Positions 1 to 64,000 of a DNA stretch of 64,000 nucleotides are shown piece after piece. Every line of letters starts with the position of its first letter. Within the stretch, counting starts at the first letter, position 1. The notes beneath the pieces are model-generated. The model did no database searches. It saw nothing but the letters and a program-made list of their open reading frames with translations, and was not told the DNA's origin. The position numbers and the translations under genes were made by a program. Source of the DNA: Firmicutes bacterium HGW-Firmicutes-7 (GTDB lineage: Bacteria; Bacillota; Clostridia; Lachnospirales; Vallitaleaceae); assembly GCA_002841375.1 (NCBI GenBank), contig PGZO01000004.1:62001-126000 (forward strand), given 5' to 3'.

Positions 1-8
1 TATAAATC

Positions 9-74
9 CATTTCGAGATGTTGCTGCACAGTAATGCGTGTTACATATTAATGCGATGGTTTCATCTCGAGATG
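9..74. promoter_or_regulatory. Pair of palindromic sites upstream of nifE (possible operators)
   Basis: CATCTCGAGATG at 63-74 is a perfect 12-bp palindrome, and CATTTCGAGATG at 9-20 is a one-mismatch copy 54 bp upstream. Both lie in the 152-base non-coding stretch before nifE. A repeated palindrome in such a place suggests a dimeric DNA-binding protein. I do not recognise the regulator, and no clear -35/-10 pair is visible beside it. Confidence 0.3.
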
Positions 75-152
75 CTTTTTAAACAATATGTGATGTTGCT
101 ATTTCATAGTTGTTTAATTCTCAAATAAAATAAAAGAATTGTGGTGATTCTA

Positions 153-1490
153 GTGGAAAAGAACGGCTTATTAGAGGGTAGAAAAAAATTCATTATGCAC
201 AAGGAAAATGAGGTGCCTATAACCATCAGCTGTGATGAGAACAGCTTGTCAGGTGCAGTAAGCCAAAGAGCATGTGTTTACTGTGGTGCTAGAGTTGTAC
301 TAAATCCAATAACAGATGCAATACACCTTGTACATGGTCCCATTGGTTGTGCTAGTTATACCTGGGATATTAGAGGGAGTCTTAGTAGTGATTCCCAGTT
401 GTATAGAAATAGCTTTTCCACTGATTTAAGAGAAAAGGATATCGTTTTTGGTGGAGAAAAAAAGCTGGCTTCTGCAATTACTGAAGCTTACGCCGAGTAT
501 CATCCTAAGGTGATTTTTGTCTATGCAACTTGTGTTGTAGGAGTTATCGGTGATGATATTGATGCGGTTTGTAAAAATGCTGAGAAGGAGTTAGGAATTC
601 GTGTTCTTCCTGTTAAATCACCAGGATTTTCAGGAAATAAAAGGAGTGGTTATAAGGCTGGATGTAACGCTATTTTACAGTTAATGGGAGAAACCAAGAT
701 TGTTGAAACAATACCTGGATCTATTAATTATTTAGGGGATTTTAACTTAGCTGCAGAAGCTTGGATTATTAAAAGCTATCTTAATGAGATGGGTGTTAAG
801 CTTCTAACGGTGCTTACAGGTGACTCGAATTATGAAAGCCTATTGCAAGCACCAAGAGCGGAGTTGAATATTGTCCAATGTGCAGGCTCGATGACCTATT
901 TAGCCAAACAAATGCAAAGTGCTTATCAAATCCCTTTTGATAAAGTTCGATTTCTAGGAGTTGATGAGACTGTAATTGCGTTAAGGAAAATTGCCAATCT
1001 ACTTGGTGATACAGATATTATTAAAAGAACAGAGAAGCTTATAGAAAGAAAATTAACCGAAGTAACTGAAGTGTTAAAACAATATCGTGAAAGGGTTCAA
1101 GGACATAAAGCGGCTATCTATGTTGGTGGTGGATTTAAGGCGATTGCACTGATAAAGCAGTTCAACAATTTAGGCATAGATACAGTTGTAATAGGAACTC
1201 AAACAGGAGATCAAGAGGAGTATGAAATGATACGAAGCTTGACCAAAGAGGGTACTGTCATACTTGACGATACCAATCCGAATGAATTGCAAAAATTTAT
1301 GCTTGAAAAAGGTGCTGATATTCTTGTAGGTGGTGTCAAGGAAAGACCCTTAGCCTACAAACTTGGATTGGCTTTTATAGACCATAATCATGAAAGAAAA
1401 CATGCGCTATCAGGCTTTGAAGGTGCAATTAATTTTGCAAAAGAAGTAGATTTGACTGTCAATAGCCCAGTATGGGACTATATAAACTAA
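153..1490 (+). CDS. nifE: Nitrogenase FeMo-cofactor scaffold protein NifE
   Basis: NifE pairs with NifN to form the scaffold on which the NifB-made iron-sulfur cluster matures into FeMo-cofactor before transfer to NifDK. The N-terminal region carries the family pattern RACVYCGARVVLNP, with HGPIGCASYTWDIRGS after it, which supply the cluster-binding cysteines. The reading frame is open from GTG 141, but GGTGAT at 143-148 sits 4 bases before GTG 153. That site gives a protein of about 445 residues starting with MEKNGLLEGRK, a normal NifE opening, so 153 is preferred. It is followed 82 bases later by nifN in the same direction. The length matches NifE, and the NifE-specific N-terminal motif separates it from NifD. 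The structural genes nifHDK are not in the window. Confidence 0.93.
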   Translation: MEKNGLLEGRKKFIMHKENEVPITISCDENSLSGAVSQRACVYCGARVVLNPITDAIHLVHGPIGCASYTWDIRGSLSSDSQLYRNSFSTDLREKDIVFGGEKKLASAITEAYAEYHPKVIFVYATCVVGVIGDDIDAVCKNAEKELGIRVLPVKSPGFSGNKRSGYKAGCNAILQLMGETKIVETIPGSINYLGDFNLAAEAWIIKSYLNEMGVKLLTVLTGDSNYESLLQAPRAELNIVQCAGSMTYLAKQMQSAYQIPFDKVRFLGVDETVIALRKIANLLGDTDIIKRTEKLIERKLTEVTEVLKQYRERVQGHKAAIYVGGGFKAIALIKQFNNLGIDTVVIGTQTGDQEEYEMIRSLTKEGTVILDDTNPNELQKFMLEKGADILVGGVKERPLAYKLGLAFIDHNHERKHALSGFEGAINFAKEVDLTVNSPVWDYIN

Positions 1491-1513
1491 TGGAAATAAG
1501 TTCGTAAGCGAAT

Positions 1514-1537
1514 GCGGAGGTTTTGTAACATTGACAA
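1514..1537 (+). repeat. Short intergenic repeat, copy 1 (GCGGAGGTTTTGT...CATTGACAA)
   Basis: This 24-base sequence between nifE and nifN recurs with one mismatch at 4264-4287, and its 18-base core recurs at 11308-11325. Here the flanking GCGAAT also resembles copy 2. It lies in the transcribed direction between a stop codon and the next ribosome binding site. TTGACA is embedded in it, but no well-placed -10 follows, so a promoter role is not supported. Confidence 0.5.
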
Positions 1538-1572
1538 TAAATGCATAATATCTGAAAGGAGAGTAAATCCAT

Positions 1573-2946
1573 ATGGCTAAATCAAAGTCAAGAAATCTCG
1601 TTAATTTAAATGTCAATCCTTGTAAAATGTGCATGCCAATGGGCGCAGCGTTGGCCTTTGAAGGCGTTGAAGATAGCATGGTGCTCATTCACGGTTCTCA
1701 AGGCTGCAGTACCTACATAAGGCGACATATTGCAACTCATTTTAATGAACCTATAGATATTGCCTCCTCTTCTTTAAGTGAGCAAGGGACTGTTTATGGA
1801 GGTGCTGCAAATTTAGTTCAAGGTCTTAAAAATGTTGCAGCGATTTATAGCCCTAAGGTCATAGGCGTATTAACTACTTGCCTGGCAGAAACCATTGGGG
1901 AAGATATTACCCATATCATAAAGGAAAGTGGTGTTGCTAGTGAACTAAAAGGAATTGATATTATTCCGGTGCCCACACCAGGTTATGCAGCAAGTGAATA
2001 CAATGGTTATTTCGTTGCCCTCAAAAAGATTGTAGCGTTTTATGCGAGAGAGCCAAAGGTAAAAACCAACCACATTAATGTGATTGTGACGGATTTAACA
2101 CCAGCAGATATTAGAGAGCTTAAAAGAATTTTAAGTTTGTTTGAAGTCGAGTATACCATTTTTCCGGATATATCTGAAACGTTAGATGCTCCTTATAAAA
2201 AAGGTTTTGATATAAAAACAGAAGGTGGTACAACGAAATCACAACTTAGAAGAATGTCAGCAGCTATTGCAACGATAGAATTTGGGTGGATGACGCCATT
2301 AGGGTTATCGCCAGGACGATATTTAGAAGAAACCTTTGATGTACCTCTTTATTCCTGTCCTTTGCCCATTGGGTTAAACGGAACAGATTTATTTCTTGAA
2401 GCTATTTCTAAAATTTATGACAAACAAATACCAGTGGAGTTGAAAAAAGCTAGAGGTCGTATGTTAGATGCTATGATTGATTCTCATAAATTAAACCGTG
2501 AAGGTAGAGCAGTAATTTATGGTAATCCGGAATTAATCTATGCGGTAAGTAATTTATGTATTGAAAATGGCATAGAACCTGTTGTCATTGCTACAGGTAC
2601 AGATACGAACCCACTCGTAGAGCAATTAGATCAGCAGCTAAGTAGGTATCGGTATAATCCTATTATTTTAAAAGATTGTGACTTTGAAAGCATTCAAGAA
2701 ATAGCTGTAGAGCAAAAGACAAACCTATTAATAGGGAATTCAGATGGTAAATTCATTAAAGAAAAAGAAGATATTCCTTTAGTACGAATTGGCTTCCCTA
2801 TACATGACAATATCGGTGCTTCCAGACAACTTTATATAGGATATGAAGGGAGCTTAAGATTTTTAGATCTAATAACCAATACGCTCATTGATAAGAAACA
2901 TGAGGCCTATCGAGATAAAATGTATAATAAATATTTTGTGAATTAA
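1573..2946 (+). CDS. nifN: Nitrogenase FeMo-cofactor scaffold protein NifN
   Basis: NifN is the second subunit of the NifEN scaffold, homologous to NifK. At 457 residues it is of normal length. The N-terminus shows NPCKMCMPMGAALAFEG, then HGSQGCSTYIRRH, then a SSSLSEQGTVYGG stretch, all typical of the NifN/NifK fold. It lacks the longer N-terminal extension of NifK. An AAAGGAG ribosome site precedes ATG 1573. It sits between nifE and nifB, the usual order for cofactor-assembly genes. NifK is the only serious alternative and fits less well, given the position next to nifE and the short N-terminus. Confidence 0.9.
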   Translation: MAKSKSRNLVNLNVNPCKMCMPMGAALAFEGVEDSMVLIHGSQGCSTYIRRHIATHFNEPIDIASSSLSEQGTVYGGAANLVQGLKNVAAIYSPKVIGVLTTCLAETIGEDITHIIKESGVASELKGIDIIPVPTPGYAASEYNGYFVALKKIVAFYAREPKVKTNHINVIVTDLTPADIRELKRILSLFEVEYTIFPDISETLDAPYKKGFDIKTEGGTTKSQLRRMSAAIATIEFGWMTPLGLSPGRYLEETFDVPLYSCPLPIGLNGTDLFLEAISKIYDKQIPVELKKARGRMLDAMIDSHKLNREGRAVIYGNPELIYAVSNLCIENGIEPVVIATGTDTNPLVEQLDQQLSRYRYNPIILKDCDFESIQEIAVEQKTNLLIGNSDGKFIKEKEDIPLVRIGFPIHDNIGASRQLYIGYEGSLRFLDLITNTLIDKKHEAYRDKMYNKYFVN

Positions 2947-2988
2947 TCAATAGAGTATAACTAATCTAGTGAAAAGGGAGGATAATCG

Positions 2989-3867
2989 ATGTCAAAATGC
3001 AATAATAAAATGCCTTTAAATAAACAATTTATGTCTCCAGAATTGAAGGATAAAACAGAAAAGCATCCATGCTATAATCCAAAGGCAATAGATTATGCGA
3101 GGATGCATCTCCCAGTTGCACCAAAATGTAATGTTCAATGTAATTATTGTAATAGGAAATACGATTGTCAAAATGAAAGCAGACCAGGGGTTACAAGTAT
3201 GATTATGACACCAAGGCAATCCCTTGAAAGATATAAAGAAGAAAAATTAAAGTTCGATAAGCTAACGGTAGTAGGTTTTGCAGGACCGGGAGATGCCATG
3301 GCAAATTTTGAGGAAGTCAAAGAGACCATTGGGCTCATTAAAGAATATGATCCTACTGCAATTTTTTGCTTATCAACCAATGGCTTAGCGTTGTATGAAC
3401 GTATAGATGAAGTGATTCAATTAGGTGTTTCGCATATCACTATTACCATCAATACCATATATCCAGAGGTTGCTGCTAAAATATATAAATTTGTTGATGT
3501 AGATGGAAAGCGTCATACGGGTATTACAGCAGGAGAAATTATTGTTAAAAGACAGTTTGAAGCACTAGAAAAGCTGTGCCAAAACAATGTTATGGTTAAA
3601 GTCAATATCGTATATATTAAGGGTTTAAATGATAATCATATTGATAAGATTGTAGAAAGAGCAGCAACTTTAGGTGTAGCCATGACAAATATTATGCCAC
3701 TTATTCCTACAGAAAACACAGCTTTTGCAGAATTTCCAAAACCGACGGCAACAGAGCTTTTATTGACTAGAAAAAAATGCGAGAAGTATGTAACCCAAAT
3801 GTATCATTGCAAGCAGTGTCGTGCAGATGCAGTAGGGACGCTATGTGGGAAAAAACAAATTGGTTAA
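2989..3867 (+). CDS. nifB: FeMo-cofactor biosynthesis radical SAM protein NifB
   Basis: NifB uses S-adenosylmethionine chemistry to fuse two [4Fe-4S] clusters and insert the central carbide, giving NifB-co. The radical SAM triad is visible as CNVQCNYC (Cys47, Cys51, Cys54), followed by a GFAGPGDAM segment. The C-terminus has CKQCRADAVGTLCGK, which is characteristic of NifB. At 292 residues it is the stand-alone form without the C-terminal NifX-like domain found in many proteobacterial NifB proteins, and no separate nifX gene is seen in the window. A GGGAGGAT ribosome site precedes ATG 2989. It is co-directional with nifEN and the ferredoxin gene that follows 71 bases later. Confidence 0.95.
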   Translation: MSKCNNKMPLNKQFMSPELKDKTEKHPCYNPKAIDYARMHLPVAPKCNVQCNYCNRKYDCQNESRPGVTSMIMTPRQSLERYKEEKLKFDKLTVVGFAGPGDAMANFEEVKETIGLIKEYDPTAIFCLSTNGLALYERIDEVIQLGVSHITITINTIYPEVAAKIYKFVDVDGKRHTGITAGEIIVKRQFEALEKLCQNNVMVKVNIVYIKGLNDNHIDKIVERAATLGVAMTNIMPLIPTENTAFAEFPKPTATELLLTRKKCEKYVTQMYHCKQCRADAVGTLCGKKQIG

Positions 3868-3938
3868 TAAAAACTGAACGATATAAAAACTTTGATTCAA
3901 AGATTAATAATAAAAAAACAAATTTGGAGGTATTAAAA

Positions 3939-4244
3939 ATGGAAAAACCTAAGCATCATATTTTCGTATGCACTAGTTCAAGATTAACAGGAGAAAATAA
4001 GGGCTTTTGTGTTCAACAAAAAGGGAAGGAAATTATTCAAGCCTTTGTAGAAGCGTTGCAGGATAGAGATTTGGAATCAGAAATATTAGTGACGAATACT
4101 GGTTGTCTTGGACTTTGTACGATGGGATCTATTGTTATTATTTATCCGGATCAGATTTGGTATGGAAAAGTAACCGTTGAGGATGTTGAAGAAATCGTAG
4201 ATGCATTAGAAGCAGGTAGCATTGTAGAACGATTATCCTTATAA
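3939..4244 (+). CDS. [2Fe-2S] thioredoxin-fold ferredoxin
   Basis: This is a 101-residue protein of the thioredoxin-like [2Fe-2S] ferredoxin family (Shethna type, as in the Clostridium pasteurianum protein encoded near nif genes). Four cysteines fit the family: Cys11 and Cys24 (HIFVCTSSR and KGFCVQQ), then TGCLGLC about 32 residues later. The frame is open further upstream, but TTGGAGGT at 3924-3931 sets the start at ATG 3939. It lies inside the nif run between nifB and modA, which suggests electron transfer or a partner role in nitrogenase assembly. That role is inferred from location and from the clostridial precedent, not shown by the sequence. Confidence 0.88.
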   Translation: MEKPKHHIFVCTSSRLTGENKGFCVQQKGKEIIQAFVEALQDRDLESEILVTNTGCLGLCTMGSIVIIYPDQIWYGKVTVEDVEEIVDALEAGSIVERLSL

Positions 4245-4263
4245 GGAGTTTAACCTAACGAAC

Positions 4264-4287
4264 GCGGAGGTTTTGTATCATTGACAA
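4264..4287 (+). repeat. Short intergenic repeat, copy 2
   Basis: This copy has one mismatch to 1514-1537 across 24 bases and lies between the ferredoxin stop and modA. Here the ends GTTTTGT (4270-4276) and ACAAAAC (4284-4290) are complementary, so a small hairpin could form just before the modA ribosome site. Pairing is only partial in copy 1. Confidence 0.5.
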
Positions 4288-4308
4288 AACTTGTTAGGAG
4301 GATAAAAG

Positions 4309-5118
4309 ATGGTATTAAAAAAAGTAAAAAAATATTTATTATCACTAGGTTTATTACTTAGTTGTATCAGCTTAATAGGTTGTTATCAAGAGGAGAAAAA
4401 AACAAAATTAATAATTTTAGCGGCGGCTAGTCTGACAGAGGCTTATACTGATCTAGAAAAAGGGTTTGAGGCCAAGTATACGGATATCGATCTTCAATTT
4501 ACCTTTGCGGGAACAACTACATTATTACCTCAAATTAAACAGGGTTTAGAGGCTGATGTTTTTATATCTGCGAATGAAGCAGCTATGTTAGAGTTAATAA
4601 AAGAGGGATACATAAAAGAAGAATCAGCTAATATATTTGCACATAATCAATTGGCATTAATGGTTTATAAAGATACAGCTTTTGATGTTAAATCTATGGA
4701 GGATATACTCCAAGAGGGCATCAAAGTTATTGTTGGAGAACCAAATCTCCCTATCGGAAAATACACAGTTGAAATGCTAGATGAAATTGAGGCTCAAGGC
4801 CTTTATTCGGAAAATTACAAACAACTTTTCATGGATCATATCGTATCATTGGAAAATTCCGTGAAGGCCATTGCGATAAAGGTTGAAATGGGTGAGGCAG
4901 ATGTAGGGGTTGTTTATGGTACGGATTTTACAGCCCTAAATAACAAATGGGTTCATCGAATAGATATACCAAAAGCTTATAATCCTAAAGCAACTTATGA
5001 ATTGGCTACATTAAATAATAGCAAGTATAAAAAAATAGCTGATAAATTTATTGAGTATGTTCTTGATAAAGATGGACAGGATTATTTGCTTAAGTATGGT
5101 TTTATGTTACCAGAGTAG
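4309..5118 (+). CDS. modA: Molybdate ABC transporter substrate-binding lipoprotein ModA
   Basis: This is the extracytoplasmic molybdate-binding protein of an ABC importer. Residues 1-25 form a lipoprotein signal (positively charged start, hydrophobic core, lipobox LIGC with Cys25 as the lipid-attachment site). The mature part begins with the ModA pattern LIILAAASLTEAYTDLEKGFE and continues with FTFAGTTTLLPQIKQGLEADVFISAN, the residues that coordinate the oxyanion. The family includes tungstate binders that cannot be excluded. Its placement inside a nif operon favours molybdate for FeMo-cofactor. AGGAGGAT precedes ATG 4309, and modB follows after 21 bases. Confidence 0.9.
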   Translation: MVLKKVKKYLLSLGLLLSCISLIGCYQEEKKTKLIILAAASLTEAYTDLEKGFEAKYTDIDLQFTFAGTTTLLPQIKQGLEADVFISANEAAMLELIKEGYIKEESANIFAHNQLALMVYKDTAFDVKSMEDILQEGIKVIVGEPNLPIGKYTVEMLDEIEAQGLYSENYKQLFMDHIVSLENSVKAIAIKVEMGEADVGVVYGTDFTALNNKWVHRIDIPKAYNPKATYELATLNNSKYKKIADKFIEYVLDKDGQDYLLKYGFMLPE

Positions 5119-5139
5119 GGAAGTTAGGAGTTGATATGT

Positions 5140-5985
5140 ATGGAAAGAAGTGTATTTACTATGGAAGAAGTTAAATTTTCCCTTCAACCCAAAAGCACTG
5201 TATCGTTTAAAAAGTTAAATATGACTTATCTTACTTTATGGACGGTGGTGGTAGTTAATTTTGCAGGAATAATAAGTGTTTTATATGCTATGCTTGCAAA
5301 TGTCACCACTGAAAGTCTAAGTAAAATAGCATCAACAGGAGATACAATATCAGCGTTAAAAACTACTTTTTTCTCCATCATAATTTCAGTAAGCATAGTA
5401 TGCATCATCGGTATTCCAGTAGCGTATATGCTGGCTACCCATAAAGGGTTTTTTTACAATTTGATTGAAGTCATTACCTTTATACCTTTAATTTTACCAC
5501 CATCTGTCGCTGGGCTTGCGTTGTTAATGACATTTGGAAAGCATGGAATAATTGGGGAAAAGTTATCACAATGGGGTATTCAATTGCCATTTACTTTTTT
5601 TGCAATCGTTATTGTTCAAGTTTTTATATGTATGCCTTTTTTTATTCAAATTGTTAAAAATGGTTTTGATGCTGTCGAAACAGAAATAATAGAGGCTGCA
5701 AAAGTATTTGGAGCAGGAGATGGCATTCTTTTATATAAATTCTATATACCAGTAAATATAAAGGCTATATTTGCAGGGATTATTCTTTGTTGTTTGAGAG
5801 CGGCAGGAGAATTTGGTGCAACAATCATGTTTGCAGGTAATATGGTAGGTAAAACCCAGACTATAACAACAAGAATTTTTTCGCTATATCAATATGATGT
5901 TATGCAAGCTGTTGCTTTGGCGGTTATTCAATTATTCGTATTATTGATTCCATTACTTCTGTTAAAGTTGTTTTTTAAGCATTAA
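5140..5985 (+). CDS. modB: Molybdate ABC transporter permease ModB
   Basis: This is the membrane permease of the molybdate importer, about 281 residues with six predicted hydrophobic segments. The cytoplasmic EAA-type loop is visible near residues 185-205 (EIIEAAKVFGAGDG), where the ATPase would dock. LPPSVAGLALLMTFG and RAAGEFGATIMFAGN are conserved ModB segments. The frame is open from TTG 5131, but TAGGAG at 5125-5130 is correctly spaced for ATG 5140. No ModC ATPase gene follows: the next gene, 18 bases on, is nifV. The transporter therefore needs an ATPase encoded elsewhere. Confidence 0.9.
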   Translation: MERSVFTMEEVKFSLQPKSTVSFKKLNMTYLTLWTVVVVNFAGIISVLYAMLANVTTESLSKIASTGDTISALKTTFFSIIISVSIVCIIGIPVAYMLATHKGFFYNLIEVITFIPLILPPSVAGLALLMTFGKHGIIGEKLSQWGIQLPFTFFAIVIVQVFICMPFFIQIVKNGFDAVETEIIEAAKVFGAGDGILLYKFYIPVNIKAIFAGIILCCLRAAGEFGATIMFAGNMVGKTQTITTRIFSLYQYDVMQAVALAVIQLFVLLIPLLLLKLFFKH

Positions 5986-6003
5986 AATAAGGAGGGTGAT
6001 TTT

Positions 6004-7056
6004 ATGTCTAGGCTTTATATCGTTGATACAACCTTAAGAGATGGAGAACAGACAGCAGGTGTTGCTTTTTCGAAAAAAGAAAAGATTAACATTGCAATAG
6101 CTCTTGCTGATCTAGGTGTAGATATCATCGAGGTAGGAATACCAGCTATGAGTGGGAGAGAAAGAGAAGCTATTCAAGAGATCAATGCACTTAATTTATC
6201 CTCTGAATTATTAGTGTGGAATAGGATGTCGATTTCAGATGTTAAACTAGCTATAGAGACAGGTGTACAGCAACTTCATATTACAGTTCCGGCATCAGAT
6301 CTTCATATTCAGAAAAAGCTAGGTATTACCAGAAATGAACTCCTGAAAAAAATGAAAGATACCCTTTACTTTGCAGTGGAAAAAGGTTGTAAGGTGTCTG
6401 TTGGAGCAGAGGATGCATCTAGAACAGATTTGAATTTTTTGATTCAACTGTATAAAGCGGCTGTTAGACATGGCGCTCATAGAGTACGCTATGCAGATAC
6501 GGTTGGTCGACTAGACCCTTTTTCAACATACCAGATTATTCGTTCTATTAAAGAAGAAATTGGTGTTGATATTGATTTTCATGGACACAATGATCTTGGA
6601 ATGGGGACTGCAAATGCACTAGCAGCCTACAAAGGAGGAGCTAGTTATATTAGTTGCAGTGTGAATGGATTAGGGGAGCGGGCGGGAAATACGCCATTAG
6701 AAGAAATTGTTACAGCGATTCGTTATGTTGAGGGTGGTAAAGATAATATAGAGATGAAGAAAATAATGACTGTATCTAAAATGGTTGAGAAATATTCAGG
6801 TCGAAAGGTTCAGGATTCTAAACCCATCGTTGGAAAAGCGGTTTTTTCCCATGAGGCAGGCATTCATGTGGATGGGTTGATAAAAGATGTTTTAACATAT
6901 GAAGAAATATCCCCAGCGTTATTTGGAAGAAAAAGAAAAATCGTTTTAGGCAAGCATTCGGGTAAACACGGGGTTAGATATGATTATCAAAAAAGAGGCA
7001 TTGTAATATCTGATTCAGAAATTGAAGGAATATTAGAACAATTGAGAAATGCTTAG
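6004..7056 (+). CDS. nifV: Homocitrate synthase NifV
   Basis: NifV condenses acetyl-CoA with 2-oxoglutarate to homocitrate, the organic ligand of FeMo-cofactor. The HMGL-type barrel motif is at the N-terminus ([19 protein letters not shown]), with the metal-binding [19 protein letters not shown] segment near residues 196-214 and the [11 protein letters not shown] signature after it. At 350 residues it ends soon after the catalytic region and lacks the LeuA-type allosteric domain, as expected for NifV. Related enzymes such as 2-isopropylmalate or citramalate synthases are alternatives, but the nif context and short C-terminus favour NifV. AAGGAGGGTGAT precedes the ATG. It is the last gene of the nif run. 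Confidence 0.92.
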
Positions 7057-7083
7057 AAAGACCGTAACAATTCATAAATGTTG

Positions 7084-7139
7084 CGCTCTTTTTATCCAGT
7101 AGGAAAGTTCTACTTTCCTACGAAGCCATAAAAAGAGCG
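7084..7139. repeat. Long hairpin repeat element, copy 1
   Basis: An outer stem of 12 bp (CGCTCTTTTTAT at 7084-7095 with its complement at 7128-7139) encloses an inner 10-bp stem (GTAGGAAAGT at 7099-7108 with ACTTTCCTAC at 7112-7121) and a 3-base loop. A closely related sequence lies in the opposite orientation at 24072-24114, and the outer-stem word recurs at 7176-7187. It follows nifV and may serve as its transcription end, but the shared internal sequence marks it as a dispersed repeat rather than a plain terminator. Confidence 0.65.
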
Positions 7140-7378
7140 TTGAAAAATTAAAATCTTTCATAACGCACTGACAAGCGCTCTTTTTATAATCAGTCAAAGA
7201 ATACTCGCCCTTCGCATTCGCTCTGAGCTCGTAACCTCTAGAAGTGAAACTACTATAAGTCAATTCGCATAATTAAAAGGCGTAAATAAAAAATTAATAG
7301 TATAAAAATGACCTTAATTAGGAAAAATACACAAAAAGCCTGAAAAAGAAAAATATTTTGTGTGAAGATATTAACGAT

Positions 7379-7430
7379 GGCTGAGATGTTACTGAATCCC
7401 TAAGAACTTGAGGTGTAATGCATCTTTGCG
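7379..7430 (+). promoter_or_regulatory. Thi-box (TPP riboswitch)-like sequence, possibly degenerate
   Basis: Four strings of the thiamine pyrophosphate riboswitch core occur in the right order: GGCTGAGAT (7379-7387), CCCTAAGAACTTGA (7398-7411), TAATGC (7416-7421) and GCG (7428-7430). GGTG and CATC around TAATG can pair as a P5-like stem. Against this, I find no upstream GGGGTGC partner for the ATCCC strand, and the closing TAGGGA is missing. The iol operon encodes a thiamine-diphosphate enzyme (IolD), but the clear promoter lies downstream of this element, so it may be a relic. Confidence 0.25.
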
Positions 7431-7443
7431 ATAACGTTTACTC
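7431..7443. promoter_or_regulatory. LacI-type operator, site 1
   Basis: ATAACGTTTACTC shares 11 or 12 of 13 positions with 7558-7570 and with the complement of 12448-12460. The centre AACGTT is palindromic around CG, as is typical for LacI/GalR-family operators. It lies 84 bases upstream of the -35 box of the transporter promoter. A CcpA (cre) site is an alternative reading. Confidence 0.5.
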
Positions 7444-7514
7444 TAAAATAATAAAAGTTAGTTACTTTTTTAACAAGTTCAAATGTGAAAAATGACTAAA
7501 TTATACAACCTATA

Positions 7515-7543
7515 TTGACAAATGTTATATAAATATATATAAT
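7515..7543 (+). promoter_or_regulatory. Consensus vegetative promoter of the inositol transporter genes
   Basis: TTGACA at 7515-7520 and TATAAT at 7538-7543 are separated by exactly 17 bases, a perfect match to the housekeeping sigma-factor consensus. The expected start of transcription is near 7550, immediately before the operator at 7558. A repressor bound there would block escape. The untranslated leader to the TTG start at 7719 is about 170 bases. Confidence 0.85.
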
Positions 7544-7557
7544 AAGTCTATAAAGAG

Positions 7558-7570
7558 AAAACGTTTACGC
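7558..7570. promoter_or_regulatory. LacI-type operator, site 2, just after the promoter
   Basis: AAAACGTTTACGC matches the sites at 7431 and 12448 (complement). It begins 15 bases after the -10 box, at or just beyond the expected transcription start, a classic repression position. The LacI-family gene at 11380 is the obvious candidate for the protein that binds it. Confidence 0.6.
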
Positions 7571-7718
7571 TTAACAATTAAGAGTTGGATAGCATATATA
7601 CATAAAAAATATGCTAAATATTCCCTGTATAAGCATGAAATCGCTAATATGTTACAAAAGTGTTAAGTTAATTGGTTTTTCTTTTATACTATCATTATTT
7701 TTATAGGAGGGTTATATT

Positions 7719-8678
7719 TTGAAAAAGTTAATAACATTATTGTTAGCATTAGTTTTAGTTTTAGGAACAACTGTTGGTTGTGGTAAGAAAGAAGAAACAC
7801 CTAATACTGAGGTACCTAATGACGGAGCTAAAAAAGTTGAAATTGGTGTTTCAATCGCAAACTTTGACGACACATTCTTAACAAACGTTATGGATGGTAT
7901 GAAAGCTATTGCGGCAGAAAATCCAAACATTAACCTTGAATTTGTAGATGCTAAAGAAGATATGGGTAAACAAATGGATCAAGTTGAAAACTTTGCAATT
8001 CAACAAAAAGATGCTATTATAGTAGTTCCAGTTGATACATCAGCGGCAGGTCCACTTACATCAGCAGCTGTAGATGCAGGAATCCCAATTGTTTATGTTA
8101 ACAGAAATCCAGGAAACCTTCCACAAGGTGCTTACTATGTAGGTTCTGATTCAATCGTTGCGGGAAGATTACAAATGGAATTTTTAGCTGAAAAGCTTGG
8201 TGGTGAAGGAAACTATGCTATCCTTATGGGTAAATTAGATAACGAAGCTTCATTACAAAGAACTGCAGGAAACAAAGAAATTAACGAACAATTCCCAGGA
8301 ATTAAACTTCTAGATGAACAAACAGGCCAATGGCAAAGAACAGAAGGTATGAGAATTACTGAAGACTGGGTAAATAAATTTGGCGATGACTTAAATGCAA
8401 TCCTTGCTAACAATGATGATATGGGACTTGGTGCTATTCAAGCATTAAAAGATTCTGGTAGAACAGATGTAATCGTTCTTGGTGTAGATGCAACTGCTGA
8501 TGCTGTTGCAGCTGTAGAAGCAGGAGATATGGCAGCAACTGTTTTCCAAAATGCTAAAGGTCAAGGCGGCGGCGCTATTGATGCAGCTTTCAAAGCAGCT
8601 ACTGGCGTAGCAGTGGATCAAGAAGTATGGATACCTTATGAACTAATTACACCAGAAAATATTGGTGACTATAAATAA
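7719..8678 (+). CDS. Sugar ABC transporter substrate-binding lipoprotein (probably inositol)
   Basis: This is a periplasmic-binding-protein type I lipoprotein of the ribose/inositol group (peripla_BP_4 type). Residues 1-21 form a lipoprotein signal ending in TTVGC, with Cys21 lipidated. The mature protein opens KKVEIGVSIANFDDTFLTNV, with the ligand-site segment VPVDTSAAGPLTSAAVDAGIP, and NDDMGLGAIQALKD later. The start is TTG 7719, with AGGAGGG 7 to 8 bases upstream, and no better start exists. Substrate is inferred: the next genes are its ATPase and permease, followed by a LacI regulator and iolDEG. A hairpin terminator after it probably gives this protein a higher level than the membrane parts. 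Confidence 0.85.
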   Translation: MKKLITLLLALVLVLGTTVGCGKKEETPNTEVPNDGAKKVEIGVSIANFDDTFLTNVMDGMKAIAAENPNINLEFVDAKEDMGKQMDQVENFAIQQKDAIIVVPVDTSAAGPLTSAAVDAGIPIVYVNRNPGNLPQGAYYVGSDSIVAGRLQMEFLAEKLGGEGNYAILMGKLDNEASLQRTAGNKEINEQFPGIKLLDEQTGQWQRTEGMRITEDWVNKFGDDLNAILANNDDMGLGAIQALKDSGRTDVIVLGVDATADAVAAVEAGDMAATVFQNAKGQGGGAIDAAFKAATGVAVDQEVWIPYELITPENIGDYK

Positions 8679-8701
8679 AAATTAAAACAACTACATGTTT
8701 T

Positions 8702-8746
8702 AAGGAAGAAGTGAATGTCTCCACGCAAGGAGCTTCTTCCTTTTTT
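8702..8746 (+). terminator. Partial terminator between binding protein and ATPase genes
   Basis: AAGGAAGAAG at 8702-8711 pairs with CTTCTTCCTT at 8733-8742, followed by a run of T through 8746. Such hairpins inside ABC operons usually reduce readthrough so that the binding protein is made in excess. No second promoter is obvious before the ATPase gene. Confidence 0.8.
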
Positions 8747-8806
8747 AATGTAAAAACACAATGATCTACGAACAAATGTAACAACTAATGTATGGAGGTG
8801 TAACAC

Positions 8807-10309
8807 TTGAGTGATATTATCTTAGAAATGAAAGAGATAAATAAAGAGTTCCCAGGAGTTAAAGCATTAGATAATGTTAAGCTGGACTTGCGTCGAGGAA
8901 GGGTACACTCCTTAATGGGCGAGAATGGTGCTGGAAAATCAACCTTAATGAAGTGTTTGATTGGCATTCATCAACCAACAAGCGGCAGAATTATCTACAA
9001 AGGTGAAGAAGTTCAAATTCCACATACGCAAGTAGCATTAAATATGGGAATATCAATGATTCATCAAGAATTAAGTCCAGTATTACATAGAACGATTATG
9101 GAAAACATATGGCTTGGAAGAGAGCCTCTAAAGGGTCCATTAAAGCTTGTGGATCATGGAGAAATGTATAGAAGGACGAAAGAATTATTAGCTGATCTTG
9201 AATTAAATATCGATCCAAAAGAAAAGATGATTAACTTAACGGTCGCAAAAATCCAAATGGTTGAAATTGCAAAAGCAGTATCTTATAATTCAGAAATAGT
9301 AATTATGGATGAACCAACTTCTGCATTAACAGATAAGGAAGTTGATCACCTTTTTAGAATCATTAGAAGATTAAAAGAAAAAGGCACAGCTATTGTATAT
9401 ATTTCTCATAAAATGGATGAGATTTTCGAAATTTCTGATGACATTACAATTTTTAGAGATGGCAAATATATTGCAACTAAAGAAGCGCAAGATATTACTT
9501 CCAGCGAATTAATCACAATGATGGTAGGTAGAGAATTAAATGAGATGTTTCCTAAGGTAGATTGTTTGATTGGGGATGTTAAAATAAGTGTTCGTAATTT
9601 GTCTTCTTTTAAGGCATTTAATGATGTTAGCTTCGATGTTAGGAAAGGTGAGATATTAGGTATAGCTGGTCTTGTTGGAGCTGGAAGAACTGAAATCATT
9701 GAAACGATTTTTGGGATGAGAACGAAAACAGCGGGAAGTATTTTTATAGATGGAAAAGAAGTAAAAATAAACTCACCTCAAGATGCTATTGATAATAAGA
9801 TTGCATTATTAACAGAAGATAGAAGGGCAACTGGAATATTCCCTACGCTTAGTGTTAGAGATAATACGATTATGGCACATACAAAATCTTATATTAATAT
9901 GTTTGGGTTATTAGATTATAAACGAATTGAAAAAGATTGTTTAGAGTATAAAGATAAAATAAGAATTAAGACACCGGGACTAGATCAAAGAATTTCCAAT
10001 TTAAGTGGTGGAAATCAACAAAAAGTATTAGTGGCAAGGTGGTTATTAACTCAACCTGAGATTCTGATTTTAGATGAACCAACTCGTGGTATTGATGTTG
10101 GTGCTAAAGCTGAGATTCACAGTATAATAACTGATTTAGCAGGCCAAGGAAAAACAATTATAATGGTATCTTCTGAATTGCCAGAGATATTAGGAATGTG
10201 CGATAGAATTGTCGTTGTACATGATGGAAGAGTAACTGGTATTTTAGACAGAAAAGATGCAAATCAAGAAATTACAATGAAATATGCTACCAATACAATG
10301 GAGCAATAG
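8807..10309 (+). CDS. Sugar ABC transporter ATP-binding protein, RbsA/MglA type
   Basis: This is a tandem ATPase of the ribose/galactose/inositol importer class, 500 residues with two nucleotide-binding domains. The first has Walker A GENGAGKST near residue 40, then Walker B IVIMDEPTSAL. The second half starts near 260 with a degenerate Walker A (GLVGAGRTE, Arg in place of the usual Lys), a signature LSGGNQQK near 406 and ILDEPTRGIDVGA. A degenerate second Walker A is usual in this subfamily. The start is TTG 8807 with GGAGGTG upstream. It works with the binding protein and permease on either side. Confidence 0.92.
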   Translation: MSDIILEMKEINKEFPGVKALDNVKLDLRRGRVHSLMGENGAGKSTLMKCLIGIHQPTSGRIIYKGEEVQIPHTQVALNMGISMIHQELSPVLHRTIMENIWLGREPLKGPLKLVDHGEMYRRTKELLADLELNIDPKEKMINLTVAKIQMVEIAKAVSYNSEIVIMDEPTSALTDKEVDHLFRIIRRLKEKGTAIVYISHKMDEIFEISDDITIFRDGKYIATKEAQDITSSELITMMVGRELNEMFPKVDCLIGDVKISVRNLSSFKAFNDVSFDVRKGEILGIAGLVGAGRTEIIETIFGMRTKTAGSIFIDGKEVKINSPQDAIDNKIALLTEDRRATGIFPTLSVRDNTIMAHTKSYINMFGLLDYKRIEKDCLEYKDKIRIKTPGLDQRISNLSGGNQQKVLVARWLLTQPEILILDEPTRGIDVGAKAEIHSIITDLAGQGKTIIMVSSELPEILGMCDRIVVVHDGRVTGILDRKDANQEITMKYATNTMEQ

Positions 10310-10327
10310 ATTGGAAGGAGATTCATA

Positions 10328-11308
10328 ATGAATAGAGAAGTAGCTAAGAAAATCATTAGTAAATACGGTATTTACTTTGTATTGCTCTTTATGGTAATAG
10401 CAATGAGTATTTTTTCAGATGTGTTTTTAACTGGAAGGAACTTAATTAGTGTTATCCGTCAAGTTTCTGTTATTGGTTTATTGTCACTAGGAGTTACACT
10501 TGTTATTATTTCAAAGGGTATTGACCTCTCATCTGGATCAGTTCTTGCTTTTTCAGCGGTTATGGCAGCAAGTTTTGGACAGTTGATAACATTTGCAGAC
10601 AAAATGTATCCAGGCATTGGAGAATTACCTGTAATTGTTCCTTTGCTTGTAGCACTTGCAGTTGGTACATTATGTGGTATAATTAATGGAGCATTGATTG
10701 CTAAAACAGGTATCCCAGCGTTTATCGCAACGCTTGGTATGTATACAGCTGCAAGAGGTGCAGCATTACTTTACACAGATGGTCGTCCGGTAAGTAATCT
10801 TACAGATAGCTACAAATGGTTTGGTCAAGGTTATGTAGGATTCATCCCTGTACCAGTATTGATCTATATATTAATGGCTGTAATTACATGGGTTTTATTA
10901 AATCATACACGATTTGGTAAGAACGTATATGCAATTGGCGGTAATATTCACGCGGCAGAAGTATCTGGTATTAATGTACATAGGAACTTAATTAAAATTT
11001 ATGCGTATGCAGGGTTATTATCAGGTCTTGCAGGATTAGTAATGTCAGCTCGTGTAGATACAGGTCAACCGGGTATGGGTATGGGTTACGAACTTGATGC
11101 GATTGCAGCAACAACAATTGGTGGTACTAGTCACGCAGGCGGTATCGGAACAATTGGTGGAGCCGTTGTTGGCTTGTTAATACTTGGCGTACTTAATAAT
11201 GGACTTAACTTATTAGGCGTATCTGCTTATTGGCAACAAATCATCAAAGGTGTAATTATTGTTGGTGCAGTTGTTATTGATATGAGAAGAAACAGAGTTA
11301 AAAAATAA
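10328..11308 (+). CDS. Sugar ABC transporter permease, RbsC type
   Basis: This is the membrane permease of the importer, 326 residues with about eight to ten hydrophobic segments. Family hallmarks include GVTLVIISKGIDLSSGSVLAFSAV near residues 58-81, KTGIPAFIATLGMYTAARG, and the cytoplasmic loop AIGGNIHAAEVSGINVHR, which contacts the ATPase. The start follows GGAAGGAG by 8 bases, and the gene lies 18 bases after the ATPase. Inositol is the likely substrate from the iolDEG neighbours, but ribose or another polyol cannot be excluded from sequence alone. Confidence 0.9.
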   Translation: MNREVAKKIISKYGIYFVLLFMVIAMSIFSDVFLTGRNLISVIRQVSVIGLLSLGVTLVIISKGIDLSSGSVLAFSAVMAASFGQLITFADKMYPGIGELPVIVPLLVALAVGTLCGIINGALIAKTGIPAFIATLGMYTAARGAALLYTDGRPVSNLTDSYKWFGQGYVGFIPVPVLIYILMAVITWVLLNHTRFGKNVYAIGGNIHAAEVSGINVHRNLIKIYAYAGLLSGLAGLVMSARVDTGQPGMGMGYELDAIAATTIGGTSHAGGIGTIGGAVVGLLILGVLNNGLNLLGVSAYWQQIIKGVIIVGAVVIDMRRNRVKK

Positions 11309-11325
11309 GGTTTTGTTTCATTGAC
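11308..11325 (+). repeat. Short intergenic repeat, copy 3 (core only)
   Basis: AGGTTTTGTTTCATTGAC matches the cores of the copies at 1514 and 4264 at 16 or 17 of 18 positions. It begins at the permease stop codon and precedes the LacI-family gene. TTGTTTC here is complementary to GAAACAA just ahead of the lacI-type ribosome site near 11360, so it could pair over the leader. Confidence 0.4.
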
Positions 11326-11379
11326 TTGTGCTTTTGATAGATATAAACTTTGTAGTGCTGCGAAACAAGGAGAAAAATT

Positions 11380-12393
11380 ATGAAGGTCACAATAACAGAT
11401 ATAGCTAAAATTGCTAATGTTTCTGTAGCGACAGTCTCAAGGGTTATTAATAATAAGAGCAAAGGTGTCAGCGAACAAACGAGAACACGCTTATTAAAAT
11501 TAATTGAAGAATATAATTTTGAACCAAATGCAGTCGCTAGAGGTCTAGTTACGAAAAAATCTAAAATAATCGGTTTATTGATACAAGATATTGCGAATCC
11601 ATTTTATCCCAGGTTAGCAAAAGGGGTTGAAGAAGAAGCGAATTTAAGAGGCTATAATATTATACTATGTGATGGAAATAACTCAGAAGAGAAGGAAGTC
11701 AACTATTTAGACTTTTTAAATAAACACTATGTCGCAGGTATTATTTACAATAATTTTAACAATATTGGAGATAAGATCTTAAACATCATAGTGAATAATT
11801 CTATCCCTTTGGTATTTATTGACTCGAAGATCGATATTCCAGGTATTAGATGTGTATATGTGGAAAATGAGAAAGCAATATATGAATTGGTAAGTTATTT
11901 AATTTCTATAGGACACAGAAAAATTGGTTTTATTACAGGCCCAATGGATAGTTACTCTACGAATGAACGTTTTAAAGGTTACATAAAAGTTTTAGAAGAT
12001 AATCAAATTCCAATTGACTATGATTTAATTGTTGAAGGGGATTATACTATTCCAAAAGGTTATGAAACAATGGGCATCTTACTTGATAGAAAAACAGAGA
12101 TGACAGTTGTTGTATGTTGTAATGATTTAATGGCGATTGGTGCTATGGAAATGCTTGAAGAAAGAAATATAAAAGTTCCTGATGAAATGTCAATAGTAGG
12201 ATTTGATAATATTGATATGTCTCGTATAGTTCGACCAAAATTGACGACCGTTTCCCAACCAAGTTATGAAATGGGTCGTGCTGCGGCAAAAATGCTTATT
12301 AATATTATTGAGAATAAGTCAAAAAAGAACGATGCAAGTGTTGTTTTTTTACCTGAGCTTGTTATTAGAGATTCAGTTAAGAAGTTAAATTAA
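11380..12393 (+). CDS. LacI-family transcriptional regulator of the inositol genes
   Basis: This is a repressor of the LacI/GalR family, 337 residues. The N-terminal helix-turn-helix reads ITDIAKIANVSVATVSRVIN, followed by the hinge helix region NAVARGLVTKKSK and a sugar-binding periplasmic-like domain (GLLIQDIANPFYPRLAKGVE and so on). It sits between the transporter and iolD. Three near-identical operators (7431, 7558, 12448) flank this block, so it probably regulates both transcription units. The ligand is presumably inositol or a pathway intermediate, but this is inferred. This differs from the Bacillus arrangement, where the DeoR-type IolR is used. Confidence 0.88.
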   Translation: MKVTITDIAKIANVSVATVSRVINNKSKGVSEQTRTRLLKLIEEYNFEPNAVARGLVTKKSKIIGLLIQDIANPFYPRLAKGVEEEANLRGYNIILCDGNNSEEKEVNYLDFLNKHYVAGIIYNNFNNIGDKILNIIVNNSIPLVFIDSKIDIPGIRCVYVENEKAIYELVSYLISIGHRKIGFITGPMDSYSTNERFKGYIKVLEDNQIPIDYDLIVEGDYTIPKGYETMGILLDRKTEMTVVVCCNDLMAIGAMEMLEERNIKVPDEMSIVGFDNIDMSRIVRPKLTTVSQPSYEMGRAAAKMLINIIENKSKKNDASVVFLPELVIRDSVKKLN

Positions 12394-12394
12394 A

Positions 12395-12440
12395 ATAGAG
12401 GGCAGCGTACCCTCTATGGGTATTCATGCTTTTTTATTTT
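12395..12440 (+). terminator. Probable terminator after the LacI-family gene
   Basis: ATAGAGGG at 12395-12402 pairs with CCCTCTAT at 12410-12417 around a 7-base loop, and two T-runs follow at 12430-12440. The gap between stem and T-run makes it a weak example. Confidence 0.5.
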
Positions 12441-12447
12441 TAATCGA

Positions 12448-12460
12448 GAGTAAACGTTTT
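12448..12460. promoter_or_regulatory. LacI-type operator, site 3, upstream of iolD
   Basis: GAGTAAACGTTTT is the reverse complement of AAAACGTTTACTC, almost the same as sites 1 and 2. It lies 83 bases before iolD. A looser relative, CGGTTTAAACG, is at 12490-12500. This places iolDEG under the same regulator as the transporter. Confidence 0.55.
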
Positions 12461-12542
12461 AGTTGAATTGGAGAATACTTCAATAAGAACGGTTTAAACG
12501 ATTAGAACAGCGATAGATGATGATATTGAGGAGGACTAAAAA

Positions 12543-14474
12543 ATGGAAACAGTACGTTTAACAATGGCGCAAGCCTTAGTTAAATTTCTAGATCAACAAT
12601 ATGTAGAATTTGATGGTGTAGAGCAAAAGTTTGTTAAGGGTGTTTTGACAATATTTGGTCATGGAAACGTATTAGGTATGGGTCAAGCGCTTGAAGAAGA
12701 TGCTGGCGATTTAGTGATGTACCAAGGACGTAATGAACAAGGCATGGCTCATATTGCAACAGGATTTGCTAAGCAAAGTCATAGAAAACAGATTTTAGCA
12801 TGTTCTTCATCGGTAGGACCAGGTGCAGCGAATATGGTAACAGCAGCAGCGACTGCAACAGCCAATAGAATACCTGTATTATTTCTACCTGGCGATGTAT
12901 ATGCGTCACGTCAACCAGACCCAGTATTGCAACAAATTGAGCAATTTAACAGTTTAAGCATATCAACGAATGATGCTTTTAAGGCAGTTAGTAAATACTG
13001 GGATAGAGTACAACGTCCAGAACAACTTATGACAGCAATGATTCATGCAATGCGCGTATTAACAGATCCAGCTGATACAGGCGCAGTTACGATTGCATTA
13101 CCGCAGGATGTTCAAGGAGAAGCCTACGATTATCCAGTAAGTTTCTTTAAGAAACGAGTACATAGAATAGAAAGAAGACCCGCTACGACGGAAATGATTA
13201 AGGATGCTGTAAAAGCGATTAAAAACAAGAAAAAACCAATCCTTATTTGTGGCGGAGGGGTTCGTTACTCAGAAGCACAAGAAGCATTTAAAGCTTTTGC
13301 AGAGAAATTCAATATTCCATTTGGTGAAACTCAAGCTGGGAAGAGCGCTGTGGTATTTGACCATGAACTCAACCTAGGTGGCATTGGAACAACTGGGAAT
13401 TTATCCGCGAATATCATTGCTCAAGAAGCAGATCTTGTAATCGGAGTAGGAACAAGATATACAGACTTTACAACGGCTTCAAAGTGGATTTTCCAAAACC
13501 CAGATGTAGAATTTGTTAACATCAATGTAGCTTCGTTTGATGCTTATAAAATGGATGCTACTCAAGTTGTAGCAGATGCAAAGTGTGCACTTGAAGCGCT
13601 ATCAGAAGCGCTTGAAATAGAACAGTACCGTTCAGGTTATACTAATGAAATTAAGGAAGCCAAGGACGCATGGGCAACAGAACTTAATAGGTTATTTAAT
13701 ATTAAAATGACAGATAATTTTGTGCCTGAAGTAGCAGGTGATCTTGACGATAAGCTACCTGAATATATTGAAGTACTTGGTTCAAATATGACACAAACTA
13801 GAGTTTTAGGTATTTTAGATGAATATTTGGAGGATAATGCCATTATAGTTGGCGCTGCTGGTAGCTTGCCAGGAGATTTACAACGTGTCTGGTGTCCAAA
13901 GGTTCCAAATACGTATCATTTAGAATATGGTTATTCTTGTATGGGATATGAAATTAGTGCATCCGTAGGGGCAAAGATGGCAAAGCCAGAGCAACCCGTT
14001 TACACAATGATTGGTGATGGTTCTTATATCATGCTTCACTCAGAGCTAATAACTGCAATCCAAGAAGGTATTAAGATTAATGTCCTTCTGTTTGATAATA
14101 ATGAATTTGGATGTATTAACAATCTCCAAATGGATCAAGGAATGGGATCTTATGGAACTGAAATGCGTTTCAGGAACCCTAAAACAGGATTATTAGATGG
14201 GCCTTTAGTACCCATTGATTTTGCAATGAACGCCACAGCATATGGCTGTAAAACTTATACAGTAAAAACTGAAGAAGAACTTATTCAGGCGTTAGAAGAT
14301 GCTAAGAAACAAACCGTATCAACCCTAATTGATATTAAAGTTTTACCTAAAACTATGACAAATGGATACAAAGGTTGGTGGCGAGTAGGGAATGCAGAAG
14401 TAGCAAAGAATGAAAAGATTTTAGCAGCAACAAAAGATTTAAAAGAACACATTAAACAAGCACGTCAATATTAA
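12543..14474 (+). CDS. iolD: 3D-(3,5/4)-trihydroxycyclohexane-1,2-dione hydrolase IolD
   Basis: This is a thiamine-diphosphate enzyme that opens the ring of the inositol-derived dione to give 5-deoxy-D-glucuronate. At 643 residues it matches IolD. The N-terminal PYR domain has the catalytic glutamate in [17 protein letters not shown], which is IolD-like. The C-terminal PP domain has the ThDP motif [18 protein letters not shown] near residues 483-500 with a downstream NN ([14 protein letters not shown]). GAGGAGG precedes ATG 12543. It is followed by iolE after 22 bases. Other ThDP enzymes such as acetolactate synthase are excluded by the long N-terminal IolD-specific segment. Confidence 0.95.
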
Positions 14475-14496
14475 ATGATTGAAAGGAAGGAACAAT

Positions 14497-15396
14497 ATGT
14501 TAAATGCAAACAAAGTAAAACTAGGCATTGCACCAATTGCGTGGACAAATGATGACTTACCAGAGCTAGGAAAAGAGAATACATTCGAGCAGTGTATTAG
14601 TGAAATGGCTCTTGCGGGTTTCACTGGAAGTGAAGTAGGTAATAAATATCCAAAAGATCCTACAGTTTTAAAAAAAGCATTAGATCTTAGAGGCGTACAA
14701 ATTTGTAATGCATGGTTTTCAACTTTATTTACTTCTGAACCAGAAGAAGTAACGATTGCAAACTTTATCAAACACAGAGATTTCTTGTATGCAGTTGGCG
14801 CTAGAATGATTGGTTGTTCTGAGCAAGGAAATAGCATTCAAGGTACAACTAAAGCTGTATTTGATGAAAAACCAGTTTATACTGAAGAAGAATGGGTTAA
14901 AGTAACAAAAGGTATGAATAAGTTGGCAGACCTTGCAGCAGAAAAAGGCATGAAATTATCTTTCCATCATCATATGGGTACTGGCGTTCAAACACCAGAG
15001 GAAATTGATAAGTTTATGGAAATGACTGCTGATAATGTATACTTATTATTTGACTCAGGTCATTTAGCATATTCAGAAGGTAATGTAGAAGCAGCATACG
15101 CTGTGTTAGAAAAACATGCGGCTCGTACAGCTCACGTTCACTTAAAAGACATTCGTAAAGAAGTTGTAGATAAAGTTAAAGCAAATAAATTAAGTTTTCT
15201 TGAAGGTGTTAAACTAGGTGCGTTTACAGTTCCAGGAGATGGTATTATCGATTTTACACCTATCTTCTCAATTTTGGAAAAATCAAACTATGAAGGTTGG
15301 ATGGTAGTTGAAGCAGAACAAGATCCTGCTATCGCAAATCCATTTGAATATGCAGTAAAAGCAAGAGCATATATCAAGGAAAAAAGCGGACTATAA
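14497..15396 (+). CDS. iolE: Inosose dehydratase IolE
   Basis: IolE dehydrates scyllo-inosose (2-keto-myo-inositol) to the dione used by IolD. The protein is about 299 residues of the AP-endonuclease-2 TIM-barrel family, opening [19 protein letters not shown], which is a strong IolE signature. Metal-binding residues appear in [26 protein letters not shown] and HVHLKDIR, with [10 protein letters not shown] near the C-terminus. The frame is open from TTG 14479, but GGAAGG at 14483-14488 points to ATG 14497. It acts between IolG and IolD in the pathway and is encoded between them. Confidence 0.94.
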
Positions 15397-15413
15397 AACA
15401 GTCTAATTTAAAG

Positions 15414-15447
15414 CAGTAACGCCCCCACGAAGTGGGGGGGATTACTG
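15414..15447 (+). terminator. GC-rich hairpin between iolE and iolG
   Basis: CAGTAAC-GCCCCCAC and GTGGGGGG-ATTACTG form a strong stem with a GAA loop. There is no T-run after it, so it is more likely an mRNA-stabilising or processing hairpin than a true terminator. iolG starts 30 bases later. Confidence 0.5.
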
Positions 15448-15476
15448 GAAAAACTTATTAAAAAGGAGCAAGAAGC

Positions 15477-16493
15477 ATGAAAAAATATAAAGTTGGTATT
15501 ATTGGTGCAGGCAGAATAGGTCGTGTACATGGACAAAGCATTACTTATAACATTCCAAATGTAGAAGTTAAGTCAGTTTCTGACATACGATTAGAGGGTG
15601 TTAAAGAATGGGCAGATAGCTTAGGAATAGAAAATGTATATGATGATTATAATAAAATATTACAAGACCCTGAAATTGATGCAGTATTAGTGTGTTCTTC
15701 AACAGACACACACGCACAAATTTCAATTGAAGCAGCAGAAGCTGGAAAACATATTTTCTGTGAAAAACCAGTAGATTATGATCTTGGAAGAATTCACAAA
15801 GTACTTGCAGCAGTTGAAAAAGCAGGGGTTAAATTTCAAGTAGGTTTTAATAGAAGATTTGACCATAACTTTGCAAGAATAAATCAAGTAACAAAAGACG
15901 GAATTATCGGTGCGCCACATATCATTAAGATTACATCTAGAGATCCTGAGCCACCACCAGTAGCATATGTAAAAGTATCAGGTGGTATCTTCCTTGACAT
16001 GGCAATTCATGATTTTGATATGGCTAGATTCCAAGCAGGTAGTGAAGTAACTGAAGTGTATGCTGTAGGTGCAAGCTTAGTTGATCCAGAAATTGGTAAA
16101 GCAGGCGATGTTGATACGGCAATTATTACATTGAAATTTGAAAATGGTGCAATGGCAGTAATTGATAATAGTCGTAAAGCTGCATATGGATATGATCAAA
16201 GAGTAGAAGTATTTGGTTCAAAGGGTTCAATTGAGGCACATAATGATACCGAAACAAATACAGTTCTTAGAACAGAAGAAAGCGTTGTAAGTGATAAACC
16301 ACTATACTTCTTCTTGGAACGTTATATGGGTTCATTCGTTGAAGAAATGAAACAATTCTTCAAGGCAGTTGAAAATGATACTGAAACACCTGTTAAAGGT
16401 ATTGATGGACTTAATTCAGTAATTATTGGTCTTGCAGCTAAGAAATCATTAGCAGAAGGTAGACCAGTTAAAACATCAGAAATACAAGCATAA
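15477..16493 (+). CDS. iolG: Inositol 2-dehydrogenase IolG
   Basis: IolG oxidises myo-inositol to scyllo-inosose with NAD, the first step of the pathway. This is a 338-residue Gfo/Idh/MocA-family protein. The Rossmann motif is at the N-terminus (VGIIGAGRIGRVHGQS), the EKP motif near residues 95-97 (HIFCEKPVDYD), and the catalytic Asp/His segment is GIFLDMAIHDFDMARF. Some relatives act on chiro- or scyllo-inositol, so the exact isomer is uncertain. AAAAGGAG precedes the ATG. No iolB, iolC, iolJ or iolA follows: the next gene is on the opposite strand. Confidence 0.9.
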   Translation: MKKYKVGIIGAGRIGRVHGQSITYNIPNVEVKSVSDIRLEGVKEWADSLGIENVYDDYNKILQDPEIDAVLVCSSTDTHAQISIEAAEAGKHIFCEKPVDYDLGRIHKVLAAVEKAGVKFQVGFNRRFDHNFARINQVTKDGIIGAPHIIKITSRDPEPPPVAYVKVSGGIFLDMAIHDFDMARFQAGSEVTEVYAVGASLVDPEIGKAGDVDTAIITLKFENGAMAVIDNSRKAAYGYDQRVEVFGSKGSIEAHNDTETNTVLRTEESVVSDKPLYFFLERYMGSFVEEMKQFFKAVENDTETPVKGIDGLNSVIIGLAAKKSLAEGRPVKTSEIQA

Positions 16494-16509
16494 AAAATAT
16501 AATCAATTT

Positions 16510-16549
16510 AAAAGGCTATCTTGAATTTTTATTTAAGATAGCCTTTTTA
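16510..16549. terminator. Bidirectional terminator after iolG
   Basis: AAAAGGCTATCTT at 16510-16522 pairs with AAGATAGCCTTTT at 16535-16547, followed by T on the plus strand and by a U-rich stretch on the minus strand. It can end both iolG and the converging epimerase gene. Confidence 0.85.
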
Positions 16550-16579
16550 GCCTTTTGTTATAATATAATATTTTTGATG

Positions 16580-17458
16580 CTAATTTAGGGTAATCAAGTA
16601 ACGAGAAGTAAATGAAGCGCTTGGTTCTAATGATTGTATACCTAATTTTTCTTTTAAGAGACCACTTGTGGTTACTTCATCTGCGATCCCAAACCATGGT
16701 TCAATGCATACAAAGGGTGCATCTTTTTGGGGAGGGGACCATATGCCAACATATGGAAAGTCTTCGAAGGTAACGGATATGAAATGATCGGTTTTATCAC
16801 ATTGAATAGAAATAGTATTTTTATTAACTGTCTCATAAATAAGTGCGTCAATGTCAAATAAACTTCTATTCAAATTAATGTTCGTATTTGTACTGACTTG
16901 CTGCTTATTTAAAGTATCTAAATAGGGTCCCGATAACGGAATCTGTGTTCTTATTTGTTTAGGTGAAAAAGTTAAGTAGTAATCTTCAAATTTAGTGTCA
17001 TTAGTCAAGGGCACATTAAAGCCTGGGTGTGCACCGATAGAAAAGTACATTGTTTCTTTTTTATTTAAATTTTCAACAAAGTAGGTTATATCAATCGTAT
17101 TTTCTTCGAGTGTATATGTAATCGTTAAGCGAAAATCATAAGGATACATTAATTTTATAGATGGGTTAGAGGTTAAGCACAAGCTTACTTTAGAATCACT
17201 TTGAGAGGTGACTTCAAAAAGGCAATCTCTTGCGAATCCATGTTGCCCCATCGTATAGATTTGCCCCTCAAGTTCATAGTGATCATTTTTTAAACGTCCA
17301 ACGATAGGAAAAAGTACTGGTGCCGTTCTTCCCCAATAAGTGTTATCCCCTTGCCACAAGTATTCAAGATCGGAGCTTTGATTTTTTATACTTAAAAGTT
17401 CTGCCCCTTTTTCGTCTACTAAAACTGTTAAATCCTGGTTTTGAATTTGAATGGTCAT
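16580..17458 (-). CDS. Aldose 1-epimerase family protein (LacX-like)
   Basis: This is a 292-residue galactose-mutarotase-fold protein. The opening VDEKGAELLSIKNQSSDLEYLWQGDNTYWGR region, the segment PVLFPIVGRLKNDHY and the later IGAHPGFNVPL with a conserved histidine fit the LacX/YphB branch of the aldose-1-epimerase family. The branch interconverts anomers of sugars or sugar-like molecules. The true substrate is unknown. It faces iolG tail to tail and is divergent from the DUF2294 gene. TATAAT (complement of 17520-17525) with an upstream TG is a plausible extended -10 promoter. AGGAGAAT is its ribosome site. It may serve the neighbouring sugar pathway, but that is a guess. Confidence 0.8.
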   Translation of the reverse strand: MTIQIQNQDLTVLVDEKGAELLSIKNQSSDLEYLWQGDNTYWGRTAPVLFPIVGRLKNDHYELEGQIYTMGQHGFARDCLFEVTSQSDSKVSLCLTSNPSIKLMYPYDFRLTITYTLEENTIDITYFVENLNKKETMYFSIGAHPGFNVPLTNDTKFEDYYLTFSPKQIRTQIPLSGPYLDTLNKQQVSTNTNINLNRSLFDIDALIYETVNKNTISIQCDKTDHFISVTFEDFPYVGIWSPPQKDAPFVCIEPWFGIADEVTTSGLLKEKLGIQSLEPSASFTSRYLITLN

Positions 17459-17559
17459 AGTCGATTCTCCTATAATAATTTAGATGAAAGATTCATTGAC
17501 GCTAGTACATATAGTGACCATTATATCATATGGAAACTAAAGGATAAATAAAATATGTA

Positions 17560-17588
17560 TTGATTTTTATGTATTTACATGGTATATT
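17560..17588 (+). promoter_or_regulatory. Promoter of the DUF2294 gene
   Basis: TTGATT at 17560-17565 and TATATT at 17583-17588 are 17 bases apart, 30 bases before the ATG of the DUF2294 gene. Confidence 0.6.
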
Positions 17589-17618
17589 TTTTGAGTAAGT
17601 TTAAAAAGGTGGGATTTG

Positions 17619-17981
17619 ATGACTAAAGGGCAAGCTGAAGCTAAAATAAGTGAAGCAGTCAGTAAGTTTGAGATAGAATTTATGGGTAGAGGCCCAAAGC
17701 AAATTAAAACAGTGATTATTCAAGATTTAATAATAGTAAGACTCAAGGGCTTCCTAAGTCAATCAGAACAAAAATTGGCAGAGAACAGTCAAGGAGTTGA
17801 ATTGCTAAAAAAAGTTAGGGTAACACTATTTGAGAGTGCTAGAAGCTATTTAGAGGCCCTTATTAAAGAGATTATTGAAGTAGATGTTATAAGTACACAC
17901 TCAGATGTTAGCACAAAAACAGGTGAAAAAATTATCGTAATTACTATTAGTGAAAATCTAGAAGATGGATTTGGAAAATAG
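17619..17981 (+). CDS. DUF2294 family protein
   Basis: This small 120-residue protein of the DUF2294 type shows the family pattern GQAEAKISEAVSKFEIEFMGRGPK at the N-terminus, then VRLKGFLSQSEQKLAE, and near the end STHSDVSTKTGEKIIVITI. Members are often annotated as Na-translocating decarboxylase related without experimental support, and the function is unknown. It has no signal peptide, membrane segment or cysteine. The start is ATG 19 bases after an AAAGGTGGG site begins; a TTG one codon earlier is possible. It is a single-gene unit with its own promoter and terminator. Confidence 0.8.
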   Translation: MTKGQAEAKISEAVSKFEIEFMGRGPKQIKTVIIQDLIIVRLKGFLSQSEQKLAENSQGVELLKKVRVTLFESARSYLEALIKEIIEVDVISTHSDVSTKTGEKIIVITISENLEDGFGK

Positions 17982-18030
17982 AATACAATTTGGAAGATTA
18001 GATGAAGGGTTGAAAAATCAGTCGTAGTAT

Positions 18031-18079
18031 AATCCAATATCTGTAAGCTTTAATTAGCTATAGATATTGGATTTTTATT
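18031..18079 (+). terminator. Terminator after the DUF2294 gene
   Basis: AATCCAATATCT at 18031-18042 pairs with AGATATTGGATT at 18062-18073, followed by TTTATTTTT. The whole is about 50 bases after the stop codon. Confidence 0.85.
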
Positions 18080-18214
18080 TTTGCATATAAATTATGAAAT
18101 CCAATGAAATAATTAAGGTAGGAGGTGTTTTAGCAGTAAGTTAACTGGAATTTATTATGTAACATAAATTAAAAGATTTAGAAAAAAATAAATAATAAAA
18201 TAGGAAGTGAAAAG

Positions 18215-20092
18215 ATGGAAAATATATTAAATAAGATGATTTTACCCGATGAATTAAAAGCACTATTAAATAAGTCAGACAAGATTACAATTCCAGAAAG
18301 CCGTGTTGAACTTTTTAATCTTGCATTAGGTGGAGAAAATAAAGATTTTTTTGAAGTTGCTTACGATGTTCCAGGAAAGGGACGTGTTGTAGAAGCTACC
18401 GTTGCAAAAGGTAAGAATGGTGCAATAGTCAATTATATGGATCCGTACCTTAGAAGACGTGACCCAGATTCGATGGTGATTGCAGATGCTGGGAAAACGG
18501 ACAAGATACGTTATGCAGACAAATATGGATGTGAGTTTGATACGCTTAGGAAAATGACCTTTGATTGGTTATCAGAACAAAATCTTATCCTTATGCCATT
18601 TATGGCTGGAGGAGATGGATTAGGATATCCTGCACTTCTTGTTGCACCAGATAATGCAGGTTTCTTTGCGGCAGGGCTTGCTGATTTACAGGGCTTCATC
18701 CCTGGTAGTGAAGTGGAAGCTGGGTTTAAGCCAAAAGCAATAATATACCTTGCACCGACTTTTAGGCACACCCATTTTGATGAAAAACAAATGGTCGTGC
18801 ACAATAGGCTTGAAGAAGAGTATGAGCTATTCTCATATAATCTATACCCAGGGCCAAGTGCAAAAAAAGGTATTTATGGCGTGCTATTGAAAATAGGAGA
18901 GGAAGAAGGATGGGTAACGTTACATGGATCAACTGTTCGGGTAATAACGCCTTACGAAGCCATCATAACTATAATGCATGAAGGTGCAAGTGGCGGTGGT
19001 AAAAGCGAGATGATAGAGGAGCTTCATAGAGAACTTGATGGAAGGATTTTAATAGGTAAAAATCTTGAAACTTCAGACAAGATATATATTGAGCTTACAG
19101 AGACTTGTGAATTAAGACCGATCACAGATGATATGGCACTATGTCATCCTAAGCTTCAAAATGAAAGTAAAAAGTTGGTGGTGACAGATGCTGAAAAAGG
19201 CTGGTTTTTAAGAACGAATCATATAAAACGATATGGAACAGATCCATATCTTGAGAATTTATGTATTCACCCACAGGAACCATTGATTTTTATAAATTAT
19301 GATGCAGCGCCAGGATCAACCTGTCTGCTTTGGGAACATACGATGGATGACCCAGAAACGCCATGTCCAAATCCAAGGGTAATAATGCCTAGAAGCTTTG
19401 TACCAAATATAGTAGATGAACCTGTTGAAGTAGATTTAAGAAGCTTTGGTGTACGAACACCTCCTTGTACGAAAGAAAGTCCTACATATGGAATTTTAGG
19501 GCTGTTTCATATTCTTCCTCCAGCCCTTGCTTGGCTGTGGAGATTAGTAGCACCTAGAGGACATGATAATCCAAGTATTACAAGTTCAGAAGGTATGAGT
19601 AGTGAAGGTGTTGGTTCTTATTGGCCATTTGCCACTGGCAAGATGGTAGACCAAGCAAATCTGCTGCTTAAACAAATAGTAGACACCTCTAATACGAGGT
19701 ATATATTAGTACCAAATCAGCACATAGGAGCATATAAGGTTGGATTTATGCCACAATGGATAGCAAGGGAATATCTTGCCCGTCGTGGCAGCACGAAATT
19801 TAATCCACAGCAATTAATCGAATCAAGGTGTGCTCTTTTAGGGTATGCTTTAAGCAATATTAAAATTGATGGTACATTTATTGCAAAGGACTTGTTAGAA
19901 GTGAACAAACAACCAGAAGTTGGAAATGAAGGCTTTGATGCAGGGTCAAAAATACTAATTGATTTCTTCAAAGAAGAATTGGAAAAGTATAATACATCTG
20001 AACTCGATCCTTTGGGCAAGCAAATAATTGAGTGTTGTTTAAATAACGGTACTGTTGAGGACTATATAAGATTAATACCAATGAAATTTTAA
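18215..20092 (+). CDS. Large P-loop protein, DUF4914-like (PEP carboxykinase-related fold)
   Basis: This is a 625-residue cytoplasmic protein that I place in the DUF4914 family, whose members are uncharacterised. Residues 257-264 read GASGGGKS, a kinase-1a P-loop like that of PEP carboxykinase rather than of ABC or AAA proteins. Other notable stretches are FMAGGDGLGYPALLVAPDNA, TFRHTHFDEKQMVVHNRLEE, LLWEHTMDDPETPCPNPRVI and ITSSEGMSSEGVGSYWPFATG. The last resembles nucleotide- or substrate-handling loops. No signal peptide or membrane segment is present. GGAAGTGAAAAG precedes ATG 18215, and it stands alone between two terminators. The reaction is unknown. A nucleotide-dependent decarboxylase or kinase is a guess from the fold. 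Confidence 0.65.
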   Translation: MENILNKMILPDELKALLNKSDKITIPESRVELFNLALGGENKDFFEVAYDVPGKGRVVEATVAKGKNGAIVNYMDPYLRRRDPDSMVIADAGKTDKIRYADKYGCEFDTLRKMTFDWLSEQNLILMPFMAGGDGLGYPALLVAPDNAGFFAAGLADLQGFIPGSEVEAGFKPKAIIYLAPTFRHTHFDEKQMVVHNRLEEEYELFSYNLYPGPSAKKGIYGVLLKIGEEEGWVTLHGSTVRVITPYEAIITIMHEGASGGGKSEMIEELHRELDGRILIGKNLETSDKIYIELTETCELRPITDDMALCHPKLQNESKKLVVTDAEKGWFLRTNHIKRYGTDPYLENLCIHPQEPLIFINYDAAPGSTCLLWEHTMDDPETPCPNPRVIMPRSFVPNIVDEPVEVDLRSFGVRTPPCTKESPTYGILGLFHILPPALAWLWRLVAPRGHDNPSITSSEGMSSEGVGSYWPFATGKMVDQANLLLKQIVDTSNTRYILVPNQHIGAYKVGFMPQWIAREYLARRGSTKFNPQQLIESRCALLGYALSNIKIDGTFIAKDLLEVNKQPEVGNEGFDAGSKILIDFFKEELEKYNTSELDPLGKQIIECCLNNGTVEDYIRLIPMKF

Positions 20093-20120
20093 TTTAACAT
20101 AAAAAAAGTGGTGCATTAAA

Positions 20121-20171
20121 AAACAAACTGCAGGATGCTGGAATATCAACAACAGTAACTGTAGTTTGTTT
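20121..20171. terminator. Bidirectional terminator between converging genes
   Basis: AAACAAACTGCAG at 20121-20133 pairs with CTGTAGTTTGTTT at 20159-20171 (one G-U pair). It has T-rich flanks on both strands. It separates the DUF4914-like gene from the converging DUF2935-like gene. Confidence 0.75.
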
Positions 20172-20180
20172 TGCTTAACG

Positions 20181-20627
20181 TTATATTTGTTGTTTTAAAT
20201 CTTTAAATAAATCAAGCATAAAAGCTTGTTCGTTAATAATATGTTTCACCAATTCTTGCCAAACCATATTCTCTTTTCCAATATCTAATAATTGGGGGTA
20301 AAAGGATATTGCTTTTGAATCATAAAGTATAAAATCTGTAATTGCTTTTTTTACGCTTACGATATCTTTGCTGTTTAGCTTAGGCGTTCGATCTACACTT
20401 TTTTTTAAGGTTAAGACATTTTTGTATAATTCTATAAAATTTTTCTGTATATGATCAAGGTTATCTACAGCTTCTTTAGGTAGGTCGACTTTTGAAAGAG
20501 AAGCAACTGTTTTTAGAAAAATTGGATGATCACTTGAAATGTGACTCCACAAGCGAAGTTCGTTAAAAATACAAGTAAGTTCAGTTGCATAAGTATAACA
20601 ATACATAAGTTTCTCCAAATAATTCAC
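20181..20627 (-). CDS. Helical DUF2935-like protein
   Basis: This 148-residue, probably all-helical protein has, near the N-terminus, a pattern of the DUF2935 type: E-L-R-L-W-S-H-I-S-S-D-H-P-I-F, and near the end H-I-I-N-E-Q. Acidic and histidine residues spaced along helices suggest a ferritin- or hemerythrin-like metal-binding bundle. DUF2935 proteins are usually about twice this length with two such units, so this may be a single-unit member or only a distant relative. No function is known for it. It converges on the DUF4914-like gene and diverges from the 46-residue gene. Confidence 0.55.
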   Translation of the reverse strand: MNYLEKLMYCYTYATELTCIFNELRLWSHISSDHPIFLKTVASLSKVDLPKEAVDNLDHIQKNFIELYKNVLTLKKSVDRTPKLNSKDIVSVKKAITDFILYDSKAISFYPQLLDIGKENMVWQELVKHIINEQAFMLDLFKDLKQQI

Positions 20628-20742
20628 ATTACTATAGTATATGAGCTTTATAAAAAAAGGTACTTAAATAATTATAAGCGGTATAAAAATTTGTTGTTAC
20701 ATATATACTAAATAAATCACTTTATAGAAAGGAGACCATCGT

Positions 20743-20883
20743 ATGAATCATAATAAAAATAGAGAACGAGATAGAGAAAAAAGTAATCCTGAGCTTAGAA
20801 AGATGCAACCAAAAGATAATGAGGACATTGGGATTATTGATGGTAAAAAGGTAGGTGTACATGAAAGTAAGCATGAAAAATAG
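20743..20883 (+). CDS. Small hydrophilic protein of 46 residues, unknown
   Basis: An ATG at 20743 follows AGAAAGGAG with good spacing, and the frame runs 46 codons to TAG 20881. The product begins MNHNKNRERDREK and includes the segment DIGIIDGKKVGVHESK. It is very rich in Lys, Arg, Glu and Asp with no cysteine, signal peptide or membrane segment. A strong intrinsic terminator follows 17 bases after the stop, so the unit looks like a real monocistronic gene. I recognise no family. A small spore or nucleic-acid-binding protein would fit its charge but is speculation. Confidence 0.6.
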   Translation: MNHNKNRERDREKSNPELRKMQPKDNEDIGIIDGKKVGVHESKHEK

Positions 20884-20899
20884 TTCTTACATTTTAGAG

Positions 20900-20932
20900 G
20901 CTATCTCATAATTCAAATGAGATAGCTTTTTT
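20900..20932 (+). terminator. Terminator of the 46-residue gene
   Basis: GCTATCTCAT at 20900-20909 pairs with ATGAGATAGC at 20917-20926, followed by TTTTTT. Confidence 0.9.
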
Positions 20933-21123
20933 AACCTAACCAAAACATCATTGACTGTGTGTCATTTTTATAACAAATTAAATATAATTATTAACCTCAT
21001 AAGAAACTATTAGATGTTTTGTATATTCTATGATAAAATCAATGAAATGGAAGTTAATACAAGTTTAATATAAGAAGGCTGACCCACATCAATGGGCAAG
21101 AGAGACAGGAGAAAAAATCTAAA

Positions 21124-22350
21124 ATGAATAAATCTTGGAAGAAAAATACAATACTTTTTGTAGCTAGCCAAACAATATCGCTTTTTGGTTCATCACTGGT
21201 TCAATATGCAATACTATGGCACATTACTTTGAAAACACAGTCAGGTATAATGATGATGATTTCAATTGTTTGTGGTTTCCTACCTACTTTTTTTCTTTCT
21301 CCATTTGCAGGAGTATGGGCTGATCGATATAACCGTAAAATACTTATTATCCTATCAGACACATTCATTGCAGTTTCAACACTCATTTTAGCAATACTTT
21401 TTTATGCAGGGTATGATATGCTCTGGTTGCTATTTTTGATGTCTGCCATACGTGCACTTGGGGCTGCAATACAAGCACCAGCAGTTGGGGCTTTTCTTCC
21501 TCAAATTGTACCTGAAGATAAGCTTACAAGAGTAAATGCAATCAATGGGAGTATACAAGCAACTGTTATGCTAGCATCTCCGATGCTAAGTGGCGTGCTT
21601 ATGACCATTGCTACGTTAGAAGCGATATTTTTTGTTGACGTCATTACAGCAGCGATCGCAGTGACTGTGTTAGTGCTGTTTTTAAAAGTGCCTGCCCATG
21701 CAAAAGCTTTAAGTAAACAAGCGAACAGTTTCTTTGTTGATATGGTTGAGGGTATATCGTATATAAAGAATCATGCATATGTTAAAAAATTCTTTTTGTT
21801 TTGTGCTTTCTTCTTTTTATTTGCTGCGCCAGCTGCATTTTTGACGCCATTACAAGTAGCACGTACTTTTGGTGACGATGTATGGCGGTTAACAGCAATT
21901 GAAATAACATTTTCAATTGGTATGATGTTAGGAGGGGGCATTATGGCTTCCTGGGGAGGATTTAAAAACAAAGTACATACTATGACGATGTCTAGTCTTT
22001 TAATCGGCGTTTGTACGGTGGCCCTTGGCGTAGTTCCTGTGTTTTGGATATATTTAATCTTTATGGGATTGGTAGGCCTTGCAATACCATTATTTAATAC
22101 ACCATCAACCGTTTTGCTACAAGAAAAAGTTGACGAAGATTTTCTTGGAAGGGTGTTTGGTGTTTTAAGTATGATTATTAGTACAATGATGCCCCTTGGC
22201 ATGCTTTTATTTGGACCGCTAGCGGACATTATTAAAATTGAATGGCTACTTATAGCAACCGGTATGTTAATGTTTGTCCAGGGATTTTTCTTGTTAAGTA
22301 GCAAGGTACTTGTTGAAGCAGGAAAACCCGTAGTAAAACCAGAAGTGTAG
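21124..22350 (+). CDS. MFS efflux transporter, macrolide-exporter (Mef) type
   Basis: This 408-residue major-facilitator protein has about twelve hydrophobic segments. The N-terminus (FVASQTISLFGSSLVQYAIL) and the loop between helices 2 and 3 (SPFAGVWADRYNRK) are typical of the MFS_3/Mef group of drug exporters. VNAINGSIQ and a helix 7-8 loop follow the same pattern. The start is an ATG preceded by GACAGGAG. It lies alone, with a leader of roughly 200 bases in which I see no clear promoter. Many relatives are annotated as macrolide exporters without proof, so the substrate is unknown here. Confidence 0.8.
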   Translation: MNKSWKKNTILFVASQTISLFGSSLVQYAILWHITLKTQSGIMMMISIVCGFLPTFFLSPFAGVWADRYNRKILIILSDTFIAVSTLILAILFYAGYDMLWLLFLMSAIRALGAAIQAPAVGAFLPQIVPEDKLTRVNAINGSIQATVMLASPMLSGVLMTIATLEAIFFVDVITAAIAVTVLVLFLKVPAHAKALSKQANSFFVDMVEGISYIKNHAYVKKFFLFCAFFFLFAAPAAFLTPLQVARTFGDDVWRLTAIEITFSIGMMLGGGIMASWGGFKNKVHTMTMSSLLIGVCTVALGVVPVFWIYLIFMGLVGLAIPLFNTPSTVLLQEKVDEDFLGRVFGVLSMIISTMMPLGMLLFGPLADIIKIEWLLIATGMLMFVQGFFLLSSKVLVEAGKPVVKPEV

Positions 22351-22425
22351 CCAGATAAGTAAGAGGATTTGATGATTGTTTTTGGAAATAATTAAGTTTA
22401 GATGAATAAAGGGAGGATATTATTA

Positions 22426-23244
22426 ATGGAATTTATTGAAATAATTAAGGCAATTATTCTTGGTATTGTTGAGGGGGTCACCGAATGGTTACCAATCAGT
22501 AGTACGGGACATATGATTTTAGTTGATGAGTTTTTACAACTTAATATGAGTGAGGCATTTAAAGAAATGTTTTTCGTAGTTATTCAGCTTGGTGCAATTA
22601 TGGCAGTAGTGGTCCTTTATTGGAAAAAGCTCATTCCTTTCTCCAAAAAAGAAAAAATAACATTAGATCAAGACACGATTCAACTTTGGTTCAAGATACT
22701 TGCAGCCTGTGTACCTGCTGGAATTATTGGTATTTTGTTTGATGATAAAATTAATGCCATGTTTTATAACTATCAGACAGTTGCAATCACTTTGATTGTG
22801 TATGGGATTTTGTTTATAGTTATTGAAAGTACAAATAGAAGTGCTAATATTAATGAGCTATCAGAAATTTCCTATAAAACTGCACTGATGATAGGCATAT
22901 TTCAAGTATTGTCATTAATCCCTGGTACATCACGTTCTGGGGCAACGATACTTGGCGCAATATTAATAGGAACATCAAGAACTGTTGCAGCAGAATTCAC
23001 CTTTTTCTTGGCTATTCCAGTTATGTTCGGAGCAAGCTTAATAAAAGCCTACAAATTTGGGTTAGTGGTAACAAATGATGAACTTATTATTTTAGTAACC
23101 GGGATGATCACAGCTTTTGTAGTATCAATATTAGCTATTAAGTTCTTGATGGGTTATATTAAAAAGCACGATTTCAAGGTGTTTGGGTGGTATAGAATTG
23201 TGTTAGGTGCCCTAGTAATTTTATACTTCATGTTTATAAATTGA
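22426..23244 (+). CDS. uppP: Undecaprenyl-diphosphatase UppP (BacA)
   Basis: This is a membrane phosphatase that recycles undecaprenyl diphosphate to the monophosphate lipid carrier for cell-wall synthesis; high dosage gives bacitracin resistance. At 272 residues with about eight hydrophobic segments it matches the family. Both signature motifs are present: [15 protein letters not shown] near residues 17-31 and [10 protein letters not shown] near 165. The frame is open from an upstream ATG at 22402, but GGGAGG at 22411-22416 sets the start at ATG 22426. Its stop codon abuts the stop codon of the converging LiaF-like gene with no base between. Confidence 0.95.
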
Positions 23245-23919
23245 CTATTTTATTTCTATTCCACCGCATATAATAAAACATTTGATAGTAACTACCTTTG
23301 CTGATGGGCTTAACACTTTGTTGGGGCTTCGTTTATTATCCCAACCACCAAGTAGAGGTAGCCCTTTCATCTCTACTCGCCAATCATCAGGAACTTTGAA
23401 GGTAATACCTCCAAAGGCTGTAAAGGCATCAATGACAACTGGTTCATCCGTCAAAATGATAGAATTTCTTAGGTCAATATCAATGCCACCAAAAATTGCA
23501 GTGACTTCTCCGCCTCTAAAATCTTGAGAGGTATTAATTATATTTGCGCCAGAGAAAATAACAGTATTATTCAGCGTATTTAAGTTAAAGCTTTGCTTTG
23601 TTTTAGGGAATACAAACCATAATCCTATTACGATAATTAATGTTGGCCAGAGTAATTCCCATATATTAACGCCTGTAAAAAACCATCCGAGGGTTTTTAA
23701 CTGATAAAATATCCCAAGTAGAATAGCGATGATTCCTAAAGAGTTGCGAGTTGACCGATCTAGCAAGCTATAAAAACCAAAGAAAACGAGGAGTAATGGC
23801 CAATAGGTTTTTAGAAGATTTTCATCTAATATACCAAGTGTATTTAATAATATAGCAAGACCAACTAAAATAATAATAATACCTAAAAAAATACGTTTAC
23901 TGGGTTTATGCTTATCCAT
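23245..23919 (-). CDS. LiaF-like membrane protein (DUF5668 N-terminus)
   Basis: This 224-residue protein has four N-terminal hydrophobic segments (roughly residues 9-27, 38-52, 60-76 and 86-104; DUF5668/LiaF transmembrane domain). A beta-rich soluble C-terminal half follows (VIFSGANIINTSQDFRGGEV and GGITFKVPDDWRVEMKG), as in LiaF and related cell-wall-stress proteins. LiaF restrains the LiaRS two-component system in Bacillus, but no kinase or regulator lies next to this gene, so it may be a stand-alone relative. A GGAGGCATC site precedes its ATG. It converges with uppP, another envelope gene. Confidence 0.75.
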   Translation of the reverse strand: MDKHKPSKRIFLGIIIILVGLAILLNTLGILDENLLKTYWPLLLVFFGFYSLLDRSTRNSLGIIAILLGIFYQLKTLGWFFTGVNIWELLWPTLIIVIGLWFVFPKTKQSFNLNTLNNTVIFSGANIINTSQDFRGGEVTAIFGGIDIDLRNSIILTDEPVVIDAFTAFGGITFKVPDDWRVEMKGLPLLGGWDNKRSPNKVLSPSAKVVTIKCFIICGGIEIK

Positions 23920-24071
23920 TTTATGATGCCTCCGATTTTATTGAATAGGTGTTTATAATAATCTACAGATGTTTATAACATCATTATATACATTAATGGG
24001 TGATTAATCTATTAGGAAATGGTTAAAAATTAATTAGAGCATTTAAAAATGAATTCATGTAAGTAGCAGAA

Positions 24072-24114
24072 GCTCTTTTTATGGCTTCGTAGGAAAGTAG
24101 AACTTTCCTACGAA
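24072..24114. repeat. Long hairpin repeat element, copy 2 (inverted relative to copy 1)
   Basis: GCTCTTTTTATGGCTTCGTA followed by GGAAAGTAGAACTTTCCTAC is the reverse complement of most of 7099-7138. Here the core forms a perfect 13-bp stem (TTCGTAGGAAAGT at 24086-24098 with 24102-24114). About 75 bases further on, TTTCCTACTGGATAAAAA at 24189-24206 resembles the other end of copy 1, as though this copy carries an insertion. It lies between the LiaF-like and BusR-like genes. Confidence 0.65.
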
Positions 24115-24200
24115 AATAAACTTGATATGTGACGTCGAAACTTTCATGTTTTATTTCATTCTAGTTGGTGAATATATTTCATGAAAGGTTTCCTACTGGA

Positions 24201-24227
24201 TAAAAAAAGAATCCAATTAAGGATTCT
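24201..24227 (-). terminator. Terminator of the BusR-like gene
   Basis: On the minus strand AGAATCC, a 6-base loop and GGATTCT are followed by seven T. The stem ends just after the stop codon at 24230. Confidence 0.9.
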
Positions 24228-24229
24228 AT

Positions 24230-24850
24230 CTATTCATTAACCCAAATTGTCATACGGTCTAAGCATTCTAAACTGCCAACAAATAAGAGGTGGTCGCCTT
24301 CTTGAAAAACTTCATAAGGTCCAGGTGAGACAATTAATTGATCTTTTCTCCTTACGCCAACAACCGTTGCGCCGGAGTAATACCATACTTTTAGATCAGC
24401 CATACTTTTACCAATAAAATGACTTTTTTTAGGAATGGGCAACTCTAAAGGTATAATTTGGTCACTATGCTTTAGACGATTGGAGTAATCAATTATTTGT
24501 TTGATAATACCATCTATCTCGGTATCAATTTTTTTCTTTTGCTTATCTAAATCATGCATGCGACCTTGAAGTTCATAAATACTCTCTCTTGCTCTAAATC
24601 TACCAATGAATTCTTCTGCTCGTTCGTGAGAAGCTACGTATATTCCACTACTAGGAACCACTTTAACTATTTGCATATCTTCTAATATACGCATAGCTCT
24701 TCTAATCGTCTCGGGTGAAACGTTATATTCACTTGCCAATGAAGAGCGGCCTCTTATTTTTTGATTATGACCAAATTCGCTTTTATAAATCCGACCTGCC
24801 ATATCAACAGCAATTTTCATGTAGATAGGAACACTGTATCTTTTACTCAT
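24230..24850 (-). CDS. GntR-type regulator with RCK_C domain (BusR-like)
   Basis: This 206-residue protein has three parts: a GntR winged helix (residues about 5-75, with RGRSSLASEYNVSPETIRRAMRIL), a charged coiled coil (about 85-125) and a C-terminal RCK_C/TrkA_C domain (about 135-206, with VVGVRRKDQLIVSPGPYEVFQEGDHLLFVGS). This architecture is that of BusR, which represses osmolyte or potassium transporters in response to cyclic di-AMP. Cyclic di-AMP binding is therefore likely but inferred. No busAB or potassium transporter lies next to it, so its targets are elsewhere or it controls itself through the paired operator upstream. A terminator follows at once, so it is monocistronic. Confidence 0.85.
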   Translation of the reverse strand: MSKRYSVPIYMKIAVDMAGRIYKSEFGHNQKIRGRSSLASEYNVSPETIRRAMRILEDMQIVKVVPSSGIYVASHERAEEFIGRFRARESIYELQGRMHDLDKQKKKIDTEIDGIIKQIIDYSNRLKHSDQIIPLELPIPKKSHFIGKSMADLKVWYYSGATVVGVRRKDQLIVSPGPYEVFQEGDHLLFVGSLECLDRMTIWVNE

Positions 24851-24914
24851 AATTCACCTTTTTCTTATTTTGATGGATGGTTTTAGTGTCGAAGTATATA
24901 GTTGTTCTTTCTTG

Positions 24915-24951
24915 CACAACATATTGTTTTAAGCATACACAATATGTTGTG
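24915..24951. promoter_or_regulatory. Paired operator upstream of the BusR-like gene
   Basis: CACAACATATTG at 24915-24926 and CAATATGTTGTG at 24940-24951 are perfect inverted copies. Each is itself close to palindromic (ACACAA-N4-TTGTGT in the second). Their starts are 25 bp apart. BusR proteins are tetramers that bind two sites at once, so the layout fits autoregulation. This is an inference from spacing and architecture. Confidence 0.55.
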
Positions 24952-25073
24952 TAAGAATTAGAGTAACTTACTTTTGATACTATAACCATGGTATAATTAT
25001 ACTACAAATGACGACTTATTAACAATTGTTTTTAAACGAATATATATTAATTTTATATAGAAGGAGATTACAA

Positions 25074-26330
25074 ATGAGCATAGGATATGCGTGTCTAGCA
25101 GTTGGTGTTATAAATACAGAACTGAAAAATTGCATTATTAAAAATGCTAGTAATGATAAATTATTAGCATTAATTGATTACAATTTGAAATCTCTGGAAA
25201 ATATGATTGATTACAATGGTAGGAATAATATAAAACTATTTAGGATTAGTTCAAGTTTAATACCCTTTGGTTCAAGTGAAGTCAACAACCTTTTTTGGAG
25301 GGATATATTTTCAGATCAATTGAAAAAAATAGGAGATAAAATTCGAAACAGTGAGATGAGAGTTTCGATGCATCCAGGTCAGTATACTGTGTTGAATTCC
25401 CCTAAGATAGACGTGGTAAATAGAGCGATTGATGATTTGAATTATCACGCACAGGTATTAGATAGCTTCGGGTTAAACCCAGCGCATAAGATTGTATTGC
25501 ATATCGGTGGGGTGTATAATGAAAAGGAAAGGGCCATCAGAAGTTTTATAACGAATTTCAATGGGTTGGACGAAAAAGTGAAACAGCGCGTTGTTTTGGA
25601 GAATGATGACAAGTCTTACAATATTACTGATGTATTGGAAATTGGCACTTGTCTGAATGCACCGGTTGTTTTTGATAACTTGCATCATGAAATAAATTCT
25701 AACAATCAAAGAAAGAGTGATTACGACTGGATAAGAGAATGTAGAAAAACATGGAAAAAGAAAGATGGGGTTCAGAAAATTCATTATTCTCAGCAAAATC
25801 TATTAAAGAAACCTGGATCTCATTCAAGCACGATAAGAATCAATGAATTTTTGCACTTTTACGAAGGGCTAGAAACAAAAGATATAGATATAATGCTTGA
25901 AGTTAAGGACAAAAACCTCTCAGCTATCAAATGTATAAATTGCACAACACAGCAGGGTAAAATTAAAGTGCTAGAATTAGAATGGCGCAAATATAAGTAT
26001 AAGATTCTTGAAAATTCTCCCTTACACTATTTAGAAATACGCAAATTACTACGTAATAAAGACCAATATCCTGCAATTGATTTTTATAACTTATTAGAAA
26101 GTGCCTTGGAAAATGAAATGAGTGTTGGGAACTCAATCAATGCAGCACAACACATCTGGGGTTACTTTAAAGACGTAGCTTCTGAAAAAGAAAAAAAGCT
26201 TTTTTTAAAAAGTATCGAAGGGTATATCGAAGGGAAGACATCCTTAAAAGCGATTAAAAATATTTTGTGGAGAATGACAGTTCAATATAATGAAGCGTAC
26301 CTTCTAGATTCCTTATATTTTGCAATTTAA
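25074..26330 (+). CDS. uvsE: UV damage endonuclease UvsE fused to a DUF1722 domain
   Basis: This is a protein of about 418 residues. Residues 1 to about 300 form the UVDE TIM-barrel nuclease that nicks 5' of UV photoproducts and other lesions (MSIGYACLAVGV opening; FRISSSLIPFGSS; MHPGQYTVLNSPK; LHIGG; VLENDD; VVFDNLHHE). The remaining 115 residues match DUF1722, seen in the stretch NAAQHIWGYFKDVASEKEKK and the following YIEGKTSLKAIKNIL. DUF1722 otherwise occurs with DUF523 or beside photolyase genes. The frame is open further upstream, but AAGGAGAT sets the start at ATG 25074. The gene diverges from the BusR-like gene and stands alone. Confidence 0.88.
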   Translation: MSIGYACLAVGVINTELKNCIIKNASNDKLLALIDYNLKSLENMIDYNGRNNIKLFRISSSLIPFGSSEVNNLFWRDIFSDQLKKIGDKIRNSEMRVSMHPGQYTVLNSPKIDVVNRAIDDLNYHAQVLDSFGLNPAHKIVLHIGGVYNEKERAIRSFITNFNGLDEKVKQRVVLENDDKSYNITDVLEIGTCLNAPVVFDNLHHEINSNNQRKSDYDWIRECRKTWKKKDGVQKIHYSQQNLLKKPGSHSSTIRINEFLHFYEGLETKDIDIMLEVKDKNLSAIKCINCTTQQGKIKVLELEWRKYKYKILENSPLHYLEIRKLLRNKDQYPAIDFYNLLESALENEMSVGNSINAAQHIWGYFKDVASEKEKKLFLKSIEGYIEGKTSLKAIKNILWRMTVQYNEAYLLDSLYFAI

Positions 26331-26664
26331 TCTTATGAAAGAAAGGTTAGTAGAAAGAGGCATCGTCCTTTGGAAATTGATCGAGTTCATATAATTGGCA
26401 TAAGTATGTCTAAGTAAAAATAAGCTAGTACTGTAGTAGAATTCTTATATTCATATGGTATTAAAAGGATATGTGTGCGCCATCATTGCTATTAGTAAAA
26501 CTTTGTGATATTATGAAATAACACATGGTTTGGACGGAAAAGATATTTCAGCTTTTGTTTAAAAAATACACAAGCGAGGTGAAGCGAGCTGTGATAATAC
26601 ATTAGAATTTTGAGAAGGATAAAAAGTGAAGACAATTAAGTTTTTGTGAATTGGAGGTAAGAAG
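26331..26664. other. Intergenic region before the PocR kinase
   Basis: In 334 bases I find no coding frame, no strong hairpin and no good -35/-10 pair. A TATAAT at 26390-26395 has no matching -35. An ATG at 26336 starts only an 18-codon frame. GGAGG at 26653 is the ribosome site for the next gene. Confidence 0.5.
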
Positions 26665-28014
26665 ATGCCATCAACAATAAAAAATGACTACAAACAGACA
26701 CAACATATCCTAGCAGATGAGAGAGTTGAAGATGTCGATATTGAAAATAAGTTTAGTGATGACGAAGGCTATAATGAGCGTTTTGAGTTAAAAGAGCTTA
26801 TTGATTTAAAGCTGTTTAATGACATTCAAGAAGGGCTATCAAAGGTTACGGGATTAGCATTTGTTACCGTTGATTATAAGGGTGAACCTCTTACAAAAAG
26901 AACGATGTTTTCAGACTATTGCCGTACTCGTAGAAAAATAGATACATACAAAAAAGCTTGTTATTTATCAGATGCCCATGGAGGATTGGAGGCTGCCATT
27001 CGGGGCAAGCCATATATTTACCGTTGTCCAGGAGGTTTAATTGATTTTGCAGTGCCCATTGTTGTTAGAGGACAATATCTAGGTGCGGTTTTGTGCGGAC
27101 AAGCTAGATGTTCTGACAGTGAGCGTTTTGAAGATATAAATGAATTTATAAAAGCTGATCCTAAATGGAAAGATAACGAAGATTTGGCTGAAAAATATGA
27201 AAAAACTTTATATGTTGATTATGATAAAATTATTTCTGTAGCTGATTTGGTCTATTTGGTTATTAATCAATTAGTTGAAAAAGAAGCAATTAATATCATT
27301 CAAGAAGAACTCAATCGTCAAAGCCTTCAATTAGCGGTTGAAAAAAGAGCGCGTTTGGAGATTGAAAAGGAGCTGAAGGATGCTGAACTGAAAGCACTTA
27401 AAGCCCAAATGAATCCTCATTTTATGTTTAATGTATTAAGCTCCATCAGTAACCTAGCGATGGTAGAAGGTGCAAAGCAAACGGAGGAAATGTCATATTT
27501 ATTTTCTTATTTGCTAAGATATAATATTGAAAATGGTGATAAAGAGGTGTTCTTAAAAGAAGATATTGAGAATATAGAAAGATATTTAAAGGTTCAAAAA
27601 ATAAGATTTGGGGATAAGTTGAATTATGATATTTATATGTCAGAGGAGATAGATACGCAAAAGATTCCACCTTTTGTCATACAAACATTTATTGAAAATG
27701 CTGTAAATCATGGCATTGTACCAAAGGAAGGTTCTGGAACAGTGACCGTTGAAGTGTTTCTGGAAAAGGAAAATGTTGTTATTAAGGTAGAAGATGATGG
27801 AGTAGGAATGTCACAAAGGGCTTTACGTAAAGTATTTTTATTAAATCAAGAAAACTATGAAGGTAATTCTTTAGGTATTGGCATTCAAAACACAAGAAAA
27901 CGATTGATAAATAATTATGGCCAAGAATACGATGTTGAGATCAATAGCAGAGAACATGTTGGAACGTCGGTTATTATCAAAATCCCAGAGCATTTTGACG
28001 AAAGGGTTAGTTAA
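26665..28014 (+). CDS. PocR-domain sensor histidine kinase
   Basis: This 449-residue cytoplasmic kinase has no membrane segment. Residues about 40-205 form a PocR ligand-sensing domain, with its cysteines in SDYCRTRR, KKACYLSD, YRCPGGLIDFAVPI and VLCGQARC. A coiled coil spans about 210-245, and a LytS-type kinase region carries the phospho-acceptor His252 in AQMNPHFMFNVLSS, followed by the ATPase boxes ENAVNHGI and DDGVGMS. PocR controls propanediol and B12 genes in Salmonella as an AraC protein with a PocR domain; here the domain is split off onto a kinase. The next gene, its response regulator, starts at the adjacent base. It probably senses 1,2-propanediol or a similar polyol. Confidence 0.9.
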   Translation: MPSTIKNDYKQTQHILADERVEDVDIENKFSDDEGYNERFELKELIDLKLFNDIQEGLSKVTGLAFVTVDYKGEPLTKRTMFSDYCRTRRKIDTYKKACYLSDAHGGLEAAIRGKPYIYRCPGGLIDFAVPIVVRGQYLGAVLCGQARCSDSERFEDINEFIKADPKWKDNEDLAEKYEKTLYVDYDKIISVADLVYLVINQLVEKEAINIIQEELNRQSLQLAVEKRARLEIEKELKDAELKALKAQMNPHFMFNVLSSISNLAMVEGAKQTEEMSYLFSYLLRYNIENGDKEVFLKEDIENIERYLKVQKIRFGDKLNYDIYMSEEIDTQKIPPFVIQTFIENAVNHGIVPKEGSGTVTVEVFLEKENVVIKVEDDGVGMSQRALRKVFLLNQENYEGNSLGIGIQNTRKRLINNYGQEYDVEINSREHVGTSVIIKIPEHFDERVS

Positions 28015-29016
28015 ATGTATAAAGTACTCATAGTTGATGATGAATATTTAATGAGAAAGGCTCTGCGTATAGTTATTACAGAAGTAGAAGGTTTTGAGAT
28101 TATAGGTGAAGCAGAAAGTGGATTAGAGGCATTAAAGCTTTCAGAGGAGTTATTGCCAGATATCATCTTTATGGATATTAAAATTCCAAGTATTAATGGA
28201 TTAGATGTAAGTAAAACAATTAAGAAGAAAACGCCCAATACTTCCATTATCGTATTAACTGCGCATAGTGATTTTCAATATGCTCAAATGGCCATACAAA
28301 TAGGCGTTGATGAATATTTATTAAAGCCATGCTCTTTTGACAAAATAAGAGAAATATTATATAAATATAAAGAGAGCCATGTTGAAAAAAACGCACATTC
28401 GTTTGAACTCATAAAACATTTATCTGAAAATGATTTTGAAAAAATATATGTGACGATTCATATGGTTATTAGCAACATCTTCAAACAAACAAATAATCAA
28501 GATGTTATATACAGAGAACTTAAGGGAATGCTTTCTGATGCATTAGATTTGATTCCTTGCATGGATAAGCATTATCGTGACAACTATGAAAAAAAATTTC
28601 AAATTAATGAAGGCATTTGTATGGATGCTGTTTTGGCAGAGTTTTGGCTCTTTGACTTAGTAGATGAGGTATTTAAACAAAAAAGCATTCAAAATTATTC
28701 CCAGCTCATAAAGGTATTTGAGTATCTTGAGGATAATATGAAAAAAGAAGTGAATTTACAGTCGGCAGCAACTTATTCTGAGGTAAGTCTTAGTTATCTA
28801 AGTAGGTTGTTTAAAAAAGAATTTGGAATTAATTTTACCAATTATATTAGTGTTAAGAAAGTTACAAAATCAAAGAAGCTATTGAAAGAAAATGCTATGA
28901 GTATTGCTGATGTAGCTTTTGAACTGGGATATAATGAGTCCAGTTATTTCTGCAAAGTTTTTAAGGGAATTGAGGGAATTACACCTACACAATATAGAGA
29001 AAATCTTAAAAAATAA
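28015..29016 (+). CDS. Response regulator with AraC-type DNA-binding domain
   Basis: This 333-residue protein has a receiver domain at residues 1-120, with Asp8, Asp9 and the phosphorylation site Asp54 in IIFMDIKIP and Lys104 in LLKPCSF. A middle segment of about 100 residues follows, then a C-terminal AraC pair of helix-turn-helices (residues about 235-330: VSLSYLSRLFKKEFG and IADVAFELGYNESSYFCKVFKG). It is translated directly after the kinase. By position it should activate the downstream BMC operon in response to the PocR kinase. The binding sites are not evident. Confidence 0.9.
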   Translation: MYKVLIVDDEYLMRKALRIVITEVEGFEIIGEAESGLEALKLSEELLPDIIFMDIKIPSINGLDVSKTIKKKTPNTSIIVLTAHSDFQYAQMAIQIGVDEYLLKPCSFDKIREILYKYKESHVEKNAHSFELIKHLSENDFEKIYVTIHMVISNIFKQTNNQDVIYRELKGMLSDALDLIPCMDKHYRDNYEKKFQINEGICMDAVLAEFWLFDLVDEVFKQKSIQNYSQLIKVFEYLEDNMKKEVNLQSAATYSEVSLSYLSRLFKKEFGINFTNYISVKKVTKSKKLLKENAMSIADVAFELGYNESSYFCKVFKGIEGITPTQYRENLKK

Positions 29017-29059
29017 AATGAGAAATGCAAGTCATGTGTTATTAGGTTGTCGACAAAGA

Positions 29060-29155
29060 GGCTATACTATGTGTTTTTTTCGCTCCGACACGCGTCCATG
29101 CGTGTAAGTCGCGCCGTTCCGCATCCTGCTGCACTATCAAACACATAGTATAGCC
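29060..29155. repeat. GC-rich inverted-repeat element (MITE-like or REP-like)
   Basis: GGCTATACTATGTGTTT at 29060-29076 is a perfect 17-bp inverted repeat of 29139-29155. CAAAG at the outer edges extends the pairing with a small bulge. The 60-base interior is much richer in G and C than its surroundings and contains its own hairpin (ACACGC with GCGTGT near 29089-29105). It lies between the response regulator and the BMC operon. There is no coding capacity, so it looks like a mobile or REP-type hairpin element. Only one copy is present in this window. Confidence 0.6.
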
Positions 29156-29260
29156 CCTTTGCCTCTGTATCGTAAGCTTTATGAAAAAAACATTTATTAT
29201 AGGAATTTTATTGCTTGTTTCCAACCTGGGAGCAAGCTTTTCTGTTTTTAGCATCCGTGT

Positions 29261-29302
29261 TAACCCCAAGTTGTATATTTAACAACTTGGGGTTAGTTTT
29301 TG
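29261..29302 (+). terminator. Strong terminator ahead of the BMC operon
   Basis: TAACCCCAAGTTGT at 29261-29274 pairs with ACAACTTGGGGTTA at 29282-29295, followed by GTTTTTG. It separates the two-component genes from the BMC operon, so the latter needs its own promoter. Confidence 0.9.
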
Positions 29303-29820
29303 TTGAAGGAAATGTATTAATAACTGGATATGACCGTGGCTTGTACAAGGATAGAGCAAGATTTTATAATCATAAAGTGATTTTGGACGAATATTCAATG
29401 AACAGCTAAAGGAGATGAACAAAATTTTACAACGAATTAAGAAGCTTAAGGATACAGCCTTTTATAATGCGTACGATCAATAGGAATAACCATATTTGTT
29501 CAGAAAGGGTGGTTTAATATACCAATAAATATTAGATTTTACTAAAGTGTATGGGGATTTTTATCTGTAACAACAAAAGAGATTATGCAATACATAAAAA
29601 TATTATCATGCTTTGTACAAATTTTTGTTACTTATTTTCGGGTAAAAACCTTAATATAGAGAGCGTAATGAAAAATAAAAAAGTTTTTGAACACAATTCT
29701 TTAGAGGAGGAAAGATTGGGCTTATTATCCAAGACAAATTTCCTGCTTTTAAAGAGACTTCTAGTGTATGAGTAACTTGAATTAAGGTAAAACACCAATA
29801 AGGTAAAAGGAGGAAAAAAG
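29303..29820. other. Long leader or intergenic region before pduA
   Basis: This 518-base stretch has no convincing coding frame. A 74-codon frame at 29551-29775 lacks a ribosome site and resembles nothing. It must hold the BMC promoter, but I cannot point to a good -35/-10 pair. The word CTTGAATTAAGG at 29776-29787 recurs at 45813-45824 before the PocR chemoreceptor gene. AAGGTAAAA is present twice near the pduA ribosome site. Confidence 0.4.
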
Positions 29821-30102
29821 ATGTCACAAGAAGCTTTAGGAATGATTGAAACAAAGGGCCTTGTAGGGGCAATTGAGGCTGCAGATGCAATGGTAAAGTC
29901 AGCAAACGTGGAATTAGTTGGGTACGAAAAAATCGGTTCAGGGTTGGTTACTGTTATGGTAAGAGGCGATGTAGGAGCTGTTAAAGCAGCTACAGATGCA
30001 GGAGCTGCAGCAGCTGAAAAAGTTGGACAGATAATTTCAACACATGTAATACCAAGACCACATCCAGATGTAGAAAAAATGATATCACCTGAAAAAAAGT
30101 AG
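29821..30102 (+). CDS. pduA: BMC hexameric shell protein PduA/PduJ-like
   Basis: This is a 93-residue single-domain BMC-H protein, the main facet tile of the shell. Visible features are [21 protein letters not shown] at the start, the pore-lining loop [21 protein letters not shown] near residues 37-57, and [12 protein letters not shown] at the C-terminus. The KIGSG pore is that of PduA, which passes diols and holds back aldehyde. A second, nearly identical protein is encoded at 36954. GGAGG precedes the ATG. It is the first gene of the operon. Confidence 0.96.
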
Positions 30103-30117
30103 AAGGAGGTTTAAAAA

Positions 30118-30903
30118 ATGGAAGATAAAGTAATGGAAAAAGTAATGGAAGAAGTAATGAAAAAATTAGGCAAGGAAACAGAAGCACCGGCAGCAGCAGC
30201 TAAGAAAATTAGTAGTGCTGGAATTACAGAATTTGTTGGAACTGCTATTGGGGATACATTAGGACTAGTAATCGCTAATATAGACCATACATTACATAGC
30301 TTTATGAAATTAGATCCTAAGTATAAATCAATTGGGATCGTTGGCGCAAGAACGGGTGCAGGCCCTCATGTTATGGCAGCAGATGAAGCAGTAAAAGCAA
30401 CAAACACAGAAATTATATCTATTGAATTGCCTAGAGACACGAAAGGCGGAGCAGGACATGGTTGCTTAATTTTGTTTGGAGCTGAAGATGTATCTGATGC
30501 AAGACGTGCGGTAGAAGTTTGCCTTAAAGAATTAGATAGAACTTTTGGAGATGTATATGCAAATGGTGCGGGTCATATTGAACTTCAATATACAGCTAGA
30601 GCTAGTTACGCATGTAATAAAGCTTTTGGCGCACCAATTGGAAAAGCATTTGGATTAATTGTTGGGGCACCGGCAGCGATTGGCGTAATAACTGCAGATA
30701 CAGCTATCAAAGCAGCTAACGTTGATATCGTAGGATATGCTTCACCTTCAACTACATCTTACTCAAACGAAGCTATATTATTTATTAGTGGAGATTCAGG
30801 TGCAGTTAGACAGTCTATACTAGCAGCTAAAGACGTTGGCGTAAAACTTTTAGAAGTTTTAGGAAACGAAGCGGCTCCATCTGTTACAACGCCATACATT
30901 TAA
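30118..30903 (+). CDS. pduB: BMC tandem shell protein PduB
   Basis: This 261-residue trimer-forming BMC-T protein has two fused BMC domains (residues about 45-150 and 155-250), with GIVGARTGAGPHVMAADEAVK and SACNK/GLIVGAPAAIGVITADTAIKAANVD type segments. The N-terminal extension MEDKVMEKVMEEVMKKLG is a short amphipathic helix of the kind that ties PduB to the enzyme core. AAGGAGG precedes the ATG. It lies between pduA and pduC, the standard order. Confidence 0.95.
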   Translation: MEDKVMEKVMEEVMKKLGKETEAPAAAAKKISSAGITEFVGTAIGDTLGLVIANIDHTLHSFMKLDPKYKSIGIVGARTGAGPHVMAADEAVKATNTEIISIELPRDTKGGAGHGCLILFGAEDVSDARRAVEVCLKELDRTFGDVYANGAGHIELQYTARASYACNKAFGAPIGKAFGLIVGAPAAIGVITADTAIKAANVDIVGYASPSTTSYSNEAILFISGDSGAVRQSILAAKDVGVKLLEVLGNEAAPSVTTPYI

Positions 30904-30925
30904 AGAATAATAAGGAGGGTACGAC

Positions 30926-32590
30926 ATGAAATCCAAACGCTTTCAAGTATTGTCAGAAAGACCAGTTAACAAGGATGGATTCGTAAAAGAGTGGCCCGAA
31001 GTTGGCTTAATCGCAATGAACTCACCTTACGATCCAAAACCAAGTGTTAAATTAGAAAATGGAGTAATTGTAGAATTGGACGGAAAGAAAAGAGCTGACT
31101 TTGACTTGCTCGATACTTTTATCGCAGATTACTCGATTAATAAAGAAAATACAGAAAAAGTAATGGCAATGGATTCTCTTAAATTAGCGCACATGCTGGC
31201 TGATATTAATGTAGGAAGAGATGAACTTGTAAAATTAACAACAGCAATGACACCTGCTAAGGTTGTTGAAATTGTTGGACATATGAATGTTTTAGAATTG
31301 ATGATGGCCTTGACAAAGATGAGAGCTAGAAAAACGCCTTCAAACCAATGCCATGTTACCAACTTAAAAGACAATCCTATTCAAATTGCCGCAGATGCTG
31401 CAGAAGCTGCACTTAGAGGCTTTGATGAACAAGAAACAACAGTTGGTATTGCAAGATATGCACCTTTTAATGCATTAGCATTATTGGTAGGCGCTCAAGT
31501 AGGAAGACCAGGTATATTAACTCAATGTGCAGTTGAAGAAGCAACAGAGTTAATTCTCGGTATGAGAGGACTTACTGCCTATGCTGAAACAGTTTCTGTA
31601 TATGGTACAGAACAAGTTTTCATTGATGGTGACGATACGCCATGGTCAAAATCCTTCCTAGCTTCTGCATATGCATCTAGAGGATTAAAAATGAGATATA
31701 CATCTGGTACAGGTTCAGAAGTATTAATGGGATACGCTGAAAAGAAATCTATGTTATATCTTGAAGCAAGATGTATATTTGTAACAAAAGGTGCTGGTGT
31801 ACAAGGGCTTCAAAATGGTTCTATCTCTTGTATAGGTGTACCAGGTGGTGTACCAGGTGGTATAAGAGCGGTTCTTGCTGAAAACGTTATTACAACTATG
31901 ATGGATCTTGAAGTTGCTTCAGGTAACGATCAAACTTTCTCTCATTCAGATATTAGAAGAACAGCTAGAACTTTAATGCAAATGATTCCTGGAACTGACT
32001 TCATATTCTCAGGTTATTCAGCAACACCTAACTATGACAATATGTTTGCAGGATCGAACTTTGATGCAGATGATTATGATGACTATAACATTCTTCAAAG
32101 AGATTTAAAGGTTGATGGTGGTCTTAGACCAGTATTAGAAGAAGAAGTTGTTAAAGTAAGAAATAAAGCTGCAAAAGTTCTTCAATGTGTGTTTAAAGAA
32201 TTAGACCTTACAGTTATTACTGATGAAGAAGTTGAAGCTGCAACTTATGCACATGGTTCAAAGGATATGCCAGACAGAAATGTGGTAGATGATTTAAATT
32301 CTACAGAGGACATGATGAAACGAGGCATTACTGGAATTGATGTAGTTAAAGCTATTAAAAAGAGTGGATATGATGATTTGGCTGAAAGCCTTCTCGGTAT
32401 GTTAAAGCTAAGAGTTTCAGGAGACCATCTTCATACTTCAGCTATTATTGATTCAAACTTCCATGTAATTAGTGCTGTAAACGATAAGAATGATTATAGA
32501 GGACCAGGAACTGGATATGCAATGTCAGAAGCAAGATGGAATGAAGTTCAAGACATTCCTAATGCAATTGATGCGGCAGATTATAAATAA
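30926..32590 (+). CDS. pduC: B12-dependent diol dehydratase, large subunit PduC
   Basis: This is the catalytic subunit of adenosylcobalamin-dependent propanediol (or glycerol) dehydratase, which turns 1,2-propanediol into propionaldehyde. Its 554 residues equal the usual length. Typical segments include the opening [21 protein letters not shown], the substrate and potassium region around [11 protein letters not shown], and [21 protein letters not shown]. Choosing between propanediol and glycerol dehydratase is not safe from sequence. The shell context favours propanediol or another vicinal diol. pduD follows after 16 bases. Confidence 0.95.
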
Positions 32591-32606
32591 GAGAGGAGGC
32601 ATATCG

Positions 32607-33251
32607 ATGGAGATCAATGAAAAAGTATTAAAAAGTATTATTGAAGAAGTTCTTCAAAATTTAAAGGTACAAGAGTCTGGGATTACTACTTCAAACGATG
32701 TAGCTGATTTGAAATTATCTTCTGTTGGACCAGCAGCTGTTGGAAAAAGAAAAGATGAAGTTATTATAGGGATTGCTCCTGCATTTGGAGAATATCAAAC
32801 TAAAACAATAACCAAGATACCTCATGGGAAAGTATTGAAAGAGATCATGGCAGGTATTGAAGAAGAAGGATTAGTACCTAGAGTAATAAGAGTACTTAGA
32901 ACATCTGATGTTTCGTTTATTGCACATAATGCTGCAACTTTAAGCGGTTCAGGCATTGGTATCGGAATTCAATCTAAAGGAACAACAGTTATTCATCAAA
33001 AGGATTTATTGCCTTTGAGTAATGTAGAATTATTTCCACAAGCGCCATTAATTACCCTAGACGTTTATAGAGCGATTGGAAGAAATGCAGCTAAATATGC
33101 AAAGGGTGAATCCCCAAGTCCAGTACCTACTATGAATGATCAAATGGCAAGACCTAAATATCAGGCAATTGCCGCTCTGCTTCATATAAAAGAAACAGAA
33201 CACGTTAAGCAAGATGCTCCGGCTGAAGAGCTTAAAGTAATATTCGAATAA
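32607..33251 (+). CDS. pduD: Diol dehydratase medium subunit PduD
   Basis: This is the 214-residue medium subunit of the dehydratase. GAGAGGAGG at 32591-32599 sets the start at ATG 32607, although the frame is open upstream inside pduC. The first 20 residues ([18 protein letters not shown]) form an amphipathic helix like the encapsulation peptide of Salmonella PduD. The body has [34 protein letters not shown] and [18 protein letters not shown], which help bind the cobalamin. Confidence 0.94.
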
Positions 33252-33264
33252 GGAGGAGGTTTAA

Positions 33265-33774
33265 ATGATGGACAATGCTGTTCTCGAGAAAATGATAAAA
33301 GAAGTTATGAGCTCAATGAATAAAGAAGATTCCTATACATCTAAAACAGAAAGTGCTCCAGGTGCAAGGATGACAGAGGCTAATTATCCTCTTAGTGAAA
33401 AAATGGGAAAAACCATAAAAGCACCTACTGGAAAGACATTAGATGAAATTACAATTGAAGGTGTTATGAATGGGACTATTACTGCAAATGACGTAAAAAT
33501 TGCTCCAGAAACATTAGAAATGCAAGCGCAGGTTGCTGAATCTGTTGGAAGAGATGCATTTGCTAGAAACCTTAGAAGAGCTGCAGAATTAATTGCTGTT
33601 CCTGATGCAAGGGTGCTTGAAATTTATAATGCGCTAAGACCTTATAGATCTACTAAAGCAGAATTGTTAGAAATAGCAGATGAACTTGAATCAAAGTATT
33701 GCTGTAAAATCAACAGTGCCTTTGTAAGGGAAGCAGCTATGTTATATGAAAGCAGAGGAAGGCTTAAAAAGTAA
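33265..33774 (+). CDS. pduE: Diol dehydratase small subunit PduE
   Basis: This is the 169-residue small subunit. The first 20 residues (DNAVLEKMIKEVMSSMN) form another amphipathic, encapsulation-type helix. The body contains APTGKTLDEITIEGVMNG and GRDAFARNLRRAAELIAVPDARVLEIYNALRPYR-type sequence, conserved in the family. AGGAGGAGG precedes the ATG; a second ATG follows one codon later. It completes the C-D-E enzyme. Confidence 0.94.
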   Translation: MMDNAVLEKMIKEVMSSMNKEDSYTSKTESAPGARMTEANYPLSEKMGKTIKAPTGKTLDEITIEGVMNGTITANDVKIAPETLEMQAQVAESVGRDAFARNLRRAAELIAVPDARVLEIYNALRPYRSTKAELLEIADELESKYCCKINSAFVREAAMLYESRGRLKK

Positions 33775-33792
33775 TATCTGGAGGGATTTTTT

Positions 33793-35601
33793 ATGAAAAT
33801 AATTGCAGGAATAGACATAGGTAATGCTAGCACTGAAACTGCTATTGGAAAAGTATATGATGATAACAAGGTAGAATTTCTTGGCAGTTCTTTAGTTAAT
33901 ACGACTGGAGTAAAGGGCACTAAAGATAATATTCCTGGAATTTATAAATCCTTAAAAAAAGCTTTGGAAGCATCAAAAATCAGTATGGAAGACCTTGATT
34001 TAATTAGAATAAATGAAGCTGCGCCTGTAATTGGAGACGTAGCTATGGAAACGATCACTGAGACAATAATTACAGAATCGACTATGATTGGTCATAATCC
34101 TACAACTCCTGGAGGCATTGGAATAGGAGTAGGAATTTCTACTCCTATAAACCAGCTTCAAGGGATGAAACCAGGAGATCAAGTTATAGTACTTATTCCA
34201 AAAGCTTATGAATTTAATCAAGCTTCAAAGATCATAAATGATGCATGGGATAGAGGTATTGAAGTAAAAGGTGCCATTGCAGAAAATGATGATGGTGTGC
34301 TTATTAATAACAGATTGATTAATAGTATACCGATTATTGATGAAGTTAATCTTTTTGAAAAGATACCTCTTAATATGTTAACTGCAGTAGAAGTGGCACA
34401 TGTGGGTCATGTAGTAGAAGTTTTATCAAATCCTTATGGTATAGCAACCGTTTTTAAATTAAGTAGTGAAGAGACCAAGTTGGTTGTTCCTATTGCAAGA
34501 GCGCTTATAGGAAATAGGTCAGCAGTTGTTATTAAAACGCCTAAGGGAGATGTAAAAGCAAGAAGCATACCAGCCGGTGAAATTATTATTGTTGGTGAAA
34601 AAATCAAAAGGAAAGTAGATGTTGATGATGGCGCACTAGCATTAATGAATAATTTGGAAATGTGCTCACCTATAATGGATATTCAAGGAGAAGCTGGAAC
34701 GAACGCAGGAGGAATGCTTGAAAGAGTGAGACACGTTATGGCTAGTCTTACAGACCAAAGTCATACGGATGTCAAAATAAAAGACCTTTTAGCGGTGGAT
34801 ACCATTTGTCCTCAGAAAGTACAGGGTGGTATAGCGGGTGAATATTCAATGGAAAATGCAGTAGGCATTGCTGCTATGGTAAAGGCTGATAGACTTCAAA
34901 TGAATATTATTGCTGATTTGTTGCAAGAGAAATTAGGGGTAAAAGTAGAGGTAGGTGGAGTTGAAGCTGAAATGGCTATAAACGGTGCCTTAACTACACC
35001 AGGAACGGATAAACCCCTTGCTATTATTGATATGGGAGCAGGTTCAACTGACGCATGCTTTATGACAAAAGATGGAAACGTTAAGCTTGTACATTTAGCT
35101 GGAGCAGGAAATATGGTAACATTGCTTATTCAAACTGAATTAGGTCTTGATAGTTTTGATCTTGCAGAAGATATCAAAAAGTATTCTTTGGCAAAGGCAG
35201 AAAGTCTTTTTCATATAAGGCATGAAGATGGTTCTGTAGAATTTTTTAGAGAACCGTTAGATCCTAAGCTCTTTGCAAGGGTTATTATTCTTAAGGAAAA
35301 CGAGATGGTTCCTATTAATCATCAAGTTTCTATTGAAAAAATTAAGTTGGTAAGAAAACAAGCGAAAGAAAAAGTTTTTGTTACCAATGCTTTAAGGGCA
35401 TTAAAGCAGGTCAGTGCTACAGGAGATATTAGAGCGTTAGATCATGTTGTTTTAGTAGGAGGTTCGGCCCTTGACTTTGAAGTGCCACAACTTGTAACAG
35501 ATGCATTATCTCAATTTGGTATTGTTGCAGGAAGAGGGAATATAAGAGGGACTGAAGGTCCAAGAAATGCCGTGGCTACAGGCTTAGTCCTTGTTAAATA
35601 A
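33793..35601 (+). CDS. pduG: Diol dehydratase reactivase large subunit PduG
   Basis: This is an ATP-dependent chaperone-like subunit that swaps damaged cobalamin out of the dehydratase. Its 602 residues have an actin/Hsp70-like ATPase fold, opening IAGIDIGNASTETAIG, with LAIIDMGAGSTDACFM near residue 416 as the second phosphate loop and VVLVGGSALDFEVPQ near the end. It works with PduH encoded downstream. GGAGGG precedes the ATG. Confidence 0.95.
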   Translation: MKIIAGIDIGNASTETAIGKVYDDNKVEFLGSSLVNTTGVKGTKDNIPGIYKSLKKALEASKISMEDLDLIRINEAAPVIGDVAMETITETIITESTMIGHNPTTPGGIGIGVGISTPINQLQGMKPGDQVIVLIPKAYEFNQASKIINDAWDRGIEVKGAIAENDDGVLINNRLINSIPIIDEVNLFEKIPLNMLTAVEVAHVGHVVEVLSNPYGIATVFKLSSEETKLVVPIARALIGNRSAVVIKTPKGDVKARSIPAGEIIIVGEKIKRKVDVDDGALALMNNLEMCSPIMDIQGEAGTNAGGMLERVRHVMASLTDQSHTDVKIKDLLAVDTICPQKVQGGIAGEYSMENAVGIAAMVKADRLQMNIIADLLQEKLGVKVEVGGVEAEMAINGALTTPGTDKPLAIIDMGAGSTDACFMTKDGNVKLVHLAGAGNMVTLLIQTELGLDSFDLAEDIKKYSLAKAESLFHIRHEDGSVEFFREPLDPKLFARVIILKENEMVPINHQVSIEKIKLVRKQAKEKVFVTNALRALKQVSATGDIRALDHVVLVGGSALDFEVPQLVTDALSQFGIVAGRGNIRGTEGPRNAVATGLVLVK

Positions 35602-35678
35602 GGCTTGTTCTGTTTAACTTTTTGCTTTAGTGAAATGCGTGCGTGAGGCATGTACATTCTTGTAAAATAGGTGATTAA

Positions 35679-36020
35679 ATGAATGAGACACTTGCAATAT
35701 ATATATGCTATGAAAATAAAATAACAGATAAACAGTTAATTGATTTAATAACTTATGGAATTGAAGAAGAAGGCATTCCATGTCATTTAAAAAGTGATTT
35801 ATGTTCCAATTTTAAAGAGCTCGCAATAATAGCTTCTAATGAATCCCAGTTGGACGTTGGAATCGGTATAGATGCGGCAGGAAATATGTGTTTGCATCAT
35901 TCGAAATTACCGGATCAATATTTTCTTTTTGAAAGTAACCATCAAAATGATAAGCTTAAACTAAGAAATATTGGTGTAAATGGTGCAAGACTCGTTAAGG
36001 GAATACCTTTTGTAGTTTAG
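35679..36020 (+). CDS. pduH: Diol dehydratase reactivase small subunit PduH
   Basis: This 113-residue protein is related in fold to the beta subunit of the dehydratase and pairs with PduG. Visible features are IYICYENKITDKQLIDLITYGIEEEGIP at the start, DVGIGIDAAGNMCLHH and the ending NIGVNGARLVKGIPF. There is a 77-base gap after pduG. A GGTGAT ribosome site precedes the ATG. Confidence 0.88.
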   Translation: MNETLAIYICYENKITDKQLIDLITYGIEEEGIPCHLKSDLCSNFKELAIIASNESQLDVGIGIDAAGNMCLHHSKLPDQYFLFESNHQNDKLKLRNIGVNGARLVKGIPFVV

Positions 36021-36046
36021 GGCTCCCTTAGAAAGGAGGAGATTTT

Positions 36047-36895
36047 TTGAATAATGCGTTAGGATTAGTTGAAGCCATAGGACGAGCAGCAGCTATTGTA
36101 GCTGTAGACACTATTTTAAAAGCTGCAAACGTTACTTTAATAGGGATAGAACCTAGTAAAGGAGGCGGTATGTACGCAATTAAAGTTGAAGGGGATGTTG
36201 GAGCAGTCACTGCGGCTGTAGATTCTATTAAATCCCTTGATGAACTTCGAAACAAAATATATACGAGTAAGGTTATTGCAAGGCCAGCGGAAGGCATTGA
36301 AAAGTTGATTTATAATTCAGTAACCCTTGGCTATCAAAAAAAGGTCAAAGATGCAATAAATGAAGTTATGAAGGAAGAAAGCAAAGAAGAAAGTAAAGAA
36401 GAAATTAAAGAAGAAATTAAAGAAGAAATTAAAGAAGAAGTAAAAGTGAAAGCGAAAATTAAAGAAGAAGTAAAGAAAGAAGAAGTAAAGAAAGAAGAAG
36501 TAAAGAAAGAAGAAGTAAAGAAAGAAGAAGTAAAGAAAGAAGAAGTAAAGAAAGAAGAAGTAAAAAAAGAAGAAGTAAAAAAAGAAGAAGTAAAGAAAGA
36601 AGAAGTAAAAAAAGAAGCTAAGAAAGAAATAAAATTAGAAGTAAAAGAAGAAGCAAAGAAAGAAGTAAAAGAAGAAGCAAAAGAAGAACTAAAAGTAGTA
36701 GCTAAGAAAGAAGTTAAAGAAGAAGCTAAAGTAAAAGTAGTAGAAGCAATAAAAGAAAGTACGCCGATCAAAGAAGTTAAAACAGAGGTGAAGGTTCCAA
36801 AAGAAACGTGTAATTTATGCAATGATTTAAAATGCAAAAGAAAAAGGGGAGAACCTAAAAACTTATGCATTCATTATAACGTTAAATCTACCTGA
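36047..36895 (+). CDS. pduK: BMC shell protein PduK with Lys/Glu repeat linker and cysteine tail
   Basis: This 282-residue minor shell protein is much longer than Salmonella PduK (about 160). Residues 1-90 form a BMC domain (NNALGLVEAIGRAAAIVAV). Residues about 105-245 form a highly charged Lys/Glu linker that includes nine consecutive KKEEV units, encoded by a 15-bp tandem repeat at about 36470-36611. The C-terminus has the PduK metal motif CNLCNDLKCKRKRGEPKNLC, probably an iron-sulfur or zinc site. The start is TTG 36047 after AAAGGAGGAG. The linker is probably an extended or helical arm inside the compartment. The repeat length may vary between strains by slippage. Confidence 0.9.
   Translation: MNNALGLVEAIGRAAAIVAVDTILKAANVTLIGIEPSKGGGMYAIKVEGDVGAVTAAVDSIKSLDELRNKIYTSKVIARPAEGIEKLIYNSVTLGYQKKVKDAINEVMKEESKEESKEEIKEEIKEEIKEEVKVKAKIKEEVKKEEVKKEEVKKEEVKKEEVKKEEVKKEEVKKEEVKKEEVKKEEVKKEAKKEIKLEVKEEAKKEVKEEAKEELKVVAKKEVKEEAKVKVVEAIKESTPIKEVKTEVKVPKETCNLCNDLKCKRKRGEPKNLCIHYNVKST
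36470..36611 (+). repeat. 15-bp tandem repeat within pduK (KKEEV x 9)
   Basis: A unit of AAGAAAGAAGAAGTA is repeated nine times with a few silent A/G changes, encoding Lys-Lys-Glu-Glu-Val each time. The reading frame is kept throughout. Flanking sequence (KEEIKEEIKEEIKEEV before; KEAKKEIKLEVKEEAKKE after) is an older, degenerate form of the same pattern, so the array seems to have grown by slippage. Confidence 0.95.
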
Positions 36896-36953
36896 ATATA
36901 TCCATATGCCCTATAAATTGTAGAGAGGTGTATTAAAAAAGGAGGCAACAAAA

Positions 36954-37229
36954 ATGTCTAAAGAAGCATTAGGAATGATCGAAACAAAAGGTTTGGTAGG
37001 CGCTATTGAAGCAGCAGATGCAATGGTTAAAGCAGCTAATGTTGAACTAGTAGGTTATGAAAAAATAGGCTCTGGGTTAGTAACGGTAATGGTAAGAGGC
37101 GATGTTGGTGCTGTTAAAGCAGCGACTGATGCTGGAGCTGGAGCAGCTAACAGAGTGGGAGAAGTAGTTTCTGTTCATGTTATTCCAAGACCGCATTCAG
37201 ATATTGAGAAACTCATTCCAGAAAAGTAG
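36954..37229 (+). CDS. pduJ: BMC hexameric shell protein, second PduA/PduJ copy
   Basis: This 91-residue BMC-H protein differs from the one at 29821 mainly near the C-terminus ([20 protein letters not shown]). It has the same KIGSG pore. At DNA level the two genes differ at many silent positions, so the duplication is old and not being homogenised. The position after pduK corresponds to PduJ in Salmonella order variants; the A versus J naming is arbitrary here. AAGGAGG precedes the ATG. Confidence 0.93.
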
Positions 37230-37238
37230 GTAGATGGT

Positions 37239-37895
37239 ATGAAAGAAGAAATACTCATCAAGATTGTAGCACAAGTAATTAGAAAATATGTTATTGACGC
37301 TATTTATGTTCCTGCGGGTGTGTCTAATAGGCACATCCACATTAAACAAGAAGATTTAGAAATTCTTTTCGGTAAAGATTATGAATTAAATAAATTAAAG
37401 GATCTAAAACAACCAGGCGAATTCGCCTCTAATGAAACAGTAACATTAGTTACAAAAAAGGCAACAATCCCAAAGGTAAGAATATTGGGGCCAATAAGAA
37501 AAGACACACAAGTTGAACTTTCTTTATCAGATGGTTTTCTGCTAGGAGTAAATAATATTCCTATTAGAGAGTCAGGAAATATTAAAGATTCAGAAGGCAT
37601 TATTGTTAGAGGACCTGCAGGAGAAATAGAAATTGAACAAGGTGCAATTGCTGCCCATAGACATATACATATGCCAAAAGATTTTGCTGACTTATACGGT
37701 TTTAAAGATAAGGAAATTGTGTCAGTCACTACAGAAGGCATAAGATCTGTTACTTTTAATAATGTTATGTTAAGGGTCTCAGAAAAATATGCATTAGAAA
37801 TACACCTTGATTTAGATGAGGCAAATGCAGCGAGGGTTAAAAATGGAGATCTATTAAAAATTGTAAGACATGAAGGTGGAGCATATGGATATTGA
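37239..37895 (+). CDS. pduL: Phosphate propanoyltransferase PduL
   Basis: PduL converts propionyl-CoA (from PduP) and phosphate to propionyl-phosphate and recycles CoA inside the shell. The protein is 218 residues with two zinc-binding motifs: VSNRHIHIKQEDLE near residue 29 and AAHRHIHMPKDFADLYGF near 135. The first 20 residues (KEEILIKIVAQVIRKYV) form an encapsulation-type helix. It starts 9 bases after the shell gene. The next gene overlaps its end by 11 bases. Confidence 0.95.
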   Translation: MKEEILIKIVAQVIRKYVIDAIYVPAGVSNRHIHIKQEDLEILFGKDYELNKLKDLKQPGEFASNETVTLVTKKATIPKVRILGPIRKDTQVELSLSDGFLLGVNNIPIRESGNIKDSEGIIVRGPAGEIEIEQGAIAAHRHIHMPKDFADLYGFKDKEIVSVTTEGIRSVTFNNVMLRVSEKYALEIHLDLDEANAARVKNGDLLKIVRHEGGAYGY

Positions 37896-38715
37896 TAGAG
37901 TAAATCAAGACATAAAGGCCTTTGAAATTTTAATTGAGGATAAAATATGTGGAGAATTTACAGGAGAGCTATTTACTGGAGTTGACCTTGGTACAGCATA
38001 TATTGTTTTAAGTGTAGTTGATAAAAATGGAAAAGCCATTGCAGGCGCTAAAAAAAGAGCATCCGTTGTAAAGGATGGAGTCGTAGTTGATTACATTGGT
38101 GCAATTAAAATAGTTAGAGAATTAAAAAGAGAACTTGAAGAAATTATCGGAATAAAATTATTAAAGGCTGCTACAGCGATCCCGCCAGGTGTCTCAGAAG
38201 GATCTGTAAAAGCAATCGTAAACGTGGTTGAAGCTTGTGAATTTGAAGTTGTAAATGTCGTAGATGAACCGACTGCAGCAGCAAAAGTATTATGTGTTAA
38301 AGATGGAGCAGTCGTTGATGTTGGTGGTGGAACTACCGGTATTTCAGTAATTGAAAGTGGAAATGTTACTTTTACAGCAGATGAAGCTACAGGTGGACAC
38401 CATATGAACCTTGTATTAGCTGGTAGATACAACTTGAATTATGAAGAAGCTGAAATATTGAAGCATACGAAAGATAGAGAATGGGATGTGTTTCCAGTTA
38501 TAGCGCCTGTTGTTGAGAAAATGGCTTCAATAGTCAATCGATTTATATATGGAAAGGAAGTATCTACCATCTATATTGTAGGTGGTGCAGCAACCTTTGT
38601 GGAATTTGAAAAAGTATTCACGCAAAAAACTGGATTAATGGTTATTAAGCCTTACAATCCAATGTTAGTAACACCACTAGGAATAGCATTAAGTTGTTTA
38701 AGTGAGGTGAAATAG
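37885..38715 (+). CDS. eutJ: EutJ-like chaperone ATPase
   Basis: This 276-residue protein with Hsp70/actin-like ATPase fold is similar to EutJ of ethanolamine operons. Phosphate loops are visible as FTGVDLGTAYIVLSVVD near residue 30, VDVGGGTTGISVIESG near 142 and YIVGGAATFVEFEKVF near 231. Its role in BMCs is uncertain; it may act as a chaperone or a reactivation factor. The frame is open a few codons earlier, but GGTGGAG at 37875-37881 fits ATG 37885. Finding EutJ in a Pdu-type operon is common outside enteric bacteria. Confidence 0.85.
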   Translation: MDIDRVNQDIKAFEILIEDKICGEFTGELFTGVDLGTAYIVLSVVDKNGKAIAGAKKRASVVKDGVVVDYIGAIKIVRELKRELEEIIGIKLLKAATAIPPGVSEGSVKAIVNVVEACEFEVVNVVDEPTAAAKVLCVKDGAVVDVGGGTTGISVIESGNVTFTADEATGGHHMNLVLAGRYNLNYEEAEILKHTKDREWDVFPVIAPVVEKMASIVNRFIYGKEVSTIYIVGGAATFVEFEKVFTQKTGLMVIKPYNPMLVTPLGIALSCLSEVK

Positions 38716-38717
38716 TA

Positions 38718-39374
38718 TTGAAGGAAGAAACACTTACTTATATTGTTAATGAAGTAGTCAGAAGGGTAAAGCTTCTTCTCAATACCCACAGCGGGCTACT
38801 CATAATAAGAAAAAATACAGACTACATATTGCTTAACATCTTATTGATGTCAATGAAGAATAATGGATATATTTTTGATGTGTTGGTGTTAACGGACTCA
38901 AAAGAATTAATAGAATTAGACGACGCCCTTGAAGCGCTAACCTTTATAAAAGCGCCAGAGCTACAGAACCATGTTGAAGGGATCCATAAATATGAAGTGG
39001 TTATTGTAAGTAATTTAAATATAATGGAAATTGGGAAAATAAGTAATCTAAAAATTGAAGATGATTTTTTGTATTTATTATATGAAGCGTTAAAAGAAGG
39101 AAAAACTGTAATTGGTTTCTCTAAAGACTTGGACATTAAGAACAATATTAATCTTAGAAACTTAACGTTAAAGTTGAGCGCTACACTTGAAGAAATTGGA
39201 CTTAAGCTCATAACGAGGAAAGATGCATTAATAAGGCTTGATAGTAATATTATCACCTTAGAGCAGGTTAAGGGCATAAACGGCGCAAGTGTTATTATTA
39301 ATAAAACCTCAATATTAACAAGTACAGCGAAAGATTATTTGTCTCAAAATAAAATTGAAATATTAAGAAGGTAG
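38718..39374 (+). CDS. BMC operon protein of unknown function at the pduM position
   Basis: This 218-residue protein is encoded where PduM lies in many Pdu operons, between eutJ/pduL and pduN. Residues 1-20 (KEETLTYIVNEVVRRVKLLL) form an amphipathic helix like known encapsulation peptides. The middle has alternating hydrophobic strands and helices, as in a flavodoxin-like fold. The C-terminus (SILTSTAKDYLSQNKIEILRR) is of the kind seen at the end of several Pdu and Eut proteins, including PduM. The protein is longer than Salmonella PduM (about 163), so I do not assign the name. The start is TTG 38718 after GAGGTGA. Confidence 0.6.
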   Translation: MKEETLTYIVNEVVRRVKLLLNTHSGLLIIRKNTDYILLNILLMSMKNNGYIFDVLVLTDSKELIELDDALEALTFIKAPELQNHVEGIHKYEVVIVSNLNIMEIGKISNLKIEDDFLYLLYEALKEGKTVIGFSKDLDIKNNINLRNLTLKLSATLEEIGLKLITRKDALIRLDSNIITLEQVKGINGASVIINKTSILTSTAKDYLSQNKIEILRR

Positions 39375-39385
39375 GGTGAAAAGAT

Positions 39386-39649
39386 ATGTATTTAGCAGAA
39401 GTCAGAGGTCACGTTGTTGCAACAACTAAAAATGAACAGTTAGTAGGGAAAAAGCTCTTAATCGTGCAACCATTAAGCACGAACTTAGAACCATATGGTG
39501 AGGCTATAGTAGCTATTGATACAGTCGGGGCAGGCTTTTCAGATAGAGTTTTGATTGCTACAGGGAGTTCGGCAAGAATTATTTTTAATGAGAATAGTCC
39601 TATTGACGCTGCTATTGTTGCTATCATTGATACCCTTGAAAGGCATTAG
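39386..39649 (+). CDS. pduN: BMC pentameric vertex protein PduN (EutN/CcmL family)
   Basis: This 87-residue pentamer-forming protein caps the vertices of the shell. Features typical of the family are MYLAEVRGHVVATTKNEQLVGKK at the start, AIDTVGAGFSDRVLIATGSSAR in the middle and the C-terminal IDAAIVAIID. It is the only vertex protein gene in the operon. AGGGTGAAAAG precedes the ATG. Confidence 0.95.
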   Translation: MYLAEVRGHVVATTKNEQLVGKKLLIVQPLSTNLEPYGEAIVAIDTVGAGFSDRVLIATGSSARIIFNENSPIDAAIVAIIDTLERH

Positions 39650-39657
39650 GTGATGCT

Positions 39658-40611
39658 ATGAGTAAGATATATACGAAAGGTGGAGACAAAGGAGAAACCG
39701 GCCTTTATGGTGGAACAAGAATACTTAAGTCTTCGAAAAGAGTAACAGCTTATGGAAGTGTGGACCAAGCAAATGCAGCGATAGGCGTAGCAAGTGTGAA
39801 AATTAAAGATCATTTACTAAGAGATCTATTAAAAATTATTCAAAACAAACTATTTGTTGTTGGTGGAGAATTGGCCTCTGATGATAAGGGGATGGAAAAG
39901 CTTAAACAGCAAATTTTAGAAGAAGATGTCGTTTTTCTGGAAAGAGTAATTGATGAATTATCCAGTAAACTGCCTAGTTTAACCAGTTTCATCATTCCTG
40001 ATGCCTCAGAGGAGGCGGCCTATCTTCACGTGGCAAGGACTGCAGTCAGGCAGGCAGAACGAGAAATTGTTCATCTATGTGATGAACAGGATATAAGAGC
40101 TTACCTATTGGCGTTTATCAATAGATTATCTGATTTATTATTTATTATGAGCAGGTATGTTGTTGAGGTGACACCGCCGGAAGGTAATATTGTGAAGCAT
40201 GAAGAGGGCAAAGACCTCATGACCTTAGACTTAGCGAATATGATCGTGCTTTCATCATTGAAGAAAGCGGAGGAATTGAAAGTCCCTGTCGTAATATCGA
40301 TTGTAGATGATGGGGGAAATCTTATACTTCTAAATAGAATGCAAAATGCACATATAGGAAGTATAGATATTTCCATAAATAAAGCGTATACCTCCATGGC
40401 TTTTAAGCTCACGACTGAAATGCTCGGAAAGCTTTCCTTGCCAGGTGAAGCACTTTACGGTATTCAAAATACGAATAATGGTAAGATCGTCGTTTTTGGA
40501 GGAGGTCTTCCCATATGGTTGAATGGAAAACTAATCGGTGCAATTGGTGTAAGTGGTGGTAGTGTTGAACAAGACATTTTGATCGCTGAGGAAGCTTTGA
40601 AAAACTTATAA
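39658..40611 (+). CDS. pduO: Corrinoid adenosyltransferase PduO with GlcG-type C-terminus
   Basis: PduO transfers the adenosyl group from ATP to cob(I)alamin, giving the dehydratase cofactor. Residues 1-175 form the PduO-type adenosyltransferase, with KIYTKGGDKGETGLYGGTR at the ATP site, AYGSVDQANAAIG and, further on, RTAVRQAEREIV. Residues about 185-317 are a GlcG/DUF336 (PduO-C) domain that binds heme in some relatives. Its role here is unknown. It starts 8 bases after pduN. Confidence 0.95.
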   Translation: MSKIYTKGGDKGETGLYGGTRILKSSKRVTAYGSVDQANAAIGVASVKIKDHLLRDLLKIIQNKLFVVGGELASDDKGMEKLKQQILEEDVVFLERVIDELSSKLPSLTSFIIPDASEEAAYLHVARTAVRQAEREIVHLCDEQDIRAYLLAFINRLSDLLFIMSRYVVEVTPPEGNIVKHEEGKDLMTLDLANMIVLSSLKKAEELKVPVVISIVDDGGNLILLNRMQNAHIGSIDISINKAYTSMAFKLTTEMLGKLSLPGEALYGIQNTNNGKIVVFGGGLPIWLNGKLIGAIGVSGGSVEQDILIAEEALKNL

Positions 40612-40630
40612 TTTGAAGAGGTGAAAAACT

Positions 40631-42031
40631 ATGAATATTGATTCAAAACAACTAGAAAAAATCGTGAAATTAGTAGCAAATAAAATCGAAGATTTAGAAA
40701 CTAAACCTATAGCAGGTTCTAGTAGATTAGGTATTTTTGAAGATATGAATGATGCTGTGGAAGCTGCTTATGTGGCTCAAAAAGCGCTTTTTGAATTAAC
40801 ACTTTCCGACAGGAAAAAAATTATTGACGCGATAAAAGCACATCTTAGGTCTTACATTGAAGAAATATCAATGCTTGCTTTTGAAGAGACTGGAATGGGA
40901 AGATATGAACATAAAGTCATTAAAAATACTTTAGTAATTGATAAAACACCATCTGTAGAGGATTTAAAAGCCGGCGTATTCACAGGAGATGATGGTCTTA
41001 CATTGCTAGAAATGTCTCCTTTTGGTGTAATTGGTGCCATATCTCCATCTACAAATCCATCAGAAACAGTAATCTGTAATGCCATTGGAATGATAGCAGC
41101 AGGAAACTCAGTCGTATTTTCACCTCATCCAGGTGCTTACAAGACATCTAATAGAGCAGTTGAACTTATTAATGAAGCCATTCAATTCGTAAATGGACCC
41201 ATTAACCTAGTTTGTACGGTAGATCATCCAAGTCTTGATAAAGCCAATATTATGATGCACCATCCGAAAATCAATTTGATTTGTGCTACGGGTGGTCCTG
41301 CAGTGGTTAAAGCGGTTCTATCTACAGGAAAGAAAGCAATTGGTGCAGGGGCTGGTAATCCACCTGTATTTGTAGATAAAACAGCTAATATTGAAAACGC
41401 AGCAAGAGATATTGTTTTAGGTAGTAGCTTTGATAACAACCTTCCATGTATTGCAGAAAAAGAAGCAATTGTAATGGACGAGGTATGTGATTATCTTATT
41501 TTCAATATGAAGAATAATGGCGCTTATGAAGTTAAAGATAAGGAACTCTGCTTATTAGAAAAATTAGTTCTCTGTGATAAAGGCTATCCCAAAAAAGAAT
41601 TTATAGGGAAAAATGCAGATTATATCCTATCAAAAATAGGTATTGACGTTGACCCATCTATCGTGTTGATTATTATGGAAGTATCTAAAGACCATCCATT
41701 TGTACAAGAAGAGCTTATGATGCCAATCCTTCCAATTGTAAGAGTAAAAGATGCAAAAGAAGGCATTGAACTGGCATGTCAAGTAGAACATGGATTTAGA
41801 CATACTGCAATTTGCCATTCTAGAGATATTGAGGTGCTTTCAGAGATGGGAAGAAGAATTCAAACAACAATATTTGTTAAAAATGGGCCATCTTACGCAG
41901 GGATAGGCGTTGGAGGAGAAGGCTTTACAACTTTTACGATAGCGGGACCAACAGGAGAAGGCTTAACGTCAGCGAGCACCTTTACAAGAAAACGTAGGTG
42001 TGTTTTAGTTAATGGCTTTAACATTAAATAA
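40631..42031 (+). CDS. pduP: CoA-acylating propionaldehyde dehydrogenase PduP
   Basis: PduP oxidises propionaldehyde to propionyl-CoA with NAD inside the compartment. It is a 466-residue aldehyde-dehydrogenase-fold protein with catalytic Cys273 in FDNNLPCIAEKEAIV. The first 20 residues (NIDSKQLEKIVKLVANKIE) form an encapsulation peptide. A short linker separates it from the enzyme domain. No adjacent alcohol dehydrogenase (PduQ) is present to recycle NADH, which leaves PduS or an unlinked enzyme for that task. GAAGAGGTG precedes the ATG. Confidence 0.95.
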   Translation: MNIDSKQLEKIVKLVANKIEDLETKPIAGSSRLGIFEDMNDAVEAAYVAQKALFELTLSDRKKIIDAIKAHLRSYIEEISMLAFEETGMGRYEHKVIKNTLVIDKTPSVEDLKAGVFTGDDGLTLLEMSPFGVIGAISPSTNPSETVICNAIGMIAAGNSVVFSPHPGAYKTSNRAVELINEAIQFVNGPINLVCTVDHPSLDKANIMMHHPKINLICATGGPAVVKAVLSTGKKAIGAGAGNPPVFVDKTANIENAARDIVLGSSFDNNLPCIAEKEAIVMDEVCDYLIFNMKNNGAYEVKDKELCLLEKLVLCDKGYPKKEFIGKNADYILSKIGIDVDPSIVLIIMEVSKDHPFVQEELMMPILPIVRVKDAKEGIELACQVEHGFRHTAICHSRDIEVLSEMGRRIQTTIFVKNGPSYAGIGVGGEGFTTFTIAGPTGEGLTSASTFTRKRRCVLVNGFNIK

Positions 42032-42088
42032 ACGCCATAGGTATTTTAGTAAATGGGATCAACATTAAACAAACCCGAGGTGAGAAAA

Positions 42089-43414
42089 GTGGATAATTTT
42101 ATTAATATGATTAAGGATTCAGGTGTTGTTGGTGCAGGTGGTGCAGGTTTTCCTACACATGTTAAATTTGATACGAAAGCAGATTTTGTCATTGTAAATG
42201 GCGCAGAGTGTGAGCCTTTACTTAGGGTTGATCAAATTTTAATGGATATTGAAGCTGATAAAATTCTCTTTGCACTTGATCAATGCGTTAAGCATGTTGG
42301 TGCGAAAGAGGGTATTATTGGGCTGAAAAATAAGTATGCGAAAGCAATCTCTTCGCTTACAAAGGCTTTAGAGAAATATCCTAACCTTCGTATTCATTTA
42401 TTAGATAATGTCTATCCTGCAGGAGATGAACAGTATTTGGTTTATGTAGTAACAGGAAGAATTGTACCAGAGGGTGGAATTCCTATAATGGTGGGAACCA
42501 TAGTCACGAATGTAGAAACCTTGCTGAATATTTATAATGGAATCCACAATATACCAGTCACTGAAAAGTATTTAACAATTGCGGGTGCGGTTAAAAATCC
42601 GATTACAATAAAAGTTCCATTAGGAATATCGGTGCGAGAGGTTATTCATCTAGCAGGAGGGCCCGTTTACGAAAAATACAAAGTCATTGATGGCGGGCCT
42701 ATGATGGGGAAAATACTTGAATCTATTGATGATCCCGTTAAAAAAACTTCTAAAGGATATATTGTATTGCCAGAAACACATCCGTTAATAAAGAACAAAG
42801 AAAAAAAGGTTTCTAGGGTTCTTAAGGAAGCACAAACAGCTTGTTGTCATTGCGATCTTTGTACAGATGTGTGCCCTAGGTATCTTCTGGGACACAAGCT
42901 GCATCCCTCCAAGCTTATGAGAATTTCAAGCTATGGATCTTTAGGAGATGGGAATGCAACTTTAGATGAGGCCTTTTTGTGCTGTGAATGTGGACTCTGT
43001 GAACAAGCATGTATCATGAATCTTCAACCTTGGAAGGTCAATATTAATATTAAAAAGCAACTTACAGAGATGGGAATAAAAAATCAAAATAATAGAAAGC
43101 CAACAGAAGTCAATCCATTTTTTAAGTATAGAGGTTTTCCGGTAAAAAAACTCATCTACAGAATTGAATTAGATCAATATGACGTCCAAGCACCATTAAC
43201 TGAAACAGATGTAATTTTCAAAGAAGTCACGATTGTGAACAAGCAACATATAGGTGCCCCCTCCGTACTTTGGGTAAAAGAAGGAGAAATGGTCACAAAA
43301 GGTCAACTTATATTTAGAGCGAAAGATCATGCCTTAGGTGCAAATATTCATTCGAGTATATCTGGTATAGTCCTTAAAGCTTGTGATGGTAAAGTCATCA
43401 TTAAATGTACATAG
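42089..43414 (+). CDS. pduS: Cobalamin reductase-type iron-sulfur flavoprotein PduS
   Basis: PduS is an RnfC-like protein that reduces cobalamin for PduO and may also handle NADH. It is about 441 residues from GTG 42089, chosen because GAGGTGA at 42077-42083 is well placed and because the result begins DNFINMIKDSGVVGAGGAGF as in PduS. An ATG at 42053 lacks a ribosome site. Two [4Fe-4S] motifs are visible: CCHCDLCTDVCP near residue 252 and CCECGLCEQAC near 297. An N-terminal NADH/FMN-binding region and a SLBB-like segment flank them. Confidence 0.92.
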   Translation: MDNFINMIKDSGVVGAGGAGFPTHVKFDTKADFVIVNGAECEPLLRVDQILMDIEADKILFALDQCVKHVGAKEGIIGLKNKYAKAISSLTKALEKYPNLRIHLLDNVYPAGDEQYLVYVVTGRIVPEGGIPIMVGTIVTNVETLLNIYNGIHNIPVTEKYLTIAGAVKNPITIKVPLGISVREVIHLAGGPVYEKYKVIDGGPMMGKILESIDDPVKKTSKGYIVLPETHPLIKNKEKKVSRVLKEAQTACCHCDLCTDVCPRYLLGHKLHPSKLMRISSYGSLGDGNATLDEAFLCCECGLCEQACIMNLQPWKVNINIKKQLTEMGIKNQNNRKPTEVNPFFKYRGFPVKKLIYRIELDQYDVQAPLTETDVIFKEVTIVNKQHIGAPSVLWVKEGEMVTKGQLIFRAKDHALGANIHSSISGIVLKACDGKVIIKCT

Positions 43415-43440
43415 AGAGGCCATGACTTAAAGGAGGAAAT

Positions 43441-43992
43441 ATGAAAAATTCTATTGGTTTATTAGAGTTTAAAAGTATTGCAAAAGGGATAGAGGTAACC
43501 GATGAGGTGTTAAAATCCTCTAATGTAGAACTCATAGCTGCAAACCCAATCTGTCCTGGTAAATATATTAGTATTCTTTCAGGAGATGTAGGGGCGATAA
43601 ACAATGCTGTAGAGATAGGAAAGAAACTAGGTGGCGTATTTCAAATAGAAGCACTGGTGATATCTAATATTCATCCTGATATTTTTCCTGCCTTAACAGG
43701 AACCTCCGAAGTGAATTCAATTAATTGTCTTGGAATTATTGAAACCATGTCTTGTCTTAGTTCAATAATGGTAGCAGATACAGCCATTAAGGCTTCTAAT
43801 ATAAGAATTATTGAAATCAGAATTGCAAGAGGCTTAGGTGGAAAAGGATTTACCATCATATCTGGTGAAGTATCATCTGTGAAAAAAGCTATCCAGGCAG
43901 TTGAAGAAAAGTATATTTCCACTGGGGAAATATTATGTGCTTCAACGATAGCAAATCCAGAAAAAGAACTTATTAAAAGGATTTTTGGTTAA
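43441..43992 (+). CDS. pduT: BMC tandem shell protein PduT (iron-sulfur pore)
   Basis: This 183-residue BMC-T protein has two BMC domains. Cys38, in NPICPGKY, is at the same place as the cysteine that holds a [4Fe-4S] cluster at the threefold axis of Salmonella PduT, so it probably relays electrons across the shell, perhaps to PduS encoded just before. The second domain begins around residue 97 (NCLGIIETMSCLSSIMVADTA). AAGGAGG precedes the ATG. A second PduT paralogue is encoded at 45241. Confidence 0.92.
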   Translation: MKNSIGLLEFKSIAKGIEVTDEVLKSSNVELIAANPICPGKYISILSGDVGAINNAVEIGKKLGGVFQIEALVISNIHPDIFPALTGTSEVNSINCLGIIETMSCLSSIMVADTAIKASNIRIIEIRIARGLGGKGFTIISGEVSSVKKAIQAVEEKYISTGEILCASTIANPEKELIKRIFG

Positions 43993-44071
43993 GTCATTTT
44001 ATTATTTATACCCCCATATAATTTTTGATAAAGTGAAAGATATAAGTATTAACTGCTTATATATGAGCTAA

Positions 44072-44108
44072 AGCTATATCGTCACCTCGGTGATATAGCT
44101 TTCCCCTA
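44072..44108 (+). terminator. Hairpin between pduT and the butyrate-kinase homologue
   Basis: GCTATAT and ATATAGC, with inner CAC and GTG, form a stem with a small bulge in the 146-base gap, followed by a short T/C run. It is weak as a terminator and may only reduce readthrough. No separate promoter is evident after it. Confidence 0.4.
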
Positions 44109-44138
44109 GCTCAGCGGTATATAGTAAAGGAGAAAATC

Positions 44139-45215
44139 ATGAATATTTTTAAGTTACTAATTATTAATCCAGGGTCAACATCAACTAAAGTAGCCATATT
44201 TGAAAATGAAAGTGAAATATATAGTAAGACAATTCGTCATGATGCTGAGGAATTGTTGGCATATACCAGCATATTTTCACAATACCCATTTCGAAAAGCA
44301 ACTATTTTAGACGCGCTTCATGAAGAAAAATTTGATTTAACTACATTAGATGCGATTATTGGAAGAGGCGGCATGCTTAGGCCACTGAAAGGTGGTGTTT
44401 ACGAAGTAAATAAGAATATGTTAAAGGATTTGGAATCAGGTGAATATGGAGAACATGCTTCTAGCCTTGGGGCTAAATTAGCCTTAGAAATTGGAAGTCC
44501 CCTTCATATTCCTTCCTATATTGTTGATCCAGTTGTTGTAGATGAGCTCGAGGAAATTGCTCGAGTATCTGGGATACCAGAAATAAAAAGGAAAAGTATT
44601 TTTCACGCATTGAATCAAAAAGCAGTTGCTAGAAAAGCAGCAAAAGAGCTGGGATCAACCTATGATCAACTTAATTTTGTTGTAGCCCACCTTGGTGGCG
44701 GTATATCTGTTGGTGCCCATAAGAAAGGACGCGTTATAGATGTTAATAATGCTGTGGATGCAGAAGGCTCTTTTTCACCTGAACGTAGTGGTTCAGTACC
44801 GGTAGGTGATCTTGCTAAACTTTGCTACTCAGGAAAATATACCTATCATGAAATTAAAAAGAAAATTACTGGTAAAGGTGGACTAATTGCTTATTTAGGA
44901 ACATCGGATGGTAGAGAAGTTGAAAGCCGAATTGACAATGGTGACGAAAAAGCAACGCTTATTTATGAAGCAATGGCTTATCAAACCGCAAAAGAGATAG
45001 GTGCTTATGCCACTGTATTAAAAGGACAAGTGGATGCAATTATTTTAACTGGCGGATTGCTTTATGATAGAAATATTAAGAAATGGTTAGTAGAGAGGAT
45101 TGGATTTATAGCACCGGTTATAGTCTATCCAGGAGAAGATGAAATGGCTGCATTGGCAGAAGGTGGACTTAGAGTTCTTCGTGGCCAAGAAAAATCTATA
45201 TCCTACCAACAATGA
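44139..45215 (+). CDS. buk: Butyrate kinase (possible propionate kinase of the BMC pathway)
   Basis: This is a 358-residue acetokinase-family enzyme that makes ATP from acyl-phosphate. LLIINPGSTSTKVAIFENE is the first phosphate motif; VAHLGGGISVGAHKKGRVIDVNNAVDAEGSFSPERSGS includes the Buk-type centre. It closes the pathway by turning the acyl-phosphate from PduL into acid and ATP, the role held by PduW in Salmonella. Sequence places it with butyrate rather than propionate or acetate kinases, so the true acyl chain is uncertain. It sits between two pduT genes. Confidence 0.9.
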   Translation: MNIFKLLIINPGSTSTKVAIFENESEIYSKTIRHDAEELLAYTSIFSQYPFRKATILDALHEEKFDLTTLDAIIGRGGMLRPLKGGVYEVNKNMLKDLESGEYGEHASSLGAKLALEIGSPLHIPSYIVDPVVVDELEEIARVSGIPEIKRKSIFHALNQKAVARKAAKELGSTYDQLNFVVAHLGGGISVGAHKKGRVIDVNNAVDAEGSFSPERSGSVPVGDLAKLCYSGKYTYHEIKKKITGKGGLIAYLGTSDGREVESRIDNGDEKATLIYEAMAYQTAKEIGAYATVLKGQVDAIILTGGLLYDRNIKKWLVERIGFIAPVIVYPGEDEMAALAEGGLRVLRGQEKSISYQQ

Positions 45216-45240
45216 TTTTGGAGGAGAAGGGGGAGTGGAC

Positions 45241-45780
45241 ATGGAAAGTAGCATAGGTTTGTTTGAATTTTATTCAATTTCTGATGGTTTGAAAATGACT
45301 GATATTCTATTAAAAAGTTCAAATGTTCATATTCATAAGAATGAAATAATTTGTCCGGGTAAATATGCGCTACTGATCAAAGGAGATCTGAAGGCGGTTA
45401 GTAATGCAGTAAGTCGAGCAAAGTCTGAGAAGATGACGTCAATGATTAAAGCAGAGCTGATTCCAGATATCTCAGACAAAGTATTTGAAGGCTTAAATAA
45501 AAACATCGATGAATTAAATGCTGATGCAGTAGGAGTCTTAGAAACTAAAAATTACGTAATTTCTCTTGTTTTAGCTGATTTAATGGTGAAAAGCGCTCGT
45601 ATCACGATTCTCAAAATTTTAGATAGATTAGGCATTGTGGGAAAGGGTATTATCATTTATAGTGGATCAACTTCTCAGGTGGATAGTGCTCATAACTGTG
45701 CGATCGGGTCAAAATATGCTGAGAACATCGTTGCTTCAAATACAATTAATAAACCTGACTCCAATTTTTTTAATATTTAA
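45241..45780 (+). CDS. Second BMC tandem shell protein, PduT paralogue
   Basis: This 179-residue BMC-T protein is related to PduT at 43441 (shared plan SIGLxEFxSI...DxLLKSSNV...ICPGKY). Cys38 in NEIICPGKYA again coincides with the iron-sulfur ligand. The second domain (GVLETKNYVISLVLADLMVKSARI) is more divergent, and the C-terminus is short. GAGGAGAAGGGGGA precedes ATG 45241; GTG 45235 is an alternative. Two such trimers could offer two electron routes or form a mixed shell tile. Confidence 0.85.
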   Translation: MESSIGLFEFYSISDGLKMTDILLKSSNVHIHKNEIICPGKYALLIKGDLKAVSNAVSRAKSEKMTSMIKAELIPDISDKVFEGLNKNIDELNADAVGVLETKNYVISLVLADLMVKSARITILKILDRLGIVGKGIIIYSGSTSQVDSAHNCAIGSKYAENIVASNTINKPDSNFFNI

Positions 45781-45935
45781 ATAAAATATTAGCTTTCTCA
45801 CAGACGTGTTTTCTTGAATTAAGGAAAGTTCCATAAAAGTAATCGTATATTAAATGACCAAATAGTAAGCGTTTTATTCTAGTGACATTTTAGATTTAGA
45901 AAATAAAAAAGGTTAAAATGACGGAGGATGAAAAT

Positions 45936-46994
45936 ATGGATAATGGACGATTAAACAAAGAACTTTTAGGCAATGGTGAGCGTGATGAAAACGTAGATAT
46001 TACAGATATCATTAGTGTTGAGTTTTTGCAAAAATTTCAAGATGCGTTTTCAAATGCATTAGGGGTGGCTAGTTTAACGACGAATAAAGAGGGTATACCG
46101 ATTACAGAAGGGTCAAACTTCACAGATTTTTGTATGAATTTGTCAAGAGGGTCGAAAGAAGGACTTAGAAGATGTATGGAAAGTGATGCTTTTGGAGGTT
46201 CTGAAAGTGCAAAGACTGGAAAACCAGCTGTATATTTTTGTGGAAGTGGATTAATGGATTTCGGTGCACCTATTATGCTACATGGTAAGCAAATAGGAGC
46301 AATTCTAGGAGGTCAAACCCTTCCAGCACCTCCAGAAAAAGAGAAATTTATTAAAATTGCTCAAGAGATTGGCGTAGATCCAGATGAATATTTAACAGCA
46401 CTTAATAAAGTTAAAATCGTACCAGAAGAGCAGCTAAGAGCAGCAGCAGAACTGCTTTTTATCGTTGCAAATGAAATATCTAAAACGGGATATCAAAGAC
46501 TTGAATTAATGAGAATGTCAGCAAAATTGCATGAAAATGTTTTGCAAATGATGGCTACAATTGAAGAATTAACAGCTTCTGCATCTGAAGTTACGTTTAA
46601 TCAAAATGCATTAAATAAAGAGATACGAAATGTTAGTACTATTTCAGAAGAAATTAATGATGTGACTGAATCAATTAAGGATATTGCTGATGAAACGCGC
46701 TTATTGGGGTTAAACGCAGCAATTGAAGCAGCAAGAGCAGGTGAATCTGGACTAGGGTTTAGTGTTGTGGCAGAAGAAATACGCAAATTATCTAGTGAGT
46801 CAAAAAACACGGTTAATAAAATTAAAAAGTTTACTTCGCAAATTAATGATTCGGTTAATAAAACGTCGGAAATGGGAAATTCAACCCTTTTGACAACACG
46901 AGAACAAGAGGAAGCGATTGGAAGTATTGTAGGTGCAATAGAAGATGTTGCTACCATGACAAAATTATTGAATTCACTAGCTTCTGATAATTAA
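45936..46994 (+). CDS. Soluble chemoreceptor with PocR sensing domain
   Basis: This 352-residue cytoplasmic protein has no membrane segment. Residues about 25-190 are a PocR domain ([70 protein letters not shown]). Residues about 220-350 form a methyl-accepting chemotaxis signalling domain, with the CheA/CheW-binding tip [21 protein letters not shown] and [13 protein letters not shown]. The frame is open from ATG 45918, but GGAGGATG at 45923-45930 sets ATG 45936. It lies right after the BMC operon and just before cheW, so it probably directs swimming toward the BMC substrate sensed inside the cell. Confidence 0.9.
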
Positions 46995-47028
46995 GTGTAT
47001 CTAAATAATAAAATAGTGGGTGATGAAT

Positions 47029-47499
47029 ATGGCAAAATTTCAAATAATGGTCTTTGAAATTGATGATAACAGTTATGGTGTAGATATCAAGAACATTAAT
47101 GGTATTGTGAAAGCGAAAAATTATAAAATTATACCATTGCCAAATTATTCGGAGTTTATTAAAGGGATAACAAATGTAAGAGGAAAAGTATACCCGGTTA
47201 TTAGTATGCGAAAGAAATTTGGGTTTGAAGAGATTCCGATAAATTCAGATACCAAGTTTGTACTAATAAAAGTTGCGGATAAAGAGCTTGCAATAATTGT
47301 TGATGAAGTAACAGATATTCTTAAATTAGATGATAAAGATATTATAAGTGCTAGTTATTTGAATAAAGATAATGAATACATTGCTTTTATTGTGAAATTA
47401 GAGGAAGCTTTAGTAGTTGGATTAAATATGGTCAAAATATTTGACTCTCAAGAAATATTAAATATTGATATTCAAGGATCACTTGAAGAAGGTGTGTAA
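47029..47499 (+). CDS. cheW: Chemotaxis adaptor CheW
   Basis: This is a 156-residue single CheW domain (FQIMVFEIDDNSYGVDIKNINGIV at the start; ITNVRGKVYPVISMRKKFG in the middle). It couples receptors to CheA. It begins 34 bases after the PocR chemoreceptor, and GGTGAT at 47019-47024 fits ATG 47029, though GTG 47020 and ATG 47023 are open in frame. A dedicated adaptor beside a dedicated receptor suggests a small add-on chemotaxis module, since CheA is not encoded in the window. Confidence 0.92.
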   Translation: MAKFQIMVFEIDDNSYGVDIKNINGIVKAKNYKIIPLPNYSEFIKGITNVRGKVYPVISMRKKFGFEEIPINSDTKFVLIKVADKELAIIVDEVTDILKLDDKDIISASYLNKDNEYIAFIVKLEEALVVGLNMVKIFDSQEILNIDIQGSLEEGV

Positions 47500-47696
47500 G
47501 TGCAAGTGCAATTGCAATTGCTATTATGACAAAATTGTATAATGCATTTTGAAAAATTTTCTATATTGAAAAAGATTGCTTGATTTAATGCAAAATTGTA
47601 TTATGGGTATTGCTAAAAAACCTTTAATATATATAATAAGGAGTATAGCTTGTAAATAATTTTTAATTGGCGATAACGATATTACATATTTAACGA
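47500..47696. other. Intergenic region between cheW and the B12 promoter
   Basis: GCAATTGCAATTGC at 47508-47521 is a perfect 14-bp palindrome 9 bases after the cheW stop. CAAAATTGTATAATG near 47528 and CAAAATTGTATTATG near 47591 are near repeats. No gene is seen. Confidence 0.4.
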
Positions 47697-47724
47697 TTGA
47701 TTATTGGTCAAAATGTGATATAAT
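47697..47724 (+). promoter_or_regulatory. Promoter of the cobalamin operon
   Basis: TTGATT at 47697-47702 and TATAAT at 47719-47724 are 16 bases apart, about 85 bases before the riboswitch. A further TATAAT at about 47795 has no matching -35. Confidence 0.6.
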
Positions 47725-47807
47725 ACAAAAGAGAATATTCATAAAATAACATAAAGATAATAATAGTAAAATAATATATAATAACAATTTAATGTATAAT
47801 AAAATAT

Positions 47808-48002
47808 AGGTGCCTTTGTTTTATGAAGGTTAAAAGGGAAAACGGTGAAAAACCGTTACAGCCCCCGCTACTGTATGTGGTAAAGAAGCTTTTGGAATAT
47901 ACCATTGAGTATTGTATAAGTACTTGAGAAGGTAAAAAGCTATGATAATCCACAAGTCAGGAAACCTGCCTATAGATTACTTTTTCAAGCTTTCGGAGGG
48001 AG
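47808..48002 (+). ncRNA. Cobalamin (B12) riboswitch
   Basis: The conserved core of the cobalamin riboswitch is present in order: AGGTGCC at 47808, TTAAAAGGGAA near 47830, ACGGTGAAAAACCG, ACAGCCCCCGCTACTGTA near 47858-47875, and the B12 box AAGTCAGGAAACCTGCC at 47954-47970. It binds adenosylcobalamin and, with the terminator at 48055, should shut off the cobalt-uptake and cobalamin-synthesis operon when the vitamin is plentiful. Confidence 0.95.
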
Positions 48003-48054
48003 AGACTATTGATTATGCCATAAGAACATGAAATTATGGATAATACTATATAGT

Positions 48055-48092
48055 ATGGAATCTTCAAGAGAAGATTCCATTTTTGTTTTTTT
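48055..48092 (+). terminator. Riboswitch-controlled intrinsic terminator
   Basis: ATGGAATCTTC at 48055-48065 pairs perfectly with GAAGATTCCAT at 48070-48080 (loop AAGA), followed by TTTTTGTTTTTTT. It lies between the B12 box and the cbiM ribosome site, the expected expression platform. Confidence 0.93.
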
Positions 48093-48109
48093 GAAAAGGA
48101 GGATATGTT

Positions 48110-48841
48110 ATGAGAATCAAGAAATTTGTACTTAGTCTACTATTTTTAACTGTGTTTCTTCAAGCAAAACCTATATATGCTATGCATATTGCAGAGGGAT
48201 TTTTACCTTTGGCGTGGTGCCTGTTCTGGTTTGCTTGTTCAACACCAATTGTAATGGTAGGCATTTATAAGCTGACCAAAAGGATTCGAAAAAATCCTGA
48301 ACAAAAAATGTTAGTAGGTGTGAGTGGCGCATTTACGTTTGTGCTATCCGCCCTTAAAATGCCATCTGTTACAGGAAGCAGCTCTCATCCGACAGGCGTT
48401 GCGCTAGGTGCTATTTTGTTTGGACCTACAACAATGAGTGTATTAGGAACGATTGTATTGCTTTTCCAAGCACTTCTTTTGGCGCATGGAGGACTTACAA
48501 CTTTAGGGGCTAATGTATTTGCAATGGCAATTGTAGGTCCAGTATCCGCCTACTGGTTATTTAAAGGGTGTGTTAAAATTGGTTTAAGTCGCACTATAGC
48601 TGTATTTTTTGCAACCTTTGTATGTAATATTTTGATTTATGCTACAACATCGTTGCAGTTAGCCCTTGCCTTCCCGGGTCAAAGCTTTGTTGCTTCTAGT
48701 CTTAAGTTTTTAACTGTATTTGCAGTGACGCAAATACCACTAGCGATTATTGAAGGATTATTAACTGTTATGATCTTTAACTTTTTAGAAAAGCATGAAA
48801 GTACTGAAGTTGAAAAAATGCTAATTGTCATAAAGGAGTAG
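48110..48841 (+). CDS. cbiM: Cobalt ECF transporter component CbiM
   Basis: CbiM is the substrate-capture membrane protein of the energy-coupling-factor cobalt importer. The protein is 243 residues with a cleavable signal ending QAKPIYA, which exposes Met-His-Ile-Ala-Glu-Gly at the new N-terminus. That Met-His-X-His-like start is essential for metal loading in CbiM. About six hydrophobic segments follow, with SALKMPSVTGSSSHPTGVALGAILFGP as the family hallmark. AAAAGGAGG precedes the ATG. It is the first gene under the riboswitch. Confidence 0.95.
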   Translation: MRIKKFVLSLLFLTVFLQAKPIYAMHIAEGFLPLAWCLFWFACSTPIVMVGIYKLTKRIRKNPEQKMLVGVSGAFTFVLSALKMPSVTGSSSHPTGVALGAILFGPTTMSVLGTIVLLFQALLLAHGGLTTLGANVFAMAIVGPVSAYWLFKGCVKIGLSRTIAVFFATFVCNILIYATTSLQLALAFPGQSFVASSLKFLTVFAVTQIPLAIIEGLLTVMIFNFLEKHESTEVEKMLIVIKE

Positions 48842-48846
48842 TGATT

Positions 48847-49137
48847 ATGAAAAACAAAAAGAATATTATATTTATGTTATTGATTTTGGTACTATTAATC
48901 ATTCCCTTTGTTGTTGCTAGTCAGGGCGAGTTTGGTGGGGCAGATGGAATGGCACTAGATATAGTAATGGAGATTGATCCCAACTACCAACCGATAGCAG
49001 AACATTTTTTTGAACCAGCAAGTGGGGAAATAGAATCTATGTTATTTACATTACAAGGTGTTATTGGGGCAAGTTTTATTGGTTATTTTATTGGAACTAA
49101 AAGAGCAGCGAATAAAATTAAAAAATTAGAAGGGTGA
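48847..49137 (+). CDS. cbiN: Cobalt ECF transporter component CbiN
   Basis: This 96-residue small membrane protein has two transmembrane helices (about residues 5-24 and 70-88) with an extracytoplasmic loop containing GEFGGADGMALDIVMEIDPNYQP. It assists CbiM in loading cobalt. AAGGAG at 48833-48838 fits ATG 48847; a GTG at 48841 is too close. It is adjacent to cbiM and cbiQ. Confidence 0.92.
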   Translation: MKNKKNIIFMLLILVLLIIPFVVASQGEFGGADGMALDIVMEIDPNYQPIAEHFFEPASGEIESMLFTLQGVIGASFIGYFIGTKRAANKIKKLEG

Positions 49138-49142
49138 GTTGA

Positions 49143-49904
49143 ATGGACCAATGGGCGCATGTGAATCGATTCGCGAAAAATCATCCCTTAGAAAAGTGTA
49201 TCGTAGCAGTTGTAACGATGTTTTTAGTTCTGTTGTGGGATAAACCTATTTTCCATGGAATCATTCTTCTAGGAATGGGCGCTGCAACAGTAATAGGTGC
49301 GGGCATACCCTTTAAGATTTATCTGAAGTATATAAGCATACCTTTTGTATTTATTTTAATGACGTTATTGTCTATTATTTTAGAAATCCATTCAGATAAC
49401 AGGGGTTACATCTATGCTATTGAGATTTTACATGTGTTTGTTGGAATAACCCACGAAAGCATAGGTGTTGCTGTGGGGCTTCTATTTAGAAGTATAGCAA
49501 CCCTAACATGTTTATACTTTTTAGCAATGACAACACCGATGCAGGATATCATTTATTTATTAGAAAAAATCCATTGTCCTTCAATTTTTACAGAACTTAT
49601 GGTGTTAATATATCGATTTGTTTTTGTTTTTCTGAACACTGCAAGAACAATATATTATGCTCAAAGTACAAGGTTAGGCTATAAAGGTTTTTACAGAAGT
49701 TTAAAATCCCTTAGCACCTTAAGCTCAGTATTATTTATTAAAGCTTATTTGCAGGCGAAGGCATTGTACCAAGCGTCTCTCTCAAGAGGTTACCAGGGGA
49801 AATTTTATGGACTTGTAAATAACAAGTTATTAAATGTTAATAGACTAATTGGGATTATTATATTAGAAATTGGACTCCTTATACTAGGAGGATTAAGTCC
49901 ATGA
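49143..49904 (+). CDS. cbiQ: Cobalt ECF transporter transmembrane protein CbiQ
   Basis: CbiQ is the coupling (T) component that links the CbiMN substrate unit to the CbiO ATPases. The protein is 253 residues with about five hydrophobic segments. The cytoplasmic coupling helices hold the Ala-Arg-Gly type motifs, seen as STRLGYKGFYRSLKSL and ASLSRGYQGKF. It starts 5 bases after cbiN. Confidence 0.93.
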   Translation: MDQWAHVNRFAKNHPLEKCIVAVVTMFLVLLWDKPIFHGIILLGMGAATVIGAGIPFKIYLKYISIPFVFILMTLLSIILEIHSDNRGYIYAIEILHVFVGITHESIGVAVGLLFRSIATLTCLYFLAMTTPMQDIIYLLEKIHCPSIFTELMVLIYRFVFVFLNTARTIYYAQSTRLGYKGFYRSLKSLSTLSSVLFIKAYLQAKALYQASLSRGYQGKFYGLVNNKLLNVNRLIGIIILEIGLLILGGLSP

Positions 49905-49935
49905 GTCCAGAGGATAATAATTGGAGGATGTTCAA

Positions 49936-50784
49936 ATGAATGACATAATATTACAGGCCCGTGATTTAAGATATGATTATGAAGATGGCACCAGTGCCCT
50001 AGATGATTTGAATATCGATATTCAAAAAGGTAAGAAAACAGCTATCATTGGAGGTAATGGCGCAGGAAAGTCTACATTATTTTTGAATATTAATGGTGTT
50101 TTACGACCAAGAAGTGGACAAATTTTCTTTAATGAAGAAAAGGTTAAGTATGATAAAAAAAGCATCTATGAATTAAGGAAAAAGGTTGGACTTGTTTTTC
50201 AAGAGCCTGACAATCAAATTTTTTCTTCAAGTATTTATCAAGAAATTGCTTTTGGTCCTTTAAATTTTGGATTATCTAAAGAAGAAGCGAATTTTCGAGT
50301 AGAAAAAGTGATGGATGAAATGAAAATTACCCATTTAAGAGAGAAGCCTACTCATTATTTAAGCTATGGGCAAAAAAAGCAAGTGGCCATTGCATCTATT
50401 TTAGTATTAGAGCCAGAAGTTATTATTTTAGATGAGCCAACTGCTGGATTAGATCCAATGCATATAAAAAAACTGATGTTGCTGTTAGAAGCTTTAAGTA
50501 AAAAGGGCACGACACTAATCGTAGCAACTCATGATGTAAACTTTGCGTATACATGGGCTGATTGCATTCATGTACTACAAAAGGGCAAGGTTATTCGATC
50601 AGGGTCACCACAGGACGTATTTCTAGACAAAGAGATTTTGGAAGTTGCGGATATGGAAATGCCGTATATACTAGAAATAATAAAAAAAATTGGACAGAAT
50701 AAATCGGCTTTACAGCAGCCTTTGCCTAGAACAATTGATGAACTAGTTAAAATATTGAAGGGAGAACAAGCTGATGGAAAGTAA
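49936..50784 (+). CDS. cbiO: Cobalt ECF transporter ATPase CbiO
   Basis: This 282-residue ABC-type ATPase has Walker A GGNGAGKSTLF near residue 39, the Q-loop VFQEPDNQIF, signature LSYGQKKQV, and Walker B VIILDEPTAGLDP. It forms a homodimer and powers cobalt uptake through CbiQ. GGAGGATG at 49923-49930 favours ATG 49936. The last 11 bases overlap cbiK. Confidence 0.94.
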   Translation: MNDIILQARDLRYDYEDGTSALDDLNIDIQKGKKTAIIGGNGAGKSTLFLNINGVLRPRSGQIFFNEEKVKYDKKSIYELRKKVGLVFQEPDNQIFSSSIYQEIAFGPLNFGLSKEEANFRVEKVMDEMKITHLREKPTHYLSYGQKKQVAIASILVLEPEVIILDEPTAGLDPMHIKKLMLLLEALSKKGTTLIVATHDVNFAYTWADCIHVLQKGKVIRSGSPQDVFLDKEILEVADMEMPYILEIIKKIGQNKSALQQPLPRTIDELVKILKGEQADGK

Positions 50785-51550
50785 AAGGGCGATACTAGTA
50801 ATAAGCTTTGGAAGCAGTATTGAAGAAGCTAGATTAAAAGCAATACAGCCAATTGAGGAATTGATTAAAGAAAGCTTTCCAAATTACCAGGTTGAGAGAG
50901 CCTTCACTTCTAATAAAATTATTAAAAAGCTTAAAGAGACGAAGGGACTATTTTTTGATACACCTGAGGAAGGACTACAAAAATTAATTAAAAAAGGATT
51001 TCAGGAAATTATTCTACAACCGTTGCATATTATACCAGGATTTGAATTCGATAAGATAAAAAAAACCATTATGGACAATAGGAGTCCAAGTGTTGAAATA
51101 AGGCTGGGAAAACCATTGCTTTATGATAAGATTGATTATTTGAAAGTGATGGAAGCGCTACAAACTCAATTACCTACAATAAAAGGAAAGCAGGTTGTCT
51201 TATTTATAGGACATGGAACAAATCATCAAGCGAACGAACATTACTATGCGTTACAAACATTTTTAAAGGAACAAGGACACCCTATTATTGTTAGTACCTT
51301 GGAAGCTGACATGGATCAAGTTATGATGCAATTAAAAGAGGGTGGATATACAGAAGTAGTTCTTATGCCCTTCTTATTGGTTGCTGGAGACCATGTTCAA
51401 AATGATTTGTTAGGAGAGGATGAATATTCGTGGAAGAGTAGACTCACAAGTAGTGGATATCTTGTTAAAGCTTATCCTAAGGGCTTGGGAGAAAATCCAG
51501 CTTTTCAAGCTTTATACCTTCAACGGGTACAAGAATTAATCGTACGTTGA
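50774..51550 (+). CDS. cbiK: Anaerobic cobalt chelatase CbiK (sirohydrochlorin cobaltochelatase)
   Basis: CbiK inserts cobalt into sirohydrochlorin, the first committed step of the anaerobic pathway. The protein is 258 residues. The N-terminal AILVISFGSSIEEARLKAI and the metal-binding histidines in LQPLHIIPGFEF (near 86) and IGHGTNHQANEHY (near 148) match. It overlaps cbiO by 11 bases, which couples metal import and insertion. A role in siroheme (iron) formation is possible but less likely in this context. Confidence 0.92.
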   Translation: MESKRAILVISFGSSIEEARLKAIQPIEELIKESFPNYQVERAFTSNKIIKKLKETKGLFFDTPEEGLQKLIKKGFQEIILQPLHIIPGFEFDKIKKTIMDNRSPSVEIRLGKPLLYDKIDYLKVMEALQTQLPTIKGKQVVLFIGHGTNHQANEHYYALQTFLKEQGHPIIVSTLEADMDQVMMQLKEGGYTEVVLMPFLLVAGDHVQNDLLGEDEYSWKSRLTSSGYLVKAYPKGLGENPAFQALYLQRVQELIVR

Positions 51551-51577
51551 AGAAAAATTCTATAGGAGGACAAAAAA

Positions 51578-52216
51578 ATGAATTACCAATATATTGAAGA
51601 TCCCATGGAAATTGAAAGAAGAAGTTTTGAAATTATCCATGAAGAAATGCGGAACACCCAGCTTCCCCCTTTGAAACTCAGCATTATGAAAAGGGTGATT
51701 CACACCTCTACAGATTTTATCTATGAAGATATTTTGCTTTTTAAGGAAGATGTAGAAAACCTACTACTAAATGCTTTTATAGAGGGGTGTACAATTGTTA
51801 CGGATACAGAAATGATAAAAGCAGGCATTAGTAAAAAATTAGCAAATCAGTTGGGGATACAAATAGTGTGTTTTGTAGGAAGTCAAGAAGCGATGGAACA
51901 AGCAAAAAGTGGGGGGGTTACTAGATCCATGGCAGCAGTAGACATCGCTATTCAAGCTCCAGGGAAAAAGGTGTTTGTAGTTGGAAATGCACCGACAGCC
52001 CTATATAGAATTATGGAATGGTGTTCTAAAGGAGATCAAGAAGTTGAGGCCGTTATAGGTGTGCCAGTTGGTTTTGTAGGTGCGGCTGAATCCAAAGAAG
52101 CTCTTTGGGAACAATCTATCCCATCTATTGTCTCAAAAGGACGAAAAGGGGGAAGTACGATAGCAGTTGCCATCATTAATGCAGTAATGAGAGAAGCGGT
52201 GAAAAATCGTGGATGA
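51578..52216 (+). CDS. cbiC: Cobalt-precorrin-8 methylmutase CbiC
   Basis: CbiC moves a methyl group from C11 to C12, giving cobyrinate. It is 212 residues long. The catalytic histidine is in MKRVIHTSTDFIYED near residue 42. TIVTDTEMIKAGI and GNAPTALYRIMEW are also conserved. AGGAGG precedes the ATG. It overlaps the next gene by 8 bases. Confidence 0.94.
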   Translation: MNYQYIEDPMEIERRSFEIIHEEMRNTQLPPLKLSIMKRVIHTSTDFIYEDILLFKEDVENLLLNAFIEGCTIVTDTEMIKAGISKKLANQLGIQIVCFVGSQEAMEQAKSGGVTRSMAAVDIAIQAPGKKVFVVGNAPTALYRIMEWCSKGDQEVEAVIGVPVGFVGAAESKEALWEQSIPSIVSKGRKGGSTIAVAIINAVMREAVKNRG

Positions 52217-53327
52217 TGAAAGATACATTATAAAAGCAGGTAGAAGGCTAAGAACGGGTTATACAACAGGCTCTTGTGCAGCAGCTGCAGCTAAAGCTGC
52301 TGCATGGATGATTAAAAACCAAAAAGTACTTAAACAAGTGACGATTGATACACCGAAAGGGTGGACCTTAACGCTAGATGTACATCAACCAAGCTTTGAT
52401 AAAAGTGAAGCAGCTTGCTGCATTATCAAAGATTCAGGAGATGACCCTGATATAACAAATGGCATTGAGGTTTGGGCTACAGTTAGAAAAGAAGATCATT
52501 ATGAAATGACAATTTCTGGTGGAAAAGGTGTTGGTGTTGTTTCGCAAAAGGGTATGCAAATCCCTGTTGGCAAAGCTGCAATTAATCCGGTACCACTTAA
52601 AATGATTAAGAAAGAAGTAAGAAGCATCTACGAAGAACCACAAGGTGTTTCGATTGTAATTCATCTTCCAGAAGGTGAAACCCTGGCTAAGAAAACCTTT
52701 AATCCTAAGCTAGGTATACTTGGTGGGTTATCCATTCTTGGGACCACTGGAATCGTTGAACCAATGTCAGAGGATGCACTAAAGGATACAATTACGTTAG
52801 AACTAAAGATGCTTAAGGAAAAAGGGTTTTCAACTGCAATTTTAGTACCTGGAAATATTGGCGAAAAGTTCTTAATGAATACCTTTGGTTTGAGAAGTGA
52901 AAATATGGTGAAAATGAGTAACTATTTGGGCCACGCCCTTGAACAATGTGCCAATTTAGCATTTAAGCAAGTGATTATTGGGGGCCACTTAGGAAAACTC
53001 ATTAAGCCGGCGGGTGGCATTTATTATACCCATAATCGAATTAGCTCAACTCGAATGGAAATATTGACAGCGAACTTAGCACTGCTTGGTATGAAAACTG
53101 AAGACTTAATTGCTGTTATGAACTGTCGAACAACAGATGAAGCTATACAAATTGTAACAAGAGCAGGTTTTGAAGAGGTTTATAAGGTTCTAGCTAATAA
53201 GGCTGCTGATAATTGTAAAGCCTATTGCTTCGACCAATTTGAAGTTGGTGTTGTATTATTTAGTATGAAGGAATACTTAACAGCAAGTGATGGTTTTTCA
53301 AAGTTAATGGTGACATGTTTAGCATAA
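52209..53327 (+). CDS. cbiD: Cobalt-precorrin-5B C1-methyltransferase CbiD
   Basis: CbiD methylates C1 of the corrin ring in the anaerobic pathway; it is unrelated to the other methyltransferases. It is 372 residues long. The N-terminus carries the family motif RTGYTTGSCAAAAAKAAAWM, and GTTGIVEPMSEDALKDTI and GNIGEKFLMNTFGL follow. The start is GTG 52209. Its last codons are duplicated just downstream (see repeat at 53301-53364). Confidence 0.94.
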   Translation: MDDERYIIKAGRRLRTGYTTGSCAAAAAKAAAWMIKNQKVLKQVTIDTPKGWTLTLDVHQPSFDKSEAACCIIKDSGDDPDITNGIEVWATVRKEDHYEMTISGGKGVGVVSQKGMQIPVGKAAINPVPLKMIKKEVRSIYEEPQGVSIVIHLPEGETLAKKTFNPKLGILGGLSILGTTGIVEPMSEDALKDTITLELKMLKEKGFSTAILVPGNIGEKFLMNTFGLRSENMVKMSNYLGHALEQCANLAFKQVIIGGHLGKLIKPAGGIYYTHNRISSTRMEILTANLALLGMKTEDLIAVMNCRTTDEAIQIVTRAGFEEVYKVLANKAADNCKAYCFDQFEVGVVLFSMKEYLTASDGFSKLMVTCLA

Positions 53328-53364
53328 ATGGTAATTCCAAGTGAATGGTGACATGTTTAGCATA
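53301..53364 (+). repeat. Tandem duplication of the cbiD tail
   Basis: AATGGTGACATGTTTAGCATA occurs at 53306-53326 and again at 53344-53364, and the match extends five bases to the left with one mismatch. The period is 38 bases. The first copy contains the end of cbiD and its stop codon; the second is outside the gene. It looks like a recent local duplication. Confidence 0.85.
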
Positions 53365-53403
53365 TAGGATCGGGTTTTATAAATATAATGGAGGGCATGC
53401 GAG

Positions 53404-54030
53404 ATGAATACCGTTAAAATTGTTGGAATTGGTCCAGGGCATAAGGATTATATTTTGCCTATCGCTTATAAGGCGGTTGAACAAGCTGACTTACTGATCG
53501 GTGCACAGAGACATCTGGAGATTTTTACTGATTATCGAAAAGAAACTTACTGCTATAGCAATCATTTAGAAGACTTAGTTCATACGCTTGAAACTTCTAT
53601 GGCAACCAAAAAAATTGTGGTACTCGTATCAGGGGACCCAGGTTTTTATAGTTTGATAGATTTTATAAAAGATAGAATGGGAAAAGATGCAATAGAAGTA
53701 GTACCTGGCATTAGTTCTTTTCAATATTTATTTAGTCAGTTGAAACAAAGCTATAAAGCGTATCTTTTGCTTAGCCTTCATGGTCGAAATCTAGATATTG
53801 GTAAACATTTACGAGGTAGTAAAGGACTATTTTTACTAACAGACCGTAAGCATTCACCATCTCAGATTGCAAAAGAACTGATGACGTTAGGATTTGAGGA
53901 TTATAGAATGGTTGTTGGGGAAAATCTTTCCTACAATAATCAACGAATAGAAGTAGGTCGTGTTCAAACTTTTGTTGATGCGGTTTTTTCAAATTTATGT
54001 GTGGTGGTGATTGATAATGAGTTGGAATAG
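53404..54030 (+). CDS. cbiE: Cobalt-precorrin-7 C5-methyltransferase CbiE
   Basis: This is a SAM-dependent tetrapyrrole methyltransferase of 208 residues. The opening VKIVGIGPGHKDYILPIAYKA is the family loop, with VSGDPGFYS near residue 78 and GISSFQYLFSQL after it. It acts with CbiT on the same intermediate. In some organisms the two are fused as CobL. Here they are separate with a 14-base overlap. Confidence 0.92.
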   Translation: MNTVKIVGIGPGHKDYILPIAYKAVEQADLLIGAQRHLEIFTDYRKETYCYSNHLEDLVHTLETSMATKKIVVLVSGDPGFYSLIDFIKDRMGKDAIEVVPGISSFQYLFSQLKQSYKAYLLLSLHGRNLDIGKHLRGSKGLFLLTDRKHSPSQIAKELMTLGFEDYRMVVGENLSYNNQRIEVGRVQTFVDAVFSNLCVVVIDNELE

Positions 54031-54622
54031 AGAAACACAGGGTATACCAGATGAAGAATTTGTTAGAGGTTCAATACCAATGACGAAATGTGAGATTAGA
54101 ACCATCAGTTTATCTAAGCTTCAGTTAAAGAAAACTTCGAAGGTGTTGGACATTGGTTGTGGAACAGGAAGCATGAGTATTGAATGTGGCATTTTAAGCG
54201 CTGACGGCTTCGTAACAGCAATAGATCAAAATGATGAGGCCGTTGAATTAACGCTACAAAATGCGCGCAAGTTCAACGTAAAAAACATTTCCATTATTCG
54301 TGGTAAAGCACCCGAGCGTTTACCAGAGCAAACTTATGATCGAATTTTTTTAGGTGGGGGAAGTAAAGCGATTGAACCCATTATCGCTTTTGTTAAAGAA
54401 CATCTAACACCAAGTGGTATATTTGTAGCAAATACAATTTTACTTGAAAGCACCTATAAAATATTACAAGCATTAGAAAATGAAGGATTTATAGAAATAA
54501 GCTGTACCCAAGCTCAAATATCTAGAGGCCTTAAGAACCCTGGATGGATGATGAAAGCACTTAATCCAGTTTATATTATCTCAGCAATCAATCCAATTAG
54601 GGAGGAAAAATCAAATGGCTAA
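54017..54622 (+). CDS. cbiT: Cobalt-precorrin-6B C15-methyltransferase (decarboxylating) CbiT
   Basis: This 201-residue Rossmann-fold methyltransferase methylates C15 and removes the C12 acetate carboxylate. VLDIGCGTGSMSIECGIL near residue 40 is the SAM loop, AIDQNDEAVELT the ribose-binding acidic strand and IFLGGGSKAIEPII a CbiT feature. The ATG at 54017 follows GGTGGTGAT; translation is probably coupled to cbiE. Confidence 0.93.
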   Translation: MSWNRETQGIPDEEFVRGSIPMTKCEIRTISLSKLQLKKTSKVLDIGCGTGSMSIECGILSADGFVTAIDQNDEAVELTLQNARKFNVKNISIIRGKAPERLPEQTYDRIFLGGGSKAIEPIIAFVKEHLTPSGIFVANTILLESTYKILQALENEGFIEISCTQAQISRGLKNPGWMMKALNPVYIISAINPIREEKSNG

Positions 54623-55316
54623 ATTTTATGGTATTGGCGTAGGACCTGGAGATCCAGAATTATTAACGCTAAAGGCAACTCGAATTTTAAGCATCATTGA
54701 TGTACTTCTAATTCCACAAACACAAAAAGATAAAAAAGGTATTGCGTATACGATTATGGAACCCTTCTTAAAGGAAGGTATAGAGTTGGTGTATATTGAC
54801 TTTCCTATGGTGGCCGATGAGGATGCATTTATTCAAGCAGGTAAACAAGCAGCCCATATTATAACTGCTCAGACAAAACAGGGAAAAAGTAGTGCATTTG
54901 TAACGTTAGGAGATCCGTCGGTTTACAGCACCTATGGCTATATTGTAAAAGCCTTAGAAGGACAAGTGGAAATAGAGACAATCCCAGGAATTACCTCCTT
55001 TTGTGCAGCAGCAGCATTAGCCAATCGACCTTTAGTAGAAAAGGATGAAATATTAACCATCGTGCCAATGAATGCGTCTGATGAAAGAATTGATGCAGCA
55101 CTCAAAGTAGGAGACGCGTTTGCTTTTATGAAGATCTATAAAAGAGAGGAAAGAGTTGCCAATCATCTTACGAAGTATGATATGGAAGAGGATGGCATAT
55201 TGGTTCAAAGGTGCGGCTTTAAAGAAGCGATGGTGCATTCAGATGTGATTGAAAGTTTACATGAAAATAAAGATTATTTGACACTCGTTTTAAGCAGAAA
55301 GGAGGAAATGGCATGA
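54615..55316 (+). CDS. cbiL: Cobalt-precorrin-2 C20-methyltransferase CbiL
   Basis: This 233-residue enzyme adds a methyl group at C20, the first methylation after cobalt insertion. YGIGVGPGDPELLTLKATRIL is the family opening, with LGDPSVYSTYGYI near residue 97 and GITSFCAAAALANRPL. GGGAGGAAA precedes ATG 54615. It overlaps cbiT by 8 bases and cbiF by 4. Confidence 0.94.
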   Translation: MAKFYGIGVGPGDPELLTLKATRILSIIDVLLIPQTQKDKKGIAYTIMEPFLKEGIELVYIDFPMVADEDAFIQAGKQAAHIITAQTKQGKSSAFVTLGDPSVYSTYGYIVKALEGQVEIETIPGITSFCAAAALANRPLVEKDEILTIVPMNASDERIDAALKVGDAFAFMKIYKREERVANHLTKYDMEEDGILVQRCGFKEAMVHSDVIESLHENKDYLTLVLSRKEEMA

Positions 55317-56071
55317 TAAAATTTGTTGGTGCAGGTCCTGGTGATCCAGAGTTAATAACGGTTAAAGGTATGAAGGCGTTACAAGAGGCTGATTGTGTTA
55401 TTTATGCCGGTTCCTTAGTAAATGAAAAGCTTCTACAGTATTGTAAGAAAGAGGTTTTCATTCATAATAGCGCAGAAATGAACTTAGATCAAGTAATAGA
55501 AGTGATGGTGGAGATGGAAGCTCAAGGTAAAACAACCATTCGATTACATACAGGAGATCCATCAATCTATGGTGCAATAAGAGAACAAATGGATCGATTA
55601 AAGGTTCAAAATATTTCATATGATGTCATACCTGGTGTGAGCTCCTTTTTAGGTGCTGCTGCAAGCATAAAACAAGAATTTACCTTACCTGGCGTATCAC
55701 AGACGATCATTATCACGAGGCTTCCTGGTAGAACTGGAAAAAGCGAAGGGGGTAGCTTGGAGGAGCTGGCAAAGCATCAAGCTTCAATGGCAATATTCTT
55801 ATCTGTTCAAGCAATAGAAGACGTGGTTGCTACGCTTGGCAAAAGTTATTCAGAAGATACACCCATTGCTGTGATTTATAAAGCTACTTGGGAAGATGAA
55901 AAAATAGTGCAAGGAACCTTAAAGGATATTGCCAAAAAGGTAAAAGATGCCGGAATAACAAGATTCGCACAAATTTTAATAGGTAATTTCATGGCAGACA
56001 AATATGAGCTTTCCAAGCTGTATGATGCTAACTTTTCTCATATGTACCGAGAAGGAGGGAATAAAGCGTGA
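55313..56071 (+). CDS. cbiF: Cobalt-precorrin-4 C11-methyltransferase CbiF
   Basis: This is a 252-residue tetrapyrrole methyltransferase. FVGAGPGDPELITVKGMKALQ at the N-terminus, LHTGDPSIYGAIREQMDRL near residue 82 and SSFLGAAASIKQEFTLPGVSQTI point to CbiF rather than CobA, since the TLP motif with ITR and PGRT follows. Its ATG overlaps the cbiL stop. Confidence 0.94.
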   Translation: MIKFVGAGPGDPELITVKGMKALQEADCVIYAGSLVNEKLLQYCKKEVFIHNSAEMNLDQVIEVMVEMEAQGKTTIRLHTGDPSIYGAIREQMDRLKVQNISYDVIPGVSSFLGAAASIKQEFTLPGVSQTIIITRLPGRTGKSEGGSLEELAKHQASMAIFLSVQAIEDVVATLGKSYSEDTPIAVIYKATWEDEKIVQGTLKDIAKKVKDAGITRFAQILIGNFMADKYELSKLYDANFSHMYREGGNKA

Positions 56072-56814
56072 TATGTAAACCTAAAATTTTTGCAATTGGT
56101 ATAGGCCCTGGCGAAATTAGTGGTATGACCTTAAGGGCATTTGAAACGATTAAGCTATGTGAAGCGGTCATTGGTTATAGTGCATATATCCAGCAAATAA
56201 GAGAACTGCTTGTGAATAAACATGTATTTGAAAATGGAATGGGCAAGGAAAAGGAAAGGTGCCAAAAGGCAATAGACCTTGCTTTAGAAGGAAAAAGCGT
56301 CTGTATGGTTTGTAGTGGTGACGCAGGGTTATACGGAATGGCGGGCTTATTATATGAACTTCTAGAAAAAAAAGGCCTGTTAGAACAAGTAGAAATGGAA
56401 GTAATACCTGGTGTGACTTCTGCCCTTTCTTGCTCTGCGTTGTTGGGTGCACCTATTGTCGAAGATTTCTGCACGATTAGTTTAAGTGACTACATGACGC
56501 CTTATAGTACCATCCTTAAAAGAATTACTTATGCAACCAAAGGAGATTTCACCATTGTTCTGTATAATCCAAGAAGTCTACAACGCCCTGAGTATCTAAA
56601 AGAAGCCTTAGATAAAGTAATACAGGAACGAGATGGCAAAACACCTGTTGGGATCGTGAGAAATGCTGGTAGGGAAGGGCAGGAGATTATTAGAACAACT
56701 TTGGACCAAGTACCTACGGAGCAGGTGGATATGTTTTGTACAATCCTAATTGGCAATACTAAAACGAGATGGATTGGTGACTATATGGTTACTTCAAGGG
56801 GTTATGACCTATGA
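56068..56814 (+). CDS. cbiH: Cobalt-precorrin-3 C17-methyltransferase CbiH
   Basis: CbiH performs ring contraction together with methylation at C17. The protein is 248 residues. IFAIGIGPGEISGMTLRAFE, VCSGDAGLYGMAGLLYE and the C-terminal LYNPRSLQRPEYLKEA and GIVRNAGREGQ are hallmarks. The start is GTG 56068, overlapping cbiF. CbiG, its partner in lactone opening, is encoded further downstream at the window edge. Confidence 0.94.
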   Translation: MICKPKIFAIGIGPGEISGMTLRAFETIKLCEAVIGYSAYIQQIRELLVNKHVFENGMGKEKERCQKAIDLALEGKSVCMVCSGDAGLYGMAGLLYELLEKKGLLEQVEMEVIPGVTSALSCSALLGAPIVEDFCTISLSDYMTPYSTILKRITYATKGDFTIVLYNPRSLQRPEYLKEALDKVIQERDGKTPVGIVRNAGREGQEIIRTTLDQVPTEQVDMFCTILIGNTKTRWIGDYMVTSRGYDL

Positions 56815-57596
56815 TTCTAATTTTAGGTGGCACAGGAGACAGTGTAGTGTTGGCGGAGAAATTGTATGCGCTTACGGATAAACTGATTTTAAGTACGGCT
56901 ACCGACTATGGAGAACATGTTGCAAAGCAAGCTTTTAAAGGTTTGGTCATAAGCGGTCAAATGGATTACGAAGCGCTGAAAACATTTTGTGAAAATCATC
57001 TAGTAACCTATATTGTGGACGCAACCCATCCTTATGCTCAAGTCATATCAGAAAATGCCATTATGGTCAGTGAAGCCTTGGGGCTATTATACTATCGTTA
57101 TGAAAGACCAAGGAGTGAAGTCCATCAGGATCGTATAGAATCAGCTAAGGTGATTTATTGTAAGGATTATGAAACAGCAGGTAAAATTATAGATGCGGGT
57201 GAAGGAAATGTCTTAATGACAACAGGTAGTAGACAAGTAGAAAAGATGGTTAAGGAAATTAAGGATATTAAGCGCATTTATGTAAGGGTGTTGCCGAAAT
57301 CTGAACATCTTATAAAGTTGGAAGCATTACAACTTATGCCGGACCAAATAATTGCGATGAAAGGTCCTTTCAGTATAGAAATGAACAAACTGATGTTGGC
57401 TCAAGTCAAGGCAAAATATATCGTTACAAAAGAAAGTGGGGTTCAAGGTAAAACAGATGAGAAGCTCCAAGCTGCAAGGGAAATGGACATCCAAGTTATC
57501 CTTATAAAACGACCTGAAATCAGTTACCCAACAGTGTGTACTTCCATTGATGAAATGGTAGATTTAATTGAAAACAGATTACAGCTTAAAGAATAA
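56811..57596 (+). CDS. cbiJ: Cobalt-precorrin-6A reductase CbiJ
   Basis: CbiJ reduces the C18-C19 double bond with a nicotinamide cofactor. The protein is 261 residues. ILILGGTGDSVVLAEKLY at the start, VDATHPYAQVISENA near residue 72 and MTTGSRQVEKM near 138 are family features. It overlaps cbiH by 4 bases and is followed by hemA after 12 bases. Confidence 0.92.
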   Translation: MILILGGTGDSVVLAEKLYALTDKLILSTATDYGEHVAKQAFKGLVISGQMDYEALKTFCENHLVTYIVDATHPYAQVISENAIMVSEALGLLYYRYERPRSEVHQDRIESAKVIYCKDYETAGKIIDAGEGNVLMTTGSRQVEKMVKEIKDIKRIYVRVLPKSEHLIKLEALQLMPDQIIAMKGPFSIEMNKLMLAQVKAKYIVTKESGVQGKTDEKLQAAREMDIQVILIKRPEISYPTVCTSIDEMVDLIENRLQLKE

Positions 57597-57608
57597 AGAG
57601 GTGAGAAC

Positions 57609-58856
57609 ATGCAAATTGTTTTAGTTGGTATTAGCCATAAGCAAGCGCCTATTGAAATAAGAGAAAGAATTGCATTTACACTTTCTAAGAGAAGAAATGC
57701 AATGCAACAGCTAATAAGTGAAGGAATTGAAGAGGCTGTCATTCTTTCTACATGTAATAGAAGTGAAATTATTGCTGCAACAAGTCAACCTGAAAAATGC
57801 ATACAGATTATACTGAATTATTTAAATGATTATGCAGGAGAGGATCTTTCGCCCTATTTCATAATTAAAGAGGGCGAAAAGGCTATGTTGCATATTTTTG
57901 AAGTGGCTTGTGGGTTAGATTCTATCGTAATCGGTGAAGATCAAATTCTAGGGCAAGTTAAGGAAGCACTTGAAATAGCCCAAGAAGTCGGTAGTGGGAA
58001 GAAATTTTTATCGAAATTAATAAGAGAAGCCATAACCTTCTCAAAGTTGATGCGAACCACGTATGCTTTTTCCGAAAATCCATTATCCATTGGCTCTATT
58101 GGTGTGAAATTTATTAAAGAAAGAATAGGTAGTTTAAAAACAAAAAAAGTTTTAATTATCGGTACTGGTAAAATTGGATGTTTGGTATTAAAGTATTTGT
58201 TAGAGGAAGAGGTAGAAGAAATTTATATTGCAAATAGGACACATTCAAAAATAAATCGGATATTAGAAGATCATGAAAGCATTAGAGGAGTAAAATACGA
58301 AGATAGGTATGAGGCATTGACAGATATGGATATACTGATCACTGGAACTTCGTCACCTCATATCGTCATTAAAGAAGAATATATGCATAAATTGAACAAG
58401 CCTCTTGCAATATTAGATTTGGCCGTACCAAGAGACGTTGATCCTAATGTTGAAAAATCACCGCTGATACAACTATTTACAGTAGATGATCTGCAAACTA
58501 TTGTAGATGGTCATTTGCAATATAGGTACTGTATTGCTGAAAAGATAAGAGAATTGATTTATGATGAAGTAGAAAAAATGTCTATATGGATGCTACAAAG
58601 TCAAGTAGATCCAATTATCGAATGTATAAATACCTGGCAAAAGCAAATTATTAAAGAAACTTTGGATCAATTATCTAAAAATAGTTCTTTTGAAATATCT
58701 GAGAAGGAATATTTAGAACAGCTTATGGGAACGTCCATTAGAAGAGTTATGAGAAATCCAATTAAGCAGCTGAAGAACCTTAATGAACCAAATAAAATTG
58801 AAGAATACGGTAAAATCATTAAGCATTTATTTACGGAAGGAAGTCGAAAAAAATGA
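57609..58856 (+). CDS. hemA: Glutamyl-tRNA reductase HemA
   Basis: HemA makes glutamate-1-semialdehyde from glutamyl-tRNA, the entry to tetrapyrrole synthesis. The protein is 415 residues. The catalytic Cys49 is in LSTCNRSEI. LDSIVIGEDQILGQVKEA near residue 108 and the NADPH-binding VLIIGTGKIGCLVLKYL near 180 follow. GAGGTGAG precedes the ATG. Its presence inside the cobalamin operon ties precursor supply to B12 status. Confidence 0.95.
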   Translation: MQIVLVGISHKQAPIEIRERIAFTLSKRRNAMQQLISEGIEEAVILSTCNRSEIIAATSQPEKCIQIILNYLNDYAGEDLSPYFIIKEGEKAMLHIFEVACGLDSIVIGEDQILGQVKEALEIAQEVGSGKKFLSKLIREAITFSKLMRTTYAFSENPLSIGSIGVKFIKERIGSLKTKKVLIIGTGKIGCLVLKYLLEEEVEEIYIANRTHSKINRILEDHESIRGVKYEDRYEALTDMDILITGTSSPHIVIKEEYMHKLNKPLAILDLAVPRDVDPNVEKSPLIQLFTVDDLQTIVDGHLQYRYCIAEKIRELIYDEVEKMSIWMLQSQVDPIIECINTWQKQIIKETLDQLSKNSSFEISEKEYLEQLMGTSIRRVMRNPIKQLKNLNEPNKIEEYGKIIKHLFTEGSRKK

Positions 58857-59767
58857 AAATTAAAGTTGGGACTAGAGGCAGTAAATTGGCATTAACACAA
58901 ACCCGGATGGTAGTCGATGAGTTAATGCGATATTTTCCTGATATCCAATTTGAGATTCAAACGATCGTTACAAAGGGAGATCGCATTCAAGATGTTAGTA
59001 TAGAAAAAATTGGTGATAAGGGAGTTTTCATTAAAGAAATCGAAGACGCCTTGCTGCTCGGAACGATAGATATGGCAATTCATAGTATGAAAGATATGCC
59101 AGCAGAAGTGACACAAGGGCTTGTTTTTACAGAGAGTCCAGCTAGAGAAGATGCAACTGACACGCTTGTAACATCACACAATATTTGTAGCATCATGGAA
59201 CTTCCGCTGAATGCAGTTGTAGCTACTGGAAGTAAAAGACGTTCTTATCAGTTGTTAAAAATGAGGCCTGACATTAAAGTGATTGGAATTAGAGGTAACA
59301 TAGATACAAGAATTAATAAAATGCTCCAACAACAATTAGATGGTGTTATTCTTGCCACAGCAGGCTTGAATAGATTAAAGCTTCAAGAAGCTAAAGACTA
59401 TAATTGTATGAGAATTCCTATGGAAAGCATGGTTCCTGCACCGGCTCAAGGTATTTTAGGAATTCAAATTAAAGAAGGTCGACCTGATTTGCTTGAAATT
59501 ATTAATAAAATTAAAGAGCCAGTTACGAACCTACAATTAAAAGCAGAAAGAAGCTTTTTGAAAACGCTTGGAGGCAACTGTCATCTTCCGATCGGTGCAT
59601 ATTGCAAAGTTGAAGCTGAACAATTGGAGTTAATCGGTTTATATGGCACAGAAGATGGTGCATTTATGTTGAGTCATACAATGACAGGTAAGCATGAAGA
59701 TGCTCAAAGTATTGGCAATGAATTGGCAAATAAAATAAAAGCGGAGGTGGAGGCATATGGTAGGTAA
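58853..59767 (+). CDS. hemC: Porphobilinogen deaminase HemC
   Basis: HemC polymerises four porphobilinogens into hydroxymethylbilane. The protein is 304 residues. IKVGTRGSKLALTQTRMVVDEL opens the protein; HSMKDMPAEV near residue 82 and Cys243 in GGNCHLPIGAYC, the dipyrromethane attachment site, are present. The ATG overlaps the hemA stop by 4 bases. Confidence 0.96.
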   Translation: MKIKVGTRGSKLALTQTRMVVDELMRYFPDIQFEIQTIVTKGDRIQDVSIEKIGDKGVFIKEIEDALLLGTIDMAIHSMKDMPAEVTQGLVFTESPAREDATDTLVTSHNICSIMELPLNAVVATGSKRRSYQLLKMRPDIKVIGIRGNIDTRINKMLQQQLDGVILATAGLNRLKLQEAKDYNCMRIPMESMVPAPAQGILGIQIKEGRPDLLEIINKIKEPVTNLQLKAERSFLKTLGGNCHLPIGAYCKVEAEQLELIGLYGTEDGAFMLSHTMTGKHEDAQSIGNELANKIKAEVEAYGR

Positions 59768-61259
59768 AGTTTTTTTGGTGGGTGCAGGACCAGGAGACGA
59801 AAAGCTAATAACAGTAAAGGGCATGGAAAAAATAAAACAAGCAGATGTAATAGTGTATGATGAATTGGCAAATGATCGACTTTTAAGTTATTCTAAAGAA
59901 GCTTGTGAAGAGATCTATGTAGGAAAAAAGGCAGGTAACCATGCACTCCCACAAGAAAAAATTAATGAATTGTTGGTTGAGCTTGCAAAACAAGGAAAAA
60001 ATGTTGTCAGATTAAAGGGTGGAGATCCCTATGTATTTGGGAGAGGCGGTGAAGAATGTCAAGTTCTTAAAGCAGCGGGCATTTCATTTGAAGTCATTCC
60101 GGGCGTCACTTCTGCCATCGGAGGCTTAGCTTATGCGGGCATTCCAATTACCCATAGAGGATGTGCGTCATCTTTTCATGTGATAACAGGTCATTTACAA
60201 TCAACTGATTTAGAATTAGACTTTGAATCCCTTACTAAAATAAAAGGCACACTGGTTTTTTTGATGGGAGTAGAAAACTTAGAAAACATTTGCACAAAAT
60301 TGATGCATTATGGTAAAGCGCCAGACACGCCAGCTGCCATTATTTATAGAGCAACGACACCGTACCAAAAGGTTGTTGAAGCTAGACTAGATCTATTAGT
60401 GGCAACCGCAAAAGAAGAAAAGATACAACCACCTAGCTTGATTGTCATAGGCGAGGTTGTAAATTTTAGAAGCCAGCTTTCTTTTTTTGAGGAACAACCT
60501 TTGTTTGGAAAAAAAATCGTAGTGACAAGGTCAAGAGTCCAAGCTTCCACCTTAGCGACTAAAATTGAAGACTTAGGTGGACTTGCAATCACCTGTCCAA
60601 TATTAAAAAATGAGCCTGTTGAAACAGAACGTTTATCAATAATGATCAATAGACTGCCTGTTTATACACATATCATGTTTACGAGTGTGAATGGCGTGGA
60701 ACTGTTTTTTAAAGCATTATTTTATGGTAAAAAAGACACAAGAACCCTTGGGAAAATTAAAATAACGGCTATTGGAAATGCTACGGCAGCTTCTCTTTTG
60801 AATTACGGGATTATCCCTGATTATGTACCAGAAAAATTTGTCGGAGAAGCAATTATGGAACTTCTTAAAGATAAACTCACAGCTAACGATCATATTTTAT
60901 TGCCAAGATCAGAAAACTCAAGAGATTTCTTGGTCACGGAGTTGTCTAAAATATGTCGAGTTGATGAATTTATAACGTACAGGACAATAGCTGAAACAGA
61001 ACGGTTAAACAATTTAGATAACCTTGTGAAGGCTGGAGAAATGGATTATGTTACATTTGCTAGTTCATCAACGGTTGATTATTTTATTGACTTAATTGGG
61101 ACAGATTACCATGCAGTATTAAAAGGAGTAAAATTGATTTCAATAGGACCAATCACTACAAGTCAATTAGCTTCATATGGTCTAGAGGCAGATTATGAAG
61201 CGAAAGAACATACAATAGATGGTATTATTGAGGCATTACTTGAGGACCAAAAACAATAA
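59757..61259 (+). CDS. cobA-hemD: Fused uroporphyrinogen-III C-methyltransferase and synthase (CobA-HemD)
   Basis: This 500-residue bifunctional enzyme has, at residues 1-245, a SUMT/CobA methyltransferase that yields precorrin-2 (FLVGAGPGDEKLITVKGMEK, VRLKGGDPYVFGRGGEE near 82, GVTSAIGGLAYAGIPITHRG). Residues about 250-500 are uroporphyrinogen-III synthase HemD (GKKIVVTRSRVQASTLATKI at the start, FTSVNGVELFF and LLPRSENSRDFLV later). The fusion channels hydroxymethylbilane from HemC toward the corrin branch. It overlaps hemC by 11 bases. Confidence 0.95.
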   Translation: MVGKVFLVGAGPGDEKLITVKGMEKIKQADVIVYDELANDRLLSYSKEACEEIYVGKKAGNHALPQEKINELLVELAKQGKNVVRLKGGDPYVFGRGGEECQVLKAAGISFEVIPGVTSAIGGLAYAGIPITHRGCASSFHVITGHLQSTDLELDFESLTKIKGTLVFLMGVENLENICTKLMHYGKAPDTPAAIIYRATTPYQKVVEARLDLLVATAKEEKIQPPSLIVIGEVVNFRSQLSFFEEQPLFGKKIVVTRSRVQASTLATKIEDLGGLAITCPILKNEPVETERLSIMINRLPVYTHIMFTSVNGVELFFKALFYGKKDTRTLGKIKITAIGNATAASLLNYGIIPDYVPEKFVGEAIMELLKDKLTANDHILLPRSENSRDFLVTELSKICRVDEFITYRTIAETERLNNLDNLVKAGEMDYVTFASSSTVDYFIDLIGTDYHAVLKGVKLISIGPITTSQLASYGLEADYEAKEHTIDGIIEALLEDQKQ

Positions 61260-61293
61260 ATAAAATCCTATTAATAGGAGTAAGGAGTGTAAT

Positions 61294-62271
61294 ATGAACA
61301 ATCAAAAGCCAACAAGATTAAGAGGCAACGCAATGGTTAGAAGACTCGTTAGAGAAAATAGTGTTTCACTGGATCAAATTATTTATCCAGTTTTTGTTGT
61401 AGAAGGTGAAGGCATTCGGGAAGAGATTTCTTCTATGAAGGATCAATACCATCTATCTGTAGATGCCCTAGTAGAAGAGGTGAAACAGTTACAAGCTTTA
61501 GGCATACAAAATTTATTGATTTTTGGAACACCAGATATTAAAGATAGTCAAGCATCTTCAGGTTACGATAAGGATGGCGTTATTCAAAGAGCAGTAAAGG
61601 CATTAAAGGCGCATTATCCAGAATTATATATTATTACAGATATTTGCTTATGTCCTTTTAAAGATGATGGTCATTGTTGTGTATATGATGCTGCTGGGAA
61701 AATTGATAGAGAAAAGTCTCTTGAGCTCTTAGGTAAAATTGCTTTAAGTCACGTGTGGGCAGGTGCGGATATGATCGCTCCTTCAGATATGATGGACGGT
61801 AGAATTGGTTATATACGACAACTATTAGATCGTAATGGAAGTGAACATATACCAATCATGGCGTATAGTGCAAAATTTGCATCATCTTTTTACGGACCCT
61901 TTAGAGAAGCACTACACTCCGCACCAACTTTTGGAGATCGTAAAATGTATCAAATGGATCCATCGAATGGAAAAGAAGCCATAAAGGAAATGACCTTAGA
62001 TTTTGAAGAAGGGGCAGATGTTCTCATGGTAAAGCCAGCTATGCCGTACTTAGATGTTATAAAAGCAGCAAAAGATACTTTTTTAGTACCAATAGCGGCT
62101 TATCAAGTCAGCGGGGAATATGCCATGCTAAGGACGACAATTGATGCAGGTCTTATTGATGAAAAAGCAATTTATGAAAGCTTGTTAAGTATTAGAAGAG
62201 CTGGAGCGGACATGATTATTACCTATTTTGCAAAAGAATTAAAACGATTAATAAATGAGGTTAAATTATGA
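61294..62271 (+). CDS. hemB: Delta-aminolevulinic acid dehydratase HemB
   Basis: HemB condenses two 5-aminolevulinates to porphobilinogen. The protein is 325 residues. RLRGNAMVRRLVRENSVS is the opening. A zinc-type cysteine cluster appears as DICLCPFKDDGHCCVYD near residue 111, and the Schiff-base lysines are in MAYSAKFASSFYGPFREA and VLMVKPAMPYLD. GGAGTAAGGAG precedes the ATG. Confidence 0.96.
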   Translation: MNNQKPTRLRGNAMVRRLVRENSVSLDQIIYPVFVVEGEGIREEISSMKDQYHLSVDALVEEVKQLQALGIQNLLIFGTPDIKDSQASSGYDKDGVIQRAVKALKAHYPELYIITDICLCPFKDDGHCCVYDAAGKIDREKSLELLGKIALSHVWAGADMIAPSDMMDGRIGYIRQLLDRNGSEHIPIMAYSAKFASSFYGPFREALHSAPTFGDRKMYQMDPSNGKEAIKEMTLDFEEGADVLMVKPAMPYLDVIKAAKDTFLVPIAAYQVSGEYAMLRTTIDAGLIDEKAIYESLLSIRRAGADMIITYFAKELKRLINEVKL

Positions 62272-63560
62272 GACATATACAATCAGAAGCATATTTTGAA
62301 AAAGCTAAGCGTTTGCTACCAGGAGGCGTAAATAGTCCAGTTAGAGCCTTTCAATCTGTCAATGCTACACCACTTTTTATTGAAAGTGGGAAGGGATCTA
62401 AGCTTGTTGATATAGATGGGAATGTGTATATTGACTATATTTGCTCTTGGGGACCACTACTACTAGGCCATGCTTCCGAGGTGGTGTATGAAGGGGTAAA
62501 TGAGTACTTGTTAAAGGGGACGACTTATGGCGTGCCAACCACGATTGAAGTTGAGATGGCACACTTAATTCATGAAGCCTATCCATCAATGGAAATGTTA
62601 CGCCTTGTAAGTTCAGGAACAGAAGCGACCATGAGTGCAATTAGAGCAGCAAGAGGTTATACAGGCCGAGATAAAATCCTAAAGTTTGAAGGTTGCTATC
62701 ATGGACATAGCGATAGTCTGCTAGTGAAGTCGGGTTCAGGTACACTTACTTATGGTGTGCCAACCAGTGCAGGTGTTACCAAAGGAACGGCACAAGATAC
62801 ACTTGTAGGGAGCTTTAATGATTCACATATGCTAAAACAAATATTAGATGCCAATAAGGGGACCATCGCAGCAGTTATTGTAGAACCAATTCCTGGCAAT
62901 ATGGGACTTGTACCACCTAATGCCACGTTTCTTAAATTATTGAGAAGATTAACAAAAGAGCAAGGAATTGTATTGATTTTTGATGAAGTGATTACTGGAT
63001 TTAGAGTAGGTTATTCGGGTGCGCAAGCGCTATATGGCATTGAACCTGATATGACTTGCCTTGGAAAGATTATTGGTGGCGGTTTACCAGTCGGTGCATA
63101 TGGTGGATCAAAAGCCATTATGGAATGTATTGCACCACTTGGACCTGTATATCAAGCGGGAACCTTATCAGGAAATCCCTTGGCGATGAAAATGGGGTTG
63201 AATCTTATTACCCATCTGAAAAAGAACCCGCAAATCTATGAAGAATTAGATGAAAAAGGAAAATTTCTAGAGGAAGGCTTCAATAAGAATATTAAAAAAA
63301 TGGGTATTTGTGCAAGTGTCAATCGTGTAAAAGGCATGATATGCTTGTTTTTTACAGAGAGAAAAGTTGACTGCTACGAGACAGTAATGTGTTCGGATAC
63401 TGACCAATATGCAACCTACTTCAAGGGGATGTTAGACCGAGGCATATTATTACCCCCTGCACAATTTGAGTGTTTGTTTTTATCTGACGCCCATACGTAT
63501 GAAGATCTTGAACATACTATTAAAATGCAACTAGAAGTCTTCGAACAAATGTGTAACTAA
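62268..63560 (+). CDS. hemL: Glutamate-1-semialdehyde 2,1-aminomutase HemL
   Basis: HemL converts glutamate-1-semialdehyde to 5-aminolevulinate using pyridoxal phosphate. The protein is 430 residues. LLPGGVNSPVRAFQSVNATP at the start, SSGTEATMSAIRAARGYTGR for the phosphate contact, EPIPGNMGLVPP and the PLP lysine near 267 in CLGKIIGGGLPVGAYGG are clear. Its ATG overlaps the hemB stop. It completes the route from glutamyl-tRNA within this operon. Confidence 0.96.
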   Translation: MRHIQSEAYFEKAKRLLPGGVNSPVRAFQSVNATPLFIESGKGSKLVDIDGNVYIDYICSWGPLLLGHASEVVYEGVNEYLLKGTTYGVPTTIEVEMAHLIHEAYPSMEMLRLVSSGTEATMSAIRAARGYTGRDKILKFEGCYHGHSDSLLVKSGSGTLTYGVPTSAGVTKGTAQDTLVGSFNDSHMLKQILDANKGTIAAVIVEPIPGNMGLVPPNATFLKLLRRLTKEQGIVLIFDEVITGFRVGYSGAQALYGIEPDMTCLGKIIGGGLPVGAYGGSKAIMECIAPLGPVYQAGTLSGNPLAMKMGLNLITHLKKNPQIYEELDEKGKFLEEGFNKNIKKMGICASVNRVKGMICLFFTERKVDCYETVMCSDTDQYATYFKGMLDRGILLPPAQFECLFLSDAHTYEDLEHTIKMQLEVFEQMCN

Positions 63561-63571
63561 AGGGGAACCCT

Positions 63572-64000
63572 ATGAGATTAGCTATAATAACACTTACTTC
63601 GGGTGGCGTATTTACCGCAAAAAGATTGAAAAGAATCATGCCAGATGCCACATTGTATACCCTTAACAAACATGTAGAAGACGGTTTTTTAGAAATACAA
63701 CCTTCGTTACATGAATTGGTAGGGAAGTTGTTTAAAACCTATGAAGGCATCGTTTTTATTATGGCTACAGGAATTGTAGTCAGAACCATAGCCCCGTTTA
63801 TTCAACATAAAACCGTTGATCCAGCCATTATGGTAATGGATGAAAAAGGTGCGTTTGTTATTAGCTTGTTATCAGGGCATATTGGAAGAGCAAATGAGTG
63901 GACAATTGAAATCGCCAGCCAATTGAGAGCAATGCCCGTTATTACAACGGCATCAGATGTCAATGGAAAAATGGCAGTTGATACTTTGGCAGAGCTTCTT
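63572..64000 (+). CDS. cbiG: Cobalt-precorrin-5A hydrolase CbiG (N-terminal part, cut by window end)
   Basis: The frame starts at ATG 63572 after AAGGGGAA and runs to the window edge without a stop (143 codons seen). The product begins MRLAIITLTSGGVFTAKRLK and contains FKTYEGIVFIMATGIVVRTIAPFI and VMDEKGAFVISLLSGHIGRANE, the N-terminal CbiG signature. CbiG opens the lactone ring and releases acetaldehyde, working after CbiH and CbiF. The remaining half lies outside the window, so integrity cannot be judged. Confidence 0.93.
   Translation, partial: MRLAIITLTSGGVFTAKRLKRIMPDATLYTLNKHVEDGFLEIQPSLHELVGKLFKTYEGIVFIMATGIVVRTIAPFIQHKTVDPAIMVMDEKGAFVISLLSGHIGRANEWTIEIASQLRAMPVITTASDVNGKMAVDTLAELL

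Follow-up and report, generated by a model that had tools for sequence, protein, structure and literature searches.

A soluble PocR chemoreceptor and the CheW adaptor encoded behind it, which follow the pdu operon for a propanediol-degrading bacterial microcompartment (BMC) in Firmicutes bacterium HGW-Firmicutes-7, probably make up a portable two-gene sensor-adaptor cassette of the cytoplasm that feeds CheA and has been placed beside pdu in this lineage. The window, that is, the whole stretch of DNA analysed, is 64,000 nucleotides of contig PGZO01000004.1, and unprefixed coordinates refer to it. The pdu operon (29821–45780, + strand) encodes shell proteins, the PduCDE diol dehydratase, the PduG reactivase, PduO, PduP, PduS, a butyrate-kinase-like protein and two PduT-like proteins. 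Upstream of it on the same strand, Pfam identifies a PocR histidine kinase (26665–28014) and an AraC-type response regulator (28015–29016), the make-up of the PDU1D type as given in the main text of Axen (2014, PMC4207490). Between the response regulator gene and pduA, positions 29054–29161 contain 23-nt arms, 96% complementary, around 62 nt; an exact copy of one arm is absent among 226 collected loci.

The receptor and CheW genes share the strand of the pdu operon, whose last gene, for a PduT-like shell protein, lies 5′ of them and is separated from the receptor ATG by 155 bases. From 45780 to 48055, the + strand has no terminator-like site except one at 46442, inside the receptor gene, and the site at 48055 is the own terminator-like site of a cobalamin riboswitch (47791–47987, +; Rfam RF00174, 119.9 bits) that starts the next unit. 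Because no such site separates the pair from pdu, transcription of pdu, when active, may run on into the two genes. An imperfect 19-nt palindrome (47497–47526) overlaps the CheW stop codon.

The mechanical open reading frame of the receptor spans 45918–46994 and encodes 358 amino acids. Since GGAGG precedes the ATG at 45936, we take this as the better start, giving a protein of 352 amino acids (45936–46994, +). Pfam assigns it a PocR domain (PF10114; 46005–46493, residues 30–192 of the 358-residue frame; E 4.6e-58, 196 bits, cut-off 23.9) and an MCPsignal domain with a recognisable tip (PF00015; 46608–46967, residues 231–350; E 3.5e-26, 92.5 bits, cut-off 34.6). Both scores are far above their cut-offs, and the matches are therefore not due to chance. 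The PocR domain was reportedly named by Anantharaman and Aravind in 2005. The highest 19-residue Kyte-Doolittle mean in the receptor is 1.21, compared with 2.55 to 3.12 in four control receptors, and a value of 1.6 is reached by two of the 54 members of the PocR-receptor family. The first-pass annotation had described the receptor as lacking a membrane segment and its PocR domain as necessarily sensing in the cytoplasm, and the hydropathy bears out both statements.

The signalling hairpin is of a short form. Between tip motif and C terminus the receptor has 94 residues, against 166–170 in 15 of the 19 further receptors encoded in the genome and 196 to 416 in the remaining four. Its C-terminal arm is ~72 residues shorter than in those 15, or ~10 heptads fewer per arm, which fits a place near the 24-heptad class, as estimated from arm length. 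Such arms are presumably too short for the methylation region of long receptors. In the full-length model (pLDDT 87.8), helix is assigned from 164 to 350. The tip reads TRLL, departing from the TNLL found in 14 of the 16 other receptors of this genome in which the tip was read, which leaves its entry into a standard array less than certain. Receptors with 24 heptads have been tied to CheA classes F6 and F7, according to the available portion of the report on such receptors (PMC7534058), a point that may count against the cassette reading.

The predicted structure of the PocR domain (pLDDT 93.3) resembles GAF and IclR-type domains. A sequence search for solved relatives gave no credible hit (best E 0.041, PhzF), and Foldseek with the domain model returned nothing at E 0.001 or better (best 3.5e-3, the NifA GAF domain). 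VIA-align with the same model gave many GAF/IclR-type rows near Z 8–10, with the N-terminal part of DhaR at Z 9.4; these rows single out no ligand. Three cysteines, C72, C86 and C108 (358-residue numbering; codons 46131–46133, 46173–46175 and 46239–46241), are present in all 46 aligned receptors, and C89 in 36 of them. Most family members, for example the receptor at L029:5005-6012, keep C86xxC89 and C108-H109, whereas the subgroup of the window receptor is without C89 and H109. The four-cysteine pattern of most orphan receptors could be a metal site.

Unlike most of the family, the window receptor has S89-D90, and G109 in place of H109. Among the 46 aligned receptors, S89-D90 is shared only by those of L023, L024 and L090. 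It also occurs in all of the seven PocR kinases read at BMC loci and in three PocR proteins encoded at other kinds of loci; because of the latter, the motif hints at a common ligand and is no proof of one. We consider it possible, if somewhat doubtful, that the ligand is the diol or some other compound from the pdu pathway. That the receptor instead senses a non-diol signal, such as redox state, a metal or a ligand held by the three conserved cysteines, and stands beside pdu by an accident of insertion, strikes us as unlikely. The invariance of these cysteines argues for such a signal, as do the absence of BMC genes from 16 of 17 tested genomes with orphan receptors only and the variable content of the slot beside pdu (both below), but the window receptor itself differs from most of the family at positions 89 and 109, and the PocR domains of pdu kinases keep the cysteines, which hence do not point away from a diol.

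The gene for the adaptor (47029–47499, +) begins 34 bases behind the receptor gene, the spacing given in the first-pass annotation, when translation starts at ATG 47029; with the in-frame GTG at 47020 the gap would be 25. The protein contains PF01584 alone (residues 8–144 of 159; E 4e-28, 98.2 bits, cut-off 23.5). We asked how often a PocR receptor has such a companion among 54 loci with a receptor of at least 320 amino acids, drawn from a scan of one genome per species together with order and phylum samples; the order and phylum scans scored five first-look candidates per genome, and receptor rows below 320 amino acids (three shown) fall outside the 54. A CheW gene lies within 65 bases downstream of the receptor at nine loci, the window included. 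At two others (G207 and Fusibacter), CheW and a CheA-like gene come before the receptor, and the remaining 43 have neither arrangement, so an adaptor is not always needed in cis. On the receptor tree the CheW label requires 3 changes, against a mean of 10.2 when labels are shuffled, and none of 500 shuffles gave a value as low. Near-copies are present among the nine pairs (two Heliobacterium species account for four), which therefore amount to fewer than nine independent cases. Three records in a plasmid collection match the receptor, all at less than 60% identity.

A two-residue insertion (N-Y as aligned; 47119–47124, +) is present in all nine CheWs encoded directly 3′ of a PocR receptor. It is missing from the three other CheWs of the genome and from two aligned CheWs of the PDB. 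Because the pair recurs and the nine downstream CheWs have this insertion in common, the CheW appears to behave as a dedicated partner, and the earlier description of it as private to the receptor agrees with this sequence evidence. Its closest relative is the Petroclostridium CheW (44% identity), and the Petroclostridium receptor belongs to the same four-member clade as the window receptor. The other members of that clade, from Fusibacter and G042, have no directly downstream CheW. In G207 (L091), the CheA-like gene lies at 10548-11657 (−), CheW at 10146-10535 and the receptor at 9080-10138; in Fusibacter (L154), the CheA-like gene, cut at the locus start, lies at 1-987 (+), CheW at 1032-1430 and the receptor at 1402-2490. 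These CheA-like proteins of ~330-370 amino acids have a Pfam CheW domain and, in one case, a marginal dimerisation domain, with no Hpt, P2 or ATPase domain. Such a kinase-less CheA may serve as a scaffold.

The genome (4.08 Mb in 89 contigs) has three flagellin matches and 20 receptor genes, counted from 21 matches because one frame gave two. One contig carries, in a row, FliR, FlhB, FlhA, an FlhF-like GTPase, CheB, CheA, CheW, CheC, CheD and a sigma-70 factor, and a second cluster (C36) consists of CheA, CheW, CheR, CheB and an MCP. Both CheAs are full, with Hpt, P2, dimerisation, ATPase and CheW domains. The first-pass annotation would have been abandoned for a genome devoid of motility genes; flagellar and che genes are present. 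Its observation that neither CheA nor other che genes are nearby stands for CheA: the window has no other ORF with an MCP or CheW domain, and the contig has no other CheW-domain gene and thus no CheA. For CheR, CheB and CheY the observation goes beyond our scan of the window, which covered MCP and CheW domains. The next MCP matches on the contig are ~40 kb and ~98 kb away. A sigma-D promoter pattern matched nothing upstream of the receptor or of the 19 other receptors and was set aside as uninformative.

With two full CheA genes elsewhere in the genome, CheA is available in trans, and the partner would most likely be the one in the flagellar operon. Signalling to the C36 CheA, with an output other than swimming, seems improbable to us. 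That cluster does hold a second complete CheA set and lies beside response regulators, but sequence identity does not single out the C36 CheW, which matches the cassette CheW at 26%, against 29% for the flagellar CheW and 31% for the stand-alone C16 CheW. Least credible is that the two genes are passengers and have no output today, as the divergent tip and the G+C content of the CheW gene (0.278 vs. 0.36 for the pdu genes) might suggest, since both frames are intact and have Shine-Dalgarno-like sequences, the receptor keeps the conserved tip residues of the family, and third-position G+C equals that of pdu genes. Composition as a mark of foreign origin was rejected: the third-position value of 0.204 for receptor and CheW is at the low edge of six pdu genes (0.204 to 0.273) and gives no sign either way.

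How firmly the pair belongs to pdu was judged from relatives. In a congener (G002), the pdu operon, the kinase and the regulator are all present in synteny (61–97% identity by gene) and the riboswitch is kept, yet the receptor is absent. In blastn, homology to the congener extends to 45781, one base beyond the PduT-like stop, and resumes at 47768, leaving a slot (45782–47767) that in the congener holds an acetyl-CoA hydrolase/transferase family gene and an MFS transporter (L168:14768-16078 and 16131-17474). By its gene content in the two sequences, this slot, which separates pdu from the cobalamin unit, is a variable site for accessory genes. Within the family, the receptor occurs in one of 22 genomes, that of the window, and PduC in several of the 22. 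No PocR receptor was found at 30 other PduC loci (27 from the order and 3 from elsewhere, with 5 to 40 kb fetched for each), and none of 53 flanks of other receptor loci contained shell genes, as judged with a model built from the window's own shell proteins and with only ~1 to 1.4 kb of flank at six loci. BMC genes are present in seven other receptor genomes; there the receptors are on contigs separate from those genes, except for one in G786, which is ~198 kb from them. Across 392 genomes of the order, 16 have a full-length receptor, 28 have PduC and 2 have both, which is chance level (1.14 expected, p 0.32). By conservation in relatives, these sequence comparisons do not make the receptor an accessory gene of pdu BMC loci. 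The first-pass annotation had presented the pair as a module for the BMC substrate and suggested looking for its conservation beside BMC loci. That the pair belongs to such loci is not supported, given its absence from the other PduC loci and from the syntenic slot of the congener and the lack of shell genes in the flanks of the other receptor loci, and the case for a link to the BMC substrate is weak.

Other MCPs were found at four of the 30 PduC loci (G175, G068, G207 and G350), none of them matching PocR. Enrichment of MCPs at pdu loci was dismissed, as about five would be expected at the density of this genome (20 in 4.08 Mb, by hand arithmetic). In G350, a membrane chemoreceptor (L198:7274-9049, +; HAMP, 591 amino acids) heads a same-strand locus encoding aldolase-like and shell-like proteins and PduC. 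In G207 (L197:2559-4676, +), G068 and G175, which belong to one genus, a membrane chemoreceptor of ~700 amino acids is divergent from a DeoR-like/aldolase-like/PduC operon, and the sensor of the G207 receptor is of PDC/Cache type.

A possible tie to microcompartments appears when genomes with the paired form are set against those with orphan receptors only. Of the 8 paired-form genomes, 7 have BMC genes and 6 have PduC; for the 17 orphan-only genomes the numbers are 1 and 0 (p ~1e-4 for each). The comparison, made post hoc, tested BMC in 25 of the 47 receptor genomes, the other 22, all orphan-only, lying outside it, and many of the orphan-only genomes come from two gut families. When the window genome is left out, the paired-form counts are 6 of 7 for BMC and 5 of 7 for PduC; with families also collapsed, they are 5 of 6 vs. 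1 of 6 for BMC (p 0.04) and 4 of 6 vs. 0 of 6 for PduC (p 0.03). We regard this co-occurrence as a lead. What speaks for a BMC tie is only the gene order and strand in this genome, the co-occurrence in trans and the S89-D90 motif.

These same points would be expected of a receptor devoted to the pdu compartment, sensing the diol or an intermediate that leaks out of it and produced along with the pdu proteins, and so would the short gap to pdu with no terminator-like site in it. We hold this special case to be rather unlikely. Against it stand the missing receptor in the congener and at the other PduC loci, the flanks of other receptor loci with no shell gene found in them, the chance-level co-occurrence in the order, the occurrence of S89-D90 away from BMC loci and Petroclostridium, which has the pair twice and no BMC; the favourable co-occurrence test is itself post hoc and falls to p 0.04 after family collapse. 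A looser version, in which the paired form serves compartment-making bacteria for metabolosome taxis, we would likewise not expect to hold; in it, the soluble receptor would steer swimming by the internal substrate or an escaped intermediate and be tied to the compartment in trans, not through gene order. The word CTTGAATTAAGG occurs at just two places in the genome, one upstream of pduA (29776) and one upstream of the receptor (45813). We rejected it as a shared operator: 3 of 12 other intergenic regions longer than 100 bases in the window have a 12- or 13-base word in common with the region upstream of pduA, a length of 12 with low complexity left out is reached by 45 of 1000 first-order Markov sequences, the congener is without the word, and the word was chosen for being shared.

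For the portable cassette, which we prefer, the following route can be proposed. The N-terminal, GAF-like PocR domain would read a small cytoplasmic molecule and pass the signal along a long helix to the short hairpin, whose tip would hold CheW and CheA. The cassette CheW, with its two-residue insertion, would be the receptor's own adaptor and dock it to CheA in trans. Changes in CheY-P would then let the swimming bias follow the metabolite. In this lineage the pair stands after pdu and ahead of the cobalamin unit, where the congener has other genes.

If this is correct, the cassette would illustrate how a soluble receptor joins the chemosensory machinery of the cell through an adaptor of its own, and cells could swim by what they metabolise, not by surface contact. 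The CheW insertion offers a marker for counting such pairs, and the co-occurrence with BMC genomes turns microcompartment-linked taxis, formerly a vague idea, into a testable one. In the open-access literature, where subscription papers are mostly missing, no title or abstract concerned chemoreceptors encoded at BMC loci or carrying a PocR domain, and neither an insertion-bearing CheW of a receptor's own nor a kinase-less CheA beside a receptor was found.

Receptors fused to PocR are already known as a kind, and so are soluble receptors of the short type. The megaplasmid of Lachnospira eligens encodes an orphan receptor annotated as 'PocR ligand-binding domain-containing protein', whose match to the window receptor (35% identity over 84% of the query) suggests the same two domains; the CheW is a feature of the window pair. 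PocR regulators, including the PDU1D kinase/response-regulator pairs in the main text of Axen (2014, PMC4207490), of which this pdu locus has one, use the same sensor domain, but the output here is an MCP hairpin rather than a kinase or DNA-binding domain; the words chemotaxis, CheW and chemoreceptor do not occur in that main text. The Vibrio cholerae receptors VC1406 and VCA0864, of the 24-heptad class, likewise have no membrane region and join the sensor domain straight onto a short hairpin, in the portion of the report available (PMC7534058). They carry two PAS domains, whereas the window receptor has PocR and its own CheW, with the heptad class estimated from arm length. CheV, in the available text of Ortega and Zhulin (2016, PMC4742279), is likewise an extra coupling protein for one receptor type; here that part would be played by a single-domain CheW with a two-residue insertion, encoded beside its receptor.
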